In this document: positions 1-64,000 of the stretch, one piece after another
Numbering within the stretch: the first letter of the stretch is position 1
Layout: each line of letters starts with the position of its first letter
Source: a virus
Length of the DNA: 64,000 bases
IMG/VR virus record: IMGVR_UViG_3300045482_000112
Location: 1 to 64,000 of that record
Direction: 5' to 3' (one strand)
Position numbers and translations under genes: made by a program
The notes under the pieces: model-generated
The model's database searches: none
What the model was told of the DNA's origin: nothing
What the model saw: only the letters and a program-made list of their open reading frames with translations

Positions 1-552
1 ATGTCCCACAACCCCAAGTTCCAGGAGTTCCTGGCTTTCGGCGAGGCCCTGGAACAGGCCAGCCAGCAGCACCTATTCCCCAAGCTGTTCCCCTTCTGCG
101 ACGCCTACCGCATCGGTTCCGAAAAGGTATGGCGCAGTTTCGGGGCTGACTACCTCCTGCTGGACAACCGCCGCAACCGCGCCCTGTTGGTGGAGGTCAA
201 GGCCGACACCAAAACCACGGGTAACCTGGCGGTCGAAACCTACAGCATCTCCGCCAATACCGCCCAGCGTACCTACGGCTGGTTCCATACCAGTAAGGCC
301 GACTACATCGTGTACATCAGTATCCCCCAGCGCAGGGTGCTCATTTTAGACCTGCCCAAGCTACGCGGAATGCTGCACGAACGGAAGTTCCCCCTCAAAA
401 GCACCCAGCTCAACGTGGGCTACACCGCCTACTTCTACCTTATCCCCTGGGACTGGGCCCTGGTGGAATTCCCCTCCATCACCATCCCCGAAGAGGAGTG
501 GTCGCGGTGGGAAGAAACTATTCAGGAGCACTTACAGAAGGAACCTGCGTGA
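1..552 (+). CDS. PD-(D/E)XK nuclease-like protein
   Basis: A 183-residue protein. Asp50 in a hydrophobic strand (GADYLLLDN) is followed 15 residues later by VEVK (Glu65, Lys67). That is the D...ExK arrangement of PD-(D/E)XK nucleases such as Holliday-junction resolvases and restriction-type enzymes, so it may cut branched or foreign DNA. The family is inferred from this motif alone. The ATG is the first base of the window, so a start further upstream cannot be excluded. The end overlaps the next gene by 4 bases (GTGA), so the two are probably translationally coupled in one early operon. Confidence 0.6.
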   Translation: MSHNPKFQEFLAFGEALEQASQQHLFPKLFPFCDAYRIGSEKVWRSFGADYLLLDNRRNRALLVEVKADTKTTGNLAVETYSISANTAQRTYGWFHTSKADYIVYISIPQRRVLILDLPKLRGMLHERKFPLKSTQLNVGYTAYFYLIPWDWALVEFPSITIPEEEWSRWEETIQEHLQKEPA

Positions 553-1055
553 TTCAAAACGACACCTACCTCCAAACGCTGTACCCGGAAGCCTTCGTAA
601 ACCCGGCTTCCATCGACCTGCGGCTGGACCAGTACGCGCTCATCTTCGACCAGCCCCTGCACTACCGCCTGTTATGGCGCGTCACCCGGCACCCGCGCTG
701 GCTGCAGCGCAAGCGAACCGTGGACCTTAAACAGGGCTACTACCTGAAACCCGGACAAATGGCCCTGGTATCCAGTCAGGAAGTAGTCTACATTCCTGAG
801 GATATGTCGGCCCTCCTCACTCTTAAGTCCTCTCGAGGACGGGAAGGACTCAACCAAGGCTTCACCGGCTGGTTCGACCCCGGCTTTATCGGCTCCGCCA
901 CCTTCCCTCTCTACGCCCCCGCCCACCCGGTTCGACTCCAGGCCGGAGTCCGTATGGCCCAACTCATCTACCTCAAGACCCACCAGCCCCACATCCTCTA
1001 TAATGGGGCGTACCAGCACCAGGCTGGTCCCACAGAAAGCTATCATGTCAGCTAA
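549..1055 (+). CDS. dCTP deaminase/dUTPase-fold protein
   Basis: 168 residues from a GTG that overlaps the previous stop (GTGA) and follows an AGAAGGA ribosome site. Residues 94-113 (SSRGREGL ... GWFDPGF) match the dCTP deaminase signature, and the neighbours (dNMP kinase, NrdJ) suit a role in dNTP supply. In the canonical deaminase a catalytic Glu follows DPG(F/W)xG in a V-L-E-F strand. Here the aligned stretch is ATFPLY, with Pro at that place, so deamination is doubtful. It may be a dUTPase-like or non-catalytic relative. Fold assignment is fairly secure; activity is not. Confidence 0.75.
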   Translation: MIQNDTYLQTLYPEAFVNPASIDLRLDQYALIFDQPLHYRLLWRVTRHPRWLQRKRTVDLKQGYYLKPGQMALVSSQEVVYIPEDMSALLTLKSSRGREGLNQGFTGWFDPGFIGSATFPLYAPAHPVRLQAGVRMAQLIYLKTHQPHILYNGAYQHQAGPTESYHVS

Positions 1056-1257
1056 AACCCCTACCGAACCTGACCGCCGACGACCCCGCACCCTCTTCAC
1101 CCGCTTCGGGGGCATCAACGTCAACCTCTACCAGGTATACCTCTTCAACAAGGATGGTACCGTGAACGTAACCATGGCCAACAATACCTACAGTCTGGAT
1201 AAAGAGGAGTCCTACCTCTTCCTGCAACTTGTAGGCGACAACCGCCGAGACGCCTAG
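1045..1257 (+). CDS. small unknown protein, 70 aa
   Basis: Starts at the ATG inside the end of the preceding gene (11-base overlap) and ends just before a strong terminator, so it is the last gene of the first small operon. It has a basic N-terminus (TEPDRRRPR) and a probable beta-rich remainder. I do not recognise a family. An upstream in-frame ATG at 1003 would lie deeper inside the deaminase-like gene and is less likely. Confidence 0.55.
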   Translation: MSAKTPTEPDRRRPRTLFTRFGGINVNLYQVYLFNKDGTVNVTMANNTYSLDKEESYLFLQLVGDNRRDA

Positions 1258-1272
1258 TCCTCTCCCCACTGC

Positions 1273-1296
1273 AGGCCGCCTTCGGGCGGTCTTTTT
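1273..1296 (+). terminator. intrinsic terminator
   Basis: An 8-bp stem (AGGCCGCC/GGCGGTCT, one G-U pair) closed by a TTCG loop runs directly into five T residues. The next gene's ATG is only 3 bases beyond the T run. Confidence 0.85.
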
Positions 1297-1299
1297 GTT

Positions 1300-1587
1300 A
1301 TGTTTGCCTTGACCCCCCTCAACAGCCGCATCGCCAACTGGCGCAGGGATACTCTGCTATTCCTTCCATCCGAGATAGAGGACTGGCAACGAGAGGAACA
1401 TCAGGCCGTGCTTCTGCTCTCCACTAAAGGCCCTACCGGATTCCTGGTCTGGCTGGACGAGGTGCAGCCCCTCAACCCCCGGTTCCACTGCACCCCCTGG
1501 CTACACCGGTCCCGCAGAGACCTGAGCCAACTGGCAGACCTGGAAACCGCCCCTCGACAAATCAACCTGTACGCCCCAAGGAGCTAA
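1300..1587 (+). CDS. unknown protein, 95 aa
   Basis: Begins 3 bases after a terminator T run, with no room for a ribosome site between them. It is either reached by read-through or starts at a later codon. The N-terminus (MFALTPLNSRIANWRRD) is followed by a Trp-rich, strand-like segment. No family recognised. The 3-base gap to the next gene suggests one transcript. Confidence 0.55.
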   Translation: MFALTPLNSRIANWRRDTLLFLPSEIEDWQREEHQAVLLLSTKGPTGFLVWLDEVQPLNPRFHCTPWLHRSRRDLSQLADLETAPRQINLYAPRS

Positions 1588-1590
1588 CCC

Positions 1591-1953
1591 GTGGTCCACA
1601 TCTACACCCATGTTCACAACGACACTGGCAACTACCGCCTCTACAGCCCCACCCAGGGCCTGCTGGCCGACCGCACCCTAACCGTGACCCCGCCCTTCAC
1701 CCCCGAGGAATTGGAGTACGTCACCATCAATGAAGCCCTGGCGGAAAGCATGTGCATATATAACTGCGACGAGGTTATGCTTCACACCTCTTCTCAGTTG
1801 GTAATAGACCAGTTCCAACAACGCCAGCCCTGCACAGACCCCACCCTACAGCAGCTACTGACCACCCTGCAAATGCTGGCCAACACCCTCACCCTGCACC
1901 TGGTCTGGATACCCCCCGGCACCCAGCCTCTCTTCCTGGAGGCCCGTCCTTGA
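1591..1953 (+). CDS. RNase H-like protein lacking catalytic acids
   Basis: 120 residues from GTG. The order of motifs follows the RNase HI/RVT_3 fold: an N-terminal strand (IYTHVHNDTGNYRLYS), a helix with NEALAES, then VMLHTSSQLVIDQF, a helix, and LHLVWIPPGTQ. The first catalytic Asp (YTDGS in RNase H) is His here, and the Asp of TDSQLV is Ser, so hydrolysis is unlikely. It may bind RNA-DNA hybrids or have a structural role. The fold is inferred from motif order. It overlaps the next gene by 4 bases (TTGA). Confidence 0.55.
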   Translation: MVHIYTHVHNDTGNYRLYSPTQGLLADRTLTVTPPFTPEELEYVTINEALAESMCIYNCDEVMLHTSSQLVIDQFQQRQPCTDPTLQQLLTTLQMLANTLTLHLVWIPPGTQPLFLEARP

Positions 1954-2624
1954 AAAACACCATGTTTGTCGGACCGACCCCTCACGACAAGCTGGGAAAC
2001 GTAGCCCGCACCTACCGACCCGTAGGCAACACCTGCCCCTCTGCCTGCAGTTTGTTAAACAGGGGATGCTACGCCCAGCTAGGTCGCACCAATTTTCAGC
2101 AGGAGAAGGCCAAACAGCGACACGACAGCCTGACCCAGCACCTGCGCCTACTGCCCAAAGGAACCCTGGTGCGACACCTGGTCTCAGGGGACCTCTTCCA
2201 TAACGACCAACCAGACCCGGAAGTCATCCGGGAACTCACCACCGCCCACAAGCAGGCCCCCCACGTCCAGGGCTGGGGCTACACCCATGGCTGGAAACAG
2301 TTACAACCCACCACCCTCAACCTCAAAAACCTCACCTTCAACGCCTCCTGCGAATCCCCCCAGGAAACCCAGGAAGCCCTACAGGCCGGGTGGCCGGTGG
2401 TTGCGGTCGTGCCCGAGAACCACCCCAAGCTCCGGGTACACCCCACCCACGCCACCGTAGTCTGCCCGGAGCAGTACAACAAGCAGGTCACCTGCCAGAC
2501 CTGCCAGCTATGCCTCAAGCCCAACCGTAAGTACAGGAACCTACCCCTGGTTGTAGGCTTCCGCACCCACAGTAACAAGAGACGAAGCCTGAACGAGGCC
2601 ATCACCCAGAGGTACCAGCCATGA
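1950..2624 (+). CDS. cysteine-rich phage protein (Gp88-type, tentative)
   Basis: 224 residues. The TTG start overlaps the previous stop (TTGA) and sits 7 bases after TGGAGG, so it is preferred over the ATG at 1962. A Cys cluster near residues 29-41 (NTCPSACSLLNRGCYAQ) and a C-terminal CQTCQLC suggest bound metal or Fe-S. The layout resembles the uncharacterised mycobacteriophage Gp88 family, which some regard as radical-SAM-like; I treat that as tentative. Ends in an ATGA overlap with the macro-domain gene. Confidence 0.55.
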   Translation: MKNTMFVGPTPHDKLGNVARTYRPVGNTCPSACSLLNRGCYAQLGRTNFQQEKAKQRHDSLTQHLRLLPKGTLVRHLVSGDLFHNDQPDPEVIRELTTAHKQAPHVQGWGYTHGWKQLQPTTLNLKNLTFNASCESPQETQEALQAGWPVVAVVPENHPKLRVHPTHATVVCPEQYNKQVTCQTCQLCLKPNRKYRNLPLVVGFRTHSNKRRSLNEAITQRYQP

Positions 2625-3149
2625 ACATTGTTACCGGCAACTTTCTGCAAGGACTCCAGGACCCCAACGGCATCGTCGTAGCCCCCACCAACGGGGTCCT
2701 CACCGCCAAAGGACTGGTGATGGGGGCTGGAGCCGCCAAAGCCCTAGCCGACCAATGCCCCTCCCTGCCCACCCTCTTCCTCAGAGAAATTCATGCCCGC
2801 ACCACCCGGAAAAGTACCTACTGGCAGTATGGCTTCGTCCCGGTAACCACTCCCCAGTACCGCTATGGAGCCTTCCAGACCAAGCTAGACTTCCGCACCC
2901 CTGCCCTACCCCCCCCCCCTGGTGCAATACAGCGCCGAGACCCTGGCCCAGTACCTGCAGGAAAACCCCTACCACGTCCACCTGGCCTTCCCCGGCGTCG
3001 GACTGGGGCAGATACGGCAGTCAGTAGTCCAGAAAATACTCGAGAACTCCTTACAGAAACACCTGCACCGCCTCACCCTCTACCTGCTACCCAAAGGAGC
3101 CCCCCATGATGCACCTCAACTGGTTGCGAGGCCTGCGCCTGGCCATTAG
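2621..3149 (+). CDS. macro-domain protein interrupted at a C11 tract
   Basis: The N-terminal half (NIVTGNFLQG, APTNGVLTAKGLVMGAGAAK) is a macro-domain start, the ADP-ribose-binding fold. In the opening frame the protein turns into low-complexity Pro/Arg after about residue 96 and stops at 3109. The missing second half (HLAFPGVGLGQIRQSVV) is intact in another frame from about 2920 to 3149. The switch lies at a run of 11 C (2909-2919). This is a frameshift by mutation, polymerase slippage or a sequencing error. If joined, the protein is about 175 residues and overlaps the next start by 44 bases. Confidence 0.6.
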
Positions 3150-3513
3150 CACCCAGGGGAAGAAAGGGTTCTCCCCTCATTTCCAGTGCCTCCAGGTCTG
3201 TCCCGGATGTGGGGAACCCCTGGGCGTCATGGAAACTACCATGCGCTACCTACTGATGGATGGGAGCCCTCCCAGTCCCACCGACACCCCCTACCGGGAG
3301 CACATATTGCAGTGTAACCACTACCTGTTCCAGAACTCCCCCCTTCCTAAAATCCTCGCCTCCCTGGAAGCCCCCTGGAGCCATCCTCTGGACCTCGATG
3401 GTCTCAACCGGGACCTGCTGGAGCACTACCTCTCCCACTGGGAACCCTCCCAGAACCTGCTTACCGACGACTTCCAGAAAAACCCCCTCGCCTCCGTCTA
3501 CATGCAGGCCTAA
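3106..3513 (+). CDS. unknown protein with CPGCG motif, 135 aa
   Basis: Starts at tandem ATG codons after AAAGGAG. CPGCG near residue 32, with a Cys and several His further on, could bind zinc, but the pattern is incomplete. The rest is helical in appearance, with LDLDGLNRDLLEHYL near residue 97. No family recognised. Confidence 0.6.
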   Translation: MMHLNWLRGLRLAISTQGKKGFSPHFQCLQVCPGCGEPLGVMETTMRYLLMDGSPPSPTDTPYREHILQCNHYLFQNSPLPKILASLEAPWSHPLDLDGLNRDLLEHYLSHWEPSQNLLTDDFQKNPLASVYMQA

Positions 3514-3549
3514 CTCGAGGCTGCCCAACCCCTTATCTGAGGAGCTGTT

Positions 3550-3936
3550 TTGCGTTACCGTTATCACACCGCCAAAGGACTACCGGACATCCCCCTGCCC
3601 GAGGGCATATTCCCCCTCACCTACTCCCTCCACGCCCTGGAGAGAGCCCAGGCCAAGGGCATCTGGCAGCACCGCCTGCCTGCCTTCCTGGACACCCGCA
3701 ATGCCGAGCTGGTGGACATCGAGGTGCAGGACCAGAAGGTAACTGCCACTGCCTACCGCCAGCACTGGACCAAGCAGAAGGACCTGGTACTGGCCTGCCA
3801 GGTCAACCAGACCCCCTGGCTGGTACGCACCCTGTACATCAACGCCAAGCTGGACCGCCACCCAACCCTCAACCTAGACCCCTACTGTACCCCTGGAGAG
3901 GAGCACCTGTGGAACGCCGCATCCGAGAGTGGTTAA
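3550..3936 (+). CDS. unknown protein, DUF4258-like N-terminus
   Basis: TTG start 7 bases after GAGGAG, 128 residues. The segment YSLHALERAQAKGI resembles the opening helix of DUF4258 proteins (HAxxRxxERGI), which are RelE-like in fold, and a strand with VTATAYRQHW follows. The match is weak and the function unknown. The last 28 bases overlap the next small membrane gene. Confidence 0.55.
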   Translation: MRYRYHTAKGLPDIPLPEGIFPLTYSLHALERAQAKGIWQHRLPAFLDTRNAELVDIEVQDQKVTATAYRQHWTKQKDLVLACQVNQTPWLVRTLYINAKLDRHPTLNLDPYCTPGEEHLWNAASESG

Positions 3937-4007
3937 GCAACGAAAGCAACGTCATGACCCTGACTCTGTTCGCCGTCCTGGCCTTCGCCCTGCTGTTCTT
4001 CCTGTAA
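3909..4007 (+). CDS. 32-residue single-pass membrane peptide
   Basis: GTG start 6 bases after GGAGAGGAG. A charged N-terminal stretch (VERRIREWLSNESN) is followed by one hydrophobic helix (MTLTLFAVLAFALLFFL) that reaches the stop. It overlaps the preceding gene. The ribosome site and clean topology make it credible. An alternative ATG at 3954 would give only the helix. Confidence 0.55.
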   Translation: MERRIREWLSNESNVMTLTLFAVLAFALLFFL

Positions 4008-4016
4008 GGAGGAGAC

Positions 4017-4406
4017 ATGAAAACCATCATCGCCGGTTCCCGCGACATCCATCTGGCCCACCATATAGCCCAGGCCATCGCGGCTTCAGGCTTCCCCATC
4101 ACTGAGGTCGTCTCGGGGGGAGCCACCGGAGCCGACGCCCTGGGGGAGATGTGGGCCAAGATGCACAACGTACCGGTCCGCCGCTTCGCAGCCAACTGGT
4201 CCAACCTGCAGGTCCCCAACGCCCGCGTCAAGATGACCCCCAACCGCCGCGTCTACAACGCCAATGCGGGCTACGACCGTAACCTACAGATGGCCGAGTA
4301 TGCAGAAGCGCTAATTGCGGTCTGGGACGGCAAGTCCTCCGGCACCAGGCACATGATAGAAACCGCCAGAAACAAAGGACTCAAGGTCTACGTACACACC
4401 GTCTAA
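4017..4406 (+). CDS. SLOG/YspA-like (DUF2493) protein
   Basis: 129 residues after AAGGAGGAG. TIIAGSRDI at the start, VVSGGATGADALGEMWA around residues 32-48, and WDGKSSGTRHMIETA near the end are the nucleotide-binding loops of the DprA/YpsA-like SLOG fold. Members are thought to bind nucleotides or nucleotide-derived signals. It lies in the nucleotide-metabolism operon near the broken macro-domain gene, another fold that binds ADP-ribose-type ligands. Confidence 0.8.
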   Translation: MKTIIAGSRDIHLAHHIAQAIAASGFPITEVVSGGATGADALGEMWAKMHNVPVRRFAANWSNLQVPNARVKMTPNRRVYNANAGYDRNLQMAEYAEALIAVWDGKSSGTRHMIETARNKGLKVYVHTV

Positions 4407-4423
4407 CTTACCCAGGGGAGTGC

Positions 4424-4654
4424 ATGCCCCCCATCACCTATGAACTGGTAGCCCCCATCCCCTGCCCGCAGTGTCAGCAGCCCCTCCTCGGGGCCACCCA
4501 CAAGAACGGAGACCCTGCTGTGGTGTGTCTGGACTGTAGTAAAGCCTGGACCATCGACTCCGACCCCATCCTGCAGCAGGTTGAAAAGGAGACCCATGCC
4601 AAAACCCCCCAACACCACCATCATCGGCCTCGTCGGAAACCACGGAAGCGGTAA
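4424..4654 (+). CDS. small zinc-ribbon-like protein, 76 aa
   Basis: ATG after AGGGGAG. CPQC near residue 14 and CLDC near residue 35 form a likely four-Cys zinc ribbon. The C-terminus is very basic (KTPQHHHHRPRRKPRKR) because it reads through the start of the dNMP kinase gene in another frame, a 59-base overlap. Possibly a nucleic-acid-binding accessory protein. Confidence 0.5.
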   Translation: MPPITYELVAPIPCPQCQQPLLGATHKNGDPAVVCLDCSKAWTIDSDPILQQVEKETHAKTPQHHHHRPRRKPRKR

Positions 4655-5180
4655 GAGTACCCTGACCAGCATCCTGCAGATGGACCTCAGCCTCACCCAG
4701 CCCGGCACCCAGGTCCTACACCTGAGCTTCGCCGACCCCATCCGACAGCGCCTCAACAGCATCCTCCCGGTACCCCTGACCCGGACCAAACAACACCCCT
4801 ACGAAAGAGAAGCCCTGGTATTCCTGGGAGAGATGTGGCGAAGACAGGACCCGGACTTCTTCGTAACCGCCCTCCATAACAAGATAAAGACGGAGCAGCT
4901 CCCCTACACCAAAACCATTGTCCTGGTGGATGACGTGTACCATTTCAATGAAAGGGATGCCTGCGACCTGGTTTTCTACTTCCAGAACACCCAGTACCAG
5001 GAGCCCTCCGGGTACCGCCCCCTCTCGGTAGCCCAGACCCAGGAGATGCTGGCGGAGGCCGCCATAGTCACTCCCGACCGCTACTTCCCCCTGCAAGACC
5101 CTCGGGAACTGGACAACCTCTACCCCTTCGTCTACTCCCAGGTAGCCCTCTTCCTCAAGGAACAAACCCATGCTGCGTGA
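4596..5180 (+). CDS. deoxynucleoside monophosphate kinase
   Basis: 194 residues from the ATG that follows AAAAGGAG; a TTG at 4581 is rejected because it would include that ribosome site. The P-loop GNHGSGKST lies near residues 14-22. Strands with SFADPIRQRL and TIVLVDDVYHFNERD suit the T4 gp1-like dNMP kinase family, which phosphorylates dNMPs to dNDPs. Placed between the deaminase-like gene and NrdJ, it fits phage dNTP synthesis. Overlaps nrdJ by 11 bases. Confidence 0.8.
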   Translation: MPKPPNTTIIGLVGNHGSGKSTLTSILQMDLSLTQPGTQVLHLSFADPIRQRLNSILPVPLTRTKQHPYEREALVFLGEMWRRQDPDFFVTALHNKIKTEQLPYTKTIVLVDDVYHFNERDACDLVFYFQNTQYQEPSGYRPLSVAQTQEMLAEAAIVTPDRYFPLQDPRELDNLYPFVYSQVALFLKEQTHAA

Positions 5181-7707
5181 CTACATCTGGCAACGCCAGT
5201 ACGCCCTCCGTCCCGATGAAACCTATGAGCAGGGCCTGCAGAGGGTAGCCAACTTCATCGGTAGTATAGACACCCCCTCCACGGCCCCGCAGTTCCGGGC
5301 CCTGATGCAAGAAGGTAAGTTCATGCCAGGAGGCCGCATCCTGGCCGGAGTGGGAACTGCGCACGGGCAACTCCAGAATTGCTTCGTCCTGGACGGAAAA
5401 CCCTACGCCGAAGGAACCACTTCCTGGGTGATGGCCCTGGCCCTGCGCCTGGCCAAAGTCACCAAAGTAGGAGGCGGGTGCGGTCTCAACCTAGACCCCC
5501 TCGCTCCCAAAGGTAGCCCCAGCCCCGAGGCCGGACAACTCCATTTGTACATCGACCCCCACCACCCCAATGCGGAGGACTTCTACAACGGGGCACTGAC
5601 CGACCCCCAGACCGGGCGGAGGGTTCTGCGCGGGTACAAGGCAGCCCGCCCTACCCGCACCCTCCACCCCCAGGCCCACCCTGTAGACGACTCCATCCAC
5701 GACATCTTCTCCTGGGCATTCGAGGCTGCCAGCCTCCTCTCCCAGGGGGAGGATGTCCACCTGAACCTGTCCAACCTGCGCCCGGAGAACTCCCCCATCT
5801 TAGGCAGCGGAGGTACCAGCAGCGGTCCAGCCTCCTTTGCCCTGGAGGTATTCGACAACATGGCCCACTGGGTCAACCTGGGGGGAGCCCTCTCCGCAGG
5901 CCCGGTAGCCGCCCTTCGCTACATCTTCGCCCCCACCCTGAGGGTTATCCGCCAGGGCGGTACCCGCCGAGGGGCCGGGATGGCCACCCTCTCCATCGAC
6001 CATCCGGACTGGCAGGACTTCCTGACCTGCAAGGAACTATCCCGCGAACAGGAGGAAGGGGACATTTCTACCTACAACATCTCCTTCCTGGTACCCGCCT
6101 CCTTCATGCTGGAAGCAGCCCAGTCTGGTACTCCCCAGGAGCAAGTATTACGCCGCATTGCCCACCATGCCCACGCTACCGGAGAGCCCGGACTCCTCTT
6201 CCAGGACACCATCAATTTTCACAATGCCCTGGAAAAGCTGTACGGGCCTATCAAAGCGTCAAATCCATGCGGGGAGATACCCCTTTACCCGGATGAACCC
6301 TGCAACCTGGGCGCCCTCAACCTGGCTGCCTTTGCAGGGCAGGAAGACCATCTAGCCCCCAGCGCCAAACTGGCTACCCGCTTCCTGGACAACGTACTTT
6401 CCCTGACCCACGCCCCAATAACCTCCATCCAGAAAGCCATTGAAAACCGACGACGCATCGGGCTGGGCATCATGGGCCTGGCCGACTACCTCATTCTCAA
6501 AGGGCTGCGCTACGACTCCTCCGAAGGTCGTCAGGTGGCCCGCAACCTGATGGGCGTCATGACCCTGGCTGCCCTGGAAGAGTCTGAAGCCCTGGGCAAG
6601 GAACAGGGCATTCCTAGCCATGTCCAGCAGGCGGGCCTCCAGCGGCGCAACATCGCCCTGATGACCGTGGCCCCCACCGGTACCACCTCGATGCTGCTGG
6701 GGGTCTCTTCAGGTATTGAACCAGTGTATGCTGCCTCCTACCAGCGCCGTATAGGCACCGAGTACAAGGAGCTTCTACACCCCCTGCTGGAAACCCTGCT
6801 AAACGAGGAGAGAGCCCTTTCCTGGGCACGTAACACCCGTACCCCCCTGTTTGATGGAGACTGGAAGCTACCCACCCTCCTCGAGGGTATTCGCCACGCC
6901 CACGGTTCCATCCAGCCCCTGGTCAAACGAGGCTGGCTGCCCCCCTGGCTGGACGTATTCCTGACCGCCCACGACATCGCCCCCGAGGACCATGTGGCCA
7001 TGCAGGCCGCCGTCCAGCAGGCCATGGATGTTAACTACGCCGGTAACGCCATCTCCAAAACCATCAACCTGCCCTCCCACGCCACCGAAGAACAGGTGTT
7101 CAATGCCTACCTGCAAGCCTGGGAACTGGACTGCAAGGGCATCACTGTCTACCGGGACGGGTCGCGGGGCTTCCAGGTACTCTCTACCGGAGAAGGGGAC
7201 TTCGACACCTGGGCCGCCCAGTTTGCCCCCCATCCCACCTCCGCCCTGAGAATAAGAGAACCCGTCATCAATGCCCAGGTACACAAATACGACATCGGCG
7301 GGCGGAAACTCTACATAACCATAGGTTGGAATCAGCAACAAGAGCCCGTAGAGGTCTGGGTCAACCTGGCCCGCCCCACCCCCAACGAGGCAGTCAGCAC
7401 CGACATCATCGGCAGGCTGTGCAGCCTGAGTCTCAAGTACGGGGCCTCGGTGCAGGACTTGCAAAAGCACCTGCAGGGGCACTTTGACCAGTCCGGGGGC
7501 CTGGCTTCGGGCCTGGGCTTCGTCAACTCCATCTGGGATGTAGTGGCTGCGGTACTCAGCGAGTACACGCCCCATTCCACCCCAGCCCCCGTGCTGGCCC
7601 TACCCTCCGCCCCCACCGACCACGCCTGCCCCCACTGCTCCTCCCCCATGGCACGGGAAGAAGGCTGCTGGAAGTGCTACTCCTGCGGTCATAGCAAGTG
7701 TGGCTAA
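5170..7707 (+). CDS. nrdJ: class II ribonucleotide reductase NrdJ
   Basis: 845 residues, the usual length for the adenosylcobalamin-dependent enzyme that makes deoxynucleotides without oxygen. Seen in order: GGRILAGVGT and LQNCFVL (redox Cys71), VGGGCGLNLDPLAPKGS, QGGTRRGAGMATLSIDHPDW, SNPCGEIPL (thiyl-radical Cys367) with CNLGALNL, PTGTTSMLLGVSSGIEP, and ISKTINLPSHATEE before DCKGITVYRDGSR. The tail CPHCSSPMAR...CYSCGHSKC is the Cys-rich zinc ribbon found in NrdJ. No intein is present. Followed by a terminator. Confidence 0.95.
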   Translation: MLRDYIWQRQYALRPDETYEQGLQRVANFIGSIDTPSTAPQFRALMQEGKFMPGGRILAGVGTAHGQLQNCFVLDGKPYAEGTTSWVMALALRLAKVTKVGGGCGLNLDPLAPKGSPSPEAGQLHLYIDPHHPNAEDFYNGALTDPQTGRRVLRGYKAARPTRTLHPQAHPVDDSIHDIFSWAFEAASLLSQGEDVHLNLSNLRPENSPILGSGGTSSGPASFALEVFDNMAHWVNLGGALSAGPVAALRYIFAPTLRVIRQGGTRRGAGMATLSIDHPDWQDFLTCKELSREQEEGDISTYNISFLVPASFMLEAAQSGTPQEQVLRRIAHHAHATGEPGLLFQDTINFHNALEKLYGPIKASNPCGEIPLYPDEPCNLGALNLAAFAGQEDHLAPSAKLATRFLDNVLSLTHAPITSIQKAIENRRRIGLGIMGLADYLILKGLRYDSSEGRQVARNLMGVMTLAALEESEALGKEQGIPSHVQQAGLQRRNIALMTVAPTGTTSMLLGVSSGIEPVYAASYQRRIGTEYKELLHPLLETLLNEERALSWARNTRTPLFDGDWKLPTLLEGIRHAHGSIQPLVKRGWLPPWLDVFLTAHDIAPEDHVAMQAAVQQAMDVNYAGNAISKTINLPSHATEEQVFNAYLQAWELDCKGITVYRDGSRGFQVLSTGEGDFDTWAAQFAPHPTSALRIREPVINAQVHKYDIGGRKLYITIGWNQQQEPVEVWVNLARPTPNEAVSTDIIGRLCSLSLKYGASVQDLQKHLQGHFDQSGGLASGLGFVNSIWDVVAAVLSEYTPHSTPAPVLALPSAPTDHACPHCSSPMAREEGCWKCYSCGHSKCG

Positions 7708-7714
7708 CCCCTAT

Positions 7715-7738
7715 CCCCCTCCCGAAGGAGGGGGTTTT
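7715..7738 (+). terminator. intrinsic terminator after nrdJ
   Basis: An 8-bp stem (CCCCCTCC/GGAGGGGG) with a CGAA loop and TTTT, 8 bases after the nrdJ stop. Confidence 0.85.
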
Positions 7739-7750
7739 CCCTGGAGTCTT

Positions 7751-8029
7751 ATGAAACAAGACAAAGCAACCCTGGAAGTATCCAACATCAAGAAGGGCTT
7801 CATCTACAAGGCCGACCTGACCCTCACTGAGTCTGCCGAAGGCTGGGGCGTGTACCGCCACCAGCGCCGACTGAGCCTGGCTCCCCAGCGCACCGAAGCC
7901 CTCATCCTGGCTGCCGAGAAGGTCCTCGAAGGCTTCAAGGAGCCCAGCCTCTACACTGCCTTTGTAGACGGAGTTCCTTATGTCCAGCGCGAAGTACTCA
8001 AAACCAAAGAAGCGGTGACCTCGAGGTAG
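7751..8029 (+). CDS. unknown protein, 92 aa
   Basis: The ATG is placed after CTGGAG, downstream of the terminator; the longer in-frame opening would run through the hairpin. Residues include VSNIKKGFIYKADLTLTESA, giving a beta-hairpin look, and a helix with TEALILAAEKVLEGF. No family recognised. It lies 3 bases from the membrane-protein gene. Confidence 0.6.
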   Translation: MKQDKATLEVSNIKKGFIYKADLTLTESAEGWGVYRHQRRLSLAPQRTEALILAAEKVLEGFKEPSLYTAFVDGVPYVQREVLKTKEAVTSR

Positions 8030-8032
8030 TCC

Positions 8033-8719
8033 ATGAGCAAACTACGTCTCTTACAGGCCGGACTGGTGGTCTACATCACTATCCTCATCACCTCCTTCCT
8101 GCATGTACTTCACGCTTTCCTGGCCTACTCTGACAAGACCATTCAGCTCGGCAGTCTATCCATTCCAGGATGGTGGAGCGGACTGGGAGTGGCTATAGGT
8201 CTGGACCTGGCCATCATCTACTTCTCCTTCGTCTCGGTATTCCTGCAGACCAATGAAAAGGATGCCCAGGGCAAAACCATTCAGTCCCCCGGAGCCCTGG
8301 CGGCCCGCTACGGGGCTACCTGGGCCATGCTGCTGGTCTGGTTTGCCGTGGTCTACTCCATGGTCTGGCAGCACCTGCAGGCCGGGGAGTGGGTGCCCGC
8401 CTTCATTGGGTTCATCCTCTCCCTGTTTGTCCCCCTGACCTCCCTGCGGGTAGGCCAGGTGCTGGGGGAAATTGCCAAGCTACCCGAGACCGAGACCCGG
8501 CCCCAGGAGTACCTGCCCCTGACCTCCCTGGCCCGAATTATCGACCGGGATGTCAAAGAAGTACTGGCCGCCATCCGCAACTACGAACAGGGTGAGGTGC
8601 GCCTGCTACGTCGGGGCAAAGACTGGCTGGTGCATAGCCAGGATGTGGAGGTGGTGCGTGCGGCAGTATTCGGTTATAACGAACGAAGCAGAACTGCGCA
8701 ACTTACGCCTGCAACTTGA
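8033..8719 (+). CDS. membrane protein with four helices and soluble tail
   Basis: 228 residues. Four hydrophobic helices are visible (about residues 8-30, 48-70, 95-112 and 120-140), then a soluble domain (SLARIIDRDVKEVLAAIRNYEQGEVRLLRRGKDWLVHSQDVE) that looks like a winged-helix or recognition-helix unit. It may anchor a DNA-binding domain to the membrane, but this is inference. The end overlaps the DNA polymerase start by 62 bases. Confidence 0.65.
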   Translation: MSKLRLLQAGLVVYITILITSFLHVLHAFLAYSDKTIQLGSLSIPGWWSGLGVAIGLDLAIIYFSFVSVFLQTNEKDAQGKTIQSPGALAARYGATWAMLLVWFAVVYSMVWQHLQAGEWVPAFIGFILSLFVPLTSLRVGQVLGEIAKLPETETRPQEYLPLTSLARIIDRDVKEVLAAIRNYEQGEVRLLRRGKDWLVHSQDVEVVRAAVFGYNERSRTAQLTPAT

Positions 8720-10910
8720 AGAAGCTCCCCTGATAGCCATCGACACCGAAACCACCGGACTGGACATCTACCAGCCCCACTTCCGGCTGGTAGGGGTCAG
8801 CCTGGCCCCCAGTGCCTACCAGGGCTACTACCTGCCCTTAGACCACCTCAACTTCGCCGGACTCTCCTACCAGCCCCCTATGCTGTCCCAGGAGGCCGTA
8901 ACCGAGTTGATGAGCTGGGTCTTTGCCCACAAGCCCACCGTCATGCACAACCGCTCCTACGACCGCAACGTACTGGCCGTGACCCTGGGCCTCGACCACT
9001 CCCTGACCCAGACCTCCCAGGACACCAAGCTGGCCGCCCACCTGCAGGACGAGAACGCTCCCAAGTCCCTGAAGGAACTGGCCAAGCGATGGCTGGGGGT
9101 CAGGGATGGAGGGGGAAGGTTCGCCGACATAGCCAACACCGCCACCCAGTCCTGGGAAACCCTCTGGACCAGCGAAAAGGTGGGGGCCCTGAACAAGCAT
9201 GGTCGTACCTACAAGAAGAACCGCTTTGTCCTGCAGCCGGACTGGCTCACCAAAGCGGAAGCCTTGTACCGCCAGACAGCCGGGGAAGCCTCCAGCCTGG
9301 CTTTCCTGTTTGACTACGTGTCCCACCTGTTCGCCCGCATGAAGTCCCGCACCCTGGTCGAATACTCCGGAGGTATGCCCCAGGACTTCCGGTACCTGCC
9401 AGTGAACCTGGCTGCCCATTACGCTGCCGATGACGCCATGAACACCTACGCCCTCTGGGTCACCCTGTACAACGGGCTTTCCCTGGAAGGACTAACCCCC
9501 CTGTACCAGAACCTGGAACTCCAGGTGGATGACATCATGACCCGCGCGGAACACCGGGGCATCCTGCTACATCCTGAAACCCTCCTCGAGGCCAAGGCCC
9601 TGCTGGAGGAACGCAGCATACAAGCTCGAGAAGAAGCCATGACCGCTCTCTCTCAGGCCCTGGACCCCCGCGACTTCATGGAGGGCAAACTCAACCCCCA
9701 CACCCTGCTAAACTCCCCCAAACAACTGGCCTACCTGCTGTATGAGGTCCTGGGATACCCCATCCTGGAGAGAACCGAAACCCACCAGCCCTCCACCAGC
9801 CGGAGTGCCTTACAGGGGCTGCTCTCCCGCCGCAGCAAACCCCGCCTGCGCCCCGACCTCGAGGAACAAGGAGCCCAGTTCCTACAAACCAAACACAAAC
9901 TGGATGCCATGAAGAAACTGGCCTCCACCTATACTGACTCCCTCATCGAAAAAGCCGACCCCCAGTGCCGGGTACACCCCTCCTTCAACATCACCGGCAC
10001 CGTCTCGGGGAGGATGTCCTCTAACAACCCCAATTTTCAGAACATCCCCCGACTCTCCTCTGAAGAGACAGCCAACTCCCCCTGGCTGCACGACATCGAC
10101 ATTCGTAAAGCCTTCGTAGCCGACCCAGGCTATGTCTTAGTGGACGCCGACTTTGTTTCCATGGAGATGGTGGTCTGCGCCGCCCTCTCCCGAGACGACA
10201 ACATGACCCGTCTACTCAACGAGGGGAGGGACCTGCACTGCCACACCGCCCGGTACGCCTTCAAAGTGGGGTTTGACCTGGATGACGCCACCTTCAAGAA
10301 GAAGTACAAGGACTACCGGCAAAAGGCCAAGGTGGTTAATTTCGCTATGATATACGGCGGTACGAGCTGGACCCTCCAAAAGAACTTTGGCTTCACCGAA
10401 GAGGAGGCCGAGGCCGCCGTCCAAGGCTACTTCGAGGGCTTTCCCGGGGTCAAGGTCTGGATGGACCAGGTGTACCAGGAACTCTCCCAGAAGGGCTACG
10501 TGGTCTACCCCGAGTACGGATACATCAAACGCATGGATACCCAGCCTCCCACCAACAAGTGGGATAAGGACGCCGCCAGGCAGTACCGGGCTGCTCTGCG
10601 TAGCTGTCAGAATGCCCTCATCCAGGGCTACAGCGCCTTCATCGTCAAAGATGCCATCGTCCAGCTTAACAAAGCCTTCCTGGAACAGACCCTGGAGTCC
10701 CGAGTGGCCTTCCAGGTCCACGATGAAATAGGCGTACTGGCCCCCTACCGCGAAGCCGAACAGGTGGGAACCTTGATGTCCAGTATAATGACCAAATGGC
10801 TGGGGAAAGTCCTGTTGACCAGTGAGGTCGAATACAAACGTACCATGTCCAAAAACGAGCCCTCGCTGACCCTGGAGGAACTTCGCGCCCTGGCCCGGTC
10901 CTATGAATGA
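8658..10910 (+). CDS. family A DNA polymerase with 3'-5' exonuclease
   Basis: 750 residues from a GTG placed after GGAGGTGG; the frame is open further upstream but only as a shadow of the membrane gene. Exonuclease motifs: IDTETTGLD (Asp29, Glu31), MHNRSYDRNVL and YAADDAMNTYAL. Polymerase motifs: A, VLVDADFVSMEM (Asp496); B, RQKAKVVNFAMIYGG; C, QVHDEIGVL (Asp689, Glu690). The usual DYSQIELR of motif A is changed to DADFVSMEM, as in some divergent phage enzymes. No 5' nuclease domain. The likely replicative polymerase, working with the helicase and SSB encoded at the far end. Confidence 0.95.
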   Translation: MRQYSVITNEAELRNLRLQLEEAPLIAIDTETTGLDIYQPHFRLVGVSLAPSAYQGYYLPLDHLNFAGLSYQPPMLSQEAVTELMSWVFAHKPTVMHNRSYDRNVLAVTLGLDHSLTQTSQDTKLAAHLQDENAPKSLKELAKRWLGVRDGGGRFADIANTATQSWETLWTSEKVGALNKHGRTYKKNRFVLQPDWLTKAEALYRQTAGEASSLAFLFDYVSHLFARMKSRTLVEYSGGMPQDFRYLPVNLAAHYAADDAMNTYALWVTLYNGLSLEGLTPLYQNLELQVDDIMTRAEHRGILLHPETLLEAKALLEERSIQAREEAMTALSQALDPRDFMEGKLNPHTLLNSPKQLAYLLYEVLGYPILERTETHQPSTSRSALQGLLSRRSKPRLRPDLEEQGAQFLQTKHKLDAMKKLASTYTDSLIEKADPQCRVHPSFNITGTVSGRMSSNNPNFQNIPRLSSEETANSPWLHDIDIRKAFVADPGYVLVDADFVSMEMVVCAALSRDDNMTRLLNEGRDLHCHTARYAFKVGFDLDDATFKKKYKDYRQKAKVVNFAMIYGGTSWTLQKNFGFTEEEAEAAVQGYFEGFPGVKVWMDQVYQELSQKGYVVYPEYGYIKRMDTQPPTNKWDKDAARQYRAALRSCQNALIQGYSAFIVKDAIVQLNKAFLEQTLESRVAFQVHDEIGVLAPYREAEQVGTLMSSIMTKWLGKVLLTSEVEYKRTMSKNEPSLTLEELRALARSYE

Positions 10911-11394
10911 ACTCGTCCAGCCCGTCCACACCCTCTTCACCGAACGCACCTTGCGCACCCGACCCTCCCACAAGCACCCCGACCGCCCCAAAGAGGTGGT
11001 GGTCTGGTACAACACCGGGTACTGGGACATCCCCACCAAAGACCCCGAGAAGGAGGTAAATATGGTCTCCGGGCTAAGGGTCTTCCACTCCGCCCCCAGC
11101 CAGGAGTTCCACCAGATTCAGTTCAACTGGACTCCCTACCAGCCCAAGGCCCCTGGTCAGTCCGACCCCCTCAAACCGGCCTACTTCCAGTGGGCCGAAC
11201 AGGGTAAACACCCCCGGCAGGTGGTCCTTTTTTACCGGGTCTGCGGTCCCCACAACTACACCTCCCACCGGCTGGTGGCCGTAGCTGCCAGCACTCCAGA
11301 AACCTACAACCTGCTGAAGAACCGGCTGGTGGAAGCCTACCTGGACTGGACCCTGACCGGCTACCTACCGGTCATCGGTGGTTCGCGCTCCTAA
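10903..11394 (+). CDS. unknown protein, 163 aa
   Basis: ATG overlaps the polymerase end by 8 bases. Basic N-terminus (RTRPSHKHPDRPKE), then strands with VVVWYNTGYWDIP and RQVVLFYRVCG. No family recognised. It is the last rightward gene before the convergent late operon. Confidence 0.65.
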   Translation: MNELVQPVHTLFTERTLRTRPSHKHPDRPKEVVVWYNTGYWDIPTKDPEKEVNMVSGLRVFHSAPSQEFHQIQFNWTPYQPKAPGQSDPLKPAYFQWAEQGKHPRQVVLFYRVCGPHNYTSHRLVAVAASTPETYNLLKNRLVEAYLDWTLTGYLPVIGGSRS

Positions 11395-11426
11395 CAACAA
11401 AAGCAGGGGGAGGAAACACCCTCCCC
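11394..11426 (-). terminator. terminator of the late operon
   Basis: GGGGAGG/CCTCCCC stem with a six-base loop. Read on the minus strand it is followed by GCTTTTGTTGTT, so it would stop leftward late transcription. It lies in the 38-base gap between the convergent gene blocks. Confidence 0.65.
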
Positions 11427-11432
11427 ATGCAC

Positions 11433-11744
11433 CTAAAACTCAGTCCGCACAAAAATACGGAAGATACTCTCCTGGGCCAGCCGGAAGTCGGCTCCCAGGG
11501 TCAGACTGGGATTCTCCAGCAGCACCTGCAACCGGCCATAAAACCGGTCCGGCAGTACTCCCAACTCCGGCAACAGCCACACGTACATCCCCGAGCCCAG
11601 GTTTACCTGAGCCAGGGGGTAGTTATAGCGCAGTAACAGGTAAGGACCTGCTACCGGACGCACCTGATAGCCCGTCTCCAGGCTAAACCGCTGAGCCTGT
11701 ACCGGCCCCAGCCCCAGTACCAACAACACCAGTAGTAGTTTCAT
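11433..11744 (-). CDS. secreted beta-rich protein, 103 aa
   Basis: A clear signal peptide (MKLLLVLLVLGLGPVQAQ) is followed by alternating strands (FSLETGYQVRP, PYLLLRYNYPLAQVNLG). Its place at the end of the lysis-gene cluster suggests a cell-envelope role such as a spanin-like or outer-membrane protein. That role is inferred from position only. Confidence 0.6.
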   Translation of the reverse strand: MKLLLVLLVLGLGPVQAQRFSLETGYQVRPVAGPYLLLRYNYPLAQVNLGSGMYVWLLPELGVLPDRFYGRLQVLLENPSLTLGADFRLAQESIFRIFVRTEF

Positions 11745-11951
11745 CTAGAACCCCGGTCGCAAAGGGCGAGACGGCCACGGCCCCGTCTCGCCATCTCGCT
11801 GAAGAGTCTCACCAGGCGCAGGGCACCCCATGCTAAACAAAGGCCGACCAGCCAGGCACTGCAGGGACGCCGTAGTAACCCCTGCGCCATACGCCAGCAG
11901 CGCTACCAACCCTGCCTGAACCCATCTATTCCCCAACAGTTGCTTCACCAT
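11745..11951 (-). CDS. small membrane protein, 68 aa
   Basis: One hydrophobic helix (WVQAGLVALLAYGAGVTTASL) near the N-terminus, then a soluble tail with two Cys. It is directly adjacent to the secreted protein gene and overlaps the metallopeptidase by 26 bases, so it belongs to the lysis cluster. It could be a second lysis membrane protein. No family recognised. Confidence 0.55.
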   Translation of the reverse strand: MVKQLLGNRWVQAGLVALLAYGAGVTTASLQCLAGRPLFSMGCPAPGETLQRDGETGPWPSRPLRPGF

Positions 11952-12258
11952 CAGCTACCTCCAACCCGGAGAGGGTCAGAACCAACTCCGGGTTATCCCG
12001 TAAGAGGGCCATCAAGCCCCCGGTAAGGGCGTGTACCTGGCCCTCCGTAAGCTGAATAAGCAGGGTGTGGTCTAAAGCGTGAATGCACTCGTGTAGCAGG
12101 GTATCCTGTACCTGCTCGGGGTGCTGCTCCAGCAGGGTGATGCGCTGCTCCAGATAGTCCACCTGCCCGGTGACCGACATGCTCAACCCCTCCGAGGACT
12201 GTACCCGCACCGTCCAGGTCTTGCCCAGAATGCGCACCGTCTCGGGCAGGCTACTCAT
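11926..12258 (-). CDS. small HExxH metallopeptidase-like protein
   Basis: 110 residues from the ATG that overlaps the preceding stop (ATGAGTAG). HECIH at residues 56-60, inside DTLLHECIHALDH, is a zinc-binding HExxH helix, and QVHALTGGLMALLRDNPEL resembles the C-terminal helix of small phage metallopeptidases found beside lysis genes. Substrate unknown. The frame is open upstream, but that region is covered by the next small gene. Confidence 0.7.
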   Translation of the reverse strand: MSSLPETVRILGKTWTVRVQSSEGLSMSVTGQVDYLEQRITLLEQHPEQVQDTLLHECIHALDHTLLIQLTEGQVHALTGGLMALLRDNPELVLTLSGLEVADGEATVGE

Positions 12259-12421
12259 CCTCTTCCACCTCGCGGAATGCCTCGTGGGCCTCAAACAGGT
12301 TACACATGTCGATAGCCACTTCCACTCCCAGGCTGGCACACTGTACCTGCACCAGCACTCGAGTCTCGCACTCAATGCCGTAAGGGTCCTTCTCATGCTT
12401 GCACAGCTTGCACAGGTCCAT
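12251..12421 (-). CDS. small Cys-containing protein, 56 aa
   Basis: An ATG 2 bases after the lysin stop begins MDLCKLCKHEKDPYGIEC, with CxxC and a later Cys pair possible. The acidic end (EAFREVEEDE) overlaps the metallopeptidase start by 8 bases. Tight packing on both sides makes it a real gene. Possibly zinc-binding. Confidence 0.65.
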   Translation of the reverse strand: MDLCKLCKHEKDPYGIECETRVLVQVQCASLGVEVAIDMCNLFEAHEAFREVEEDE

Positions 12422-12423
12422 GC

Positions 12424-12933
12424 CTACTCCACCAGGACCCCCTTGCGGGGCCTGAGACTAAGAAGCTGCGGATGCAGCACTGCCGGGTCCACAAATACCC
12501 GGCGAAACTCCTCTAAAGACATCCCCGCTTCCGGCCAGACCAGAAGACTGCCCCGGCCCATCCGCAGGATGTCGTAGTGCAGGTGGGCCGTCATCCCCGG
12601 CCACCCGCCAAAATGACTATTACCGCAGGTACCTACCGGCTTACCTGCTACCAGCCGGGCCCCCTGGGCACAGTCCACCCGGTCCAGATGAAAGAACCGG
12701 AAGACGTAGCCCAGGGCCTCGCTGGTGGCTACGACATAGTTCCCGTAGCGCCTACGGGCGCCGGTGTCCACCACCCGCAGGGCTACCGGGGCCACCACCG
12801 GACGGCCCAGGTCAGCATTGGGGGTAGCCCCAAAGTTAAGGTCGTATCCAGGATGCAACACCCCCCTGGCGTTGACCTCCCCGTGTCGGTGTCCGATATG
12901 GGTAGCTGACATGGGCAGTTGTATTGCATCCAT
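12424..12933 (-). CDS. M23-type lysin endopeptidase
   Basis: 169 residues from the ATG at 12933; the open frame further upstream overlaps another gene and is rejected. HPGYD (His27, Asp31) and AHLHYDI (His117, His119) are the zinc ligands of M23/LytM peptidases, which cut peptidoglycan cross-links. The catalytic domain fills the whole protein, with no cell-wall-binding domain. No signal peptide is seen, so holin-dependent release is likely. Confidence 0.8.
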   Translation of the reverse strand: MDAIQLPMSATHIGHRHGEVNARGVLHPGYDLNFGATPNADLGRPVVAPVALRVVDTGARRRYGNYVVATSEALGYVFRFFHLDRVDCAQGARLVAGKPVGTCGNSHFGGWPGMTAHLHYDILRMGRGSLLVWPEAGMSLEEFRRVFVDPAVLHPQLLSLRPRKGVLVE

Positions 12934-12946
12934 TCCCACCCCAAAC

Positions 12947-13156
12947 CTAAGCCTCCACCCGCCAGTAGCCCGCGTCGTACCGAACCAGCACCCTGGCTCC
13001 AGCCAGCAAGGTACCCGCATACCGTACCGAGGACAGCACCCGTCCATCCGATAGCCGGATGCGGGCATAAGGCACCCCACTCCACATCCGGGTACCCAGC
13101 ACCACCCCCCGCAACAGGTCTTTGCGGGTCTGAATACGATAGTCCGTAGCATTCAA
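12947..13156 (-). CDS. small beta-rich tail-associated protein, 69 aa
   Basis: TTG start overlapping the previous stop (TTGA), 7 bases after GGAGGAGGTG. The sequence (VVLGTRMWSGVPYARIRLSDGR, ARVLVRYDAGYWRVEA) looks like a small beta barrel. It follows the tail-tip gene with a 4-base overlap, so it may be a tail accessory protein. No family recognised. Confidence 0.6.
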   Translation of the reverse strand: MNATDYRIQTRKDLLRGVVLGTRMWSGVPYARIRLSDGRVLSSVRYAGTLLAGARVLVRYDAGYWRVEA

Positions 13157-15702
13157 AAGAAGAACACCTCCTCCGGGGTAGCCTGGGACTCCTGCCAGCG
13201 CAGCTGGCCCAGGTCCCGAGTGGTCTGCCCACCCAGCAAGGTACCCACGTATCCGCACCGCATGGAGGTCACTACATTGCCCCCGGCCTGCAGGCTCACC
13301 TCAAAGTCATCCAGCACCAAAAAGTAGTCCACCGCCTCCACCGGGTGTCCTTCACCCCCTGCTGGACGGCGGGCAATACCCACAAAATCCCCTATCCTCA
13401 GTCCCGGATGCCCTACGTAGCGCAACTCAATTGTGGCTACTTCCAGCATCCTCCGCAGGGCCAACGCGTCGGCCAGCCGTGCCGCCTGGGACTCGTACAG
13501 CCGGTAGCCTGCAAGCTCATAGTAGCGGTCCCCATTCGCATCCTGCTGTACCTGTCCCACCAAAGCCGGGTTGTCCAACCAGTAGTCGGTGACGAAGGGG
13601 TTCTCCACCAACTCTTCGTCCTTGGGCAGCCGGGCCGCCAGGTTCCCCATCTCGGTTACGGCGGTGGGAAACCAGTCCGGCAAATACCGTCCGGTCGCCC
13701 GCCGCTTGGTATCCTCCCCTCGCTCCCCGCTGGCCGAGTACAGCAACAGTCCGTCAAAGCGCAGGGTAAAGGTCGTCCAGGCTACGTGGCTGGTAGCCCG
13801 TACCCGCACCCCCAACACCCCCCGATACCCGTTGACTTCGCTGATGACCCCGCCTTCGCGCAGGCGCAGGCCCTCGGTAATGAATTCCACCTGCACCTGC
13901 GGGTCCAAGAAGGGGTTCAGGTCTACGGTATCCACCCCCCGGTGAACCAGGCTGACGCTGCCCGGCACGTACACCGCTGCATTTCCCTGAGCATCCGTGA
14001 ACTGGAAGTCCACCTCCAGGCTGGTCCAGGCCACCTCCACCACGAAGTCACGGGAAGGTTGCCCCCGGCTACGGTGATGGATAGCTACCGGTACCGTACT
14101 GTCCACCCCATCCTCAGTGGTGGCCAATCCTTGTACAGCCAGACTCTTGGGAGAGGTCTTGGCCGAATACTCCAGGTTGGGCACATACAGTCGGGATTCC
14201 GGCAGGTACCGTCCGCCCACCGCGTTGAAAACCACGGCCCGAACCTCCCCCAGCCCCGCCTCTGCCTGGGGTACCAGCGGAACCAGGGCCGGATGTCCCG
14301 CCACGCTGCCAAACTCCAGCAGGTTGGCCTGGGCCACGTCCTTTAGCTTGCCCCGCAGGTTCTTGTTGGTGGTCGCGTACAACTGGTACCAGTCCAGGTC
14401 ACTATCCAGCCGCACCAGCTTGGGGGTCGCATTCTGCAGCCAGGCATCCACCGGACGAAACATAGCAGGGTCCAGCAGCCAGGGCTTGACCCCCACCCCC
14501 GGCGAATGTTGCACTACATGGGCGATGTACCCACCATCAGTGGAAAACTGGAGGTCCAGCCCCGCCACCCCATCCACATCCGCCCCTACCACATCCCGGT
14601 CCAGAGAGTCGGCCAGCAGGTCTGTCAGTCGACTCACCTCCAGGCTGTAGGAGACCCCGGTAGCATACTCCTCCCGCTGCACCCCGGTTACCCGCCCCAG
14701 CACTGCCGGGTTTCCATCCAGCATGACCCGCACCAGCGGGGTCTGGTACACCGCCCGGTCCAGCCGAGCATCGGGGACGGCCAGTTGTAGTCTACCGCCC
14801 TGCACCGCAGTCACAAACGGAGTCAGGTCCAGGGTACCATCCAGCAAAACCTGGATACGGGGCACATACAGGTTGGAACTGGAACTGCGCGAGGGCAGGA
14901 CCGGATTACTGGTCGCATACTCCTCCAGATACCGTACCCGCAAAGAACTCAGGGCCTGTAGCTGGCCCAGACTGGGCGGGGTCAGGATGCGTACCCTCAT
15001 GCTGTCATATCCCCGGCGCAGGATGTCCTCCCGGCGGGGAAGGGCAGTCTGCCAGGCATACCCGGCCTCCCCCCCACTGCCAAAGGCATACTCCATACTC
15101 CATCCAGGGGGTAGCCCCGCCACCGACTGCCAGCCCTGGGGGGTCAGTACCTGGTGGGTAGCGTCCACCCCCGAAACTTCCAGCAACAGCGAGGAGAGCA
15201 GCAGACTCCGGGACACCCAGTGCCCGGCTCCAGTAGCGGTCTGCTGGAACAGCACCCGGTCCAGGGGTACCGCCACATTGTTAGCATCCAGCACCTCCAC
15301 CACCCACTCGAACTCTTCCAGCCCGCCCCAGCGGCGAAACCAGTCGCTGGGCAGACTCAGCGTGTATACCGCGGGGTTGCGCATCTCCTGGGTGCGGGGG
15401 GTAGGGGCGGGCACCCAGCGCACCTCATCATCTGCGCCCCCAATAAGGTTAGCCCCCTCCACCGAACTTCTCACCCGCAGGGCATGGGGGGAGGGACCGT
15501 ACAGCGGCAGGAACAGCGCCTCCAGTACCGGCTGGGAGTCAGGAAGACGAAGCTGGGTGGCTCCCGGTATAAGGGACACCGGGGGTACCCGCACCCCTGC
15601 TGCTTGGGGCACCAGTGCCCCGTACAGATAGCGACCCACCGTGCAGTTGGTAGTCTCAGTCGCCTCGATAAAGTTACCGATGGTCAGGTCGAAGGCTGCC
15701 AT
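13153..15702 (-). CDS. tail tip / baseplate hub-like protein
   Basis: 849 residues. The middle part (VPRIQVLLDGTLDLTPFV, VYQTPLVRVMLDGNPAVLG, GVSYSLEVSRLTDLLADSL) resembles the strands of phage hub proteins that bind the tail tube end. The C-terminal part (HPGLRIGDFVGIARR) also fits a hub-like domain. Its position downstream of tape measure and fibre genes supports a tail-tip role. Family assignment is by pattern only. Confidence 0.6.
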   Translation of the reverse strand: MAAFDLTIGNFIEATETTNCTVGRYLYGALVPQAAGVRVPPVSLIPGATQLRLPDSQPVLEALFLPLYGPSPHALRVRSSVEGANLIGGADDEVRWVPAPTPRTQEMRNPAVYTLSLPSDWFRRWGGLEEFEWVVEVLDANNVAVPLDRVLFQQTATGAGHWVSRSLLLSSLLLEVSGVDATHQVLTPQGWQSVAGLPPGWSMEYAFGSGGEAGYAWQTALPRREDILRRGYDSMRVRILTPPSLGQLQALSSLRVRYLEEYATSNPVLPSRSSSSNLYVPRIQVLLDGTLDLTPFVTAVQGGRLQLAVPDARLDRAVYQTPLVRVMLDGNPAVLGRVTGVQREEYATGVSYSLEVSRLTDLLADSLDRDVVGADVDGVAGLDLQFSTDGGYIAHVVQHSPGVGVKPWLLDPAMFRPVDAWLQNATPKLVRLDSDLDWYQLYATTNKNLRGKLKDVAQANLLEFGSVAGHPALVPLVPQAEAGLGEVRAVVFNAVGGRYLPESRLYVPNLEYSAKTSPKSLAVQGLATTEDGVDSTVPVAIHHRSRGQPSRDFVVEVAWTSLEVDFQFTDAQGNAAVYVPGSVSLVHRGVDTVDLNPFLDPQVQVEFITEGLRLREGGVISEVNGYRGVLGVRVRATSHVAWTTFTLRFDGLLLYSASGERGEDTKRRATGRYLPDWFPTAVTEMGNLAARLPKDEELVENPFVTDYWLDNPALVGQVQQDANGDRYYELAGYRLYESQAARLADALALRRMLEVATIELRYVGHPGLRIGDFVGIARRPAGGEGHPVEAVDYFLVLDDFEVSLQAGGNVVTSMRCGYVGTLLGGQTTRDLGQLRWQESQATPEEVFFF

Positions 15703-16826
15703 GCGTTCACCATCCAGTGGTAAGCCTGGGCCAGGTCCACCCCATCCGTCCGGGCCAGTAGCAGGTCATCCAGGTAAACCGCCCCTCCGCCTACCACCAG
15801 ACCCTCCGAAGAGGTCTCTATCAGGTGGGAGGGAAAGGAAGGCACCGTATCCAGTACCCCCGCCAGACCCGCCCGCAGTACCCCGTGGGAATACTGCAGC
15901 CCCAGGTAGATGTACTCCCCTGCCGGTACTGCCCAGGTCTGGCGGTAATGTATGGTGCCCAGGGCCAGGTCCAGACTAAGAAGCCCTGCGTCCCAGGTCA
16001 CCTGCAACAGCGCATTCTTACCTTCCGCCCACAACACCCGGCCTGGGGTTAGGGCACTGTCCACAAACAGCAGAACCCCCACCGACCAGGCGGCATCTAA
16101 TTGCCAGGGAAACCGGCGTAAGCGGGCCTCCACCAGCCGCTGGTTGGCTACGCTGGAGTAGAGCCCCTGGTACCGGGGCCCGGTTAGCCGGGTCAGCTCC
16201 AGATAGCCCTCCCCGTCCTCAGCGTAGTACCGGCCCCTTTCCACCTCGTCCGAAAAGGTGGTAAACGTAAACCGCACCCCCTCCCCTGGCCGTACCGTGG
16301 GGGGAAGCCCCCTGGAGGCCCTGGCCAGTACAGGAGACACCTCCGGGCTGGGAACCGGGGGGAGTACCGGGTCTCGAGGGGTGGCAGTTTCGGGGGCGAC
16401 CAACCTGCCCGAACGCACCTGTCCCCCGGTACCCAGCACCCGGCTGGTCCCCGCACTGTTAGAAATAACCGGATAGGCCGCCAGTCCGGTGGAGTACAGG
16501 GGTTTTCCGTCTCTTGTGCTCACTCCAGTCAACATGGTCCGGGTAGGCTCCCCAAAAACCACCTGCCACTCCCGTCCGGCTTCGTCCAGCAGCGTTACCA
16601 CCTCGTCCGGAGGAATCGAGGCCACCAGGGAGACGAACTCCTCTGGCAGGTCCCGCCACTGTAGCTGGAGCGTGTACGCCGCCAGGTGGGTGTACCCGCG
16701 CAGCTCCCGCAACCCCGAGGTGGTCACTTCCTGCCGAACCTGCGAGGCCGGTAGGTAGGTCACCTCCGAGGGTGCGGGGAGCAACAGGTCAGCCTCCTCG
16801 GTAAACCCCAGGTATCCTATGCGCAT
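15684..16826 (-). CDS. minor tail protein with lectin-like domain
   Basis: 380 residues. The N-terminal third (LRELRGYTHLAAYTLQLQWRD, VTLLDEAGREWQVVFGEP) looks like a distal-tail domain. The C-terminal part (QLDAAWSVGVLLFVD, YIYLGLQYSHGVLRAGL, GGGAVYLDDLLLARTDG) has the strand pattern of concanavalin A-like lectin domains that bind surface sugars. It overlaps the hub-like gene by 19 bases. Confidence 0.55.
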   Translation of the reverse strand: MRIGYLGFTEEADLLLPAPSEVTYLPASQVRQEVTTSGLRELRGYTHLAAYTLQLQWRDLPEEFVSLVASIPPDEVVTLLDEAGREWQVVFGEPTRTMLTGVSTRDGKPLYSTGLAAYPVISNSAGTSRVLGTGGQVRSGRLVAPETATPRDPVLPPVPSPEVSPVLARASRGLPPTVRPGEGVRFTFTTFSDEVERGRYYAEDGEGYLELTRLTGPRYQGLYSSVANQRLVEARLRRFPWQLDAAWSVGVLLFVDSALTPGRVLWAEGKNALLQVTWDAGLLSLDLALGTIHYRQTWAVPAGEYIYLGLQYSHGVLRAGLAGVLDTVPSFPSHLIETSSEGLVVGGGAVYLDDLLLARTDGVDLAQAYHWMVNAWQPST

Positions 16827-16832
16827 AATTCC

Positions 16833-18212
16833 TCAAAGCAGGGGAACCACCTGAAAGACGTGCTGTTCCGTATAAGGAAGGTACCGATACCCGTCGTAAT
16901 GGATGCCTTGCAAAGCCCCCCAGCGCACCTGGCGGTCTGCGTAGACCGACCGGATACTGGCCCGTTGATGGCGCAGGGACACCTCCCGCCAGCCGTCCTG
17001 GTTTACGTCCGGGAGATGCTGGCCATAAGGGTCGGTAACGGGCACATAGGGCTCCGATACCCAGACATCACTGTCCTTGAGCCAGTACCCTTCGGGCAGC
17101 CCCGCACTGCCAAACACCCCAAATCGGGTCAGGTTCTCCGCAGCATCCAGCAGGGTCACCTCCGCTCCTACCTCCATCCCCTGCAACAGGTGCAGGTACA
17201 CCCCCGAGGGCCGGAAGACCAACACCCGGTTGGACCCCGAAATAAAGGCCCCCAGAGCGTCTGTAGGTACCCTAGAAAGCACCGCAGGGTCGGTCGAGGG
17301 GTTAGAGGTCATCCAGGCGGGAGAGCCCGCAGGATTGGCCCGTAAGCCCACCTCAGCCTCCGGTACTGGCTCCACGGTGGCGTTGTGCACCCCGATACGG
17401 TGCAGCACCCCGCCCTGCACAAAGGTCAGGGTATCTGACTGCAGCCGGTGGGTACCCAGGGAAAAGGGGGCGGGAACCACCACCTGTCCGTCCCGAAACC
17501 CGGTCCGGGTAAAGGTCTTGAGGTAGGTCTGGCCCTGGTATCCCCAGGCCAGGTAGCCCTCATCATCTCCCCAGCTCACCAGGCCCGCCGCCTGCACCCA
17601 AGCAGTATGGCTAAACCGGGCCCCGGTGGCCGGGTTCCAAACCGTGAAGCCAGAGGTAGTCGCCACTACCAGCAACTCCTGGACTCCCCCCACCCAGAGA
17701 ATGCGGTCTGAGGAGGCATGGCCCCCGTAGCGCCGCACATCGGCAATGGGGTAAATTTCAGTGCCCGGCACCGGAGGCAGGCTCTTATGGGGCCGGTACA
17801 CGCTGCAGGTAACCTCTATTCGGTAGAACTCCGGGGTCTCCTTCAGCGGGCGGTAGGTGGGAGTGAACCCCGAAGTACGGTAGCGTCTCCCCCGGTAGGA
17901 CAGCCAGCGCTGGGGGCGTACCTCCAGCAGCAGGCCCAGAACCTGCGAGAGCTGGTCCCTGGGCACGAAGTCCAGGGTAAAGGAGATGGAGCCGCTGGAC
18001 TCCAGTTCCGGCCAGGCGATGCGCACTGTCCCGTACCCGGTGTTCTCCGAGTGAATGTCCTTATTGGGCTGGAAGTCCCACTGCACCAGGTCATAGTCCA
18101 GCAGGACTCCATCCACATATAGCAGGTCAGGCGCTGTCAGGTCCGGTTCGGGCTGGGCCTGGCTGTGCCTCACCGTCCCCGGCAGGGCTCGGCGGTACAG
18201 GTCTAGCAGCAT
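16833..18212 (-). CDS. minor tail protein, 459 aa
   Basis: ATG at 18212 after GGAGGGA; the frame opens earlier but inside the holin gene. The N-terminal 160 residues (LLYVDGVLLDYDLVQWDF, YRIEVTCSVYRPHKSLP) resemble distal tail proteins. The remainder has repeated strand and turn units (LLVVATTSGFTVWNP, DVNQDGWREVSL) suggestive of a propeller or FG-GAP-type fold. Exact role unknown. Confidence 0.6.
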   Translation of the reverse strand: MLLDLYRRALPGTVRHSQAQPEPDLTAPDLLYVDGVLLDYDLVQWDFQPNKDIHSENTGYGTVRIAWPELESSGSISFTLDFVPRDQLSQVLGLLLEVRPQRWLSYRGRRYRTSGFTPTYRPLKETPEFYRIEVTCSVYRPHKSLPPVPGTEIYPIADVRRYGGHASSDRILWVGGVQELLVVATTSGFTVWNPATGARFSHTAWVQAAGLVSWGDDEGYLAWGYQGQTYLKTFTRTGFRDGQVVVPAPFSLGTHRLQSDTLTFVQGGVLHRIGVHNATVEPVPEAEVGLRANPAGSPAWMTSNPSTDPAVLSRVPTDALGAFISGSNRVLVFRPSGVYLHLLQGMEVGAEVTLLDAAENLTRFGVFGSAGLPEGYWLKDSDVWVSEPYVPVTDPYGQHLPDVNQDGWREVSLRHQRASIRSVYADRQVRWGALQGIHYDGYRYLPYTEQHVFQVVPLL

Positions 18213-18666
18213 CTTCCCTCCGAAGGTGGTGAGCCTCCAGAAACTCGAACATCTCCTCCGCATCGCGGATGAGGCGGGTCCGAGTTCCGGTCAGCGCCTG
18301 TAAGTTCTCGAGGATGCTTTTCACCTCGGTGTAAACAATGGCCGCTAGGGTAAAGCCCAGCAGCATGTTGGCCACTTCCTCAGCCACAAATCCGCTGAGG
18401 GTGTTCTTGGCGGTATAGAGGACGGTGATGGTAAGCAGGTACTGGATGAGTTTGGGGAAAAACTTACGCCGAAAGGTCTTGGAGTTCCGGGTTCCCTTCT
18501 TGCCCGCCACCATCCAGCCCAGCAGGGTGTCCAGGGCAATGAGTAGGAACAGGCCCTGGTACACCGCAGGCTGGGCCGGGAACAACACAGCCAGTGCCCC
18601 GCCCAGTAAAGCCACCGACCAGCCATAAGGGTCATCGGGAATGACCCGGTGCCAGAGGTCCCGCAT
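18127..18666 (-). CDS. phage holin (family 4-like)
   Basis: 179 residues from the ATG at 18666; a GTG two codons earlier is possible. Three to four hydrophobic segments, LLIALDTLLGWMVAGKKG, a basic segment, and VYTEVKSILENLQALTG match the holin_4_1 (toxin secretion/phage lysis) family. That family makes membrane lesions that release the lysin. The C-terminus is charged and Pro-rich. It overlaps the minor tail gene by 86 bases. Confidence 0.75.
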   Translation of the reverse strand: MRDLWHRVIPDDPYGWSVALLGGALAVLFPAQPAVYQGLFLLIALDTLLGWMVAGKKGTRNSKTFRRKFFPKLIQYLLTITVLYTAKNTLSGFVAEEVANMLLGFTLAAIVYTEVKSILENLQALTGTRTRLIRDAEEMFEFLEAHHLRREDAARPVPPSPAGDGEAQPGPARTGPDSA

Positions 18667-18675
18667 GGCCACCCC

Positions 18676-18843
18676 CTAGCGGCTTTCCGAAGGGGTGGCT
18701 TCAAGTTCTGCCAGGCGGGCCTGTACCTTCTCTAGCTGCTCCTGGGCATTCTGCAGTTGTATCTGCGCCCAGTCCAACTCCGCAGTCAGCATCCCGATAC
18801 GGGTAGCCTGCCTCTGAATAAGGGTGTCTTTAGGGTCTTGCAT
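18676..18843 (-). CDS. coiled-coil small protein, 55 aa
   Basis: ATG after GGAGGTAG. The sequence is almost entirely heptad-like (QIQLQNAQEQLEKVQARLAE), so it is a coiled coil. It ends 10 bases before the holin start, so it may modulate lysis or serve the tail. No membrane segment is seen. Confidence 0.65.
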   Translation of the reverse strand: MQDPKDTLIQRQATRIGMLTAELDWAQIQLQNAQEQLEKVQARLAELEATPSESR

Positions 18844-18861
18844 TTCCTACCTCCAGAAAAG

Positions 18862-21627
18862 TTACCAGACTTCGTAAGTGAAGCTGACGATAGGCGCTAC
18901 GGCATCGTTGTTGCCGCTAAGATGTTGGCGATGCAGTCTCACCCGGATAATGAAGGTACCTCCGCCCTGGTTGAGAACCCAGTGGTCCACAAACTGGAAC
19001 ATCACGTCTGCCCAGTTATTACCTAAGGAGTGGGTACCCACCATAATGGCCCCTATCGACCGTATCCCGGTGGGAGCATGAACCCAGCAGTCAAAGTCGT
19101 ACACCCCTTCCCCGACGTGCTGGGCACCAAAGCGACGAGAGTACAGCCGCACTCCGTTGCCCAGGCGCACCTCGCCTTCCTCCACCCGTTCTGCCCCGTT
19201 GTAGTTAGCCTGGGCCCAGTATTTAGCGTATTGGTTGTTGCCATTGGTCCAGATGGCAAAACCACCAATCTGTCCGCTGGTGGGGGTCAAAAAGGTGTTA
19301 CTCTGATGAACCCGTACCTCGTCCATCATCTCTACCGGACGGTTGAAGAAGTAGCGAGGGCGGTCGGTCTCGAAATGGAACCATTCCCCGTTACGGGGGC
19401 CCATCTCCCCCCAACCCCAGTCACTTCTCAGCCCCATGATGCCGTTGGTGTATATCCACAGGCGGTCAATTCCGTGCGTACTGAGGCGGTGACCCTTGTT
19501 CTGGTTGATGGAGAAGTGTGGGGTCTGGTTACTGTACCCCACTGCCCAGGTGGCGCCCTGGTGCCCCGAGGAGAACATAATGCTGGGGGTATCCCCAGCC
19601 CCGTCTACCCGGAACTCCGCCACTACCCCCCAGGAATGGTTTCCGTGTACGTTGCGGAAAAGAACTCCCGGCCCGGCATTGACACTACTGTTGGTGCGTG
19701 CAAAGTCTGCCAGTTGAGCATCCGAACTGTGCACCGTCAGGGTGTGGCTGGGAGTGACGTTGACCCCAATACCCAACCGCACATTGTACACGTCGAAGAT
19801 AGTGGAATACCTGGGGTTACCCACCCTACCGTCCTGGACAAGCAGCCGCCCATCCGTGGAGAAGGCTAGGCCGATACCGCTCTGAGCATGTTCCACCATA
19901 GACGTGTTACCGTTGCGCAGGCTCAGACCCACCGGCCAGCCCTGTTGGGCAGTACGGCTGGTAGACGAAATGTCCAGGGTGGTCTCCAGGTACCAGGAGT
20001 CGGTGTCCGGGGCGTAGCCGAACTCCCGTCCCCACTGCCGGGCTCCCTCATCCCAGGGGGCCATCAGGAAACGCCCGTCCACGAGGGTATGGGCCTGCAT
20101 GGAGTGGGCACCATTGGCCACCAGCAGGTTGCGTACCGTCAGGTCTCCGCTAAAGGTCCAGGCCCCGGAGATGACCGAGTTGGCGTCCACTCTGGGGAAA
20201 ACCGCCGATTCAAACCCGTCCAGCAGGTCGGCATTGAGGTTGGGTATATGGGTACTGCTGGCGACCACCAGGGGGGCAGTACCCGCAGGCGCGCTGCTGA
20301 CCAACTGCAGGGCCTGGGCATTGCCCGACAACACCGCCGCCCCCGCATTGAGGGTAACTCCCCCCGCATTGAAGCTCCCGCCCACCGTAAAGTTCAGGTT
20401 ACGAACCACCAGGTTATCGAAGGTAGCTGCCCCTTGCACCAGGCTATTGAGCTGGCTTTGCAGGGCGTCCAGGTACGCCTGTACGTCGTAGCTGAAGCTG
20501 TTCTGGTTGGAGGGGAAGTTCAACGAGTCAAAGGGCTGGGCCAGCACCTCGCGGGACTGCACCCTTGGAGCCTGCACCCCGTCATGGCGGTGGGTGTCGA
20601 ACAGCGCCTTGAAGGCCGACAGGTCCACCCCATCCACCGTGACCCCCGGCGCTACCGTCAGGGGTTGGGCCAGGCTTCCCAGCACCTCCAGGTTCCCCCC
20701 TAACCGCAGAGACTGTGTAGCCAGGAGTCCAGCCCCTGCCTCCTCCAGCCGGGTTCCCTGATTGAACTCCAGGTTTCCGAAGAGACGGCCCCCGCCTCGC
20801 GGCAGGTAGGCCCCTTCCAGGGCGGGGGTCCCGCTGTGCATCAGGGCCAGCCGGGTAATACTGAAACTGGTGGTGGGGGAGTTGGTCCCCTCCAACCGAA
20901 TCCGCAAACCCCGAGGAGGACCGCTGAAGGTCAACTCCGGTAGCAAAACACTACGCCCGTCCAGCCCCTGGGTAAAGGAGCCAACAACCGTGTACAGGCT
21001 CCCGTCGTAGGAAACCTCTACCTGAATGCGGGTCAGGCCCTGGGGAATACCGTCAAAGGCCAGCAGCAAGCGGGCCGTAGCCGCCAGACTGGTGTCCAGT
21101 AGGGGAGCACTTCCCGAAACCGTGTACTCTATCGGGTACACTTCACTCCCTGCAAAAGAGACTCCCCGCAGGTCAGGAGTAAAAGGATGGAGCCGAACCT
21201 CCCCTACCTCCGAGACTCCACCTCGAGTCAAGGCCACCGAACGAAGGGTGTCCCAGCCCGCATAGACCAGCGCATCGGCCAGGTCGAAGACCAGGTGGGG
21301 GCTGGGCCGGTGGTCCCGCACCATGACCAGGGGCTTCTCCGCGCTCAGGTGCAGCGACCCTTCCACGTACAGGTCCCCGCCCACCCCGATGTCCCCCGGC
21401 TGCAGGGCGCTGTTGCCCCCCGCTGTACGGAAAGAGGTGAAGGAAAGGGTACCGTCCAGAATGGACTGTAACACAAAGTCCATCCGCTTGAAGTTGAAAT
21501 TGAGCGTGTTCTGAGGGTCTACCTGCAGGGGGCCGGTGTAGGCTGCCCCAGGACGTACATCCTCCACCGCAATGATGGGGTCGTCGTGGTAAAACAGGTT
21601 CAGGCCAAACAGCGGAGTTTTCCGCAT
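18862..21627 (-). CDS. tail fibre / receptor-binding protein
   Basis: 921 residues; of two ATG codons the second has better spacing from AGGAGG. A tail-attachment-like start is followed by long strand-rich regions, a PNLNADLLDGFESAVF unit typical of phage fibre repeats, and a C-terminal part rich in Asn, Gly and aromatic residues (HGNHSWGVVAEFRVD, MFSSGHQGATWAVGYSN). The C-terminus probably contacts the host receptor. Position between tape measure and tail-tip genes supports this. Confidence 0.75.
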   Translation of the reverse strand: MRKTPLFGLNLFYHDDPIIAVEDVRPGAAYTGPLQVDPQNTLNFNFKRMDFVLQSILDGTLSFTSFRTAGGNSALQPGDIGVGGDLYVEGSLHLSAEKPLVMVRDHRPSPHLVFDLADALVYAGWDTLRSVALTRGGVSEVGEVRLHPFTPDLRGVSFAGSEVYPIEYTVSGSAPLLDTSLAATARLLLAFDGIPQGLTRIQVEVSYDGSLYTVVGSFTQGLDGRSVLLPELTFSGPPRGLRIRLEGTNSPTTSFSITRLALMHSGTPALEGAYLPRGGGRLFGNLEFNQGTRLEEAGAGLLATQSLRLGGNLEVLGSLAQPLTVAPGVTVDGVDLSAFKALFDTHRHDGVQAPRVQSREVLAQPFDSLNFPSNQNSFSYDVQAYLDALQSQLNSLVQGAATFDNLVVRNLNFTVGGSFNAGGVTLNAGAAVLSGNAQALQLVSSAPAGTAPLVVASSTHIPNLNADLLDGFESAVFPRVDANSVISGAWTFSGDLTVRNLLVANGAHSMQAHTLVDGRFLMAPWDEGARQWGREFGYAPDTDSWYLETTLDISSTSRTAQQGWPVGLSLRNGNTSMVEHAQSGIGLAFSTDGRLLVQDGRVGNPRYSTIFDVYNVRLGIGVNVTPSHTLTVHSSDAQLADFARTNSSVNAGPGVLFRNVHGNHSWGVVAEFRVDGAGDTPSIMFSSGHQGATWAVGYSNQTPHFSINQNKGHRLSTHGIDRLWIYTNGIMGLRSDWGWGEMGPRNGEWFHFETDRPRYFFNRPVEMMDEVRVHQSNTFLTPTSGQIGGFAIWTNGNNQYAKYWAQANYNGAERVEEGEVRLGNGVRLYSRRFGAQHVGEGVYDFDCWVHAPTGIRSIGAIMVGTHSLGNNWADVMFQFVDHWVLNQGGGTFIIRVRLHRQHLSGNNDAVAPIVSFTYEVW

Positions 21628-21639
21628 CATGCCCTCCTA

Positions 21640-21667
21640 GAAAGGAAGGAGGGGCTTCGGCCCCTCC
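21640..21667 (-). terminator. terminator after tape measure gene
   Basis: An 8-bp stem (GGAGGGGC/GCCCCTCC) with a four-base loop. On the minus strand it is followed by TTCCTTTC. It lies between the tape measure stop and the fibre start. Confidence 0.7.
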
Positions 21668-21672
21668 GTTGG

Positions 21673-24600
21673 TTAGTCCAGTAATTCCCGGCCCATCTCC
21701 TGGTACACTTTCTGCTTGGCCTCGTCTGCGAGCTTCTGGCGGTCGTACTGCCCGTGCAGGTGGACCTCCACCCTGCGCCGGGCCGACAGGTCAAAGGGAG
21801 ACTCCTCGAACCGATTGACCCCAGCCTGGCGGTGGTTCTGCTCCAGGTCGGAGTAGCGTTCCACCAGGGAGGAGACCCCGTTGGCCACCAGCCCCACCAC
21901 CATCCCGACCGCCAGCGGACCTAAGAAGGCCCCAGCGGTACCGGCCAGCCCCAGCGCCGACGAGAGGCCCGCCCCCGCCCAGTTGGTAAGGGCAGCAGAG
22001 CCTACCTGTACTCCCGCCGCGACCGGGTTAGGTCCGGCAGACTGTCCAGTTACCATTGTACCAGCAGGGGGATTTTGTGAAACCGGAGCCGGACTCCCCT
22101 CTCCTACGCCGGTGGAGGATACGCCTGGGAAGGCCGCCCCTACCACCCAGCGCACGGCACGGGTGGCCATCTCCTGGGCGATAATCTGCTGAATGGCGTT
22201 AGCAAAGGCTTTAAGGAAGTTGGCAATGGCCTCCAGCAGGTAGTCGAAGAAGCTGCGGGCCGACTCCTCGTTGGCCCGAAACTCCTCGCTAAGTCCCCGC
22301 TGCTCCCCCCGCAACTCCACCAGCTTCTCGCGGTAGCGCTCCGCCTGTTCGCTGGCCGCCCCGTAATTCTTGACCGCCTCGGCGTACAAGCGCTCATACT
22401 CGGCAATCTGCGCGGTCACCAGCCCCTGCTCGGTACGCAGTTCCCCGGCCCGCGACTCCCGTACCCGCGACTCCTCCATCATGCGGGTAGGAATGCTCAT
22501 GACCTCCATGAAGAAGCTCTGCAGCATCCCCTGCAACTGACCCAGCAGGTCCATCAGCAGGGTTTTCAACTGGTCGGTATTTCTCTTCTGGTCTTCCCTG
22601 AAGTCTTTCAGGGCCGCCAGGAGTACCTGGTGGAACTGCCTGGCCTGCTCAGGACTGGTCTCCAGGCCCAGCCGCTGCATCAGCCCGGCTCCGTCCAGCC
22701 CTTCCAAGCTACTGATGAGCTGGCTACGGAAGTTCTCTACCTCGGTCTCCCGCTGCTCCTGGGGCAGGTGCTGGCCCAGCCCCCGCTCAAACTCCCGAGT
22801 CCGAAACTCCAGGAAAGCCGAGACCAGCCCACGCAAAGCCTCGGCCCGGTCCAGGTCCCCTTGCGAGTTTTGGGTATCCTGTCTAAGTTGGGCCTGTACT
22901 CCTGCCGCTTGCAGGCGGTACTCGCGCTCTCCCCGCGTCAGGCGGGTATCCCCTAAAATAGCCAGACGGGCCGTATCCAGTCCCTCTCGCAGTTTCTTCA
23001 ACCGCTGGGACAGGTCTAAGAAGCCCTTGACCAGCTTCTGCAACTCCTCCTCGCCCATGCCAATGGCCTCGGCCAGGGGACGAAGCTGATTGACCAGCAG
23101 GACCGGATTTACCGACAGGCTCTCCAGGTCCTTGAGGGCCTGGGCGTACTGGGCGTCGGTCAGTAGTCCCTCGGTGAAGGCTTTCTCCAGCCGGTCTACC
23201 GTCTCGCTGAGGAAACCTCGATACGCCGTAAGATAGCCCACCACGGCCTGCTCCAGGTTCACCTGGGCCTCCTCCTTCTCGGCGGAGGTCTTCGCCAGGT
23301 CCAGGGCAGTACGGGCCGCCTGTACCTGCTGGAAGGCTGCCTGCTTGAATTTTGCCACTGCGGTACTGAGTTCCTGTAGGGCCGCTGCCGGGTCGGTTCC
23401 CAGCAGGGTCTCGAACCGGGTCCTGTCCAGTTCATGTCCCTCCACCGCCAACTGAGCCAACCTGCGGGCTTCCGCCACCACCGAGTTGAGGACCGGCTTG
23501 AGGGCCGCGTCCACCAAGGCCTTACGTACCTCCTCGGACAGCGAGGCCGTCTGGGGCAGAGCCGACAAAGCGGCCTCCACCAGGGCCGTAGCCCGCGTAG
23601 CAGGACTGCCTTGCTGTTCTTCCCAGAGTTCCATCAGTCCTTTACCCAGTGCCTGGGGAATGAACTGGGCATGGCCCACCAAACCCCGGATACGGGCCAC
23701 CTCGGCCTTCTGTAGTTCCTTCACCGCATCCCGGTCGGCATAGGGGGCCATAGACGCCTCCTGCAGCAGGGCCAGGATGCCCAGCCGACTCTCGACAGCC
23801 TTGGCTACCTCCTCGTCCTCCATAGCCAGGTCGGCCTGTTCCTCCAGGGGCTGCACACCCTCGCGTAGTTTACGCATGGTCTCAGAGCCCAGGGACGCTT
23901 CGAGCCGAGCCCGAAGCTGCGCCCAGCGCTGGCGCAGGCGTTCAGTAAACTCCGGTGCCAGACCCGATGCCTCCAGCACCGAGAGGTCCCCCTCCAGTGC
24001 GAGTACGGTGTCAATGTTTTTTGCAAGTTCCTCTTCGGTCATCTCCTCCAGCGCCTCCATGGACTTCTCCAGTCCCCGTACCGCCTCGGGGCCATAGAGG
24101 ACCTTCACCAATTCTGGAATCAACTCCTGCGGTATCCCTATTCTGCGTAAACGAGGCAACACCTCCCTGGCTATGTGCTCCTGGAGGTTATCCAGACTGC
24201 TGAGGTCTACCCCCTGGTTGCCCACCTCCGCTCCAAACAGCTTGGCTGCCGCGACAATCCCGTCCCGCATCCGCTTCTCTCTTTCGGCCAGGTCCCTTTC
24301 CGAGAGTCCGCTACCTGCAAGGAGGGGGCGCAGGGTCATCAGGTGCCGCAAAGAGGTCAGGCCCTTGTTACGGGCCTCGGCCTTCTGGGCTTCGGTCAGT
24401 ACCGAGTCATTCTGAGCTTCGGTTGCGGTCTGCAGGTCTCCCAGGAAGGTCTCCATGCGGGTGGTCAGGAAAGTCTGTACCTCCTTACGGTGAGCCTGGG
24501 TAGCTTCTTCCAGTTGTTTGCGCAACTCCGCCAGTAGGTGGGGCGCCTCTTTCTGGGCTGCTGCGTCCCCCTGCAGGACGGTAATCCATCCCTGAATCTG

Positions 24601-27600
24601 GGACAATTGCCGCTGGGACTGAATGTTGAAGGTGTTGAGGAACTTCAGGTCCTCTTCCAGTACCCCTACTGCCCGGTCCTGTAAAGTTTCCCGGAGCTTA
24701 CCCGCTTCCGCCGAATGGAACTCTACTTGCTGCTTGGCATGGTCAGCACGTACCGCCGCCAGCTCCGCCTGGGTCTGTGAGGCCAGGTTCCTGGAAGCCC
24801 GAGCATACTTATCCCGCTCGCCCGCAGCATGGTCCTTCTTGAGCATCTCCGTCAGGAGGAACCCCAGTTCCCGTTCCCGTTCCCTGGTCAACTTACCGGT
24901 CTGCTGCATCCACTGTAGCGTGGCAATTCTGCGTTCAATGAGCCGGTCCATCTGCTTGCGCAACTTCGCCTGTAGAGGAGCATTCCCAGCCGACTTACGG
25001 TACTCCGCCAGCAGGCTGCGGTACTCATCGTGCAACTCGCTTTTCCTCTCGGGGTCGGCCATGGTTTTGTCCAGGCCCCCCCAAGACTCCGCCGCTAGTT
25101 CATTCCACGCCTTGATAGAGTCCGAGAACCTGTCCGCCAGGTCCTGGGACAGTTCATTTACAGCCTGAAACCGTTCCTCCAGGGGGACCGGCCCCGCCCG
25201 CAACGAGTCACGGGTACTGCGCAGGGGGGCAAATGCCTCCCGAATAAGGCGGTCCGTAGCCCGACTGTCCCGCTGCAGCAATTCATGGAACCGGCCCGCC
25301 ATCTGAATCTGCGCACGGGCTAGGGCCTGAAGCTGTTCCTCAAACTGCCCCTGGGTCCTGCGCACAAACTCGGTATACTCAGCCGCTGCGCCGCGTACCC
25401 GCGCCTCGAAGTAGGCCCGCATCGGGCGCAGTTTAGCGATGAGTTCCTGGCTGGACTTAATGGCTGCTTCGGTATCGGCAATGGAGTCTTTGTTCTTGAC
25501 CCGGTCCTTCTGCAGCCCCTTCAGCGTTTCGAGCTGGGCTGCCAGCCGGTTCTCGGCATTAGTCAACTCCTCGTAAAACTCATTCAACTGCTTGAGCCGG
25601 GTACGCTCAAATGCCTGTTGCATGGCGGGGAGTTCTTCATCAAACTTCGCCAGAATCTTACCCAGGCTCTGAATCTTCTGCTGACTCTGGCTCAACTGGG
25701 CCAGCGGGGCGGATGCCTTGGAGTCCACTCGGGGCGCCAGAGACTCTTCCAACGACTCCAAGCCCTTCTCGGCGTCCTCGAATATCCTCTCCAGGTTGGC
25801 AATGACCCCATCTGAAGAGAAGAAAATACGGCTGGTCTGCTCCACCAGGTAGGCCAGCCCACTGCGGTTGTTGCGTAGTCCGTCCCTATTTACCCGAAAG
25901 GTGGACAGCAGAGCCAAGATGCCCTCGGTCTCGTCCCGGTGCCTGCGGGCACGGCGGATATAGTCATCCACCATTTGCCGGTCCAGGTCGGTATCCAACG
26001 CCACCGTAAACAGGGTGTCAAACCGCTTCAGTACTGCCGGTACCACGCTGGTCCACTCGTCCGCCGTAGCGTGACGGAACCGCTGCATAATGTCGGTGAC
26101 ATGAGTGGTCAGCTTGTACACGTTGCTGTTGGTGTCTGCAATGAACTCCGTCATGGGACGGAGGGTATTCTCCAGGCCCATCATGACCTGGGTGCGGGTC
26201 TGCTCCAGTTGCAACCGGAAAGCCGTGCGGGCGGTGTTGGCCTGAATGAGGTCGTTCTGGGCCCGGTCAATATCCAGGGCCAGGGTGCGTATTCTCTCCG
26301 CCGAAGCCCCTGAAGCTATGGCCTGACGGTGAGCTTGTTGCAGGTTGGCCAGCAGCCGTTCCTGGTTCCTCACACTTTCGTTGAGACGGGTAAAGCCCTG
26401 GGGCAGGGTACCGATGTCACTGGCATCCAGGGAGAACTGCTCCCGGAGCCGGGCCACCTGGACATCGATAATCTTGTCCCTGGCCTCGACAATGGCCTCC
26501 TGAAATGCCTGCCTGCGGGTAGGGTCGGTCTCCCGGGCCAGCGCCTGGGTGAGTACCCGCACCAGGGTCTGGGCTTCCTGGGTCTGCTGCTCAAACCGGT
26601 TCAGTCGGGTCAGGTCCACCTCGGCCTTCAGGCGCTTGACCGCAAACTCCTGGTAAAGCTGGATGGTGGCCATGGCGTCATCGAAATGCTTGATGCGGTC
26701 CAGGACCGGTCCTATCTCCTTGAAAGCGTCAATAAGAACCTGCATGTGGGGGTCTATCTGGTTGTTCGCCCCCCGCCTGTGCAACTGCCGCTGTTGCTCC
26801 AGCAGCCGCTGTACCTGATTCTGAGCCCGGACACGTAGGTCTTCCAGCCGCTGAGTGTCCCTGCCCATGGTAGCCCTAAGCTCTCCCATGAGCCGGATGT
26901 CTCCACCCGTGGCCTCGCCTCGAGCCGCTTTGGCCTGAAGAGCCTGTAGCTGCTGGTACCGGGGGTCGTTGGTATTCGCCAATTCCTGGGTTATCCGGCG
27001 CAGCTCCTCCTGGGCCCGAGTGAGCTGAGCGTTCAGGTTATTCAATTCTGCCGCATGGGTGCTGGCGAAGTTAGCCCGAGCCTCCTGGTAGCGTTTGACC
27101 ACCTGGTAGAGGTCGCGCATATCCTGCGCCCCTTCCAGGTCGGCATTGGTAATACCGATTGCCGCCGCCGAAAGGTCCTGGTTTTTGAGCATGGCCAGGG
27201 CACGGTCTACATTGATGGCCCGGTTGCCCAGGGCGTAAGTGAGGCTCCCATTCACCTCTCGGAAGCGGGACTGGCCTCGCTCGTCTTGTACCAGGTTCCG
27301 GCCTGTACGTTCGTCCAGCGCCGCCGCCTCGGCCTTACGGGCCTGGTTGTGGTACATGGCCAGCGCTCCCAGCGCCGAGACCGCCACCACTGCTGCCCCC
27401 ACCGGGGAGAAAACCAGTTGCAGGGTCGCCCCCAGCATGGCCAGAATAGGTCCCAGCGCCGAGAGTCCCCCCCGCAGGGCCGAGACCCTCTCCACCGCCT
27501 GCTGCAGCGCGGTGCCCAGCACGGTCTTGGCTCCTCCCTGGGTTCCCAGCGCCGCCCAGGCCCCTGCCGTAGCCACCAACTGGCTGCCCACCAGCTTGCC

Positions 27601-29568
27601 CAGGAACAGCACCGCCTGCAGTCCCAGGGTTATCGCGGTCAGGGCACCGGCAATTCGCAGCAGGTCTCCTGCCGCAATACCCGCCACCTCCAGGTTGTTA
27701 AGCCAGTCCAGGAACTCCCCACCACTCCGGGTCACGGTCTCCACGATGGTCAGCAGTCCCAGCAGCGCCGTCTGCATGGTCAAAATAGAGTTGGAGCCCT
27801 GACCCAGCCCCACCGAGTCGAAGGTAGCCAGCAGCGCCTCATCGATAGCCGCCCCCACCTGCTGCTGGGCCTTGAAGACCTCCCGCCCGCTGGCGTGAAG
27901 GAAGCTATCCGCCATCTTCTGCCCGGCCTTCTCGGCCTCCTCGGCCAGGCGTGGGTAGAGTTCCACCCCTTTCTCCACATACTCCAGCACCTGGGCCAGA
28001 GAGTCCGAGACCTCATGCCCGCTCTTGGCATAGGCCACCGCTGCATTCCGCAACTGTTCGTAAGAAAGGGTCAGCCCAGCCCGGCTGGAGAGGAGCTTGT
28101 CGAAATTTTCCACCGCCTTCTCGGCCTGGGGTCCGGCCAGGGCCACTATTTCGGCCAGCATTCCGGGGTCCACCGACATCCGGCGCTGGCGGATAAGCAC
28201 ATCCTGGCTCTGCTTGAGCATCCCATCCGCGTCTACCCCGAACTGGTGGTAGACCACGCGGGTACGGTTGAGCAGGTCCGAGAATCCGCTGGTACTCCCG
28301 CCCAGCCTGGATATTTCCACCAGAGCTTGAGACAGCTTGGTGACGGTCTGCTCCGAGGCCCCGGCCAGGGCAATCATCTCCTTACGCAGAACCGATATTT
28401 CCTGGGCCTTGGCCTCTTCCCCCCGGCTCTCCAGGATATTCTCGTACACATGCAGGTTCTTGGTCAGTCCGGTCAGGTCCTCGGCGGTCTTGGCGATGGC
28501 CGCCGTGGTCAGGAAAACCACCGCCGCACCCAGGCTTCCCAAGGTGTTGGAGAATACGTTGTAAAGCTGGTTCTGGAACTCCTCTACCGTGGGTCCCAGG
28601 GTCTCAATGAAGTTATGGAACAGTTTGTCGTCCTGGGGACTCTGAGGGTTCCGACCATAGAGGAGCGAGAACGCCCGAGCCTGCAGGTTGGCATCCGAGT
28701 TGGCCTGGGCGGTACCCAGGGCATTCTTCAGCCCCCGGCTGCGTCCGGCATCCCCGACCAACTGGGACATGTCCCCCACCCTGGCCGTCTGGAACTGGGT
28801 CTGTATCTGCCGCAGGGCTGCCGCGTCATTGGTCAGCCGGGTATTCAGCAGCTTCTCCAGCTCATCCAGGTCCTTGAAGGTACTGGACAACTGAGTGGAC
28901 AACTGGCGCACCAGGGCTGCATTGACTTGGTGCCCTCCTTTAGGACCGGTAGTCACCCCCAGTTGCTGCACGTTACGCAACAACACCTGAGCGCGGGTCA
29001 GGTCGGTCTTGCGGCCCAGCAGCTTGCTGGCCTCCTTGCTGTCTATCTGCGACAGCACCGTGTCCAGGGTACCCAACTGCTGCACTATGTCCCTGGCGGC
29101 GGTACCCGTGACCATTCCCCCGCTGGTCTTGGAGATATTCCCTACCGCCGTCTGCAGACCGGTCACCGCACTGGTGAAGTCCTTGCGCACCGTGTGTACC
29201 CGGCGCATGACGGTACCCAGTTCGGTAAACAACTGGTTCACCGCAACCGACATATCCTGCATATGGGTCACAGCCATGGCCGAGTTACCACTGCGGATGG
29301 CCTCGGTCATAGACTCTTTGGCTGCGCTGGCCCGAGCAAACAGGGCCTGGTACGCTTGCACATCCTGCTGGGACATTCCCAGGTTGAACCGCTGGTTCAT
29401 GCCCTGGATGCTCTGGCCCACAAACTCGGTTCCCGACTCAGTAAACATCACCTTGGCGTTCTTGTTCCCGGAGGCAGTACGGAGCAGGTTTTCCAGGGGT
29501 TTGAGGGCCTTTGCCAGTTCGGCTTCCAGCCCGGCCAGAGACACATTAAAGTCCGCATTCAGGCGCAT
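21673..29568 (-). CDS. tape measure protein
   Basis: 2631 residues from the ATG after GGAG at 29568. Long coiled-coil and helical stretches rich in Gln, Glu and Ala run through most of it. Hydrophobic segments occur near residues 350-375, 650-680 and 730-765, and again close to the C-terminus, as in tape measures that also form a membrane channel. At about 0.15 nm per residue the tail would be roughly 400 nm. No DxDGD polymerase motif is seen, unlike the polymerase-fused tape of P23-45. Confidence 0.93.
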   Translation of the reverse strand: MRLNADFNVSLAGLEAELAKALKPLENLLRTASGNKNAKVMFTESGTEFVGQSIQGMNQRFNLGMSQQDVQAYQALFARASAAKESMTEAIRSGNSAMAVTHMQDMSVAVNQLFTELGTVMRRVHTVRKDFTSAVTGLQTAVGNISKTSGGMVTGTAARDIVQQLGTLDTVLSQIDSKEASKLLGRKTDLTRAQVLLRNVQQLGVTTGPKGGHQVNAALVRQLSTQLSSTFKDLDELEKLLNTRLTNDAAALRQIQTQFQTARVGDMSQLVGDAGRSRGLKNALGTAQANSDANLQARAFSLLYGRNPQSPQDDKLFHNFIETLGPTVEEFQNQLYNVFSNTLGSLGAAVVFLTTAAIAKTAEDLTGLTKNLHVYENILESRGEEAKAQEISVLRKEMIALAGASEQTVTKLSQALVEISRLGGSTSGFSDLLNRTRVVYHQFGVDADGMLKQSQDVLIRQRRMSVDPGMLAEIVALAGPQAEKAVENFDKLLSSRAGLTLSYEQLRNAAVAYAKSGHEVSDSLAQVLEYVEKGVELYPRLAEEAEKAGQKMADSFLHASGREVFKAQQQVGAAIDEALLATFDSVGLGQGSNSILTMQTALLGLLTIVETVTRSGGEFLDWLNNLEVAGIAAGDLLRIAGALTAITLGLQAVLFLGKLVGSQLVATAGAWAALGTQGGAKTVLGTALQQAVERVSALRGGLSALGPILAMLGATLQLVFSPVGAAVVAVSALGALAMYHNQARKAEAAALDERTGRNLVQDERGQSRFREVNGSLTYALGNRAINVDRALAMLKNQDLSAAAIGITNADLEGAQDMRDLYQVVKRYQEARANFASTHAAELNNLNAQLTRAQEELRRITQELANTNDPRYQQLQALQAKAARGEATGGDIRLMGELRATMGRDTQRLEDLRVRAQNQVQRLLEQQRQLHRRGANNQIDPHMQVLIDAFKEIGPVLDRIKHFDDAMATIQLYQEFAVKRLKAEVDLTRLNRFEQQTQEAQTLVRVLTQALARETDPTRRQAFQEAIVEARDKIIDVQVARLREQFSLDASDIGTLPQGFTRLNESVRNQERLLANLQQAHRQAIASGASAERIRTLALDIDRAQNDLIQANTARTAFRLQLEQTRTQVMMGLENTLRPMTEFIADTNSNVYKLTTHVTDIMQRFRHATADEWTSVVPAVLKRFDTLFTVALDTDLDRQMVDDYIRRARRHRDETEGILALLSTFRVNRDGLRNNRSGLAYLVEQTSRIFFSSDGVIANLERIFEDAEKGLESLEESLAPRVDSKASAPLAQLSQSQQKIQSLGKILAKFDEELPAMQQAFERTRLKQLNEFYEELTNAENRLAAQLETLKGLQKDRVKNKDSIADTEAAIKSSQELIAKLRPMRAYFEARVRGAAAEYTEFVRRTQGQFEEQLQALARAQIQMAGRFHELLQRDSRATDRLIREAFAPLRSTRDSLRAGPVPLEERFQAVNELSQDLADRFSDSIKAWNELAAESWGGLDKTMADPERKSELHDEYRSLLAEYRKSAGNAPLQAKLRKQMDRLIERRIATLQWMQQTGKLTRERERELGFLLTEMLKKDHAAGERDKYARASRNLASQTQAELAAVRADHAKQQVEFHSAEAGKLRETLQDRAVGVLEEDLKFLNTFNIQSQRQLSQIQGWITVLQGDAAAQKEAPHLLAELRKQLEEATQAHRKEVQTFLTTRMETFLGDLQTATEAQNDSVLTEAQKAEARNKGLTSLRHLMTLRPLLAGSGLSERDLAEREKRMRDGIVAAAKLFGAEVGNQGVDLSSLDNLQEHIAREVLPRLRRIGIPQELIPELVKVLYGPEAVRGLEKSMEALEEMTEEELAKNIDTVLALEGDLSVLEASGLAPEFTERLRQRWAQLRARLEASLGSETMRKLREGVQPLEEQADLAMEDEEVAKAVESRLGILALLQEASMAPYADRDAVKELQKAEVARIRGLVGHAQFIPQALGKGLMELWEEQQGSPATRATALVEAALSALPQTASLSEEVRKALVDAALKPVLNSVVAEARRLAQLAVEGHELDRTRFETLLGTDPAAALQELSTAVAKFKQAAFQQVQAARTALDLAKTSAEKEEAQVNLEQAVVGYLTAYRGFLSETVDRLEKAFTEGLLTDAQYAQALKDLESLSVNPVLLVNQLRPLAEAIGMGEEELQKLVKGFLDLSQRLKKLREGLDTARLAILGDTRLTRGEREYRLQAAGVQAQLRQDTQNSQGDLDRAEALRGLVSAFLEFRTREFERGLGQHLPQEQRETEVENFRSQLISSLEGLDGAGLMQRLGLETSPEQARQFHQVLLAALKDFREDQKRNTDQLKTLLMDLLGQLQGMLQSFFMEVMSIPTRMMEESRVRESRAGELRTEQGLVTAQIAEYERLYAEAVKNYGAASEQAERYREKLVELRGEQRGLSEEFRANEESARSFFDYLLEAIANFLKAFANAIQQIIAQEMATRAVRWVVGAAFPGVSSTGVGEGSPAPVSQNPPAGTMVTGQSAGPNPVAAGVQVGSAALTNWAGAGLSSALGLAGTAGAFLGPLAVGMVVGLVANGVSSLVERYSDLEQNHRQAGVNRFEESPFDLSARRRVEVHLHGQYDRQKLADEAKQKVYQEMGRELLD

Positions 29569-29580
29569 ATAACTCCAAAA

Positions 29581-29613
29581 CAAAAAAGGGCGGTAGGCTC
29601 TCGCCCACCGCCC
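29581..29613 (-). terminator. terminator before tape measure gene
   Basis: GGGCGGT paired with ACCGCCC around an internal loop. On the minus strand it is followed by TTTTTTGTTTT. It would cut tape measure expression relative to the tail tube and chaperone genes. Confidence 0.85.
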
Positions 29614-29619
29614 ATTAGT

Positions 29620-30180
29620 TCAAAACAACCGCGTCTTTGCCTGTAGCTCCAGTTTGGCCTTCTCCAGTTCGCTGGCCTTTTCCATCAGGCTGAACAGTGA
29701 ACGCAGAGAGTGGTGCCGCACCTCTTCCGGCGAGAGTCCGGTGTACAGCGACACGTCATTCAGGAACTCCCAGGTGAACTCGGTCTTGGGGGTAGCGTCT
29801 GCCGGTTTGGGGTTCTTGACCCTGCTGGTCGCAGGGCTGGGCATAAAGCCCTCCAGGTACTTCAGAAACCACTCCACCATGCCCGCGTCGGTAAGTACCC
29901 AGTTGAAGCAGGCGTCCTTCCAGGTGTCCGAAGAGACCTGCTCCTTGAGATAGGGGTAAGTGGCAGTATGCACCAGGCAGGTCAACACCTCCAACAACCG
30001 GGCCTCCTCGAGGCGGGTGCCTTTGGTAGCCGTGCCCAGGGTCTGCTGTACCTCACCAAAGGACTTCTCGTGCCACTCGAACAGCCGCACCCAGAAGTCC
30101 ACGCTGATGGGAGAGAAACGCACCGTCCCGAAGGAGGCCTCCCTCGGGACTGGTACGCTGAAGAAGTGGCTGAGTTCCAT
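29620..30180 (-). CDS. tail assembly chaperone-like protein
   Basis: 186 residues between the major tail protein and the tape measure, the usual place of the gpG/gpGT-type chaperone. A helical C-terminus (RSLFSLMEKASELEKAKLEL) follows FTWEFLNDVSLYTGLSPEEVRHH. I see no second frame or clear slippery site near the end, so the usual frameshifted product may be absent. The start overlaps the tail protein stop by 1 base. Confidence 0.6.
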   Translation of the reverse strand: MELSHFFSVPVPREASFGTVRFSPISVDFWVRLFEWHEKSFGEVQQTLGTATKGTRLEEARLLEVLTCLVHTATYPYLKEQVSSDTWKDACFNWVLTDAGMVEWFLKYLEGFMPSPATSRVKNPKPADATPKTEFTWEFLNDVSLYTGLSPEEVRHHSLRSLFSLMEKASELEKAKLELQAKTRLF

Positions 30181-31163
30181 TACAGCCTGTAGGTGTGAAT
30201 GATGCCGGGCATGGTGGCACCCTCGGCAAAGGCCGAGAAGTTCACCGAACCCTCAATGTAGTCCGGTCCGCTGATATTGTGGCCGGGCCACTCCAGGAGG
30301 GCGTAGGGAATGTCCACCACAAAACTGGAGGGAACCGTACCGGTACCGGTGGTCACCGAGTTGGTGGGGTCGATGAAGGAAATTTCCAGCTCCATCCACT
30401 CCGCATTCAGCACCGCGTTGTACAGGGCCTGGCGGTCGGTGAGGGGGTTGGCGTCGGTGGAGAAGCTACCGGTCACCTCGAAGCGTTGACCATTCACATC
30501 CCTGCGGAACCGGCTGCCCATACGGTAGCGGTTGGTGTTGAGCTGGCGGTTGAAAGTGACATCGAAGCTGGAGACCGGAATCTCTTCCAGTACCGCCCCG
30601 GCCCGGCCCAGGCGCACGATGGCGTGTTCAAAGTACAGCCCGTACTCCACCGCGGGAATGTTCCCGGCCAGGGGCACCCCGCTCACTCCGGCCTCAATGC
30701 CCGCTACTTCCAGGCTGACCCGAGCAAGCTGGTTGATGCTGCCGTTGAGGGCAAAGGAGCCCACCTTACAGTCGGTGAACTGGCGGGTGGTCTCCCCGTC
30801 CGAAACCCCCACCGTAACGTAAGGAGTCTCGACAATGGTGGGGCGGTAGGTCTTGCGGAAGTTGGGGGCTACCAGGGAGGAGTCCACCGTCACGTCCGCA
30901 AAGATAAAGGGTAGAATGAGGTCCAGACCCCGATTGGTGGCTTCCACCTCCAGGCTACCCCCCACATCCAGAGTCCCCAGACGGGCCAGCCTGCGGTCAC
31001 GTACCGCCTGGGCCCGGAGAGCTTCGGACTGGTAGATGGTGGGCCGGGCTTGCAGGCTCTCGCTCAGGAAAGGAACGGCATAGTCGGTAGGGGCCAGAGT
31101 AGCGGGTACGCCCCGCCCAGTCTGAGCCTTCATCTGCAGAACAGAGTCAACGCCTTTAGGCAT
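30180..31163 (-). CDS. major tail (tube) protein
   Basis: 327 residues. Immunoglobulin/OB-type strands (RLGTLDVGGSLEVEATN, YVTVGVSDGETTRQFTDCK, RFEVTGSFSTDANPLTDR) and its position upstream of chaperone and tape measure fit the phage tail tube family. The internal segment GSINQLARVSLEVAGIEAG is typical of these proteins. Expected as an abundant virion protein. Confidence 0.8.
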   Translation of the reverse strand: MPKGVDSVLQMKAQTGRGVPATLAPTDYAVPFLSESLQARPTIYQSEALRAQAVRDRRLARLGTLDVGGSLEVEATNRGLDLILPFIFADVTVDSSLVAPNFRKTYRPTIVETPYVTVGVSDGETTRQFTDCKVGSFALNGSINQLARVSLEVAGIEAGVSGVPLAGNIPAVEYGLYFEHAIVRLGRAGAVLEEIPVSSFDVTFNRQLNTNRYRMGSRFRRDVNGQRFEVTGSFSTDANPLTDRQALYNAVLNAEWMELEISFIDPTNSVTTGTGTVPSSFVVDIPYALLEWPGHNISGPDYIEGSVNFSAFAEGATMPGIIHTYRL

Positions 31164-31165
31164 AT

Positions 31166-31381
31166 TTACACCTCAAGAAGGGCATCCGGTTCGGATGCGG
31201 TAATGGGAGTCTCAGGACCGGTGTCCTCGACCACAAACTCGGGGCCGGTGAACATACTCGCGCTCCACTCCGGCATCAGGGTGCGGACCCCTTTGCGTAG
31301 GACAAACTTGAAACCGCCCGCCACATTGACGGCCAGCTCCGGCTGAGGGCCTAGGTAGGTTACGTGGATGGAACCTCGCAT
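31166..31381 (-). CDS. small unknown protein, 71 aa
   Basis: Lies 1-2 bases from both neighbours in the connector/tail operon. Strands (IHVTYLGPQPELAVNV, FKFVLRKGVRTLM) are followed by an acidic tail. Possibly a head-tail joining accessory. No family recognised. Confidence 0.6.
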   Translation of the reverse strand: MRGSIHVTYLGPQPELAVNVAGGFKFVLRKGVRTLMPEWSASMFTGPEFVVEDTGPETPITASEPDALLEV

Positions 31382-31382
31382 A

Positions 31383-31859
31383 TTAGTTCCTGTAGCGCCA
31401 CACGCCCGCCACCGGAATAGCAGCCACGCTCTTGAAGCCCCAGTCGGCCTGCAAGTTATCGTCCTCGTCTGCCATCACGTAAGCGTAGTCGGTTTCGCCT
31501 AAAACAAATCGCTCGCACCCCCCGAAGGAGGGCTGCGCCGGGTCAGTCAGCGCGTCCATAACCTGCCAGAGCAGGTCGGACATGTTTCGCATCCCCTGGC
31601 GCTGGTCGGGATGCTCGTAGTGAACCTCTATGAGGACTCCTACGTGCTTGCCCCGGCGCTCCAGGCCCTGAATGCCCAGCACCTCCACCGGGAAGTTGGG
31701 TCCCAGAGGCACAATGGCCGCACAGGGGTAGCCCATTCCCGCAGGTACCTTGCCCAGCCCCACCTCAGTGAAGCGGTCGGTACCTCCATCGGTGTAGGTG
31801 AACACCAGCGCCCGCAGCCGGGCCTCGAGGTCGTCTACAAAAGGTAATTCCAGGTTCAT
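31383..31859 (-). CDS. tail terminator-like protein
   Basis: 158 residues directly upstream of the tail tube gene. An alternating helix/strand pattern (DDLEARLRALVFTYT, GKHVGVLIEVHYEHPD, LWQVMDALTDPA) and an FGGCERFVLGETDYAYVMA strand near the end resemble tail terminator proteins, which cap the tube. Assignment rests on order and size. Overlaps the next gene by 4 bases. Confidence 0.5.
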   Translation of the reverse strand: MNLELPFVDDLEARLRALVFTYTDGGTDRFTEVGLGKVPAGMGYPCAAIVPLGPNFPVEVLGIQGLERRGKHVGVLIEVHYEHPDQRQGMRNMSDLLWQVMDALTDPAQPSFGGCERFVLGETDYAYVMADEDDNLQADWGFKSVAAIPVAGVWRYRN

Positions 31860-32821
31860 GTCCTCGCCTCCAGAGCCGACTCCAGCGCAGCCAGGGCGTA
31901 CTGCTGGTCCCAGAGAGGGAAGCTGTCCCGCCGAAGCTGGAACCGTCGCCGGGGACTGAGCAACAAAGCCCGCATCGAGATATGGGTCCGCATGGGCCGG
32001 TTCCAGGTCACCTCTACTCCCGGTACCACCATGCGAGCAGTCTCGGACAGACTCAGGCCCCCCTCCCCTGCCGCCCTGCGCACAGACTCCGCCGCACTGA
32101 CCCGCTTGGCTAAGGCCTTCAGGGCTACCCGGTTAGGGGTATTCCGGTTCCCCAGCCGCACCTTCAGCTCCACCGGCATCACCAGGAAGGAGCGGGCAAA
32201 CGCCCCACTCTGCACCCCATAGGGAAGCCCCATCAGGTGTCCCGAGCGGTGTTGTACCCTCCGGGCCCGCTTGCGCAACTCGGTACGACGGGCCGGGTCT
32301 TTGGTCTGGCGGGCCTGCCTCTCCAGGGAACGCATCAGGTCGGCCTTGACTGCCGCCATCTGCTGGTCCCGTCGCTGTCGCCTGCTGGTCGGTTCCCCCG
32401 TCTGGGTCCCCTCCCGCTGGTACTCGCGGTAGCTGCGGTACCCTCTGCGAGTCAGCCAGGACCGGGACTTCCGCATAGAGGGCGACTTGAAGGAGGCGAT
32501 GCCCTCGTACTCCTGCTCAAAGGTCCGCCAGCGATTGACCTTGAATCCAGCAGGACGCCCCTTCTGGGTAATGAGCCGGTACAGGCCCATACCCATCAGA
32601 TGCTGTACCCGGTCGGCCAGGTCCTCTTCCTGCTTTACCAGCGCCTCGTACAGCATCTCCTGGGCCATCTGGCGGCGCACCGAGAACTGTCCTTTATGCT
32701 GATACATGAAGAGCTTGGCCAAGCCCTCCTGCAGACTCTGGGTAACCCGCTCCGCTACCTCGCCCGTAAGGACACTGAGGTCCACGGTATGGCGGGGCGT
32801 CCTAGAGTTTGGGGAAGCCAT
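31856..32821 (-). CDS. basic head-tail joining protein, 321 aa
   Basis: Very rich in Arg and Lys (TSRRQRRDQQMAAVK, RKRARRVQHRSGHL), with a helical N-terminus. Its position between connector and tail terminator suits a neck or tail-completion protein such as gp10-like family members, but size and charge are unusual. No clear family. Confidence 0.5.
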   Translation of the reverse strand: MASPNSRTPRHTVDLSVLTGEVAERVTQSLQEGLAKLFMYQHKGQFSVRRQMAQEMLYEALVKQEEDLADRVQHLMGMGLYRLITQKGRPAGFKVNRWRTFEQEYEGIASFKSPSMRKSRSWLTRRGYRSYREYQREGTQTGEPTSRRQRRDQQMAAVKADLMRSLERQARQTKDPARRTELRKRARRVQHRSGHLMGLPYGVQSGAFARSFLVMPVELKVRLGNRNTPNRVALKALAKRVSAAESVRRAAGEGGLSLSETARMVVPGVEVTWNRPMRTHISMRALLLSPRRRFQLRRDSFPLWDQQYALAALESALEART

Positions 32822-33206
32822 AGTCCATCTCCGAACCGTCTACAAACTCAGGGGCCGCCAACGAAATGCCTTTACTGGCCAACTCCAGCCGGATGTACTC
32901 GTCCAGGGTGGCGTAGGCTTCCGCCCAGTATTCCTTACGCAGTACATCGTGGGTGGGAAAGAACCGTAAAATACGGGCCGCTATCATCTGGCCCCGCACC
33001 TCGTCCAGAGTCCTCGGAAGGGCCTGAGTAAAGTTGGGGGCAGATAGTCCGGCCAGAGCCATACGGTCGGTAATGCGGCGCTGGGTTTTGTCTACGAACT
33101 GCTGAAAAGTGGTGGGGGTGACCCCCGCCCGACCATCCTGGGTCACCTGCTCGGGACGGGTGTAGCCTGGCGGCATAAACGCCCAGACGCTATCCAGGAG
33201 GGACAT
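32802..33206 (-). CDS. head-tail connector/adaptor-like protein
   Basis: 134 residues, mostly helical (TPTTFQQFVDKTQRRITDRM, DEVRGQMIAARILRFFP, AYATLDEYIRLELASK). Small helical proteins at this place (after the capsid gene, before the tail genes) are usually gp6/gp15-type adaptors that bind the portal. Overlaps neighbours by 20 and 1 bases. Confidence 0.55.
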   Translation of the reverse strand: MSLLDSVWAFMPPGYTRPEQVTQDGRAGVTPTTFQQFVDKTQRRITDRMALAGLSAPNFTQALPRTLDEVRGQMIAARILRFFPTHDVLRKEYWAEAYATLDEYIRLELASKGISLAAPEFVDGSEMDYGFPKL

Positions 33207-33358
33207 TACTCCTCCTTATTCTTCTTGTAGGGTCGGGCCAGTCCCTTTTCTACCAGGGTCTGCGCCAGAACCCTGGACAGGGTAAGCACGTCCCCTTTGT
33301 ATGCAAAGGGCTTGCTGCCCCCTACATAAAGTACCTCAACTAGAATTTCCACTTTCAA
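33206..33358 (-). CDS. small protein, 50 aa
   Basis: TTG start 7 bases after AGGAGG; the longer open frame would run through a terminator hairpin. LKVEILVEVLYVGGSK and TLSRVLAQTLVEKGLARP resemble short capsid-associated proteins seen after capsid genes in many phages. Function unknown. Confidence 0.55.
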   Translation of the reverse strand: MKVEILVEVLYVGGSKPFAYKGDVLTLSRVLAQTLVEKGLARPYKKNKEE

Positions 33359-33371
33359 GTACACACCTCCT

Positions 33372-33403
33372 GAAAAGCAGGGGGGGCGCGGGTACGCCCC
33401 CCC
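33372..33403 (-). terminator. terminator after capsid gene
   Basis: A 9-bp stem (GGGGGGGCG/CGCCCCCCC). On the minus strand it is followed by GCTTTTC. It lies 11 bases beyond the capsid stop and would keep capsid transcript levels above those of the downstream genes. Confidence 0.75.
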
Positions 33404-33414
33404 AGTAGGCAACT

Positions 33415-34596
33415 TTAGATGTAGCGCAGGAACTTCAGGCGGTGGCTTCTAAGGGTCTTGGGGTTGTAATCGGTTAGACGGGGCAGCCCGTGGAACCCGT
33501 GGAAAATCTCGTAGAAGGGGTTGGCCCGCTGCAACTGGTTGTTGGTCAGAGCGTAGGGGCCGGTGCCCAGACGAATGGCCCCGGTCTCGGTGTTGCTGTG
33601 GGCATGGGCAGTGAAGGTGAACTTGCCCAGAGGACCGCTACCGTCCAGGATGAGGGTCATATGGCCCTGGGGAATGAAGCGGTGGAAGACCCCTGCCGCA
33701 TCGAAGTACCCCTTGTCATACACCACCACCGAGATACCGGTCATGGCCTTGAAGGCGTTGGTCACGAACTCATCGGGGAAGTAGTAGGCCGGACGGCGCT
33801 CGCGGTTGGCCTCGGTCTCGGTCAGGTTGAACTTGTACCAGGTGTCCCAGAACAGGGTGTTCTCCCGCATGGTCTTGATGAACTCAGGGCCCACCAGTAC
33901 CTCGACTACCTTGTAGGGGAAGCCGCTGTCCACCAGGTCGTCCTGCAGGTCGGCGAAGAAGCGGATGGGGTCCGCAGTTGCCGGAGTCTGACCGTTGGCG
34001 TCCTTCACGTCCCAGAGGGCAGGCAGGGTAATGTTGGGGTTGTGGAGCATATAGTCCACGTTGTAGGCCACCTTCGCGGGGTTATCGGGCAGGTTGGCGG
34101 CCACCGCAATACCACCGGTGGTCAGCAACTGAGCCACCAGCCACTCCATCCGGCGCAGACGGCGGTCGCGCATAGCCACCAGCGCCGAGGCCACCTCGGA
34201 CTGGATGGTCAGAGGGCGCAGCTTGGGAGCCATGGAGGCCAGGTGCAGAATTTCAGCCTCGCCCCAGCGGGCGGCTTCCTTGAAGTGAGCCCCGGCCCAA
34301 GTGGTCTTGTGAACCGAGACGCTGGAGGCCCGGCTCACGGTGTAGGGGTCGGTGGACAGGGTGTGGAAGTAGGTCATCCCGTAGTCGAAGGGATTCTGGA
34401 TGGCGTAAATCTCCAGTTCCGAGGAAAGAATGCTCTCGGTAGGAAAGTATTTACGAACCAGGCTGTAGCTGCCGACATCGGCCTGGCCTTGTTTGTCGGT
34501 GTCCAGGTCTTCCAGGATGGCTTCAACCTGGGCCTGGGTGGGAAACCGCAGACCCTCGCGGATGGGGTTCACTTCTACAATAGCAGGGTAAGACAT
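33415..34596 (-). CDS. major capsid protein
   Basis: 393 residues, the size of HK97-fold capsid proteins and close to that of P23-45. It sits directly after the decoration-type gene. Segments AHFKEAARWGEAEILHLAS (spine-like helix), KVVEVLVGPEFIKTMRENT and FTAHAHSNTETGAIRL (axial-domain-like strands) fit the fold. There is no long N-terminal delta domain, in keeping with a separate scaffold. Flanked by a terminator. Confidence 0.8.
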   Translation of the reverse strand: MSYPAIVEVNPIREGLRFPTQAQVEAILEDLDTDKQGQADVGSYSLVRKYFPTESILSSELEIYAIQNPFDYGMTYFHTLSTDPYTVSRASSVSVHKTTWAGAHFKEAARWGEAEILHLASMAPKLRPLTIQSEVASALVAMRDRRLRRMEWLVAQLLTTGGIAVAANLPDNPAKVAYNVDYMLHNPNITLPALWDVKDANGQTPATADPIRFFADLQDDLVDSGFPYKVVEVLVGPEFIKTMRENTLFWDTWYKFNLTETEANRERRPAYYFPDEFVTNAFKAMTGISVVVYDKGYFDAAGVFHRFIPQGHMTLILDGSGPLGKFTFTAHAHSNTETGAIRLGTGPYALTNNQLQRANPFYEIFHGFHGLPRLTDYNPKTLRSHRLKFLRYI

Positions 34597-34618
34597 CAGT
34601 TACTCTCCTCTAAAAGTC

Positions 34619-35257
34619 TTAATACACCGCACCGCGAGGGGCCACGGCCATCTTGGTGTCGATAAACACAGCGCCGAACTTCACCGAGACGCCGGGCAGA
34701 CCCGCCACAAAGGCGCTGTTGCCCCCTGCAATCTGGTCCGCACGGGCACCGGGAATCTCCAGAGCCATCGAGAAGTTCTGGCTGAGGCTGCTTTCGTAGA
34801 CCACACCCTGTACCGGCTGTCCCGCGCCCGCTTGGGAAAGCAGGAGTTCCGCGCCCACCGGCAAGGCCAGTGAGAAGGTGACGGTATCCTCACCGCTCAC
34901 CAGTCCGGTATCCTCGTTCTTCTGGGCGAAGGTCGCGGCAGTGACAGTCACAGCCGCGGTAGTTCCCGGACCGGTGGAGACCTCCACCGCCGTACCCACC
35001 ACAAAGCGGCTGACCGCCCAGTTCACCCGGTAGGTGGTGCCGGAGACCAGCGCCCCAATTTCTGCCAGTACAATGGGTATCGCCACCCCCGAAGAGTCGA
35101 GGGCTACCAGAGCCCCGCGCCGGGGGTTCCCGTAGGTGGCCACATCAAAAGTAGCGGCCACGGTCAGAGGAGGACGCAACAGGCCCTCGATGGAGTCGTG
35201 GTGGGGCTGGGACGCCTTGAGCACTTCGCGCCAGGGAGTTTGTCCGGGTTTCAACAT
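34619..35257 (-). CDS. head decoration protein
   Basis: 212 residues of strand-rich, Ala/Gly/Val-rich sequence (GALVALDSSGVAIPIVLAEI, VEVSTGPGTTAAVTVTAATF) next to the capsid gene. The same place in P23-45 is held by a trimeric decoration protein that reinforces the large capsid. Assigned by position and composition. Confidence 0.65.
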   Translation of the reverse strand: MLKPGQTPWREVLKASQPHHDSIEGLLRPPLTVAATFDVATYGNPRRGALVALDSSGVAIPIVLAEIGALVSGTTYRVNWAVSRFVVGTAVEVSTGPGTTAAVTVTAATFAQKNEDTGLVSGEDTVTFSLALPVGAELLLSQAGAGQPVQGVVYESSLSQNFSMALEIPGARADQIAGGNSAFVAGLPGVSVKFGAVFIDTKMAVAPRGAVY

Positions 35258-35275
35258 GTCTGTATCTCCTGAAAA

Positions 35276-35746
35276 TTACTTGAAGTCCGCGAGTCTGGCG
35301 CGGGCCAGTTTCTTAGCTTCTTCCACATTGAAGTCGCCCATCTCGGCGTCTTCGCCAGTGGAGTCGGTACCGGTAGCGGAAGCGGGGGTCTCCTGCGAGA
35401 AGAGAGCCACGCTGGGCAGTCCGGCAAAAACCTTATCCAGCAAGGCCACCGGGGACAGCTTGCTCTCCTTGCCTTCCTCGCTGAAGCTGACCTCCCCCTC
35501 ATGCTCCGCCGCAAACAGGTACAGGGCCAGCACCGCCTCCCGCGCAGCGGGGGCAATACGGCTGTGTCCCTTATCGTCCTTGACCAGGCGCCCTACCTTG
35601 TCGCTGAACTCCAGGGCCAGGCGGGCGGTACGGGCTTCCCTCTCGGCCTGCTTGCGGGCAGCCTCCGAGGCTTCCAGGCGGGCCGTAAGCTCGGTCAGCT
35701 TGCGGTCCAGGTCCAACTGCTGTTGCTTGATGTCGTCTACATTCAT
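35276..35746 (-). CDS. possible internal-start scaffold (156 aa)
   Basis: In the protease-scaffold frame, an ATG at 35746 is preceded by AAGGGA at 5-base spacing and opens exactly at the coiled-coil half (MNVDDIKQQQLDLDRK). Phage lambda uses the same device for Nu3 inside gene C. The nested start is inferred from sequence only. Confidence 0.45.
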   Translation of the reverse strand: MNVDDIKQQQLDLDRKLTELTARLEASEAARKQAEREARTARLALEFSDKVGRLVKDDKGHSRIAPAAREAVLALYLFAAEHEGEVSFSEEGKESKLSPVALLDKVFAGLPSVALFSQETPASATGTDSTGEDAEMGDFNVEEAKKLARARLADFK

Positions 35747-36331
35747 CTCGGTCCCTTGGGATAAGTGGTCTTCCTCCACCGCGTCGGTAAACTGGTGAAG
35801 TTCCTGCATTACCGGGTAGTTGGTGAGCGCCAGGCCCACCAGGCGCTTCTCGTAGGGGCGTATCTCGGGAGAGAAGTCCCTCAGCCTCCCCTTCTCGATG
35901 GCCTCCAGGGTCTCGGGGGTGGCCTCAAGCTGGGCAAACAGGGCCCACTTTCCGTCCTCGTCCTTGTCCACCTTGAACTCGCCGGTCTTGGTGCGGACCC
36001 AGCCGTAGTGGTTATAGCCTCCGCGCCAGTGGTCCACGTTGAGCGGGACGTCCCGCGCCGCGTTGTCCACAAACGCCTGCAGGTCCTGCTTGGTAAAGGT
36101 AAACTTCTTGAGGGTAACCCGCCCCGAAGCATCCTCGACCGGCTTGGCGTAGGTCCCCTCCTTACACACCACCACCGGCCTCGAGACTGCGTTACCGGTA
36201 AACAGAGGCGGAGTGTCCGAGAGGGGGAACTTGATAGGCATCCGCACTTCCACCGGACGGCCATAGCTCATCTCGAACAACACGTTACCCGTGTCCTGGG
36301 TCCCCCGCTGGGGGTCTCTCATCACCTTCAT
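35276..36331 (-). CDS. prohead protease-scaffold fusion
   Basis: 351 residues. The N-terminal half resembles the Mu gpI-type prohead protease: PLNVDHWRGG (candidate catalytic His), RLRDFSPEIRPYEKR (Ser) and GLALTNYPVM, the usual LTNxP. The C-terminal half from about residue 196 is a coiled coil (LDLDRKLTELTARLEASEAA) like a scaffold. An internal ATG with its own ribosome site could give the scaffold alone. Overlaps the portal gene by 4 bases. Confidence 0.75.
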   Translation of the reverse strand: MKVMRDPQRGTQDTGNVLFEMSYGRPVEVRMPIKFPLSDTPPLFTGNAVSRPVVVCKEGTYAKPVEDASGRVTLKKFTFTKQDLQAFVDNAARDVPLNVDHWRGGYNHYGWVRTKTGEFKVDKDEDGKWALFAQLEATPETLEAIEKGRLRDFSPEIRPYEKRLVGLALTNYPVMQELHQFTDAVEEDHLSQGTEMNVDDIKQQQLDLDRKLTELTARLEASEAARKQAEREARTARLALEFSDKVGRLVKDDKGHSRIAPAAREAVLALYLFAAEHEGEVSFSEEGKESKLSPVALLDKVFAGLPSVALFSQETPASATGTDSTGEDAEMGDFNVEEAKKLARARLADFK

Positions 36332-37746
36332 CGCACACTCCTCCTGCGGCTCCCTACAAGCTGCCGCCGCTTGTCCGCATCAAAGCCCATCCAGCGCCGA
36401 ATGGCAGAAGGGGCATGTTCCACTACCGCTGCAAACGCCTTGGCGTCAAAGCTTCCGTCCTTCTGGCTGGCCGAGACCATCTGGCTATAGGCGTTGAGTA
36501 CACTGGCAGGGTCGGCCCTCTCGGACTCGTCCACCTTCAGGGTAGGGAAGTTCACCGCCTCTGGCCAGTTGACCAGCACCAGCTTGGGTATCAGGTAGGT
36601 GTTGATGTACTCCAGGAACTGGATGAGAAGGCTTTGCATGTACCGCCCGGACGCTTTGGTCACCGCATCCGAGAGTTTGTAGTTACCCCCACTGTCCCCT
36701 TCGCTGGTCAGGAACCCCAGCCCCATGCTGCGGTAAATACCATCCACCACCCGGCTCAGGTAGGGCAGGGCGTCGGGCATCTGGGCATTGACTACCTCGA
36801 TGCTGAACTCGTACCCGTCCGGGACCAGCATCCCGGTTCGCGGCTTGGCAGCAAAGGCCGTCAGGGTATTGCGGGCCCCCTGCCATTCCAGGGACTCCCG
36901 TACCACGCTTTTGGGCAGCTTCAGTACCGGAATACCCAGCAAGAACCTCTCGAACCCGGCATTGATAAGCTGTAGCATGGCCCGTTTTATCTTCCAGTTG
37001 ACCCAGGCTCCCTCCAGAATAGAGTTACCCACCAGGTCCCCGTCATCGTCGTGCACAAACAGCACCGACTTGAACATCGGAAGTTTAACCTCCCGGTAGG
37101 CGGCAGCCTCGCCCTGTACCAGCCCTCGCACCACCAGGCGCTGGGGGCCACCTCGAGCGTCCCTCTCCACCTCAGCCAGGTTCACCGGATGGATGGGCAC
37201 CAGCTTGTCCAGCACCGCCAGACCATCCTGGCCCAGGGTTAGCACTATCTCCATGGCACTGCGCCGGAAGATGAGGGCTTGGTAGTAGCTTTTCAACAAG
37301 CGGCCATAGGGGTATTTCCCGGCCCGCTTACCGTCTAGACCCAGCGAGTCCGCAATAAAAGCAGCAATATCCAGGTCCCTGGTATCCTCGCTGGCCGGTT
37401 CGATGTAGTAGCTGGCCGTCCTGAGACTGGAGTAGATGAACTTCATGGCGTCCTGGATGGTGTCATCCCGGAGCATCTTGAAGTATTCCTTGTACCAGTC
37501 CTCGAGGCTGAGACCCCCCACCTCCAGCCCGTCATTCAGAACTCCCGGCAGGTCAATACGCAGGTTCCTGACCCGCGCACTCCCTACCAGCCGCTCCGCC
37601 TCTCGGGGGTCTATGGCCCCGGTAGCGGCCAGCGACACTACCTGGGTGTGTTCCCCATTGGTGATGACTCCGAAATCGGTTGCGTGTACCGGCAACTCAG
37701 GATTCGGAGCATCCCGTTGCCAGAACCTCCATTTAGGCTTAGCCAT
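36328..37746 (-). CDS. portal protein
   Basis: 472 residues from the ATG that starts MAKPKWRFW; the frame opens earlier within the terminase gene. Portal features: LEDWYKEYFKMLRDDTIQDAM, helical stem sequences, VLFVHDDDGDLVGNSILEGAW and MGLGFLTSEGDSGGNYKLSDA before the crown helices. Location between large terminase and protease is standard. Confidence 0.85.
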   Translation of the reverse strand: MAKPKWRFWQRDAPNPELPVHATDFGVITNGEHTQVVSLAATGAIDPREAERLVGSARVRNLRIDLPGVLNDGLEVGGLSLEDWYKEYFKMLRDDTIQDAMKFIYSSLRTASYYIEPASEDTRDLDIAAFIADSLGLDGKRAGKYPYGRLLKSYYQALIFRRSAMEIVLTLGQDGLAVLDKLVPIHPVNLAEVERDARGGPQRLVVRGLVQGEAAAYREVKLPMFKSVLFVHDDDGDLVGNSILEGAWVNWKIKRAMLQLINAGFERFLLGIPVLKLPKSVVRESLEWQGARNTLTAFAAKPRTGMLVPDGYEFSIEVVNAQMPDALPYLSRVVDGIYRSMGLGFLTSEGDSGGNYKLSDAVTKASGRYMQSLLIQFLEYINTYLIPKLVLVNWPEAVNFPTLKVDESERADPASVLNAYSQMVSASQKDGSFDAKAFAAVVEHAPSAIRRWMGFDADKRRQLVGSRRRSVR

Positions 37747-37753
37747 CGGTCTC

Positions 37754-39169
37754 CTAGGTAAAAAGCTGCTCCAGGTCATCCACTGCATCCAGAGCGTTAT
37801 CCTGCATATGTACCAGCCAGCCCAGGTCCTGGCCCCCTGTCTCCACGGAACCAGACCCGTGCTCGGCCACCTGCCACCAGGCCAGGGCCAGGGAGACCAC
37901 CCGGTCATCCTTGCCCCTGCCCGCAGCCTTCATCTGCAGGCGCCCTCCGGGGGTGCGCTCGTACACAAAGTCCCGAAACTCGTCCAGATACTCCTTGTCA
38001 TCCGGTAGAATGATGCGCTTATGTTCTATGGCCAGGGCCAGCTTGTTGATGTACTCCTCTTTAATGTTGGTGGTCTTGAAGGCCACCCCCTCAAAGGGTA
38101 TCTGCATGGAAGCCATCTGTCCGGCCAGCACATCCCCGCTACCCTGTACATCGGCTACCACAAAGGCCCGGTACTTCTGCTGCATGTTCTTCAGTCTCTC
38201 GAGCTGTCGTTCCCAGGAAACCGTGTTCACTCGCAGGACCTCCACTACCTTACGGCGGTCCATGTCCACTGCTGTAAACACCGAGAAGTCATCCAGTCGC
38301 CCAAAGTCGGCCCCTATCACATAGCGAGTCATGGAGCGTACCGGCTCCGTGATGATGGAATGTCCCTCATGCTGCACCGGGGCCTTGGGTACCTCCACCA
38401 GCCCCTGGAAGACCGAACCCGAGTCGGGGATGAACTCGGCCCCGTACTCCTGCCGGTAGGTCCTGTCTGGCTGTACCCGCTTCTGTTCCTCGAAGAACTC
38501 TCTGGGTACTGTCGGGTTGGCCTCCCAGGTGGGAAGCTGCCAGGCCGCGTACTTGGTGTAGTTGGGGTACCTGGGATGTTCCGCCATCTCCAGGGCTTCC
38601 CGGAACATGGCGTGTACCCAGTTGAATCCCTTGGGCGTGGTAATAATAAGTACCCACCCATTTGTCGTGGTTAGTGTAGGCAGCAAAGCCTCGTACCAGA
38701 CCTTCTCGTCCACCATGGCCGCCTCGTCCATGATGATGAAGTCCAGACTGGCCCCTCTCAGGTTGTCGGGGGAGTCCCCGCTCTTCCCCTGAAAACGGGA
38801 AACCCCCAGAAACTTCCCCTGAGCATCATAATGCTCTATACTCATCCGCAGGTTGCGGTACGAGACCTTCAACTTGCGGGTACCTGGCAGTACGACATCT
38901 GCCCTGCGGACATACTCCACTACCCTCTCGAAGATGATGGTGGCCTGTTCGTAAGTGGGGGCCACCACCCAGCCCGTACGTCCCGACCGCATCAGAATTT
39001 CAAAGGCCGCCTCCACACTGGCAACCTCGCTCTTCCCGCTCTGACGGCCTATAATAGCCACCCGGTACAGGCTCCAGGAGTTATGAATGGCTTCCTGGTA
39101 GGGGTAGGGCTGGTAGTTGATTAGCTTGAAGAAAGCTGCGCTGGGAGCAGCCTCGCGTATGTACCTCAC
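37754..39169 (-). CDS. terL: terminase large subunit
   Basis: 471 residues, GTG start after AAGGGGG. Walker A GRQSGKS (residues 41-47), Walker B FIIMDEAAM and the coupling motif LIITTPKG form the packaging ATPase. The nuclease domain has IGADFGRLDD, VADVQGSGD and GKDDRVVS, the three acidic positions of the RNase H-like fold. It packages and cuts concatemeric DNA. Confidence 0.95.
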   Translation of the reverse strand: MRYIREAAPSAAFFKLINYQPYPYQEAIHNSWSLYRVAIIGRQSGKSEVASVEAAFEILMRSGRTGWVVAPTYEQATIIFERVVEYVRRADVVLPGTRKLKVSYRNLRMSIEHYDAQGKFLGVSRFQGKSGDSPDNLRGASLDFIIMDEAAMVDEKVWYEALLPTLTTTNGWVLIITTPKGFNWVHAMFREALEMAEHPRYPNYTKYAAWQLPTWEANPTVPREFFEEQKRVQPDRTYRQEYGAEFIPDSGSVFQGLVEVPKAPVQHEGHSIITEPVRSMTRYVIGADFGRLDDFSVFTAVDMDRRKVVEVLRVNTVSWERQLERLKNMQQKYRAFVVADVQGSGDVLAGQMASMQIPFEGVAFKTTNIKEEYINKLALAIEHKRIILPDDKEYLDEFRDFVYERTPGGRLQMKAAGRGKDDRVVSLALAWWQVAEHGSGSVETGGQDLGWLVHMQDNALDAVDDLEQLFT

Positions 39170-39180
39170 CCAGCCCCCTT

Positions 39181-39211
39181 AAATAAGAAGACCCCCTTCT
39201 TGGAGGGGGTC
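39181..39211 (-). terminator. hairpin between terS and terL
   Basis: A 7-8 bp stem (GACCCCC/GGGGGTC). On the minus strand it is followed by TTCTTATTT. It lies just downstream of a TATAAT, so a transcript starting there would begin with this hairpin. It may be an attenuator rather than a simple terminator. Confidence 0.65.
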
Positions 39212-39222
39212 ATTTACGCTAC

Positions 39223-39228
39223 ATTATA
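39223..39228 (-). promoter_or_regulatory. TATAAT -10 box before terL
   Basis: TATAAT on the minus strand in an AT-rich gap between terS and terL. No good -35 lies at 17 bases. Predicted start near 39216, about 47 bases before the terL GTG. Confidence 0.45.
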
Positions 39229-39241
39229 CACCATGCTTTTT

Positions 39242-39799
39242 TTACAAAATCTCGTACTCAACATCCTCTACATCCGGCTTGCGAACCAGGTCGTCCTCGG
39301 TCTGGGCTGCCGTCAGTCGAGGGGTAGTACTCCCCGAGGTCTGGCCCTCCGACAGCTTGGTCAGTACCGCTGCCCGGTTCTGGGCCAGCCTCTCCACCCC
39401 CTGCAGCATCCCCATCAGGTCCTTGGCAGTAACCTGCATCACTTTGCTGCCGTCCGCACGGCGTACCTGACCCTTCCGTAAGTGCAAGAAGTCGTTGCGT
39501 GCCTCCACAAAGAGGTCCATCAACTCCTGCTGGGCTACCGCATTGAGGGCCAGGTACTCGCGCACCTCGCCCTCGGCCAGTTCCCGGTAGGAAGCCCCCT
39601 CCATCCGGGACTTCATCTCCTTCAGGGCCCGCTGCACTGCTGTCCGGTTGGTGGAAAACCCCACATTCTGCAAAGTGTCCGCAATCATGTCAATGCTGTA
39701 GCCCCAGACATGGTAATTCCAGATGTGACGGTACAACTCCACATCCTCGGGAGTGGGGGCACATTGCTCCGCCAGACTGCGAAAGCTAATTTCGGGCAT
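39242..39799 (-). CDS. terS: terminase small subunit
   Basis: 185 residues immediately upstream of terL. An N-terminal helix-turn-helix region (WGYSIDMIADTLQNVGFSTN, AVQRALKEMKSRM) is followed by a helical oligomerisation region (VAQQELMDLFVEARNDFLHL) and an acidic tail, as in small terminases that recognise the packaging site. Overlaps the ParB-like gene by 14 bases. Confidence 0.75.
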   Translation of the reverse strand: MPEISFRSLAEQCAPTPEDVELYRHIWNYHVWGYSIDMIADTLQNVGFSTNRTAVQRALKEMKSRMEGASYRELAEGEVREYLALNAVAQQELMDLFVEARNDFLHLRKGQVRRADGSKVMQVTAKDLMGMLQGVERLAQNRAAVLTKLSEGQTSGSTTPRLTAAQTEDDLVRKPDVEDVEYEIL

Positions 39800-40511
39800 A
39801 GGCCCTCAGAGCCTCAAGCACCCCCACACTGCGCCGGAAGCCCTTCGTGGTGGGAGCCGAGTCCTTGTCCTGGATGACCTTGGCCACCAGGGTTTCAAAC
39901 TCGTCTACCTCCATCTCCGACTCGAAGGGCAGTACCACATTCAGAATATTCCGCTCCTTGTTCCCCAGCGGACGGCTACCGGGAGGTACCGCCCTGCCTT
40001 TAGCCTGCCTGGCCGCCATCAAGGCCTCGGTCAGCATCTCCTTGCGCTGTCCGGTAGCGCTGGCCACTTCCTCCAGGGTCCTGCCCCTGGACGTCAGCCA
40101 CTCCACGATGACCCCGGTCTTTCTGGCATCCTCGAGACTTCCTCTGCCCTTATGGTTCAGGGCCTGACCCAACTCGGCCAACTCCGCCTCGGTAAACTCC
40201 GACAGTTTGCCCATCACCAGCAACGGGATAGTAGGGTCATTCACCAACCCATCCAGGAAGGCCAGCTTGCGGGCAGTGAATTTCTGCTCCCCGTCCACAA
40301 CCAGGTACCTGCGGCTTCCAGGCTCCACGGTAGTGCCCTCATAGTGTACCGGACGGTCAAACTCCACCACCAGCGGGCAGTCCTTCATGTCCCACTTGGC
40401 GATAGACGCCTTGAGGTCGTCCATCTCATTCTCGGTCGTACCGTGGGGGTTCCAGGGGTTGGGGCTAACCTCATTCATCGGGGCGTATACCAGTTCCATT
40501 TTCTTACTCAT
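39786..40511 (-). CDS. ParB/Srx-like domain protein
   Basis: 241 residues. NPWNPHGTTENEMDDLKASI and RYLVVDGEQKFTARKLAFLDG (residues 88-108) are the ParB/sulfiredoxin-fold motifs, VDGEQKFTAR replacing the usual xDGHHRxxA. A central helix-turn-helix (RGRTLEEVASATGQRKEML) follows. Such phage proteins often sit beside terminases and may act in DNA segregation or packaging control. Some ParB-fold proteins bind CTP or have nuclease activity. Confidence 0.8.
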   Translation of the reverse strand: MSKKMELVYAPMNEVSPNPWNPHGTTENEMDDLKASIAKWDMKDCPLVVEFDRPVHYEGTTVEPGSRRYLVVDGEQKFTARKLAFLDGLVNDPTIPLLVMGKLSEFTEAELAELGQALNHKGRGSLEDARKTGVIVEWLTSRGRTLEEVASATGQRKEMLTEALMAARQAKGRAVPPGSRPLGNKERNILNVVLPFESEMEVDEFETLVAKVIQDKDSAPTTKGFRRSVGVLEALRAYARN

Positions 40512-41136
40512 CGCTAGACTCCATCGCTAAAAGTTCCTCGTAAGTGAGGTCCTCTCGAAAAACCTCGTTGTAGTAGTAGGGGTAGTGTCCCCCGCCAAAC
40601 ACCTGCCTGGCCGTTACCGAAAGCGCGTCCTTGCCGTCCAGGTGGATGAGGGAGTCCGCCCGGTCAAAGCTCCACTCCACCACGGGGGAGTCCCCGGCGA
40701 TACCCACCAGGATGACCCTGTCCACCAGCAGGCTCAACTGCCTGGAATGGATGCGAAACCTCCAGCGAGGGGCGGGTATGCGGGCATCCCGGTTCAACCG
40801 GCTACCCTTCACCTCCACCCGCTCCCCACCAATGAAGCAGTCCACTGTCCCATTAGCCCCAGGCATCAGCTCCACCTCCGGGTAGCGGGCCTGAACGTAT
40901 TCCAGGGCCATGACCCCCGTCTCCCGATGGGTCAACGGTAGCCCCCCCAGAGCCAGCATGAACTTGCTCCACCCACCCCACTCCAGCTCAACTATTCTGG
41001 CCGAAGGGTACGCCACCCCATGCTGGGTCTCCCAGTAGGTGCGGTTCTCCCCTCTCCAGTCCAGTCTTACCGGTAGCTTCCCGGTACGCGCTCTAAAGTC
41101 TTCGGCCAGACGCATATGCCTTGCGCGTCTGTCCAT
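40504..41136 (-). CDS. PD-(D/E)XK endonuclease-like protein
   Basis: 210 residues. TVDCFIGGERVEVKGSRL supplies Asp then ExK about 9 residues later, the PD-(D/E)XK core, and the preceding segment with YPSARIVELEWGGWSKFM suits a DNA-binding helix region as in homing or restriction-type enzymes. The ATG is only about 8 bases from a TATAAT, so its transcript would be nearly leaderless. Overlaps the ParB-like gene by 8 bases. Confidence 0.6.
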   Translation of the reverse strand: MDRRARHMRLAEDFRARTGKLPVRLDWRGENRTYWETQHGVAYPSARIVELEWGGWSKFMLALGGLPLTHRETGVMALEYVQARYPEVELMPGANGTVDCFIGGERVEVKGSRLNRDARIPAPRWRFRIHSRQLSLLVDRVILVGIAGDSPVVEWSFDRADSLIHLDGKDALSVTARQVFGGGHYPYYYNEVFREDLTYEELLAMESSDE

Positions 41137-41144
41137 GCCCTCTC

Positions 41145-41153
41145 ATTATACCA
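41145..41153 (-). promoter_or_regulatory. extended -10 promoter TGGTATAAT
   Basis: A perfect extended -10 on the minus strand. TATAAT ends 8 bases before the ATG of the nuclease gene, giving a leader of 0-3 bases. This arrangement is common for leaderless genes in Deinococcota. No -35 is visible. Confidence 0.7.
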
Positions 41154-41162
41154 TTCCTCCTT

Positions 41163-41780
41163 TTACACAAAGGTAAACGTCTCATCCAGGTAACGAGCGT
41201 ACACCGCCTGTCTTAAAATATCCCCCACATCCTGCCCCACCCCGGTCAGGTACCCATACAGCGGATAGGGGTAGACCACCTCTTCATCCGCCCAAAACAA
41301 CCTCACCGCCAGGGTGTACACCTCCACCACCTCATACTTCACACTCTCCTCCGGCACTCCCCTCTTCCAGAAGACCTGCTTGTCCCGGTACCGGTTCTGC
41401 TGTAGATGGCTCCAGGGCTGGATGGGCCGGGTAGGACAGTCAATAAGAACCCCGTAGTCCACCGGCACCCCCTGGACCTCCAGCTCATGCCTCATCGCGG
41501 AGACATGCTGCAGTCCCAGTATTGGCAGTACCCGCCGCTGTACCAGGTCGAACAACGACACATTGCAGAACGTCACCAGCGAGGCCGCCTCCTTTTCCGC
41601 CAGGTAACCCCTCTGCCGGTAACTCCTGAGAATAGTAGCCCTGGCTCCCTCCGCCTCTTCTCCTGACCCATCCACAAACTGCATGGTAGGGAGTACCCGC
41701 AAACTTACTCCCTCCTCCACCTGAAAAGAATGCACCACCTGCAGGTGTTCCAGCCGGTAGGTAGTCTGCCAATTCTGCAT
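41163..41780 (-). CDS. unknown protein, 205 aa
   Basis: First gene of the leftward late block. A mixed helix/strand protein: LEHLQVVHSFQVEEGVSLRV, then ATILRSYRQRGYLAEKEAASL, which may be a short helix-turn-helix. No family recognised. It has its own -10-like box 7 bases upstream of the ATG, so it may be an early-expressed late regulator; that is speculation. Confidence 0.65.
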   Translation of the reverse strand: MQNWQTTYRLEHLQVVHSFQVEEGVSLRVLPTMQFVDGSGEEAEGARATILRSYRQRGYLAEKEAASLVTFCNVSLFDLVQRRVLPILGLQHVSAMRHELEVQGVPVDYGVLIDCPTRPIQPWSHLQQNRYRDKQVFWKRGVPEESVKYEVVEVYTLAVRLFWADEEVVYPYPLYGYLTGVGQDVGDILRQAVYARYLDETFTFV

Positions 41781-41787
41781 ACCTTCA

Positions 41788-41793
41788 ATTCTA
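41788..41793 (-). promoter_or_regulatory. -10-like box TAGAAT before late block
   Basis: TAGAAT on the minus strand, 7 bases upstream of the ATG at 41780, matching the spacing seen at 41145-41153. A GAAGG between box and ATG could also serve as a weak ribosome site. Confidence 0.4.
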
Positions 41794-41794
41794 C

Positions 41795-42029
41795 TTCACC
41801 CTCTCATAGAAGTCGAACTTGTTATTTCTAAAGAAATTCCCCCCGTTTTTGAAGGTTGGGTTGGGAAATGGGACTTTAGTGCTGCGTGACGGCATAACGC
41901 CTACACTCCATAAACACGATAAAAAAGGCCCTCCCCGCACCTTGCTGCGCTACAGGCTTTGGTGTTGGTTTTTGCTGCTGCAAGACATACTTATATCAGG
42001 AAAGGAGATGACTCCGACCCCAAACCCAA
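41795..42029. other. divergent intergenic region
   Basis: A gap between the leftward late genes and the rightward accessory module, AT-richer than its surroundings, with GATAAAAAAGG and TTATATC stretches. Promoters for the rightward genes, or an origin, could lie here. I see no gene, direct repeats or iterons. Confidence 0.4.
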
Positions 42030-42187
42030 GGCTAGGGCCGAACCCCTAGCCGCTGACAAAAAATCAAAGTGTGGGACTCTACAGAATCCTGCATAAATCC
42101 AGCAAGACAATGCTGGTTGGCGGTCTGCGGGAGCAGTAGCCAGGGCCACCCTACGCGCCCATAGAAGCGTAGGGAAAAGGAAAGAGT

Positions 42188-42514
42188 ATGAAAAACCCTG
42201 CAACAAGAGCAGAAGAGCTCGAAGTGCTGAACAGCTTCGGCTACCGGGTGATTCTGCCCGTAGCCGTCCAGGAGGGCGAATACGCCCTCCTGGAGTTCAA
42301 GTCCATGCCGCCCTTGATGGGCGACATGGACGTAGTCACGACGGAGGCGCGGTACATACTTGCCTGGAAATACATCCAGGTGGGTTTTGTCCGGGTGATT
42401 ACCCGGACAAAAGACGAGCGTACGCTCGGAGTCCACGTCAGGGTATCTCTCGATACCCCAAAGGAGTTCTCGGTAGTGGGGGAGCGGCTCGCCCGCTCCC
42501 TGCACAAAAGTTAA
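42188..42514 (+). CDS. unknown protein encoded by hairpin-rich mRNA
   Basis: 108 residues after AAAGGAAAGAG. The protein looks ordinary, with strands (RVILPVAVQEGEYALLEF, FVRVITRTKDERTLGVHVRV) and a helix at the start. I recognise no family. Its coding sequence is built of eight or more consecutive perfect or near-perfect hairpins, so codon choice seems constrained by RNA or DNA folding. It ends before a run of 13 C. The leader holds three further hairpins. Confidence 0.6.
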   Translation: MKNPATRAEELEVLNSFGYRVILPVAVQEGEYALLEFKSMPPLMGDMDVVTTEARYILAWKYIQVGFVRVITRTKDERTLGVHVRVSLDTPKEFSVVGERLARSLHKS

Positions 42515-42556
42515 CCCCCCCCCCCCCTGCCCGGAGGGTATCCGGGCAAGGAAACC

Positions 42557-42676
42557 ATGCCCAAAAAGAAGTACTACTGGGTCGTGTCCGCGCGGTTTAC
42601 CGCGCGGTACGACACATATAACCAGGCCTTAGCAGCATGGGCCAGCCTCAGGCTGGCCCATATAGAGTACCGATAG
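42557..42676 (+). CDS. 39-residue basic peptide in hairpin-rich mRNA
   Basis: ATG after CAAGGAAAC gives MPKKKYYWVVSARFTARYD, then a helix (YNQALAAWASLRLAHIEYR). Two strong hairpins lie inside it: a 9-bp stem in the middle and a 12-bp near-palindrome near the end. It is basic and aromatic, so nucleic-acid binding is possible. A terminator follows directly. Confidence 0.55.
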   Translation: MPKKKYYWVVSARFTARYDTYNQALAAWASLRLAHIEYR

Positions 42677-42680
42677 TTAT

Positions 42681-42708
42681 GCCCCCAGCCGTAAGGCTGG
42701 GGGCTTTT
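42681..42708 (+). terminator. intrinsic terminator
   Basis: A 10-bp stem GCCCCCAGCC/GGCTGGGGGC with a GTAA loop, then TTTT, 4 bases after the 39-residue gene. Confidence 0.9.
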
Positions 42709-42734
42709 CCTTTGGGCCAGGGCAGGAGACCCAC

Positions 42735-43318
42735 TCCCACCGCCCACCCCCCAGTTCAGCGAGGCTTACGCCTCGCCTCACTTCCACCCACCGACAGCAA
42801 AGCCCCCCGGCATGGCCGAGGCTCTCTACGCTCGCCAGGAAAGACAAAGGCAACACTACGTGTCCCACCGCCCACCCCCCACTCCCACCCCTAGAGAACC
42901 TCACTCACCCGCCAACGACCCTCGGGCCAACAACACCCCAAGGACCCACCGCCCGCTCGGCTACGCCGCAGCCTCAAGGGCAGCGCGACTAGAGTCCCAC
43001 CTCCCGCTCGGTCCCAAAGGGGCCTCAAGGGCAGCGCGACTAGAGTCCCGCCGCCCACCCCCGGCCCTGGCCTCGCACGCTCGGCCAGGCTTGCCCACCC
43101 TTACGACCCCCCACACCACAACCTGGCCGCCCAAAGAAAAGCTAGGCTGCGGCCACAGGCCGCACTCGACTGTCCTCACCCCCACCCCCACGCCTCGCAC
43201 CCTACGCTGAGGGACAAAGACCAGTGGAAAGTTCTACCCGACCAAGGCCCCACCGCCCGTTCAGTTACTACGTAGCCTCAAGGGGGGCAGAACACGTAGT
43301 GTCCCACCGCCCACCCCC
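42735..43318 (+). repeat. C-rich repeat array with hairpins
   Basis: A core TCCCACCGCCCACCCCC or close variant occurs near 42735, 42863, 42944, 42994, 43046, 43245 and 43302. Several copies follow a GCCTCAAGGG block and a short palindrome such as GACTAGAGTC or ACACGTAGTGT. Two units (about 42971-43000 and 43022-43051) share GCCTCAAGGGCAGCGCGACT exactly. On the minus strand the core is G-rich enough for quadruplexes. No convincing gene is present; one 132-codon frame here is low-complexity. Confidence 0.7.
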
Positions 43319-43437
43319 GCCTCCCACACTACCCAGGAAAGAAAGGTAACAAGAGAGTATGGACAGGGTTGCCTGGGTGGGGAAAGAGGGGTAAAAAGGC
43401 AAAAAGGGAGAAAAAGTAGAGGACATACAACTCATGA
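43319..43437 (+). other. polypurine stretch, no gene
   Basis: GGAAAGAGGGGTAAAAAGG and neighbouring A/G-rich sequence between the C-rich array and the nested fold. ACCCAGG near 43327 and CCTGGGT near 43371 could pair. I see no gene or clear promoter. Confidence 0.4.
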
Positions 43438-43637
43438 CTGGGTCGTAGCCCCAGGGCTTTGATGCGCGACTAGCACGGTCCGTCTGCCGTGTCAAGGCCC
43501 CCTCCCCGCTACCTGGGGGCCTCCTCCCCGCTAGCGCGGGTCCCCTCCCCCAGCGGGTCCCCTCCTTGACACGGTTCGCTTCGCCAGCCGTCCCGTGCTG
43601 GGCAGTCGCCAAAGCCCTGGGTCTACTACTGACCCAG
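43438..43637 (+). ncRNA. nested ~200-base structured RNA or leader
   Basis: Helices nest in order. P1: 43438-43443 with 43632-43637, and 43445-43448 with 43623-43626. P2: 43450-43461 with 43610-43621 (12 bp). P3: 43466-43471 with 43604-43609 and 43473-43478 with 43593-43598. P4: 43487-43497 with 43564-43574 (11 bp). P5: 43505-43509 with 43553-43557 and 43514-43519 with 43547-43552. P6: hairpin 43527-43540. All Watson-Crick. It ends 13 bases before the polymerase-like ATG and leaves the ribosome site (AAGGAG) free. It could be a leader element or a separate RNA. Confidence 0.75.
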
Positions 43638-43650
43638 GCAAGGAGTTGTT

Positions 43651-45804
43651 ATGCTAAGCATAGAGAAATTCAAGGAAACAATTAAGGAAAAGAAGGAGCA
43701 CCTCACAGAAGCCCGTAAAGTATACACGGGCTCGTTTTCAGAGAGAGGATGGGAGAGGGACTCGTTCGCTCTCCTTTTCAATAATGACGTAAAAATCGAG
43801 GACGTAGTGGTAGGGAAGGAGCCTGCCACTGTTTTAGACAACATGGAATTCGTGGGGGGCAACTCCCACCGGGTGGTGTACATGGACCTGAAAGGGTTCA
43901 TGGCCAAATACCCCATCCTTGGAAAATGGTGGGGGGAGAAAGGAGACTCCCACCTCCTGGCCAGTATGTTTTTAAGGCCAGGAAAGTTATTCCAGGGGGA
44001 AGGGTATATTTCCCTGCCCCCAAAAAACAATAAGGAGGTCAATGATGGCCTCCTGATGACCCTGAGCCGTAAAGAATGGGGTCGTTTGGTAGAGGGGTTT
44101 GAACTGCCCCTCGAGACCGCCCTAGTTCAGGGGACGGTGTTTAGTCCCCAGGACGGAATTGTTGGAAAGGGCACCATCCGGGTGGTACTGCCCGGTGAGA
44201 AGCCCCAAACTTTTGTGGGGAGCTGGAAGTCCCTGCCCGAGGAGGTAGGGTCGCTGCTATTTTCCAGTATTTCGGTGCTGGAAACGGACGCCACCTATCG
44301 ACCCAGGGCGTCTATCAATTTACAGGAGTACACCTACTGGGCCAGGGCAAGGGGGTACTCCTTGTCTCCATGGGTCTTGGAAGAGGCCCTGGCCGGGGTC
44401 AATAAAATTATGGTGGGGGAAAAGTCCTCCATCTACAACGGGTGGGGGTACCTCTCCCGTCTAGGGATACCCGCCCCCGACTCCATGCTGAAGGAGATGG
44501 AGGAGGGCCTGAAGGGAGGGCTATACAAGGCCCTCACTCGCTGGGAGCTGTCCCGTGCGGCAGGGTGGAGGGGTAAGGTCTCCGGGTCCGAGAAGTTGGC
44601 GGACCGGGAGATTCTGATGCCCAAAAGCTCAGATACCGTGATAGGGGACACGGTATACGCCACCAGAAACCCCGCCCTACCCATCAATGGGTGGGTGAGA
44701 TACACGGTAGTGGGCCACGTAGGAGGCAATGTGGCCTATGTAAGTGGGGCGAGCGATAGCAAGTTCGCCCAAGTTTTAGGGGGAGACTTCGACGGGGATG
44801 ACCTGGTGGTGCTGTACAGGAACCCCGTGCAGGGCGAATACGAGCCCGTGGTCAACCTCCAGCAGTGGAAGGCCGAGGGAAGGAAGTACGGCACCTCGGC
44901 AGAGGACCGGTTGGCCCGCTGGAACAAGGAGCGGGAAACCAATATCGGGCAGTGGGACATCCTAGCCCGATACTGTGCCGACTTCAATATGCTGAGCGAG
45001 GAGCTGGTCCTGCAGTTCTCCAAACTCATACAGTTCAGCATCTCTCTGAAGAAGAGAGTGGGAGAACTGGAAGTGCCCAGAGTGGTATACACGGCCATGA
45101 AGATGGTGGGTCCCATGAAGGAGCTATCGCCCACCTACTTCCTCCGCACCTTCAGGGATAGCACCAAGGAGTCCCGCGAGGCCGGAATGGTCACCCACGC
45201 AGAGGCCCTGGCCGAGCTGATGCCCATTGTCGAGGCAGTCTCTGATGGGCTCGAGGCAGTCTCGGTGGGGAAAACCCGCTGGGACTTTTCGAGGGCCAGA
45301 GAAGTGGCCTTGAAAGTGAGGGACAACGACGCCCTCAAGGTGGTCGCAAAAGAGTACCTTGAGAAGTTTGTGGCCCTCAGCACCGCCAAATTCCAGGCTG
45401 CAGAGGCCGAGGATGGGGATGTACGGAGCATCCTCAATCGGGAGCTCAGGTACCTACTGCAAGTAGAAATGCCCGAGTTCATGCTGGGCCTGGAGGAGGA
45501 ACAGGCCCTGGAGTTCTCCGCCGAATTGGTCAAGGTGTTCCCCAACAGCATCTTCTGGGTGTTCGCGGTACACCCGGAATTCCTCAGAAGGGTGGCCATG
45601 GCTACCTTCGCTGGAGAGAAGGCCATGTTGGTGGGGGAGCATAGCTTGCAGGAGGGGGATACAGTTATCATCCCCCCCTACACCCGAGAAGTTGAGGTTG
45701 GAGGGCAGATGATGAAGCTCTCCAACGGAGTAATGCTCTGGGAGGAGGTGAAAACCGCCACCGTGGTGAAGGTGTATGCCAAGTCGGTGGTCCTGAAATT
45801 CTAA
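43651..45804 (+). CDS. two-barrel RNA polymerase-like protein
   Basis: 717 residues after AAGGAG. GGDFDGDDLVVLY (Asp379, Asp381, Asp383) is the metal-binding signature of the beta-prime double-psi barrel. It is preceded by GDTVYATRNPALP and VAYVSGASDSKFAQ, closely resembling YonO, crAss-like phage and QDE-1-type single-chain polymerases, where DxDGD holds the catalytic Mg. The size lies between YonO and QDE-1. I recall P23-45 also carrying polymerases of this class. Template and promoter are unknown. The nested fold lies directly upstream. Confidence 0.75.
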   Translation: MLSIEKFKETIKEKKEHLTEARKVYTGSFSERGWERDSFALLFNNDVKIEDVVVGKEPATVLDNMEFVGGNSHRVVYMDLKGFMAKYPILGKWWGEKGDSHLLASMFLRPGKLFQGEGYISLPPKNNKEVNDGLLMTLSRKEWGRLVEGFELPLETALVQGTVFSPQDGIVGKGTIRVVLPGEKPQTFVGSWKSLPEEVGSLLFSSISVLETDATYRPRASINLQEYTYWARARGYSLSPWVLEEALAGVNKIMVGEKSSIYNGWGYLSRLGIPAPDSMLKEMEEGLKGGLYKALTRWELSRAAGWRGKVSGSEKLADREILMPKSSDTVIGDTVYATRNPALPINGWVRYTVVGHVGGNVAYVSGASDSKFAQVLGGDFDGDDLVVLYRNPVQGEYEPVVNLQQWKAEGRKYGTSAEDRLARWNKERETNIGQWDILARYCADFNMLSEELVLQFSKLIQFSISLKKRVGELEVPRVVYTAMKMVGPMKELSPTYFLRTFRDSTKESREAGMVTHAEALAELMPIVEAVSDGLEAVSVGKTRWDFSRAREVALKVRDNDALKVVAKEYLEKFVALSTAKFQAAEAEDGDVRSILNRELRYLLQVEMPEFMLGLEEEQALEFSAELVKVFPNSIFWVFAVHPEFLRRVAMATFAGEKAMLVGEHSLQEGDTVIIPPYTREVEVGGQMMKLSNGVMLWEEVKTATVVKVYAKSVVLKF

Positions 45805-45856
45805 GAACCCCGGAGTAGAGGCACCTCCACAGGCTTTGCCGCGTGGGGGATGCCCA

Positions 45857-45868
45857 CCTATTATAAAA
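45857..45868 (+). promoter_or_regulatory. AT-rich -10-like box
   Basis: CCTATTATAAAAAG is an AT-rich island in GC-rich sequence, about 115 bases before the gene at 45982. It lies between a GTGGG/CCCAC hairpin and motif copy 1, where a -10 might be expected. Confidence 0.35.
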
Positions 45869-45888
45869 AGACCGTCACCTCGCTCGGT

Positions 45889-45964
45889 TACTTCGGCACC
45901 TAAGAGGGCCGCTTCGCGGCCCGAATCGGTGAGGACAAAAGAGGGAAAAGAAACAGCCCTCTGG
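45889..45964 (+). ncRNA. P2-P3 structured motif, copy 1 (partial)
   Basis: P3 is GGGCCGC-TTC-GCGGCCC (45906-45922), followed by GAATCGGTGA. The 5-base linker TAAGA precedes it. A P2 3' strand ending in GCACC is present, but I find no matching 5' strand, so this copy is incomplete. A GAGGG/CCCTC hairpin lies between it and the ribosome site of the gene at 45982. Confidence 0.55.
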
Positions 45965-45981
45965 CGTCCGAAGGAGGAGTT

Positions 45982-46299
45982 ATGGAATTAAAGAACTTAA
46001 CCCCCCATGCCCTGGTGGTTGCAGGGCGAACCATCGAGCCCTCGGGGGTCGTGGCAAGAGTTAGTGTGTCGTTCGAGGATGCCGGGTCCGTGGATGGCAT
46101 CCCCGTGGTGTCTCAGGTATTCGGGCAGGTGGAGGGCCTGCCCGAGCCCCAGGAGGGCGTGGCCTTCATCGTCAGCGGTATGGTTCTAGCGACGATAAAG
46201 GGCCGGGCGGACGTGTTCGCCCCGGACACCGGCCCCACCGCCATCAGGAACGAGAAGGGCCACATCATCGGGGTGGTCCGTCTCGTGGCAGCGGGGTAG
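45982..46299 (+). CDS. conserved uncharacterised NLTPH-type protein
   Basis: 105 residues after GGAGGAG. KNLTPHALVVAGRTIEPSGVVARV, then VFGQVEGLPEPQEGVAFIVSGMV and VFAPDTGPTAIRNEKGHIIGVVRL, match a widespread family of small bacterial and phage proteins of unknown function that I recognise by these phrases. No catalytic residues are known. The leader carries the partial P2-P3 motif. Confidence 0.75.
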   Translation: MELKNLTPHALVVAGRTIEPSGVVARVSVSFEDAGSVDGIPVVSQVFGQVEGLPEPQEGVAFIVSGMVLATIKGRADVFAPDTGPTAIRNEKGHIIGVVRLVAAG

Positions 46300-46304
46300 T
46301 TACC

Positions 46305-46562
46305 ATGGTCCCCACCCTGGCCTCCCTGGGGCGGGCGGTGTTTGTCTGCCGCACGGCCCAGGGATGGGATGTTAGCCCTCATCAGCGGGTATCCCGTAGC
46401 AGGCTGCAGGCATTTACTGCCAGCGGCCAGCTCCGGCTGCTGGATACCCCCACAATAGCCTTCGTCCAGTCGGGGGAGAAGTGGGTGCCCGCAGGCATCT
46501 ACGACTCCCCCGATGGCCCCATCGCGCTGGAGCTGCGGCAGGTAGCCGTGGCTTCGGCGTAG
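46305..46562 (+). CDS. unknown protein, 85 aa
   Basis: ATG 6 bases after the previous stop, with weak GGGGTAG upstream. Strands near the end (FVQSGEKWVPAGIYDSPDG, IALELRQVAVASA) follow a basic middle (SRSRLQAF). It could form a small beta barrel. No family recognised. Confidence 0.5.
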   Translation: MVPTLASLGRAVFVCRTAQGWDVSPHQRVSRSRLQAFTASGQLRLLDTPTIAFVQSGEKWVPAGIYDSPDGPIALELRQVAVASA

Positions 46563-46580
46563 GTAGTAGTAGGAGGACCC

Positions 46581-46730
46581 ATGTATACCAATATAGAAAT
46601 AGAAGAGCAAGGGGACGGCTGGGTAGTTTCCCAGGCGTCCAACGGCATTATAATCGGGGTCTACTCCACCTGGGAACAAGCCTGGGCAGTTGCCACCGCA
46701 ATCGATGCCGAGCTCGGCGTCCCCCAGTAG
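46581..46730 (+). CDS. small protein, 49 aa
   Basis: ATG 4 bases after AGGAGGA. MYTNIEIEEQGDGWVV, then GIIIGVYSTWEQAWAVATAI, looks like a strand pair and a helix. A terminator follows at once. Shape and size resemble small phage accessory proteins. Function unknown. Confidence 0.65.
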   Translation: MYTNIEIEEQGDGWVVSQASNGIIIGVYSTWEQAWAVATAIDAELGVPQ

Positions 46731-46737
46731 CCCCCAG

Positions 46738-46769
46738 CCCCAGGGTCCAAAAGACTCTGGGGTATTTTT
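46738..46769 (+). terminator. intrinsic terminator
   Basis: CCCCAG/CTGGGG plus GTC/GAC around a CAAAA loop, followed by TATTTTT, 8 bases after the 49-residue gene. Confidence 0.9.
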
Positions 46770-46810
46770 CTGTACCCCGGCTTGACCGGTGGTACTCCTG
46801 GCAAAAGCCA

Positions 46811-46901
46811 CAGGGCCGCATTCGCGGGGGCTATAACCCCGGCCCTGGCGATGAAGCTGAGCTTTATCGCCCTCGAGGTTCCACAAGAACCGAGAGTGAT
46901 G
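46811..46901 (+). ncRNA. P2-P3 structured motif, copy 2 (variant)
   Basis: P2 is GGCGATGAAGC (46847-46857) with GCTTTATCGCC (46861-46871), 11 bp with one G-U pair. Linker CTCGA. P3 is GGTTC (46877-46881) with GAACC (46887-46891), followed by GAGAGTGATG. An AGGGCCG/CGGCCCT helix with a GGGG/CCCC hairpin precedes it. The P3 sequence differs from other copies but keeps pairing. No gene follows directly. Confidence 0.6.
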
Positions 46902-46958
46902 GCTTTCTAAACAACAAACCAAGGTTTTGGTTGTGGGGTACAACTAAAACCTCGACAT

Positions 46959-47062
46959 GCCTCTGTGAGGGCCTACAAGGGGCCTAGAAGCGCTTACCCC
47001 CCCGTCTCCAGTCTTACCCCTACAACCGGGGGTGGAGGAGCTTCTAGGTACCCTACAGAGGC
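46959..47062 (+). ncRNA. ~110-base fold, copy I
   Basis: GCCTCTGT (46959-46966) pairs with ACAGAGGC (47055-47062), and CCTAGAAGC (46983-46991) with GCTTCTAGG (47040-47048). Between them lie a C-run, TCTCCAGT and ACCCCTA, shared with copy II. The flanking TTATAGGGGGT is also shared. No coding frame explains the match. Confidence 0.65.
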
Positions 47063-47076
47063 TTATAGGGGGTGTT

Positions 47077-47162
47077 TACCCTCGAGGTGTCGGCTCGTCC
47101 CCAGAGTTCCCTCGAGGGTACCCCGACACTCTGCAGGGCCGCTTCGCGGCCCGAACCGGTGA
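47077..47162 (+). ncRNA. P2-P3 structured motif, copy 3, with pseudoknot
   Basis: P2 is GTGTCGG (47087-47093) with CCGACAC (47123-47129). Linker CTGCA. P3 is GGGCCGC-TTC-GCGGCCC (47136-47152), then GAACCGGTGATAAGGAGG, which includes the ribosome site of the gene at 47176. TACCCTCGAGG (47077-47087) can also pair with CCTCGAGGGTA (47110-47120), which crosses P2 to give an H-type pseudoknot. Confidence 0.65.
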
Positions 47163-47175
47163 TAAGGAGGACAGA

Positions 47176-47682
47176 ATGTTATACGTGGTTTTCAACACCG
47201 ACAAGCCCACTCCCTTCGTAAATATCGGGGGGGTCCAGTTCGGCCCCCTGGGTACGGGAAAGTACCTGGGGAACGACTGGAGCTACCTGGTTATCCCCGA
47301 GGTAGCAGGGCGCTTGCTTTCCGTGCAGGTGCCTTCCAGGGCCACTGCCAGGGATGCCAGCTTCCACGGCCAGTTCGGGGATGGCGTATATGCCGTCCTC
47401 CTGGCCCGGTACAACGGGAGACGGTCCCCAACCCTGTTCCTCACCGATGAGGCCGACCATGAGCCCATCGGAACCGGAGGGGCCAAGTGCGTCTGGCAGT
47501 ACGGGGATGGCCACGGTATGAAGTTCGGGGCCCTCCTCCGGCTGGACCCCGTAGCTCAGGTAAAACTGAGCGTAACGGGGCACCACGACCACGGCTGGGC
47601 CCGTCACATCTTCAAATTTCAGGATGGGGTAGTCTCCCGCATCCCCAGGAATGGGGGCTGGAAGACTCCCCCAGTAATTTAG
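47176..47682 (+). CDS. unknown protein, 168 aa
   Basis: ATG 6 bases after AAGGAGG, directly after motif copy 3. Strand-rich: MLYVVFNTDKPTPFVNIGG, GVYAVLLARYNGRRSPTLFL, AQVKLSVTGHHDHGWARHIF. The His-rich GHHDHGW could bind metal. No family recognised. An in-frame opening at 47032 runs through the motif and is rejected. Confidence 0.65.
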   Translation: MLYVVFNTDKPTPFVNIGGVQFGPLGTGKYLGNDWSYLVIPEVAGRLLSVQVPSRATARDASFHGQFGDGVYAVLLARYNGRRSPTLFLTDEADHEPIGTGGAKCVWQYGDGHGMKFGALLRLDPVAQVKLSVTGHHDHGWARHIFKFQDGVVSRIPRNGGWKTPPVI

Positions 47683-47690
47683 GGAGAGTT

Positions 47691-47999
47691 ATGCGAATAG
47701 ACATAAAGGCCACCCTGGCCGCCCTGATGGGGATGCCGGGGGAGTTAGTCACTAGGACAAACCCCGCCAGTAGCGCGGTGGGGCCGTCCACCGAGTTTGC
47801 CGTCCGGGACCAGGACGGGGAGGACAGCCTGGAACTCCTCCTCGACTACCTGGTCATCTCCGTATCCTGGGGGTCCATGAGTTTCTGGGACCGCTGGGAG
47901 GGGGAGCCCGGAGAACCCCTGCGGTACACGGGAACCGTAGGGGACGCCCACAGAAGACTACCCGCATGGGTGGTCTTCGAGGAAGGGGGTGCGGGTTGA
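47691..47999 (+). CDS. unknown protein, 102 aa
   Basis: ATG after AGGGAGAG, 8 bases after the previous gene. MRIDIKATLAALMGMPGELV, then an acidic middle (DQDGEDSLELLLDYLV) and SFWDRWEGEPGEPL. No family recognised. The following kilobases lack convincing genes. Confidence 0.6.
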   Translation: MRIDIKATLAALMGMPGELVTRTNPASSAVGPSTEFAVRDQDGEDSLELLLDYLVISVSWGSMSFWDRWEGEPGEPLRYTGTVGDAHRRLPAWVVFEEGGAG

Positions 48000-48092
48000 T
48001 GCCCTCATAGGGTGGTTTGTCGGGTGGTACTCGAGGCGAGAGTCCTCAGGATGGCTCCCGCTAGGGGGGCTATACCCCGGCCACACCGTGGG

Positions 48093-48150
48093 GGGATGAC
48101 CTGCCTCAAAACTTTCCTAGGCAGGTACCGCCAGGTAGACGCCATGGGGG
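48093..48150 (+). repeat. dispersed repeat family B, first of four
   Basis: About 45-60 bases: TGACCT, then AAAACTTTCCTAGGCAGGTA, then CCGCC and GACGCCATGGGG. Other copies are near 48636-48700, 48761-48820 and 49229-49262; the last keeps only GCATGTACCGCC. One reading gives KTFLGRYRQVDAMG in copy 1 and KTFLGMYRRIDAMG in copy 2, so these may be gene remnants. In copy 1 ACCTGCCT pairs with AGGCAGGT. Confidence 0.55.
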
Positions 48151-48215
48151 TGCTGAAGAGGAGCGAAGCGACTGTTCCCCACCTGAGAGGGCCGCGAAGC
48201 GGTCCGAACCGGTGA
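48149..48215 (+). ncRNA. P2-P3 structured motif, copy 4
   Basis: P2 5' strand GGTGCTGAAGAG (48149-48160), loop GAGCGAAGCGA, 3' strand CTGTTCCCCACC (48172-48183), 9 of 12 pairs. Linker TGAGA. P3 is GGGCCGC-GAA-GCGGTCC (48189-48205), with one G-U pair, then GAACCGGTGA. The loop matches those of the copies at 48518 and 50376. No gene follows within 100 bases. Confidence 0.65.
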
Positions 48216-48414
48216 TGAGAAAGAGCAGAAGGAGCGCGGAGAAGCGCTCCGGGTAGGGACAGCAAAGGTAAACCCAATCCTGCACCTGAGAAAGGAGGTC
48301 ACCCCATCTATAAAGTGTGCTCCCAGCCGCAATTCCTATCCAATGAAGGGGGTAGAATCCCCCCAAATCAGGAAATGCGTCCAGGGCATACTAAAATGCC
48401 ATATGCCTCTGTGA

Positions 48415-48509
48415 GGCTCTGTAGGGGGTCTAGAAGGCTGACCCCCCCCCTCTCCAGTACTTACCCCTAGACCAGGGGGTCGAGGCGCTTCTAGGGGGTC
48501 TACAGAGCC
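48415..48509 (+). ncRNA. ~110-base fold, copy II
   Basis: GGCTCTGTAG (48415-48424) pairs with CTACAGAGCC (48500-48509), and CTAGAAG (48430-48436) with CTTCTAG (48488-48494). The intervening C-run, TCTCCAGT and ACCCCTA and the flanking TTATAGGGGGT match copy I. The outer helix differs in sequence between copies but still pairs (GAGGC versus GAGCC on the 3' side). Confidence 0.65.
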
Positions 48510-48517
48510 TTATAGGG

Positions 48518-48581
48518 GGTAATGACGGGGGGCGTAGCGACCCGTCGTTGCCCTTGAGGTTCCGAAGGAACCGAACGGGTG
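48518..48581 (+). ncRNA. P2-P3 structured motif, copy 5
   Basis: P2 is GGTAATGACGGG (48518-48529) with CCCGTCGTTGCC (48541-48552), 12 bp with two G-U pairs, loop GGGCGTAGCGA. Linker CTTGA. P3 is GGTTCC-GAA-GGAACC (48558-48572), then GAACGGGTG. It follows the ~110-base fold directly. Every P3 base pair except the first two differs from the GGCCGC type, yet all pair. Confidence 0.7.
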
Positions 48582-48852
48582 TTTAGGGGTAGCATGTCGG
48601 GAAGGTTGGCCGAATGCCCCCCACCCCAGAGAAGAGGGGGTGACCTCCGGGTTAAAAACTTTCCTGGGCATGTACCGCCGTATAGACGCCATGGGGACCC
48701 TACAGACGCCGAGCTAAGGCCCCATCCAGAGCCCGGAGGCCCCCCCGCCGCAGGGCTCGGGATGCCGGGGGGACTAAAAACTTTACGGAGCGTGTACCGC
48801 CCGGCAGGCCACAGGGGGTAACTCCCCTCAGCCGTGTTGCAGAAAGGAGGCA

Positions 48853-48861
48853 TGGTATACT
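48853..48861 (+). promoter_or_regulatory. extended -10 promoter TGGTATACT
   Basis: TGG followed by TATACT, matching the extended -10 at 41145-41153. Predicted start is near 48868. The downstream transcript is noncoding in appearance and contains strong hairpins. Confidence 0.45.
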
Positions 48862-48945
48862 GGGCAGTACCAGCCCATTTAGTCTGACTCCATAGCCCCC
48901 CTCCCATGACAAGTCGCTTCGCTCCTTGTCTGGGCGGGAGGGGGG
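48861..48945 (+). ncRNA. candidate small hairpin RNA
   Basis: Directly after the TGGTATACT box: TGGGC/GCCCA hairpin (48861-48877), then CCCCCCTCCC (48896-48905) paired with GGGAGGGGGG (48936-48945), with GACAAG/CTTGTC nested inside at 48908-48930. No T run follows, so termination is unclear. No open frame of note. Confidence 0.4.
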
Positions 48946-49050
48946 TTGGGGGGTGGGAAATGTAACGACTCACCCTAGAGATTCCTTGGGCCGAGTGAGG
49001 AATATGCGGTGCAGGACGTAGGGGAGGCATGTACCGGTGCCACGCAACAT

Positions 49051-49080
49051 CGACCCCTAACGACCCCTAACGACCCCTAT
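49051..49080 (+). repeat. three tandem CGACCCCTAA units
   Basis: Two exact copies and one with a final base change, 10 bases each. Telomere-like in look but far too short to be one. It could be a protein-binding array. Confidence 0.8.
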
Positions 49081-49515
49081 CCACCCTTTCTCCCCCTTCC
49101 CGACCCTCCCCCCTTATCCCCCTCACCCGTCACTAACCTCGTCCAGGACGAGGTTTCTCTCCTACGGAGGAGATGTCCACAGGACTATACTCAGTACAAT
49201 TCCAGTTAGGTAAACGGCTACACCACAGTCTTTTTACTTAACTGAGCATGTACCGCCAGTCCTGCTACCGACATTTCCTCCCTCACCATTCCTACCCTGT
49301 GTCTGGGACACACTTCCCCCTCGTCTTGAAGGGAGCTTCTGCTATTCTCCTTTCTCTTCTAGTACAAAGGACTGGGAGGGAAAAGGTGTATCCAGAGAGA
49401 GAAAGGGTTAACTCCATGTCCTTCACCCTAATACATGTCTTTTACTAGTAGGCATGTACGGGGTCATTGTCTTTTACCCTTAACTCCACGTCCTCTACCA
49501 GTAAAGAACAAGGAG

Positions 49516-49604
49516 AAAGGTAAGGAACGTAGAGAGATAGTAGAAAGGACTGGGAGATAAAGGGTAAGGGACGTAGAGAGACAGTAGAAAGGACTGGGAG
49601 ATAA
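49516..49604 (+). repeat. purine-rich tandem repeat, two units
   Basis: Units of 45 and 44 bases with few differences, sharing ACGTAGAGAGA, AGTAGAAAGGACTGGGAG and ATAA. AAAGGACTGGGAG recurs once near 49367. No gene spans them. Confidence 0.85.
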
Positions 49605-49665
49605 ACAATAGAGAACAGAGAGGAGATTAGGATTTTTGCTACCCTAGCCCAAGTACCCCCCTGTG

Positions 49666-49671
49666 TACAAT
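49666..49671 (+). promoter_or_regulatory. -10-like TACAAT and leader hairpin
   Basis: TACAAT with a predicted start near 49678. The leader then opens with a hairpin AAGCCCCG/CGGGGCTT (49677-49707) holding an inner GATG/CATC, followed by TTGCC. It resembles an attenuator ahead of the TnpB-fragment gene. Confidence 0.4.
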
Positions 49672-49729
49672 GAGAGAAGCCCCGCGATGTGCCCGCATCC
49701 GGGGCTTTGCCATTCCTTGAAAGGAGTGT

Positions 49730-50290
49730 ATGAAGCTCGGGAACACCCCAAACAAAACCGTGGTTGTGTACCGCCTGTACCCCACAAAGGAGCAAGAAAG
49801 TACCCTGCTGCTCACACTAGACCTAACGTGGAAGCTATACAACATCGCCCTGACGGAACGGAAGGAAGCCTGGAAACGACACAAGAAGAACCTATCCGCA
49901 TACGACCAGATGTATGCCTTACCCTACCTCAAGAAGACAAGACCCGAGTTCCAAAAGGTCTACGCTCAGGTGCTCCAGCAAACCCTTATCCAGGTGGAAC
50001 AAACGTTCAACAGATTCTTCGCAAAAGTCCGCCTGAAAGAGAAGGCAACCTATCCCCAGGTTGTAGAAAGAGGGGAGTGGACTAGCTTCACCTTTCCGCA
50101 AGTCGTGGTGGGTACAAAATGGCAAGGTCCAGGTAAGTTACGAGAAAACGGTACCGTCAAAATTCCCAAGATAGGAGACGTTCGGATAGACGTGCACCGT
50201 CCCCTTGAAGGGACACCTAAAGCCCTCACCATCAGTTACCAGAACGAGCAATGGTACGCACTGTACTCCTGTGACGTACCACCAACCTGA
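49730..50290 (+). CDS. TnpB/OrfB N-terminal fragment
   Basis: 186 residues after AAAGGAG. TVVVYRLYPTKEQESTLLLT, then a helical region (WKLYNIALTERKEAWKR) and NGTVKIPKIGDVRIDVHRPL, SYQNEQWYALYSC, match the N-terminal domain of IS605/IS607 TnpB proteins. It stops where the RuvC nuclease half should begin (usually a GIDxG motif). No RuvC or zinc ribbon is found downstream in any frame, so it is not an active nuclease. Either a remnant or a captured RNA-binding domain. No insertion-sequence ends or TnpA nearby. Confidence 0.7.
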   Translation: MKLGNTPNKTVVVYRLYPTKEQESTLLLTLDLTWKLYNIALTERKEAWKRHKKNLSAYDQMYALPYLKKTRPEFQKVYAQVLQQTLIQVEQTFNRFFAKVRLKEKATYPQVVERGEWTSFTFPQVVVGTKWQGPGKLRENGTVKIPKIGDVRIDVHRPLEGTPKALTISYQNEQWYALYSCDVPPT

Positions 50291-50308
50291 GCCCACAATA
50301 ACCACAGC

Positions 50309-50349
50309 AACCCACCCAGAAAGACACTCCATGTCCGACTGGGTGGGTT
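50309..50349 (+). terminator. hairpin after TnpB fragment
   Basis: An 11-bp stem AACCCACCCAG/CTGGGTGGGTT with a 19-base loop, followed by CTCTTGT. The T run is weak, so it may be a transcript-end or guide-scaffold-like hairpin instead. Confidence 0.55.
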
Positions 50350-50356
50350 CTCTTGT

Positions 50357-50459
50357 GCCGCTTCGCGGCTAGACCGGTGATGAAGGGAAGCGTAGCGACC
50401 CGTCATTACCTATGAGGGCCGCTTCGCGGCCCGAACCGGTGGGGAGTAAACAACCCACC
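50357..50459 (+). ncRNA. P2-P3 structured motif, copy 6, preceded by a lone P3
   Basis: A P3-like GCCGC-TTC-GCGGC (50357-50369) is followed by AGACCGGTGATGA, whose GGTGATGAAGGG (50376-50387) pairs with CCCGTCATTACC (50399-50410) as P2, one mismatch and one wobble, loop AAGCGTAGCGA. Linker TATGA. P3 is GGGCCGC-TTC-GCGGCCC (50416-50432), then GAACCGGTG. GGTGGG/CCCACC (50438-50459) makes a further hairpin before the ribosome site at 50461. Confidence 0.7.
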
Positions 50460-50472
50460 CAAGGAGGCAGTC

Positions 50473-50697
50473 ATGTTTGAAGTCTACGGCACCATTACCT
50501 ACTACACCAACACGTTCGACAACCATACCCGTCAAAAGTACATCATCCAGAAGTTTTCCTCCAGGACGAATGCCGAACGGTACCGCCGTCTCATGGACGA
50601 TACCAACCCGGACACTGACCTGGCCATCCGCTCCGTACCCAACTTCCCCCGCCGCCCGGTAGTAAGACGCATCCGGGTAGCATCCGCCGCCCACTAG
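50473..50697 (+). CDS. small unknown protein, 74 aa
   Basis: ATG 6 bases after AAGGAGG, directly after motif copy 6. MFEVYGTITYYTNTFDNHTR and a basic end (RRPVVRRIRVASAAH). The segment KFSSRTNAERYRRLM may be a helix contacting nucleic acid. No family recognised. Confidence 0.65.
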   Translation: MFEVYGTITYYTNTFDNHTRQKYIIQKFSSRTNAERYRRLMDDTNPDTDLAIRSVPNFPRRPVVRRIRVASAAH

Positions 50698-50767
50698 CCA
50701 CGGAAGCAAGTACACACTTCCACCACCCCACAGCCCAGGCGCAGGGTTATGCGTCGTAGGAGTTTCT

Positions 50768-51157
50768 ATGTTGACCATTCAAGGTGTTGTTACCCCAGGA
50801 AAAGCAGAGTTCTTCAAAGGTCTGCAATTCACCCCCAAGGGCCAGCCCTTCACCGAGCTGCGCATCAACCTCGGGGATAGCGACCGTCCGCGCTGGCATG
50901 GGGTCACGGTGTACGGTGCCGAGGCCCAGCTTACCGCCCTGCTAGACTCCCTCAAGAAGCCTGAGGGGGGACACACCAGCCTGCTGGTACGTGCCCCCGC
51001 CCAGCCCCGCACCTTCACCGCCTCCATCCGCAATGCCGAAGGGGAGGTAACGGGGCAGAAGGAACTCCTCTCCTTCTCTACCAACTTCAACTCCCTCCAG
51101 GTATGGAGAAACGACATCCGCAGTTGGGTGGACTACGCCAACCAGCCCCTGTTCTAA
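50768..51157 (+). CDS. single-stranded DNA-binding-like protein (SSB)
   Basis: 129 residues after GTAGGAG. The strand pattern QPFTELRINLGDSDRPRWHGVTVYG, AEAQLTALLDSLKK and TSLLVRAPAQPRTFTASI is that of an OB-fold SSB-like protein, and it opens the replication block. It lacks the acidic C-terminal tail of bacterial SSB. A terminator follows. Confidence 0.6.
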   Translation: MLTIQGVVTPGKAEFFKGLQFTPKGQPFTELRINLGDSDRPRWHGVTVYGAEAQLTALLDSLKKPEGGHTSLLVRAPAQPRTFTASIRNAEGEVTGQKELLSFSTNFNSLQVWRNDIRSWVDYANQPLF

Positions 51158-51171
51158 GCCCACACTCCCAC

Positions 51172-51208
51172 GAGGGATAGGTGCCTGCTGCCTATCCCTC
51201 AACCTTTT
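51172..51208 (+). terminator. intrinsic terminator
   Basis: A 10-bp stem GAGGGATAGG/CCTATCCCTC with a nine-base loop, then AACCTTTT, after the SSB-like gene. Confidence 0.8.
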
Positions 51209-51217
51209 GAGGTCTCT

Positions 51218-51757
51218 ATGTTGTCAGTCGCTCCTACGCCCGCCCTGGCTGCTTGGAAATTCCTTGGTGATGTGTACACGGCTCACCGTCACGCCAGAGA
51301 CGTACTCCGCTACCTCGAGAAACATACCCACCCGCAGGAGGACTTCCTTCCAAAAGACCTCATTCAGAAAATCCAGTATTTCCAGTTACAGGACACAAAA
51401 CTACGCCTGGAGTTCTACCAGCTCACCCGCCTGTCCCAGAACTTCCAATCCCTACAACTCGCCGCTTACGCAGTTTGGGGGCACGCCCTGGAGTCCGACC
51501 GGCCTATCCCGGAAATGTCGGTACAGGAAACCGATACTTTCCTGTTCCCCACCCCCGCTGCCAACCTCCTGCGCCAGGCCATACGGTACACCCCCCAGGG
51601 GGAGGAGCTGCTAGAAGAAGCCCACGGATGGCTGCAATATGCCATCGGTACCAACCCTCGCCAACTCGGCTGTGCTGACCCCATTCTCGGGCCAGTACGC
51701 GCCATCAAACTGCTTTTACCCACCTGGATGGGGAAGCCTTATGAGACTAGCCATTGA
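51218..51757 (+). CDS. unknown helical protein, 179 aa
   Basis: ATG after TTGAGG. Helix-rich (AAWKFLGDVYTAHRHARDVL, IQYFQLQDTKLRLEFYQLT, ANLLRQAIRYTPQGEELLEE). No family recognised. Overlaps the amidase start by 17 bases, so the two are co-transcribed. Confidence 0.65.
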   Translation: MLSVAPTPALAAWKFLGDVYTAHRHARDVLRYLEKHTHPQEDFLPKDLIQKIQYFQLQDTKLRLEFYQLTRLSQNFQSLQLAAYAVWGHALESDRPIPEMSVQETDTFLFPTPAANLLRQAIRYTPQGEELLEEAHGWLQYAIGTNPRQLGCADPILGPVRAIKLLLPTWMGKPYETSH

Positions 51758-52313
51758 CCCCGGTCACGGGATGAGCAACCGCACTGCGGGAGTACTGGAC
51801 CCCGGTGCGGTACACGGCACCACCACCGAAGTTGAGGTGGCCCTGGCTATCGCCCTCACCCTCAACCACGTTTGTCAGGAACAGGGCATCTCCACCTGGC
51901 TGTCCCGCAGCAACAACAGCCAGCCCACCCCACTTAACACCAGGGTGTCCCGGGCCTTGGCTGCCGGATGTACCCACCTCATCAGCATCCACCTCAATGC
52001 CGCCGCCTCCAGTCAGGCCAACGGCACCGAGACCCTGTACGCCGACAGTGCCGACCTGGTACTGGCCCGTGATGTCCAGGCGGCTGCCCTGGCGGCCTGG
52101 GGCCTCAGGGACCGGGGCATCAAGCGGGAGAAGTCCCCCGAGTTTCCCGGAGACCTCCTCATCCTGGATAACCGTATTCGCGGAGTCCTGCTGGAAGTGG
52201 GCTTCATCTCCAACAACAGGGACCGCGAAGCCATGGCCAGCCGCGAGGCTCGCCTCACCTTCGCCCGCCAACTAGCTTCGAGGTTAAAACATTATGAACC
52301 GCTTGCAAAGTAA
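51741..52313 (+). CDS. N-acetylmuramoyl-L-alanine amidase (Amidase_3)
   Basis: 190 residues; the upstream opening is rejected because it lacks a start of its own and the ATG gives the exact domain start. MRLAIDPGHG (His9), Glu30, SIHLNA (His84) and LLEVGFIS (Glu152) are the zinc ligands and catalytic Glu of Amidase_3. It cleaves peptidoglycan stem peptides. It sits in the rightward block, away from the holin and M23 lysin, so it may act in DNA entry, timing or a second lysis step. Confidence 0.9.
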   Translation: MRLAIDPGHGMSNRTAGVLDPGAVHGTTTEVEVALAIALTLNHVCQEQGISTWLSRSNNSQPTPLNTRVSRALAAGCTHLISIHLNAAASSQANGTETLYADSADLVLARDVQAAALAAWGLRDRGIKREKSPEFPGDLLILDNRIRGVLLEVGFISNNRDREAMASREARLTFARQLASRLKHYEPLAK

Positions 52314-52506
52314 CCTGGAAATTCTCAAGCGTCTAGAGGAACATGTACGTCGCCATCCCACCATACGACTGGGGCAGGCCATGGTCAACCTGGGCGTAGT
52401 GCAGATGCAGTCCCACGGGGTTGTCCTATGCGCCTGCGACCCCTTTATGGAGGAGCCCCAGGACACCCTGGCCCGCATGAAGCTACGGGACCCCATCCCC
52501 GTATGA
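52294..52506 (+). CDS. small unknown protein, 70 aa
   Basis: ATG inside the amidase end, 20-base overlap, followed by an ATGA overlap with the next gene. A helical N-terminus (QSNLEILKRLEEHVRRHPTIR) leads into strands (QMQSHGVVLCACDP). No family recognised. Confidence 0.6.
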   Translation: MNRLQSNLEILKRLEEHVRRHPTIRLGQAMVNLGVVQMQSHGVVLCACDPFMEEPQDTLARMKLRDPIPV

Positions 52507-52922
52507 GACTCCTGCCCCTGCTGTTCCTCCTGGCCCTGCCCCTGCCCACTCTTCCCGCCCCCTCCCTGCTGCAATTCCAGCCCCTGCCTCCAGCACCCAC
52601 CTACACCCTGCTGGAGGTCACTCTAACCGCCTATAACTCCCTGCCCTACCAAACCGACAGTACCCCCCACATCACTGCCAGCAGTACCCGCACCCGTCCC
52701 GGAGTGGTAGCGGTGTCTCGAGACCTGCTACGAGTCTTCCCCTACGGCACCCGAGCCCGCATCCTCTCCCACACCTGCGGTACCCGCCCACCCAACTCCC
52801 ACCTCATCGTGGAAGACACCATGCACCGTCGCAAACAAAACCAGGTGGACATCTGGATGCCTAGCTACTCCCAGGCCATCCAGTGGGGGCGGTGTAAAGG
52901 GACGGTGAAGTTCTATGAGTAG
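52503..52922 (+). CDS. secreted 3D-domain protein
   Basis: 139 residues from the ATGA overlap. A signal peptide (MRLLPLLFLLALPLPTLPAP) precedes VTLTAYNSLPYQTDS and VVAVSRDLLRVFPYGTRARI, then VEDTMHRRKQNQVDIWM, the Asp-rich 3D domain of MltA/YorM-type proteins. The barrel is found in lytic transglycosylases and cell-wall proteins. Clustered with the amidase, it likely acts on peptidoglycan outside the membrane. Confidence 0.75.
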   Translation: MRLLPLLFLLALPLPTLPAPSLLQFQPLPPAPTYTLLEVTLTAYNSLPYQTDSTPHITASSTRTRPGVVAVSRDLLRVFPYGTRARILSHTCGTRPPNSHLIVEDTMHRRKQNQVDIWMPSYSQAIQWGRCKGTVKFYE

Positions 52923-53508
52923 CCTGGACCGTCTCATAGCCCCCTGGGCAGAGATAATCCCCTACCCTATACAACAGCCCCCCCCAGGACAAACCGCCCT
53001 GCTGGAGGTCCCCTTACTAACCTACCTCGACCACAACAAGGTGAGGAGGTCCTTGCTTCCCCTGGGCCCAAACTTGGCCCTTACCACCACATGGACCTTG
53101 GCCGACATCGAACACCTGCCCCACGGTGTCAGTAGAACCCTGTTGTTGCCCCCGACAGACGTGTCCCCCAACCTGCGGGTTATCTGGGCCAGCGACGGAT
53201 GGCGCCACATAGCCCCCAGCCCCTACCTGGAAGTCAGCGAAGACGTTGTACTGTTCGACCATTCGGAAATGCGTATCGCTGTTATTCCAGGCCGGGTAGG
53301 CAATGTACTCAGAGCCCCAGAGTCGTTCTACCCCGAGAAGTATAACTTTACCACCTCGCACCAGTCCGTCGCTCTGGTCTATACGGAGGCCCCATACCAG
53401 GCCCAACTGCGCATAGGTGACCAGGGGACCTGGCCCGCCGCTGGAGAGCCTCCCTACCCAAACCCATCACCATCGCAAACTTTCTGGATAAACTCACCTT
53501 ACGGATAG
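52915..53508 (+). CDS. repeat-family protein A, possible -1 frameshift
   Basis: 197 residues, first of a run of related unknowns. SLLPLGPNLALTT, IAPSPYLEVSEDVV and ESFYPEKYNFTT recur in its neighbours. The frame ends in unrelated residues, while the family-like C-terminus (PITIANFLDKLTLRIGKT) is read in the -1 frame up to 53684. An in-phase heptamer C-CCA-AAC lies at 53457-53463, exactly where a -1 shift restores the family sequence. It may be programmed frameshifting or a mutation. Confidence 0.6.
   Translation: MSSLDRLIAPWAEIIPYPIQQPPPGQTALLEVPLLTYLDHNKVRRSLLPLGPNLALTTTWTLADIEHLPHGVSRTLLLPPTDVSPNLRVIWASDGWRHIAPSPYLEVSEDVVLFDHSEMRIAVIPGRVGNVLRAPESFYPEKYNFTTSHQSVALVYTEAPYQAQLRIGDQGTWPAAGEPPYPNPSPSQTFWINSPYG
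53457..53463 (+). promoter_or_regulatory. candidate -1 frameshift site CCCAAAC
   Basis: In phase with gene A as C CCA AAC, the X XXY YYZ pattern. After a -1 shift the next codons read PITIANFLDKL. I see no strong stem just downstream. Confidence 0.45.
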
Positions 53509-53556
53509 GAAAGACCCTGAAGAGGTCGGGAGTCCAGATATTTGCAGAGAGGCTTT

Positions 53557-54210
53557 ATGTCCATAGACCTAGCGTTTTGGAACAAACACATCCAGAGTCT
53601 GGCCTCGGGCCGAGTTCTGGTCGAAGAGGAGTCCCATTACCGCAAAGACCTGCCTCCACTCATACGGATTCAGGACATCCCTAACGGAAACGCCTACTAC
53701 CTCCTGCAGCTCTCCCCCAACCTGGCCCTACAAGCTACCGAATTCGCCCTGATGCACCCGCCGCACGCCAGCTTCCCCATTAACGACTACTACGTAAAAG
53801 CAACCACCTTCCACCTATTCACCAGGATGTGGTTCCCAGAGGGGTTTGAACATATACAGCCCAGCCCCTGGGTCAGGATAGCCCCCCACGTGATACACAT
53901 CAACCTTCCCTACCTGAACCTCTTCCTGTTTCAGGTGCGGGTACCCGATGAGCATCTGCTACTGACCTCCTTCTATCCGGAGCAGTACGCCCTGGGAAAC
54001 CACCCCACGGAGTTATTGTTGTACAGCGAGTCCAATGTTCGCCAGGAACTGCTCACCTCCACCCGGCGCACCCTCTACGCCTGGTCCACCCCCATGCCGG
54101 GGGACGTGACCGCCAAGAACTTCATCGACCGCCTCGCCACCCGAATGGCCAGAAGTTTCGGGGGCCGAGGAAAAAGCCTGTTCCCCGAACGAGCCTTCAC
54201 CTGGAGATAA
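53557..54210 (+). CDS. repeat-family protein B, 217 aa
   Basis: ATG after AGAGAGG; a TTG 15 bases earlier is possible. Shares LLQLSPNLALQATEF, EHIQPSPWVRIAPHVI, SFYPEQYALGNHPTELLLYSE and a C-terminal helix (AKNFIDRLATRMARSF) with protein A and the others. No known domain; compact strand-rich core. Confidence 0.6.
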   Translation: MSIDLAFWNKHIQSLASGRVLVEEESHYRKDLPPLIRIQDIPNGNAYYLLQLSPNLALQATEFALMHPPHASFPINDYYVKATTFHLFTRMWFPEGFEHIQPSPWVRIAPHVIHINLPYLNLFLFQVRVPDEHLLLTSFYPEQYALGNHPTELLLYSESNVRQELLTSTRRTLYAWSTPMPGDVTAKNFIDRLATRMARSFGGRGKSLFPERAFTWR

Positions 54211-54212
54211 CC

Positions 54213-54629
54213 ATGGTCAAAACCGTGCAAGAGATGCAGTCCTGGCTGAAAGAACAGGGCTGGAGCACCCCCAAGGTACTGCAGGAGAGTCTGGACTGGT
54301 ACACCCAATTGGTAGACGAGTCTACCCTCATCCTCCACACCGATGAAGAAGCCGCCATCTACACCCGAAACGAGGAAGGCTGGCCCCTCAATGATGTACA
54401 ACTGCGCTACATGGCCCCCCTCGGAGTAAACCTCTCGTTCGGGGAACTCTGGCTGGCCCTGAACCGTTTCTACAGTCGTACCCCAAGCATCGACGAGATG
54501 CGTGCCATCGGTATTCTGGAACGAGGGAATGCCTCTCCCGCCATGCAGGCCGAATGCGCCCGCAGAATGCCCGCCATTCTCAACCCGGCTATGCAGGTGG
54601 TCCTTTCCGACTGGATGGAGACCCTGTGA
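54213..54629 (+). CDS. unknown protein, 138 aa
   Basis: ATG 2 bases after gene B. Helix-rich with MVKTVQEMQSWLKEQGWSTP and ELWLALNRFYSRTPSIDEM. It sits inside the family run but I do not see the family motifs. Ends in a GTGA overlap with gene C. Confidence 0.6.
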   Translation: MVKTVQEMQSWLKEQGWSTPKVLQESLDWYTQLVDESTLILHTDEEAAIYTRNEEGWPLNDVQLRYMAPLGVNLSFGELWLALNRFYSRTPSIDEMRAIGILERGNASPAMQAECARRMPAILNPAMQVVLSDWMETL

Positions 54630-55312
54630 CCCCCGCCCAGTGGTGCTACGAAGCGGGCCTCACCAACCCGGTATACGACATTACCCAGTTCCCCAACGAG
54701 GGGCAGTTACTCGAGTTCACCCAGTTATACTACGAACAAAAAGACGGGGCCACCTTCGTGCACGAGGTCCGTGGGAGCGCCCACTTCCTGCCTAACGGGA
54801 AAATATACTACTTGAAGGAGATACGCCAGCGAACCCTGGGACTCCTCTACCCACTCAACGACCATCTGGCCCTGGCACATCTCGACCCCCGGCACCCCCT
54901 GCCAGGAGAGGTGTACTTCATGCCCCCCCTGGAGATACCCATCAACAAAAAACCCTACTCCTCTACGCACTGGCGACTCTGGGCCCCCTTCGGTCTGCGG
55001 GCCGTGCCTGCGGTAGACGGGGTACGGGTGGAGGACACCTCGATAAACGTCCGCCTGCCCTCTATACAGTTTACGGTAGGACGTCTCGAGGACGGGGTGT
55101 GTCGAGAACTGGGCCTTCCCGCCCAGCGTAATCAAATATTGGCGCTGGTCTCCTCCCCCCAGGGCACCAACCTATACAACCTGGAAACCCAAACTGTCCT
55201 GGCCACCGGACCCCACAAGCCCATCACCTACACCAGCCTCTACCGCGAGCTTAAGGAGGAACTGTGTATATTCTCAAGCCTACGCCCCAGTACCTGCAAT
55301 TCCCCAGCGTGA
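54626..55312 (+). CDS. repeat-family protein C, 228 aa
   Basis: GTG overlapping the previous stop (GTGA). LYPLNDHLALAHLDPRHPL, RLWAPFGLRAVPAVDG and GPHKPITYTSLYRELKEEL correspond to the family's core and C-terminal segments. The frame opens 72 bases earlier but with no start signal. No known domain. Confidence 0.55.
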   Translation: MTPAQWCYEAGLTNPVYDITQFPNEGQLLEFTQLYYEQKDGATFVHEVRGSAHFLPNGKIYYLKEIRQRTLGLLYPLNDHLALAHLDPRHPLPGEVYFMPPLEIPINKKPYSSTHWRLWAPFGLRAVPAVDGVRVEDTSINVRLPSIQFTVGRLEDGVCRELGLPAQRNQILALVSSPQGTNLYNLETQTVLATGPHKPITYTSLYRELKEELCIFSSLRPSTCNSPA

Positions 55313-55845
55313 CCAGCATCCGGCTGGACCTGCTGTGCAGTGTCCGGGGAGAGATAATGACCGCCACCCAGTCCATCTCGGTCTCCGCCGACCATATCGG
55401 CGCTCACGACCATCCCATGCTCACCCCTTGCATCCAGGACCAGTTAGACCCGGATGGGTTTGCCGTCCTGCACAGGATGGACTGGTTCCAGCCCCACGCG
55501 GATGCAGTAGTACTCCCCCTACCTGCCCAGTACCACAGTAAAGCTATTCTATTCGACCCCAACAAGGACATCGATAACGCCAAACTCAACAGTACCTTGG
55601 GCAAATATCACTCGAGCTTACTGGCCCATGTAGCCCAGACCCCTCACGGAAAACTCTACTGGGCTTTTTCATACAGGAAGGGCCGCCACTACATCCAAGA
55701 GGTGCGCCAGAACCAAATAACCTACTGGTTCAATCACCGGGTGGCTTACTGTCGCATCTCCCCCTCAACCATCAACCTAATGCACCGCAAAGGCGGGCTT
55801 GACGTCAAAGTAACCCAGCATATCCTGGAACACGTAGTCGTCTAG
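55264..55845 (+). CDS. unknown protein D, 193 aa
   Basis: GTG 5 bases after AAGGAGG, overlapping gene C by 49 bases. Strands with DLLCSVRGEIMTATQSISVS and a middle (HADAVVLPLPAQYHSKAILF). Some resemblance to the family by size and context, but motifs are weak. Function unknown. Confidence 0.55.
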   Translation: MYILKPTPQYLQFPSVTSIRLDLLCSVRGEIMTATQSISVSADHIGAHDHPMLTPCIQDQLDPDGFAVLHRMDWFQPHADAVVLPLPAQYHSKAILFDPNKDIDNAKLNSTLGKYHSSLLAHVAQTPHGKLYWAFSYRKGRHYIQEVRQNQITYWFNHRVAYCRISPSTINLMHRKGGLDVKVTQHILEHVVV

Positions 55846-55862
55846 CACCCACTGGAGCGCCC

Positions 55863-56636
55863 ATGAATGAAAAGGACTGGCCCCTGTTGTACCAACTGGC
55901 GGTCCACCTGCCACCCTTCCTGGTTAAAGCTGCAGCCAGCGAAACCCCGTTTACCGACCTCCTCTACGAGCCCATCGAACACCCCATCCCCCACTACCAC
56001 CTGAGAACCCGAGTCCTCAAGCTGCGGGTAGAGGACCAGTATGTGCAGGGGGTCTACAACCGGCACATAGTGGACCGCGCCCTCCTGTACCCCCTGGGTC
56101 CCAAAGCCGCCCTGGTCACCACCTCCGAAAATGCCGTACTGCCAGGGCTGTCTATCCGCCTCACCTCAAATACCCTACACGCCATAACTCGAGACCGAGG
56201 CCACCCCACCAAACTCTGGCTTCCCGAAGGACCCGAAGCGGGTCTTCCCGGCATCCCCGGAGTCTCCTGGTACCCCGAGTACGGGGTAGCCACCTTCCAG
56301 GTCTTGGGCCTGATGGTGGTCCTCTTTGCGGCCCGGTTCCTCCCTGGGCAGGAGCATAAGCTCAACCCGGCCATACTCTCCTTCTACCCGGAATTCCACG
56401 CCAAGAATGCCTTTGTCGAACATCCTCCAGGCTGGTTGGCCCTGGTCCGCACCTCCACAAACGAGGTACTGACCCGCTCCGACCTCGCGGAGAACCCGGC
56501 CTGGACCTGGGATATGCCCAAAACCCCCCTGCCCACCCAGCCCGAAGAGCTACTCCGCTACCTGGAAGTCCGGGTCTCCAGAACAGTTAAACAATCATCC
56601 AAAGGACTCTTCGCACACCGTTCACTGACCCTGTAG
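55863..56636 (+). CDS. repeat-family protein E, 257 aa
   Basis: ATG 17 bases after gene D. RALLYPLGPKAALVTTSEN, LWLPEGPEAGLPGIPGVSW, AILSFYPEFHAKNAFVEHPPG and a C-terminal helix (EELLRYLEVRVSRTVKQ) match proteins A and B in order. No known domain. Confidence 0.6.
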   Translation: MNEKDWPLLYQLAVHLPPFLVKAAASETPFTDLLYEPIEHPIPHYHLRTRVLKLRVEDQYVQGVYNRHIVDRALLYPLGPKAALVTTSENAVLPGLSIRLTSNTLHAITRDRGHPTKLWLPEGPEAGLPGIPGVSWYPEYGVATFQVLGLMVVLFAARFLPGQEHKLNPAILSFYPEFHAKNAFVEHPPGWLALVRTSTNEVLTRSDLAENPAWTWDMPKTPLPTQPEELLRYLEVRVSRTVKQSSKGLFAHRSLTL

Positions 56637-56643
56637 GAGAGTC

Positions 56644-57138
56644 ATGCTAACTCTTAACACACACCCCGTCCTGAACCCCCACAACTCCCCCGTCGAGGTG
56701 TCCCTGCTGTACGAGGACTCCTCTGGCCTGTACCTGCGTACCAGCACCATCGTCACGGGAAACCTGCACCAGACCCTCCACCACACCCAACGGTTCCTGG
56801 GCCACCAGCGAGAGGGGGTAGCCCTGGTAAACGACCTCCACCTTTTCCACCTGAACTCGAGCTGGTACCTGTTCACCTTAGAGGACTACACCCTCATCAT
56901 CAACCCCAGCTACCCTCTCGACCTCAAATGGACCCAGCAGTACCTGCCCAGAGGGTACATTGCAGGGGTGACCCCCTCCAACGCCTTCTGGGTGGCCCAC
57001 CTGCCCGCCCCGGCCTGTCTCGAGTACCGCGCCGAGAACTGTTCCGGTACCCTACCCCTTGACCCCGCCGCCCTGTCTCAGAACCCCCTGGACACCTACC
57101 TATCGCAGTTGTTAGAAGCCCACCTGGAGTCCCTATGA
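56644..57138 (+). CDS. unknown protein F, 164 aa
   Basis: ATG after AGGAGAG. Strand-rich N-terminus (PVEVSLLYEDSSGLYLRTSTI) and LVNDLHLFHLNSSWYLFTLEDYTL. The C-terminal NPLDTYLSQLLEAHLESL resembles the family's last helix, so it may be a shortened member. Overlaps the ATPase by 4 bases. Confidence 0.55.
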   Translation: MLTLNTHPVLNPHNSPVEVSLLYEDSSGLYLRTSTIVTGNLHQTLHHTQRFLGHQREGVALVNDLHLFHLNSSWYLFTLEDYTLIINPSYPLDLKWTQQYLPRGYIAGVTPSNAFWVAHLPAPACLEYRAENCSGTLPLDPAALSQNPLDTYLSQLLEAHLESL

Positions 57139-58205
57139 CCATCACCAAAGCTGCTGCCACCCTTCTCAAAGTCCTCAAAGCCAACACCGCCCGCAAGCGG
57201 GGAGAGTACAAGCTGACCCCCATGCTCTGGGGACCCCCCGGAGTGGGCAAGTCCGCAGTGGTGCGCCAGGCCATGCGCCACCTCAACGAGTACGCCCTCA
57301 AGGACCTGCGCCTGTCCACCATGCTTCCCGTGGACGTGCGGGGGGTTCCGGCCCTGCCCAAGGACACCGATGCTCCTGACGCCCGGTTCCGCTTCATCCC
57401 CCCGGAGTTCCTGCCCCAGGACTCCCAGAAGACCCTACTCTTCTTCGATGAAGTGAACACGGCCCCTCCATCCAACCAGGTAGTGGCCTACGAAATAGCC
57501 CTGGACTACGCCATGGGGGGACACCCCCTGCCGGAAGGAACCCTGGTCGTCCTGGCCGGAAACCGTACCGAGGACAAGGGGGCTACCTTCGATATGCCCG
57601 CCCCCCTGGCCAACCGCCTGCTGCACATCCAGGTGGAGCCGGATGTGGACTCCTTCTTTGACTACGGCATCGAGCGTAACCTCAACCCCATGGTACTGGG
57701 CTTCCTGAAATTCCGCCGTCCCCTGCTGTACGTACCCCCCAGCGGCAAGGAGAAAGCCTTCCCTACCCCCAGGAGCTGGGAGTTTGTCTCCATCCTCTTG
57801 CAGGCCGAAAGCATGGACCACCAGCGGGTGGACGTGGAGTTACTGGCTGGAGTTGTAGGTCAAGGGGCCGCTACCGAGTTTGCCTCCTACATCAAGATGC
57901 ACAAACACCTGCCCGACCTGGACGCCATCCTGGACAAGGGGGGCGTGTTCACCCACCAGGAGGACAGCGTTAAGTATGCTTACCTTATCGGGTTGACCGC
58001 CCGGTTCATGGAGCGACCCACCGAAAAACGGGCCAATCACTACGTCACTGCCCTCACTACCCTCCCCGAGGAACTGCAGGCCATGGGCGTGTACATGACC
58101 CGCAGCCCCCACAAACCCTCCAACGCCCTGGTCCACGTCACCAAGGCCCCCGACTTCATTAAAATACGGGATGCGGTACGGGGCGTACTGTCCCCCGAAA
58201 GCTGA
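57135..58205 (+). CDS. MoxR-type AAA+ ATPase
   Basis: 356 residues. Walker A GPPGVGKS (33-40), Walker B LLFFDEVN (101-108), AGNRTED sensor-1 region, and MPAPLANRLLHIQVE of the MoxR clade. Such ATPases remodel or activate partner proteins together with VWA proteins. One such partner is encoded three genes downstream, so a MoxR-VWA pair is likely. Confidence 0.85.
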   Translation: MTITKAAATLLKVLKANTARKRGEYKLTPMLWGPPGVGKSAVVRQAMRHLNEYALKDLRLSTMLPVDVRGVPALPKDTDAPDARFRFIPPEFLPQDSQKTLLFFDEVNTAPPSNQVVAYEIALDYAMGGHPLPEGTLVVLAGNRTEDKGATFDMPAPLANRLLHIQVEPDVDSFFDYGIERNLNPMVLGFLKFRRPLLYVPPSGKEKAFPTPRSWEFVSILLQAESMDHQRVDVELLAGVVGQGAATEFASYIKMHKHLPDLDAILDKGGVFTHQEDSVKYAYLIGLTARFMERPTEKRANHYVTALTTLPEELQAMGVYMTRSPHKPSNALVHVTKAPDFIKIRDAVRGVLSPES

Positions 58206-58213
58206 AGGTGCCC

Positions 58214-58576
58214 ATGGATGTCCCAAGTGAACTACAACCATACCTGGTCTACGACACAGCGAAAAGCCAGCCCCCCAACCAGCTAACCCCCCTGTGCAGG
58301 GGGCAGGTCCGACGCCTCTTGTTCAAGCTGCGAGAAACCTTCGCCCTAGAAGTCGTCATCCGATACAGGAGTTACCCCACCTATCCCGCTCAAATGTTTG
58401 TACGGGCAATAGGCTGGAACGGTCACAGATGGGTTCACCTGGGACGCAGGAACCGGACACTGAAAGGACCTCCCCGCATGGAGCCCATCCTGCGGGACTT
58501 CATGGGTCAGCGAGACCCCCAGTTTCGGGCTGAAAAGCAGGAGCCGTTCCCCCCAGATTACCGCTTCTACTTCTAG
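58214..58576 (+). CDS. unknown protein, 120 aa
   Basis: ATG after GAAGGTG; a GTG 6 bases earlier lies inside the ribosome site. Basic, with RGQVRRLLFKLRETFALEVVI and RYRSYPTYPAQMFVRAIGW. It lies between MoxR and VWA genes, so it may be part of the same system. No family recognised. Confidence 0.6.
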   Translation: MDVPSELQPYLVYDTAKSQPPNQLTPLCRGQVRRLLFKLRETFALEVVIRYRSYPTYPAQMFVRAIGWNGHRWVHLGRRNRTLKGPPRMEPILRDFMGQRDPQFRAEKQEPFPPDYRFYF

Positions 58577-58584
58577 GGTGCCCT

Positions 58585-58905
58585 ATGCAGAACTTCAACG
58601 CCCTGCTCTGGAGCTCCCACATCCCGGAAAGCTGGTTCCAGTACTGCATAGGCTCGAACTGTAAGGGCCTGGGATTCCAGCTCAATAACGCTCGAATCTG
58701 GGTCACCTACAGCCAAACCAGGGACTACAATGTCCGCATGGAATACCGCCACAGAATAACCAGAGCCTGGAGAACCTTCTTCAGAACCCACTGTTTCAAG
58801 GATGAGCTGCCCAAAATCTATCAGAGTGCCCTGTACCTGCTGAAGCACCACTACCAGGACCTGGCCCACCAGGAGACTCCCCATGACCCCGGAACAGAAA
58901 CTTAA
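58585..58905 (+). CDS. unknown protein, 106 aa
   Basis: ATG 8 bases after the previous stop. Aromatic- and Arg-rich (ESWFQYCIGSNCKGLGF, YRHRITRAWRTFFRTHCF). Overlaps the VWA gene by 23 bases. Possibly a partner or substrate adaptor of the MoxR-VWA pair. No family recognised. Confidence 0.6.
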   Translation: MQNFNALLWSSHIPESWFQYCIGSNCKGLGFQLNNARIWVTYSQTRDYNVRMEYRHRITRAWRTFFRTHCFKDELPKIYQSALYLLKHHYQDLAHQETPHDPGTET

Positions 58906-59995
58906 GTTTGCCCGTACCATTCTCCCCACAGTGGAGCCTTTCTATGGCTCCCTGGTGTTCAATGCCCGCACCGAGTTTGTGGACGAACCCGGTACCGCCT
59001 GGACCGATGGGAAAACCATCAAATTCAGCCGGGAGTTCGCGGAAGAACTCACCCGCGAAGAATTTACCGGAGTCCTGTTACACGAGGTACTGCACGTTGC
59101 GTACCTGCACATCCCCCGGCTAAGGAGTGGGGGCCTCAACCCCCTAAAGTGGAATTACGCCACCGACTACGTGATAAACCTGCAGATACAGAAGCTGACA
59201 GACGGCTACTCCAACTCCCGTCGCAAGGACATTATCCTACCCAAAGGTTGTCTCTATGACGCCAAGTTCGAGGGCATGTCCGCCGAACAGGTCTATGCCC
59301 TACTGTCCGATAGCCCGAGCAACCCCTCCGACACCCTTAACGGAGACCTTCAAAAGGAGCAGGTCTCAGGCGAGGAACTTCAACAGGCCGCCGAGGAGTG
59401 GAGAGGGCTCGTAGCCCAGGCTGCCAATCAGGCCCGAATGCGAGGTACCTTACCTGCCGGGGCGGACCGGGAACTGCATGACCTCCTCTACCCCAAGATA
59501 GACTGGAGGGAACGCCTCAAACAATTCCTGCAAACCTTCCCCATTGACTACGACTACATGCACCGGGACCGCAGGTTCCTCCACAGCCGGGTTATCATCC
59601 CCTCCCTGACCGGCGAGAGACTCACCGGGGTTCTGGCCATCGACACCTCGGGCTCCATCGACGAAGACCAGGTACGCCAGTTCATGAGTGAGGTTTACTC
59701 AGTGGTGGAGAGCTTCGCCCGTGTAGACCTATGGGTTTTATGCTGCGACACCGAAGTGCTGAACCCCCAGCAGATAACCACCCGCAAAGAGTTGGAGGGA
59801 TACCAGCTTACAGGGAGGGGCGGTACCCGCTTTGAGCCGGTATTCCAGTGGGTGGAGACAGAGCAGCCCGGCACCTCCTTCGTGGTCTACTTCACGGACG
59901 GACACGGCTCCTTTGGGGATGCGCCGGATGTACCCACCCTGTGGGTCATGACCACCGACACCATTCCACCTTTCGGTAACCACTGTCGTCTGTAG
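58883..59995 (+). CDS. VWA-like metallopeptidase-fold protein (DUF2201 type)
   Basis: 370 residues. An N-terminal peptidase-like domain has LLHEVLHVAYLH (HEVLH at residues 67-71). A C-terminal VWA domain has AIDTSGSIDE (MIDAS Asp254) and LTGRGGTRFEPVF. This two-domain layout is that of DUF2201-type proteins, which are coupled to MoxR ATPases. Substrate unknown. Ends just before a terminator-hairpin. Confidence 0.85.
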   Translation: MTPEQKLKFARTILPTVEPFYGSLVFNARTEFVDEPGTAWTDGKTIKFSREFAEELTREEFTGVLLHEVLHVAYLHIPRLRSGGLNPLKWNYATDYVINLQIQKLTDGYSNSRRKDIILPKGCLYDAKFEGMSAEQVYALLSDSPSNPSDTLNGDLQKEQVSGEELQQAAEEWRGLVAQAANQARMRGTLPAGADRELHDLLYPKIDWRERLKQFLQTFPIDYDYMHRDRRFLHSRVIIPSLTGERLTGVLAIDTSGSIDEDQVRQFMSEVYSVVESFARVDLWVLCCDTEVLNPQQITTRKELEGYQLTGRGGTRFEPVFQWVETEQPGTSFVVYFTDGHGSFGDAPDVPTLWVMTTDTIPPFGNHCRL

Positions 59996-60005
59996 GAAAG
60001 GAGAC

Positions 60006-60033
60006 AAGACAGGGGCTTCGGTCCCTGTCTTTT
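60006..60033 (+). terminator. hairpin/terminator before next gene
   Basis: AAGACAGGG/CCCTGTCTT (9 bp) followed by TT and, 3 bases later, the next ATG. AAAGGAG just before the hairpin could act as a ribosome site bridged by the stem. Confidence 0.7.
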
Positions 60034-60036
60034 GCT

Positions 60037-60750
60037 ATGGTTTTTACCCTGACTGCCAGTAACTTCGAGTATGCCCGAGCATTCAGCGAAGGCCCCCATG
60101 CCTACTCCACCACCCTGAAGCTGACCAACAAAACCTTCGGCCTATTAAAGCACGCCCCATCCACCTTCCTGAAAAGACTGGCCCGCCAGTTGATGAAGGT
60201 AGGACGGGAAACAGTGCCTGTCGAAAAAATCTCCGACGCCCCTGCCCGCTACGGCCTACACATCAGACTCACCGGTCCCTGCACGAAAACCGAGTACCTG
60301 TTCCTGCCCTCGTACCTCATTCACGCCACCGGACAGGATTACTATCGCAACACCGCCCATATAGTACGCTTCTTGTTTCAGGTCCTGGTGCGAATCTACT
60401 CCCCCTACTATAGGCATACCCGCACCGAGGCCCCATACACCTACCGTAACAAGGGGGACCAGGTGTACATGAATTACGGAGGAAAGGGCCAGATTCGCAT
60501 CACCCCCAAAGAACAGCTTATTCGCTACACTTACACCCACCTCAGCGCCTATAAACCCCACGCCCTGGTCTACCGACTGATGAACCAGTACCCCCACTGG
60601 ACCCACGAGATAAACGTGCAGGGAGTAACCCACCCCCAGGTTTTCCACCACCATTTGGAGAACCTGAAAGTGGCTTCCCACCTGACCGGAGGCGACGTGT
60701 GGATACGGAAATTCCTGCCCCAGACCCCCCCTGACGAACTCCCCTTCTGA
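60037..60750 (+). CDS. unknown protein, 237 aa
   Basis: The ATG lies 3-4 bases after the hairpin's T run. Either the hairpin brings the upstream AAAGGAG close, or the transcript is leaderless from another start. Helices (KLTNKTFGLLKHAPSTFLKR) and strands (YGLHIRLTGPCTKTEYLFL, NYGGKGQIRITPKEQLIR). No family recognised. Confidence 0.65.
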   Translation: MVFTLTASNFEYARAFSEGPHAYSTTLKLTNKTFGLLKHAPSTFLKRLARQLMKVGRETVPVEKISDAPARYGLHIRLTGPCTKTEYLFLPSYLIHATGQDYYRNTAHIVRFLFQVLVRIYSPYYRHTRTEAPYTYRNKGDQVYMNYGGKGQIRITPKEQLIRYTYTHLSAYKPHALVYRLMNQYPHWTHEINVQGVTHPQVFHHHLENLKVASHLTGGDVWIRKFLPQTPPDELPF

Positions 60751-60773
60751 TACCCCAGTCCCGCCCCCACCCC

Positions 60774-60782
60774 TGGTAGAAT
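60774..60782 (+). promoter_or_regulatory. extended -10 TGGTAGAAT
   Basis: TGG followed by TAGAAT in the 58-base gap before the gene at 60809. It fits the extended -10 form at 41145-41153. The leader then contains GGAGG. Confidence 0.5.
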
Positions 60783-60808
60783 GGAGGTACTTCCCTGCTG
60801 GAGGCCCG

Positions 60809-61270
60809 ATGGGGCTGGATAGACTGCTGCATAACCTGCCCGCCCGGCAGCGTACCCACCTGCGGAGCTCCTACCAGGACTGGATGGAGCAGGTACACCG
60901 CACCAACCATGCCCTGATGCTGACCAGTGACGAGGGCCTGCGCTGGTGCATGAACAACCGTCCCACCTGGCAAGCCTACCGGATACAGCCCTATACCCCC
61001 AACCAAGGCATCAGCTTCAACGCTCGAGGCCAGGTAACCCCGGTTGCGGTAGACCTGGTAACTAGCGGTCAGACCGTAGAGATACTGGACCTGTCCACCT
61101 TCCCGACCGAACTCAGGCCCCTTCTCCTCTCCCCCCAACGGCCCAGAACCCTCTGCGCGCTCCTGAAACAGATGGAGCGCAGCTTTCCCATTTTGCGTGA
61201 GGCTCCCTATGAACCAAGAATTCTTCACCCCCGAACAGCTCGCAAAACTCCAGGCCAAACTCCCCAGTGA
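60809..61270 (+). CDS. unknown protein, 153 aa
   Basis: ATG after CTGGAGG. Basic N-terminus (NLPARQRTHLRSSYQDWMEQ), then strands (QVTPVAVDLVTSGQTVEIL). The C-terminus overlaps the annealase gene by 62 bases and is probably unstructured. No family recognised. Confidence 0.6.
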   Translation: MGLDRLLHNLPARQRTHLRSSYQDWMEQVHRTNHALMLTSDEGLRWCMNNRPTWQAYRIQPYTPNQGISFNARGQVTPVAVDLVTSGQTVEILDLSTFPTELRPLLLSPQRPRTLCALLKQMERSFPILREAPYEPRILHPRTARKTPGQTPQ

Positions 61271-61853
61271 CCTGGTGAAAACCCGCTCCCAGTCCGGTCA
61301 AACCTTCTCCTACATCGAGGGCTACCAGGCCATCGAACATGCCAACCAGATATTCGGCTTCGGTCACTGGAGCGGTACCGTAGAAAGACTCGACCAGGTA
61401 AGCGCCACTGCCACCGAGAACGCCAAAGGCGCCCAGTACCGGGTAGCCTACCTGTGCGTGTACCGGGTCCGGGTGGACAGCCCCATCACCGGAGACTCCA
61501 CCGATTTCTCGGATGTGGGGTACGGTTCCGGCGTCAGTTACAACAGCATGGGGGACGCCGTCGAGTCTGCCGCCAAGGAGGCCGTGACCGACGCCATGAA
61601 GCGCACCCTGCGCAACTTCGGTAACCAGTTCGGTCTGACCCTCTACGACAAAGAGCAGAAAAACGTGGAGCGCTACCCCACCTACGCCCAGGTATCTGCC
61701 GCCTTTAAGCTAGTGCCCGAAGCCCTCAAGGAAAACGCCAAGAAAAAGATGGCCGACATCCTGACCGCCAACAACCAGACCCAGCTCAAAGACGCGGACG
61801 GTAAAACCCTACAGGAGGTGTTCCAGGCTTTCCAGCAGATGGCTAGAGCATGA
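61209..61853 (+). CDS. Rad52-type single-strand annealing protein
   Basis: 214 residues from the ATG after GAGGCTC; an ATG 12 bases earlier is possible. FSYIEGYQAIEHANQIFGFG, then VAYLCVYRVRVDS, SDVGYGSGVSYNSMGDA and KEAVTDAMKRTLRNFGNQFG match the Rad52/Rad22 core, which anneals complementary strands. It lies just before the helicase, in the recombination-replication set. Ends in a 4-base overlap. Confidence 0.88.
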   Translation: MNQEFFTPEQLAKLQAKLPSDLVKTRSQSGQTFSYIEGYQAIEHANQIFGFGHWSGTVERLDQVSATATENAKGAQYRVAYLCVYRVRVDSPITGDSTDFSDVGYGSGVSYNSMGDAVESAAKEAVTDAMKRTLRNFGNQFGLTLYDKEQKNVERYPTYAQVSAAFKLVPEALKENAKKKMADILTANNQTQLKDADGKTLQEVFQAFQQMARA

Positions 61854-63028
61854 ACACCGAAACCCTCGAACTACAGTTCCTGGCGGCAGTACAAGCCAAC
61901 GAAAAGGCAGGGCACTGGCTTCGGCTGGTGCCCGAGTCCTATTTCCAGAACGCCACTGCCCGCCGCATCCGCAACAAGATACTCTCCGGGGAGACCCTGA
62001 CCATCCAGGAAGCGGCCTTCCTGCGCCAGCAGCGGGTGGACTACACCCCGGACATGTACGCCCAGTCCCTGGTCACCGAGGGCTACCTTAAGGAAACCGG
62101 ACAGTACGCCGAGAGCCTGGCCGAGCAGGTACGCAGTCGCAAGGTAGCCCAGGTGGAACAGCTACTGGTCACCTCCCCCGTCCGTCCCAGCCTGGAACCG
62201 GCCCTCACTGCCGAGGAGCGCTTTCTCCTCGAGGGAGAGAAGGCGGTGGAGTATGCCTACCCCCTTCCGACAGCCCTGGCGCAGCTACAAACCTACTGGG
62301 GCCGTCTGCTACCAGGGGCCATCCACGTAGTGGCCGCCGATAATGGAGTGGGAAAGAGCCTCCTGCTGGAACAGATGGCCCTGGGACTGGCCCTGAATAA
62401 TGTACCAGTGGTGGACTACAGCGTAGAGATGCCCTTCATCCCCCGCATGTTGCGTTACCATCAGCACGTTTACGGTCCCGGTCACAGTGTCAACGAGTTC
62501 TACGAGAAGTGGGCCAACCAGCAACTCTCCTCCGAGGAAATTAAGGGCATTGTCAAACCCTTCCACCAGAAACCGCTGTACGTGCAGACCATCGCCCGCA
62601 CCAACGAGATGCTGGTACACGCCGAACAGATGTACCACAGCCGGGGAGTCAGAGTTTTCGGGGTGGACTTCCTGCAGGCCCTGCAAGGTCCCAGCAGCAT
62701 GACCAAGTTCGAGGCTATCGCCTACAGCATCACCCAGATATTCAACTTCACCAAGCGTAACCCCAGCACCTGGATGGTGGTATCCACCTACAACCGCGAG
62801 GGGAAAAGTGCCCAGCGGATGGACAAGCAGGGCCGACGCCAAATGCCCGCCAACCAGGACCTGATGGGGGCCAACGAAATTGAAACCTACGCCTGGACCA
62901 TCACCCACCTGCTGCGGGAAGAGGGTCTGGGGGACAACCGCAGGTTCTACATGACCAAGAACCGCTTCGGACTCCTGGGAGACTTCCAGTTGCGGTTCAA
63001 TGGCCTGACGCTAACCTTCGAGCCGTGA
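61850..63028 (+). CDS. DnaB-like replicative helicase
   Basis: 392 residues. An N-terminal helical domain (LEQFLAAVQANEKAG-like region) precedes a RecA fold with ADNGVGKS (residues 163-170, Walker A with Ala in place of the first Gly), VVDYSVEMPFIPRMLRY (H1a region) and VFGVDFLQAL (Walker B). Motif H4-like KNRFG is near the end. It likely unwinds DNA for the phage polymerase. ATG overlaps the annealase stop. Confidence 0.85.
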   Translation: MNTETLELQFLAAVQANEKAGHWLRLVPESYFQNATARRIRNKILSGETLTIQEAAFLRQQRVDYTPDMYAQSLVTEGYLKETGQYAESLAEQVRSRKVAQVEQLLVTSPVRPSLEPALTAEERFLLEGEKAVEYAYPLPTALAQLQTYWGRLLPGAIHVVAADNGVGKSLLLEQMALGLALNNVPVVDYSVEMPFIPRMLRYHQHVYGPGHSVNEFYEKWANQQLSSEEIKGIVKPFHQKPLYVQTIARTNEMLVHAEQMYHSRGVRVFGVDFLQALQGPSSMTKFEAIAYSITQIFNFTKRNPSTWMVVSTYNREGKSAQRMDKQGRRQMPANQDLMGANEIETYAWTITHLLREEGLGDNRRFYMTKNRFGLLGDFQLRFNGLTLTFEP

Positions 63029-63037
63029 GGTACAACC

Positions 63038-63142
63038 ATGGAAATTCTGCTTCTGCTGCTAGTCTGTACAGCCGGGGTACTGTGGGCGTTACTCCTCAGA
63101 ACCTACTACCACCGCCTTCGCAAGGAGGCCCGAAAGAGGTAA
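63038..63142 (+). CDS. 34-residue membrane peptide
   Basis: ATG 10 bases after the helicase stop. MEILLLLLVCTAGVLWALLL is a transmembrane helix, followed by a basic tail (RTYYHRLRKEARKR). GTGAGG upstream is a fair ribosome site. Its end is 1 base from the next gene, also a membrane protein. Confidence 0.65.
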   Translation: MEILLLLLVCTAGVLWALLLRTYYHRLRKEARKR

Positions 63143-63143
63143 C

Positions 63144-63419
63144 ATGGAAATGATTCTCGCAATAGCCACCTTCTTCGCCGGTTTTATGGCCTTCCAGTAC
63201 GGAGTACAGGTCAAGTACCTGGAAAACCAGCTACGCCAGCGCCCTACCGGTACCTACACCCCCGCCCAAATGTGGGTGGGCATCGACTACAAGAAACAAC
63301 TCACCCTCTCGCTGGACCGTAAACTCGCGGCCCAGGCTGCAGGGGCTATGGGTACCGTGCGTACTCTGGAACAGTACCTGCAAGAACTTACCCAGGAAAC
63401 CCCTGTTGAACACAATTGA
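63144..63419 (+). CDS. membrane-anchored protein, 91 aa
   Basis: ATG after AAGAGG. An N-terminal helix (MILAIATFFAGFMAFQYGV) anchors a soluble part (QAAGAMGTVRTLEQYLQEL). No family recognised. Probably paired with the preceding small membrane peptide. Ends over the nuclease start. Confidence 0.65.
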   Translation: MEMILAIATFFAGFMAFQYGVQVKYLENQLRQRPTGTYTPAQMWVGIDYKKQLTLSLDRKLAAQAAGAMGTVRTLEQYLQELTQETPVEHN

Positions 63420-64000
63420 AGACGTAATGCTGGCAGTCAATGCCCACCTGGTAGAAGCCGAACAAACCCAGGGCAGTTCCCTACGCCTATCCTCAGCCGG
63501 TACCTGCGCCCGCAAACTGGCCTGGGCCAATCACCTGTGGGAGGAGATGCCCCCCATCTCCTCGAGGGCCGCCTCCATCTTTGCCCTGGGCCACCTCCTG
63601 CACGACGCAGAAAGGAACCTCATCCGCGAAGTAGCCCCCCTGGTGCGGGAAGAGGAAAGAGTCTACCTGAAAATACCGGACCTGACCCAGGACCTGCACC
63701 AGCTACACCCCATCATCCACCCCCAGACCGTAAGAAACGGGAACGGATACACCCTGATGGTACCCGGTCATGTGGACGGAGTGCTGGAATTGGACGACGG
63801 CCCCGTACTGGTGGACATCAAAACCACCAGCACCCGCTCCTTCGGGGAGATGGTCAAGGACGGTCCTAGCTACGAGTACCGGGCCCAGTTGAATGCCTAT
63901 ATGGAAGCTACCGGCATCCACCAGGCGTGGCTCTGGCTATACAACAAGGAGACCTCCCATCGGGCGGCGGTGCCGGTACCCTACGACCCCCGCATTGTGG
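63406..64000 (+). CDS. PD-(D/E)XK (RecB/Cas4-like) nuclease, partial
   Basis: Open to the window end. The TTG at 63406 overlaps the previous stop and follows AGGA; an ATG at 63427 is an alternative. GTCARKLAWANHLW, ALGHLLHDAERNLI, VPGHVDGVLEL, DIKTTSTRSFGEM and AQLNAYMEATG are the motifs of RecB-family/Cas4-type nucleases: GHxD, DxK and QxxxY-like. The later part, including any C-terminal Cys cluster, is missing. With the Rad52-type annealase it forms a likely recombination pair. Confidence 0.85.
   Translation, partial: MNTIEDVMLAVNAHLVEAEQTQGSSLRLSSAGTCARKLAWANHLWEEMPPISSRAASIFALGHLLHDAERNLIREVAPLVREEERVYLKIPDLTQDLHQLHPIIHPQTVRNGNGYTLMVPGHVDGVLELDDGPVLVDIKTTSTRSFGEMVKDGPSYEYRAQLNAYMEATGIHQAWLWLYNKETSHRAAVPVPYDPRIV

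Follow-up and report, generated by a model that had tools for sequence, protein, structure and literature searches.

The window (the whole 64,000-nt stretch of DNA that was analysed) belongs to a phage of 68 kb, a relative of Thermus phage phiFa; together with phiFa and two others, this phage forms a small group of hot-spring-type phages. A gene for a two-barrel phage RNA polymerase lies just 5′ of an array of hairpins, which a preliminary description had read as a functional RNA motif composed of two helices, P2 followed by P3. The features of the locus are as follows.

43651..45804, + strand: gene for a 717-aa phage RNA polymerase of the two-barrel (non-virion) type, active-site motif GGDFDGDD
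45906..45922, + strand: W1, GGGCCGC-TTC-GCGGCCC; linker GAATC; proposed start GG 45928; ATG 45982 lies 54 nt downstream
45933..45969, + strand: leader hairpin 3′ of W1
46847..46871, + strand: P2 at 46847, 11-bp hairpin GGCGATGAAGC-TGA-GCTTTATCGCC
46877..46891, + strand: W7, degenerate, GGTTC-CACAA-GAACC; 5-nt loop; tail GAGAGTGAT; no gene directly after
47136..47152, + strand: W2, GGGCCGC-TTC-GCGGCCC; linker GAACC; proposed start GG 47158; ATG 47176
48149..48183, + strand: P2 hairpin, apical part GA-GCGAAGC-GA (GGTGCTGAAGAG...CTGTTCCCCACC)
48189..48205, + strand: W3, GGGCCGC-GAA-GCGGTCC; opposite-sense loop; one G-U pair; tail GAACCGGTG; no gene directly after
48518..48552, + strand: 12-bp P2 hairpin with two U-G pairs, loop GGGCGTAGCGA
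48558..48572, + strand: W4, GGTTCC-GAA-GGAACC; tail GAACGGGTG; no gene directly after
49730-50290: TnpB fragment, 186 aa, HTH_OrfB_IS605 match
50357..50369, + strand: W5, GCCGC-TTC-GCGGC; linker TAGACC; proposed start GG 50376; unlisted in the preliminary description
50376..50410, + strand: leader hairpin (P2 at 50376), loop AAGCGTAGCGA; begins exactly at the W5 GG
50416..50432, + strand: W6, GGGCCGC-TTC-GCGGCCC; linker GAACC; proposed start GG 50438; ATG 50473
50438..50459, + strand: leader hairpin GGTGGG...CCCACC; begins at the W6 GG; AAGGAGG next

The structured repeats are real. A 17-nt hairpin with its tail occurs at 45906, 47136, 48189 and 50416, and variants at 48558 and 46877 keep the pairing of P3 with other bases (GGTTCC/GGAACC and GGTTC/GAACC, respectively). 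The conserved core is P3, whose GC-rich stem spans 5-7 bp and is followed by a short linker and GG; its loop is TTC in every gene-proximal window copy, and three copies do stand ahead of start codons, at 14, 31 and 50 nt. The tail thought to be conserved is GAACCGGTG exactly in three copies but GAATCGGTG, GAACGGGTG or AGACCGGTG in others, and is absent at 46877. Because none of them directly precedes a gene, W3, W4 and W7 may be decayed copies; these three (48189, 48558 and 46877) also lack the loop C-TYC-G that is otherwise found on the sense strand. Some of the window's repeats arise from segmental duplication (46779-47161 versus 48014-48581). The array also sits among further long inverted repeats and duplications.

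The P2-P3 unit itself was dropped. The P2 hairpins at 46847, 47087 and 48149 differ from one another, the P2 at 50376 begins at the GG of the element at 50357, and the GGTG start ascribed to P2 is the end of the preceding element. P2 is thus mostly a second hairpin beginning at the GG of a P3 element, and in roughly half of the 17 units the GG is the very start of the main downstream stem. A shared loop, GCGWAGCGA, is indeed present in three P2 hairpins (48149, 48518 and 50376), and P2 pairing is maintained through G-U intermediates with no A-C. These hairpins, with their G-U pairs, are better read as RNA 5′-leader stem-loops. Neither a bistable switch formed by CACC/GGTG pairing around P3 nor the loop-tail complementarity seen in phiFa and L015 holds in all phages, and both ideas were rejected.

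With other stem sequences, the same element lies on the sense strand before early genes in phiFa and two further phages with this polymerase, giving about 20 copies over four phages and extending into middle genes. Compensatory change, claimed from the window, is weak there when its seven copies are taken alone (the score was reached in 26 of 500 shuffles), but strong once the three other phages are included: in an alignment of the 16 pyrimidine-loop copies, from which W3 and W4 were left out because MAFFT mis-registers both, five of the six stem pairs changed on both sides, with a covariation of 0.676 versus 0.188 shuffled (0/500 shuffles). Across the four phages, the loop C-T-Y-C-G is invariant, being on the sense strand in all 16 gene-proximal core copies, 11 of which have the full heptamer GCTYCGC, and pairs 2-5 contain no G-U in 25 matches (one core mismatch permitted). 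The distance from the loop centre to a pyrimidine-GG is nearly fixed (13-16 nt, mostly 15), independently of stem length or sequence; it is 15 in 5/5 intergenic phiFa copies and 2/2 intergenic L015 copies, 13-14 in the window and 15-16 in L016, and the base preceding GG is C or T in 16/16 core copies.

These properties bear on whether the element acts as RNA. A co-transcribed element, in which two stem-loops in intergenic or leader RNA stabilise or process early messages, or insulate or tune the translation of the next gene, with the first hairpin present in the RNA and ending some 8 nt ahead of the Shine-Dalgarno or second hairpin, would agree with the strong RNA structure of the intergenic regions (z to -7.5), although many regions are structured on both the sense and the antisense strand. 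The conservation of P2 pairing through G-U intermediates, the outward lengthening of several stems through sense-strand G-U and the position of three phiFa copies between a stop codon and GGAGG/ATG point the same way; since these three copies place GGAGG directly in the Shine-Dalgarno position, the fixed spacing in phiFa could stem from translation. However, the spacing to YGG is retained where the GG is no Shine-Dalgarno (in the window and most of L016), the core of the first hairpin is free of G-U, its loop is invariant even though C-TYC-G is not, to our knowledge, a stable RNA loop, and phiFa elements begin only downstream of the polymerase gene. We therefore regard this explanation as unlikely, though it deserves more weight than the other rivals to a promoter. 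In the window, there was no Rfam covariance-model match at gathering score. The earlier view that this is functional RNA rather than DNA stands as far as a conserved structured element before genes, maintained by compensatory change, is concerned, but its RNA nature is doubtful because the invariant loop, the G-U-free inner core of gene-proximal copies and the near-fixed Y-GG distance are characteristic of an N4-type hairpin promoter.

A count of sense-strand hairpins with the loop C-TYC-G and a YGG 13-16 nt away, with expectations taken from shuffles, gave 4 in the early region of the window versus 0.03 expected and none in its late region, where both strands were scanned, so the window hairpins are not due to chance. 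The forward half of phiFa holds 9 (0.07 expected), L009 holds 4 and L016 holds 5 (0 expected in each); the same scan found none in TSP4 and one in P23-45, within a CDS. Among 2.9 million viral contigs, the strict pattern matched a single contig, which itself encodes this polymerase, and exact-pattern scans of viral contigs and of bacterial and archaeal genomes found no match to the window form. Relaxing the TTC pattern produced 44 background matches that lacked the RNAP motif, so a TTC hairpin by itself is not diagnostic, and YGG at 15 is also seen at some antisense or coding-region hairpins.

That such loosely spaced hairpins are background in many GC-rich phages, together with the long inverted repeats and duplications around the window array, would suit a DNA site of another role (for a cruciform-binding protein, replication, packaging or recombination) or a dispersed palindromic repeat. 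We consider this improbable in view of the sense-orientation placement directly before early genes in four phages, the fixed Y-GG spacing and the lack of bacterial or archaeal matches to the window form. It is still less probable that the elements terminate or pause the phage polymerase where genes end: several copies do adjoin stop codons (phiFa 16819 and 18183; L016 12133 and 13708), yet no U-tract follows them (the tails are GAACCGGTG, TGCTTGCGGAGG and similar), so they do not resemble intrinsic terminators, and the conserved part reaches downstream to the GG. Moreover, in phiFa no more than about 26 nt separate the loop from the next start codon, which leaves no room for a separate promoter. 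Almost no weight attaches to the idea that the structure is a scaffold for a TnpB guide RNA or marks a transposon end. Two copies do lie 70-140 nt downstream of the TnpB fragment, but this fragment is truncated to 186 aa, so that no copy adjoins an intact tnpB; the other window copies are upstream, most of them distant, and the window has no Rfam match. No TnpB was noted near the phiFa, L015 and L016 copies, and these relatives already largely refute the idea.

The closest likeness is to the early promoters of the virion RNA polymerase (vRNAP) of coliphage N4 (Schitoviridae), which share a 5-7 bp stem, a 3-nt loop, a GG start after a pyrimidine and a sense-strand position before early genes. 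Applied to N4 1-12000 as a positive control, the same grammar recovered exactly three sites (centres 96, 565 and 4554), each with GCTTCGC or GCTCCGC, TGG and a +1 G at centre+11, in agreement with the published description of N4 vRNAP hairpin promoters (PMC4496689). The N4 template heptamer GCGRAGC recurs in the window, phiFa and L015 copies, whereas L016 copies have CCGGAGG instead. The loop centre to GG distance is 13-16 rather than the 11 of N4, and the stems are far GC-richer. Calculated with DNA parameters, the stability of the window hairpin is -4.3 kcal/mol at 70 C and that of the N4 hairpins -2.7 to -6.1 at 37 C, so the former is predicted to be as stable at 70 C as the latter at 37 C. 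A C-GRA-G loop makes small DNA hairpins unusually stable.

Unlike N4, the four phages revealed no N4-like (T7-related) virion RNA polymerase: phmmer found no mini-vRNAP relative in their available sequence, and PHROGs and Pfam assigned no large ORF to a vRNAP family. This, the different spacing and the aberrant loops of W3, W4 and W7 weigh against the promoter reading. What they have is the two-barrel enzyme, 36% identical between the window and the phiFa 'RNA polymerase', with homologues in L015 and L016; Pfam RdRP PF05183 is matched by three of the four family members, and hhalign gave an alignment to P23-45 gp64 around DxDGD (E 5e-5). The link to the phage polymerase suggested earlier is plausible. 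The elements co-occur with this polymerase clade, and we propose the product of 43651..45804 as the reader of the hairpins.

We thus lean, by a modest margin, towards the elements being DNA-hairpin promoters for the phage's own polymerase, with transcripts carrying a 5′-terminal stem-loop. The two arms of the GC-rich inverted repeat pair around a loop of 3 nt, C-TYC-G in the sense strand and therefore C-GRA-G in the template strand. The hairpin would be extruded as DNA and bound by the P23-45 gp64-like two-barrel polymerase, which would initiate at the GG lying 13-16 nt beyond the loop centre. The new transcript would begin with GG and often fold at once into a 5′-terminal stem-loop (P2 at 50376, a second hairpin elsewhere), which may protect the message; an A-rich stretch, the Shine-Dalgarno and a start codon would come next. 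From the sequence, the phiFa start GGs are predicted at 5133, 5185, 16834, 18198 and 31107 of MH673672.2.

Other phage promoters share parts of this arrangement. T7 promoters are short, end in the GG at which transcription begins and lead into a leader stem-loop and ribosome site, and thus share the GG start and 5′-terminal hairpin, but as sequence motifs in double-stranded DNA they contain no hairpin themselves. Template-strand reading has a precedent in AR9 nvRNAP, a non-canonical phage RNAP homologous to the bacterial enzyme, whose promoters differ in having no hairpin, a deoxyuridine -10 element and a sigma-like subunit (PMC9209446). For P23-45, a 2024 study proposes a GC-rich nvRNAP promoter, assigned by location only (PMC10770324); as described there, this gp64 motif is alike in its homologous polymerase family, GC-richness and association with early and middle genes. 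Unlike the phiFa group, P23-45-type phages lack the hairpin element, and its absence from P23-45, although the nvRNAP of that phage is a distant homologue, counts against the promoter reading. That study also reports phiFa without a vRNAP-type promoter and states that phiFa-type phages must employ a different strategy for pre-early genes (PMC10770324).

The broader claim, to which we give slightly less than even credence, is that N4-like DNA-hairpin promoters serve a single-subunit phage RNA polymerase of the two-barrel, cellular type. Recognition of hairpin promoters would then have evolved twice, in polymerase lineages unrelated to each other; here the GC-rich stems would be adapted to high temperature, and each transcript would come with its own 5′ stem-loop. 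The predicted start sites are exact and lie in a cultured phage, phiFa (T. thermophilus HB27). The finding bears on promoter choice by the RNA polymerases of phiFa-type phages and, if true, would make DNA-hairpin promoters a recurrent solution rather than a peculiarity of N4.

The window, which covers 64 kb of a 68.3 kb virus record, encodes a DNA polymerase about 50% identical to its counterparts in the Thermus phages phiFa (MH673672.2), TSP4 and P23-45. Its homologue of the phiFa 'RNA polymerase' (ORF 43651-45804; 36% identity) lies immediately 5′ of the region in which the preliminary description had placed a repeated two-helix (P2-P3) RNA motif. Three of the four members of this polymerase family have a Pfam match to RdRP (QDE-1-like, two-barrel), and the family can be aligned to P23-45 gp64 around the DxDGD motif. 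In the window, the 2636-aa tape-measure ORF lacks this motif, so that, as in phiFa, a virion RNAP fused to the tail protein is not evident. A 51-nt repeat present three times (CCCACCGCCCGCTCGG...; 42945-43046 and 43249-43299) lies 5′ of the polymerase gene, close to the probable end of the genome, and the early region carries a truncated TnpB/OrfB fragment of 186 aa (49730-50290).

The conserved core of the repeats is the GC-rich P3 hairpin, with P2 mostly a second hairpin, probably of the RNA leader. The window contains:

45906, 47136 and 50416: hairpin GGGCCGCTTCGCGGCCC, then GAAYCGGTG
46877: GGTTC version of the hairpin
48189: GAA-loop variant
48558: GGTTCC version
50357: 5-bp version
48149, 48518 and 50376: P2 hairpins with GCGWAGCGA loops

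The three copies with other loops are those not directly 5′ of a gene. The claim of a repeated structured motif is sound in substance, except that P2-P3 is not its unit: P2 varies, and its first base at 50376 falls on the GG closing the element at 50357. Duplication accounts for part of the repetition, at a spacing of ~1.2-1.4 kb (46779 versus 48014; 46957 versus 48403). With its flanks, the 48189 copy (48189-48205) is an inverted copy (77%) of the one at 50416 (50416-50432); because it has GGTG at spacing 14 (loop centre to GG) both ways and a TTC loop on the minus strand, it could point leftwards.

Polymerase searches retrieved two further phages, L015/L009 (IMGVR 3300002494_000005) and L016/L010 (3300044960_000476), with polymerase homologues of 33-35% identity. 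In both, as in phiFa, GC-rich hairpins lie 3′ of the polymerase gene and 5′ of early genes, and alignment yields a common plan: a stem of 5 bp or more, a C-G-closed loop reading TTC, TCC or, in some copies from L016, TGCC or TACC, a 5-10 nt linker and pyrimidine-GG (YGG), often with a second hairpin starting at the GG, then an A-rich stretch, a Shine-Dalgarno sequence and the start codon. L016 also carries four tandem, paralogue-like ORFs of 226-235 aa (16213-18961), in which a GGxAxAWLAG-like stretch recurs and CGCAACACAGGGTAGT segments are repeated.

Using a site grammar (loop C-T[CT]C-G, stem of at least 5 bp, YGG at 13-16 nt), we found 4, 9, 4 and 5 sense-strand sites in the early regions of the window, phiFa, L009 and L016, respectively, versus 0.00-0.07 expected from 100 dinucleotide shuffles. 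The late region of the window has no such site, nor does TSP4; the one site in P23-45 falls within a coding gene, and stolb3 has one at the homologous coding position. A few additional hairpins occur on the minus strand and in the late part of phiFa, and its background therefore exceeds the shuffled expectation. Among all viral contigs, the sole match to a strict phiFa/L015-form pattern was a contig encoding this polymerase; a loose TTC form was frequent background and was left out of the evidence. The compensatory change previously noted in P3 is weak when window copies alone are used and strong across 16 copies from the four phages, in which the loop is invariant, both partners vary in five of the six stem pairs, and the covariation score of 0.676 (versus 0.188 for shuffles) was reached by 0 of 500 shuffles. 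None of 25 matches (one core mismatch allowed) has a G-U pair at pairs 2-5; the P2 hairpins do have such pairs on the sense strand.

As a positive control, the same grammar was run on the initial 12 kb of coliphage N4, where it returned exactly three sites:

GTTGCTTCGCAAC-TTAT, then GGACAT
AAGAAGCTCCGCTTCTT-TT, then GGATGA
AAGCTGCTCCGCAGCTT-TT, then GGTAAT

Three hairpin promoters are published for N4, with a heptamer centre at -11, template -10G, -11R, -8G and +1C, and a sheared G:A in the loop (PMC4496689); the number, heptamer and +1 of the sites recovered here agree with them. The heptamer, stem and Y-GG start shared with N4 are the strongest single argument for a promoter, although the spacing in N4 differs from that of the four phages. 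Since the sequence examined for these phages yielded no N4-like polymerase, recognition would necessarily be convergent. A precedent for a phage RNAP of non-canonical type that reads the template strand comes from AR9 (PMC9209446).

We propose that the inverted repeat would be extruded as a small template-strand hairpin with a C-GRA-G loop, which the phage polymerase would recognise, initiating at the GG that lies 13-16 nt away from the centre of the loop. Transcripts would then begin with GG, in about half of the units directly within a 5′-terminal stem-loop that would protect short early messages. At 70 °C the window hairpin has -4.3 kcal/mol (DNA parameters), comparable to N4 hairpins at 37 °C, and so the GC-rich stems fit a thermophile. 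Of this scheme, the anatomy and placement of the elements, their covariation, spacing and taxonomic association, and the match to N4 are observed; hairpin extrusion, recognition by the polymerase, initiation at the GG and message protection are inferred. Spacing is 15 in all five intergenic phiFa copies, with coding copies scattered; as GGAGG at a fixed position is the Shine-Dalgarno sequence in three cases, a translation-linked RNA element could instead keep this spacing.

Further repeats were noted besides these hairpins. A second structured family comprises near-palindromic hairpins of ~120-190 nt with arms GCCTCTGTAAGCC / TATACGGCC and, in several copies, an inner CCCTAGTGTCTACCACTAGGG hairpin, possibly an ncRNA, origin or terminator:

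Window: 46953-47075, 48399-48520
L015: 2303-2467, 3914-4095, 11158-11278
L016: about 14985-15180, about 15390-15590
P23-45 (OP542242): about 2340-2500, near the polymerase gene there too
phiFa: about 4800-4980

A different two-hairpin element in phiFa (886-985, 1172-1279, 1519-1628) precedes three pre-early genes 5′ of the polymerase gene and may mark that class; its stems vary and its kept loops, TAGCCGCCCA and TAGGGGCGGATA, are mutually complementary, possibly kissing loops. Diverged AAAACTTTCCTNGGCAKGTACCGCC repeats lie within a non-coding stretch of ~1.6 kb in the window (48090-48149, 48637-48696, 48759-48818, 49236-49268).

The functional P2-P3 RNA originally proposed is thus only partly supported, and the observation is more interesting with the relatives included than from the window alone: it is best read as an N4-like family of hairpin promoters, accompanied by leader hairpins in the RNA, in phages that encode a two-barrel RNA polymerase.
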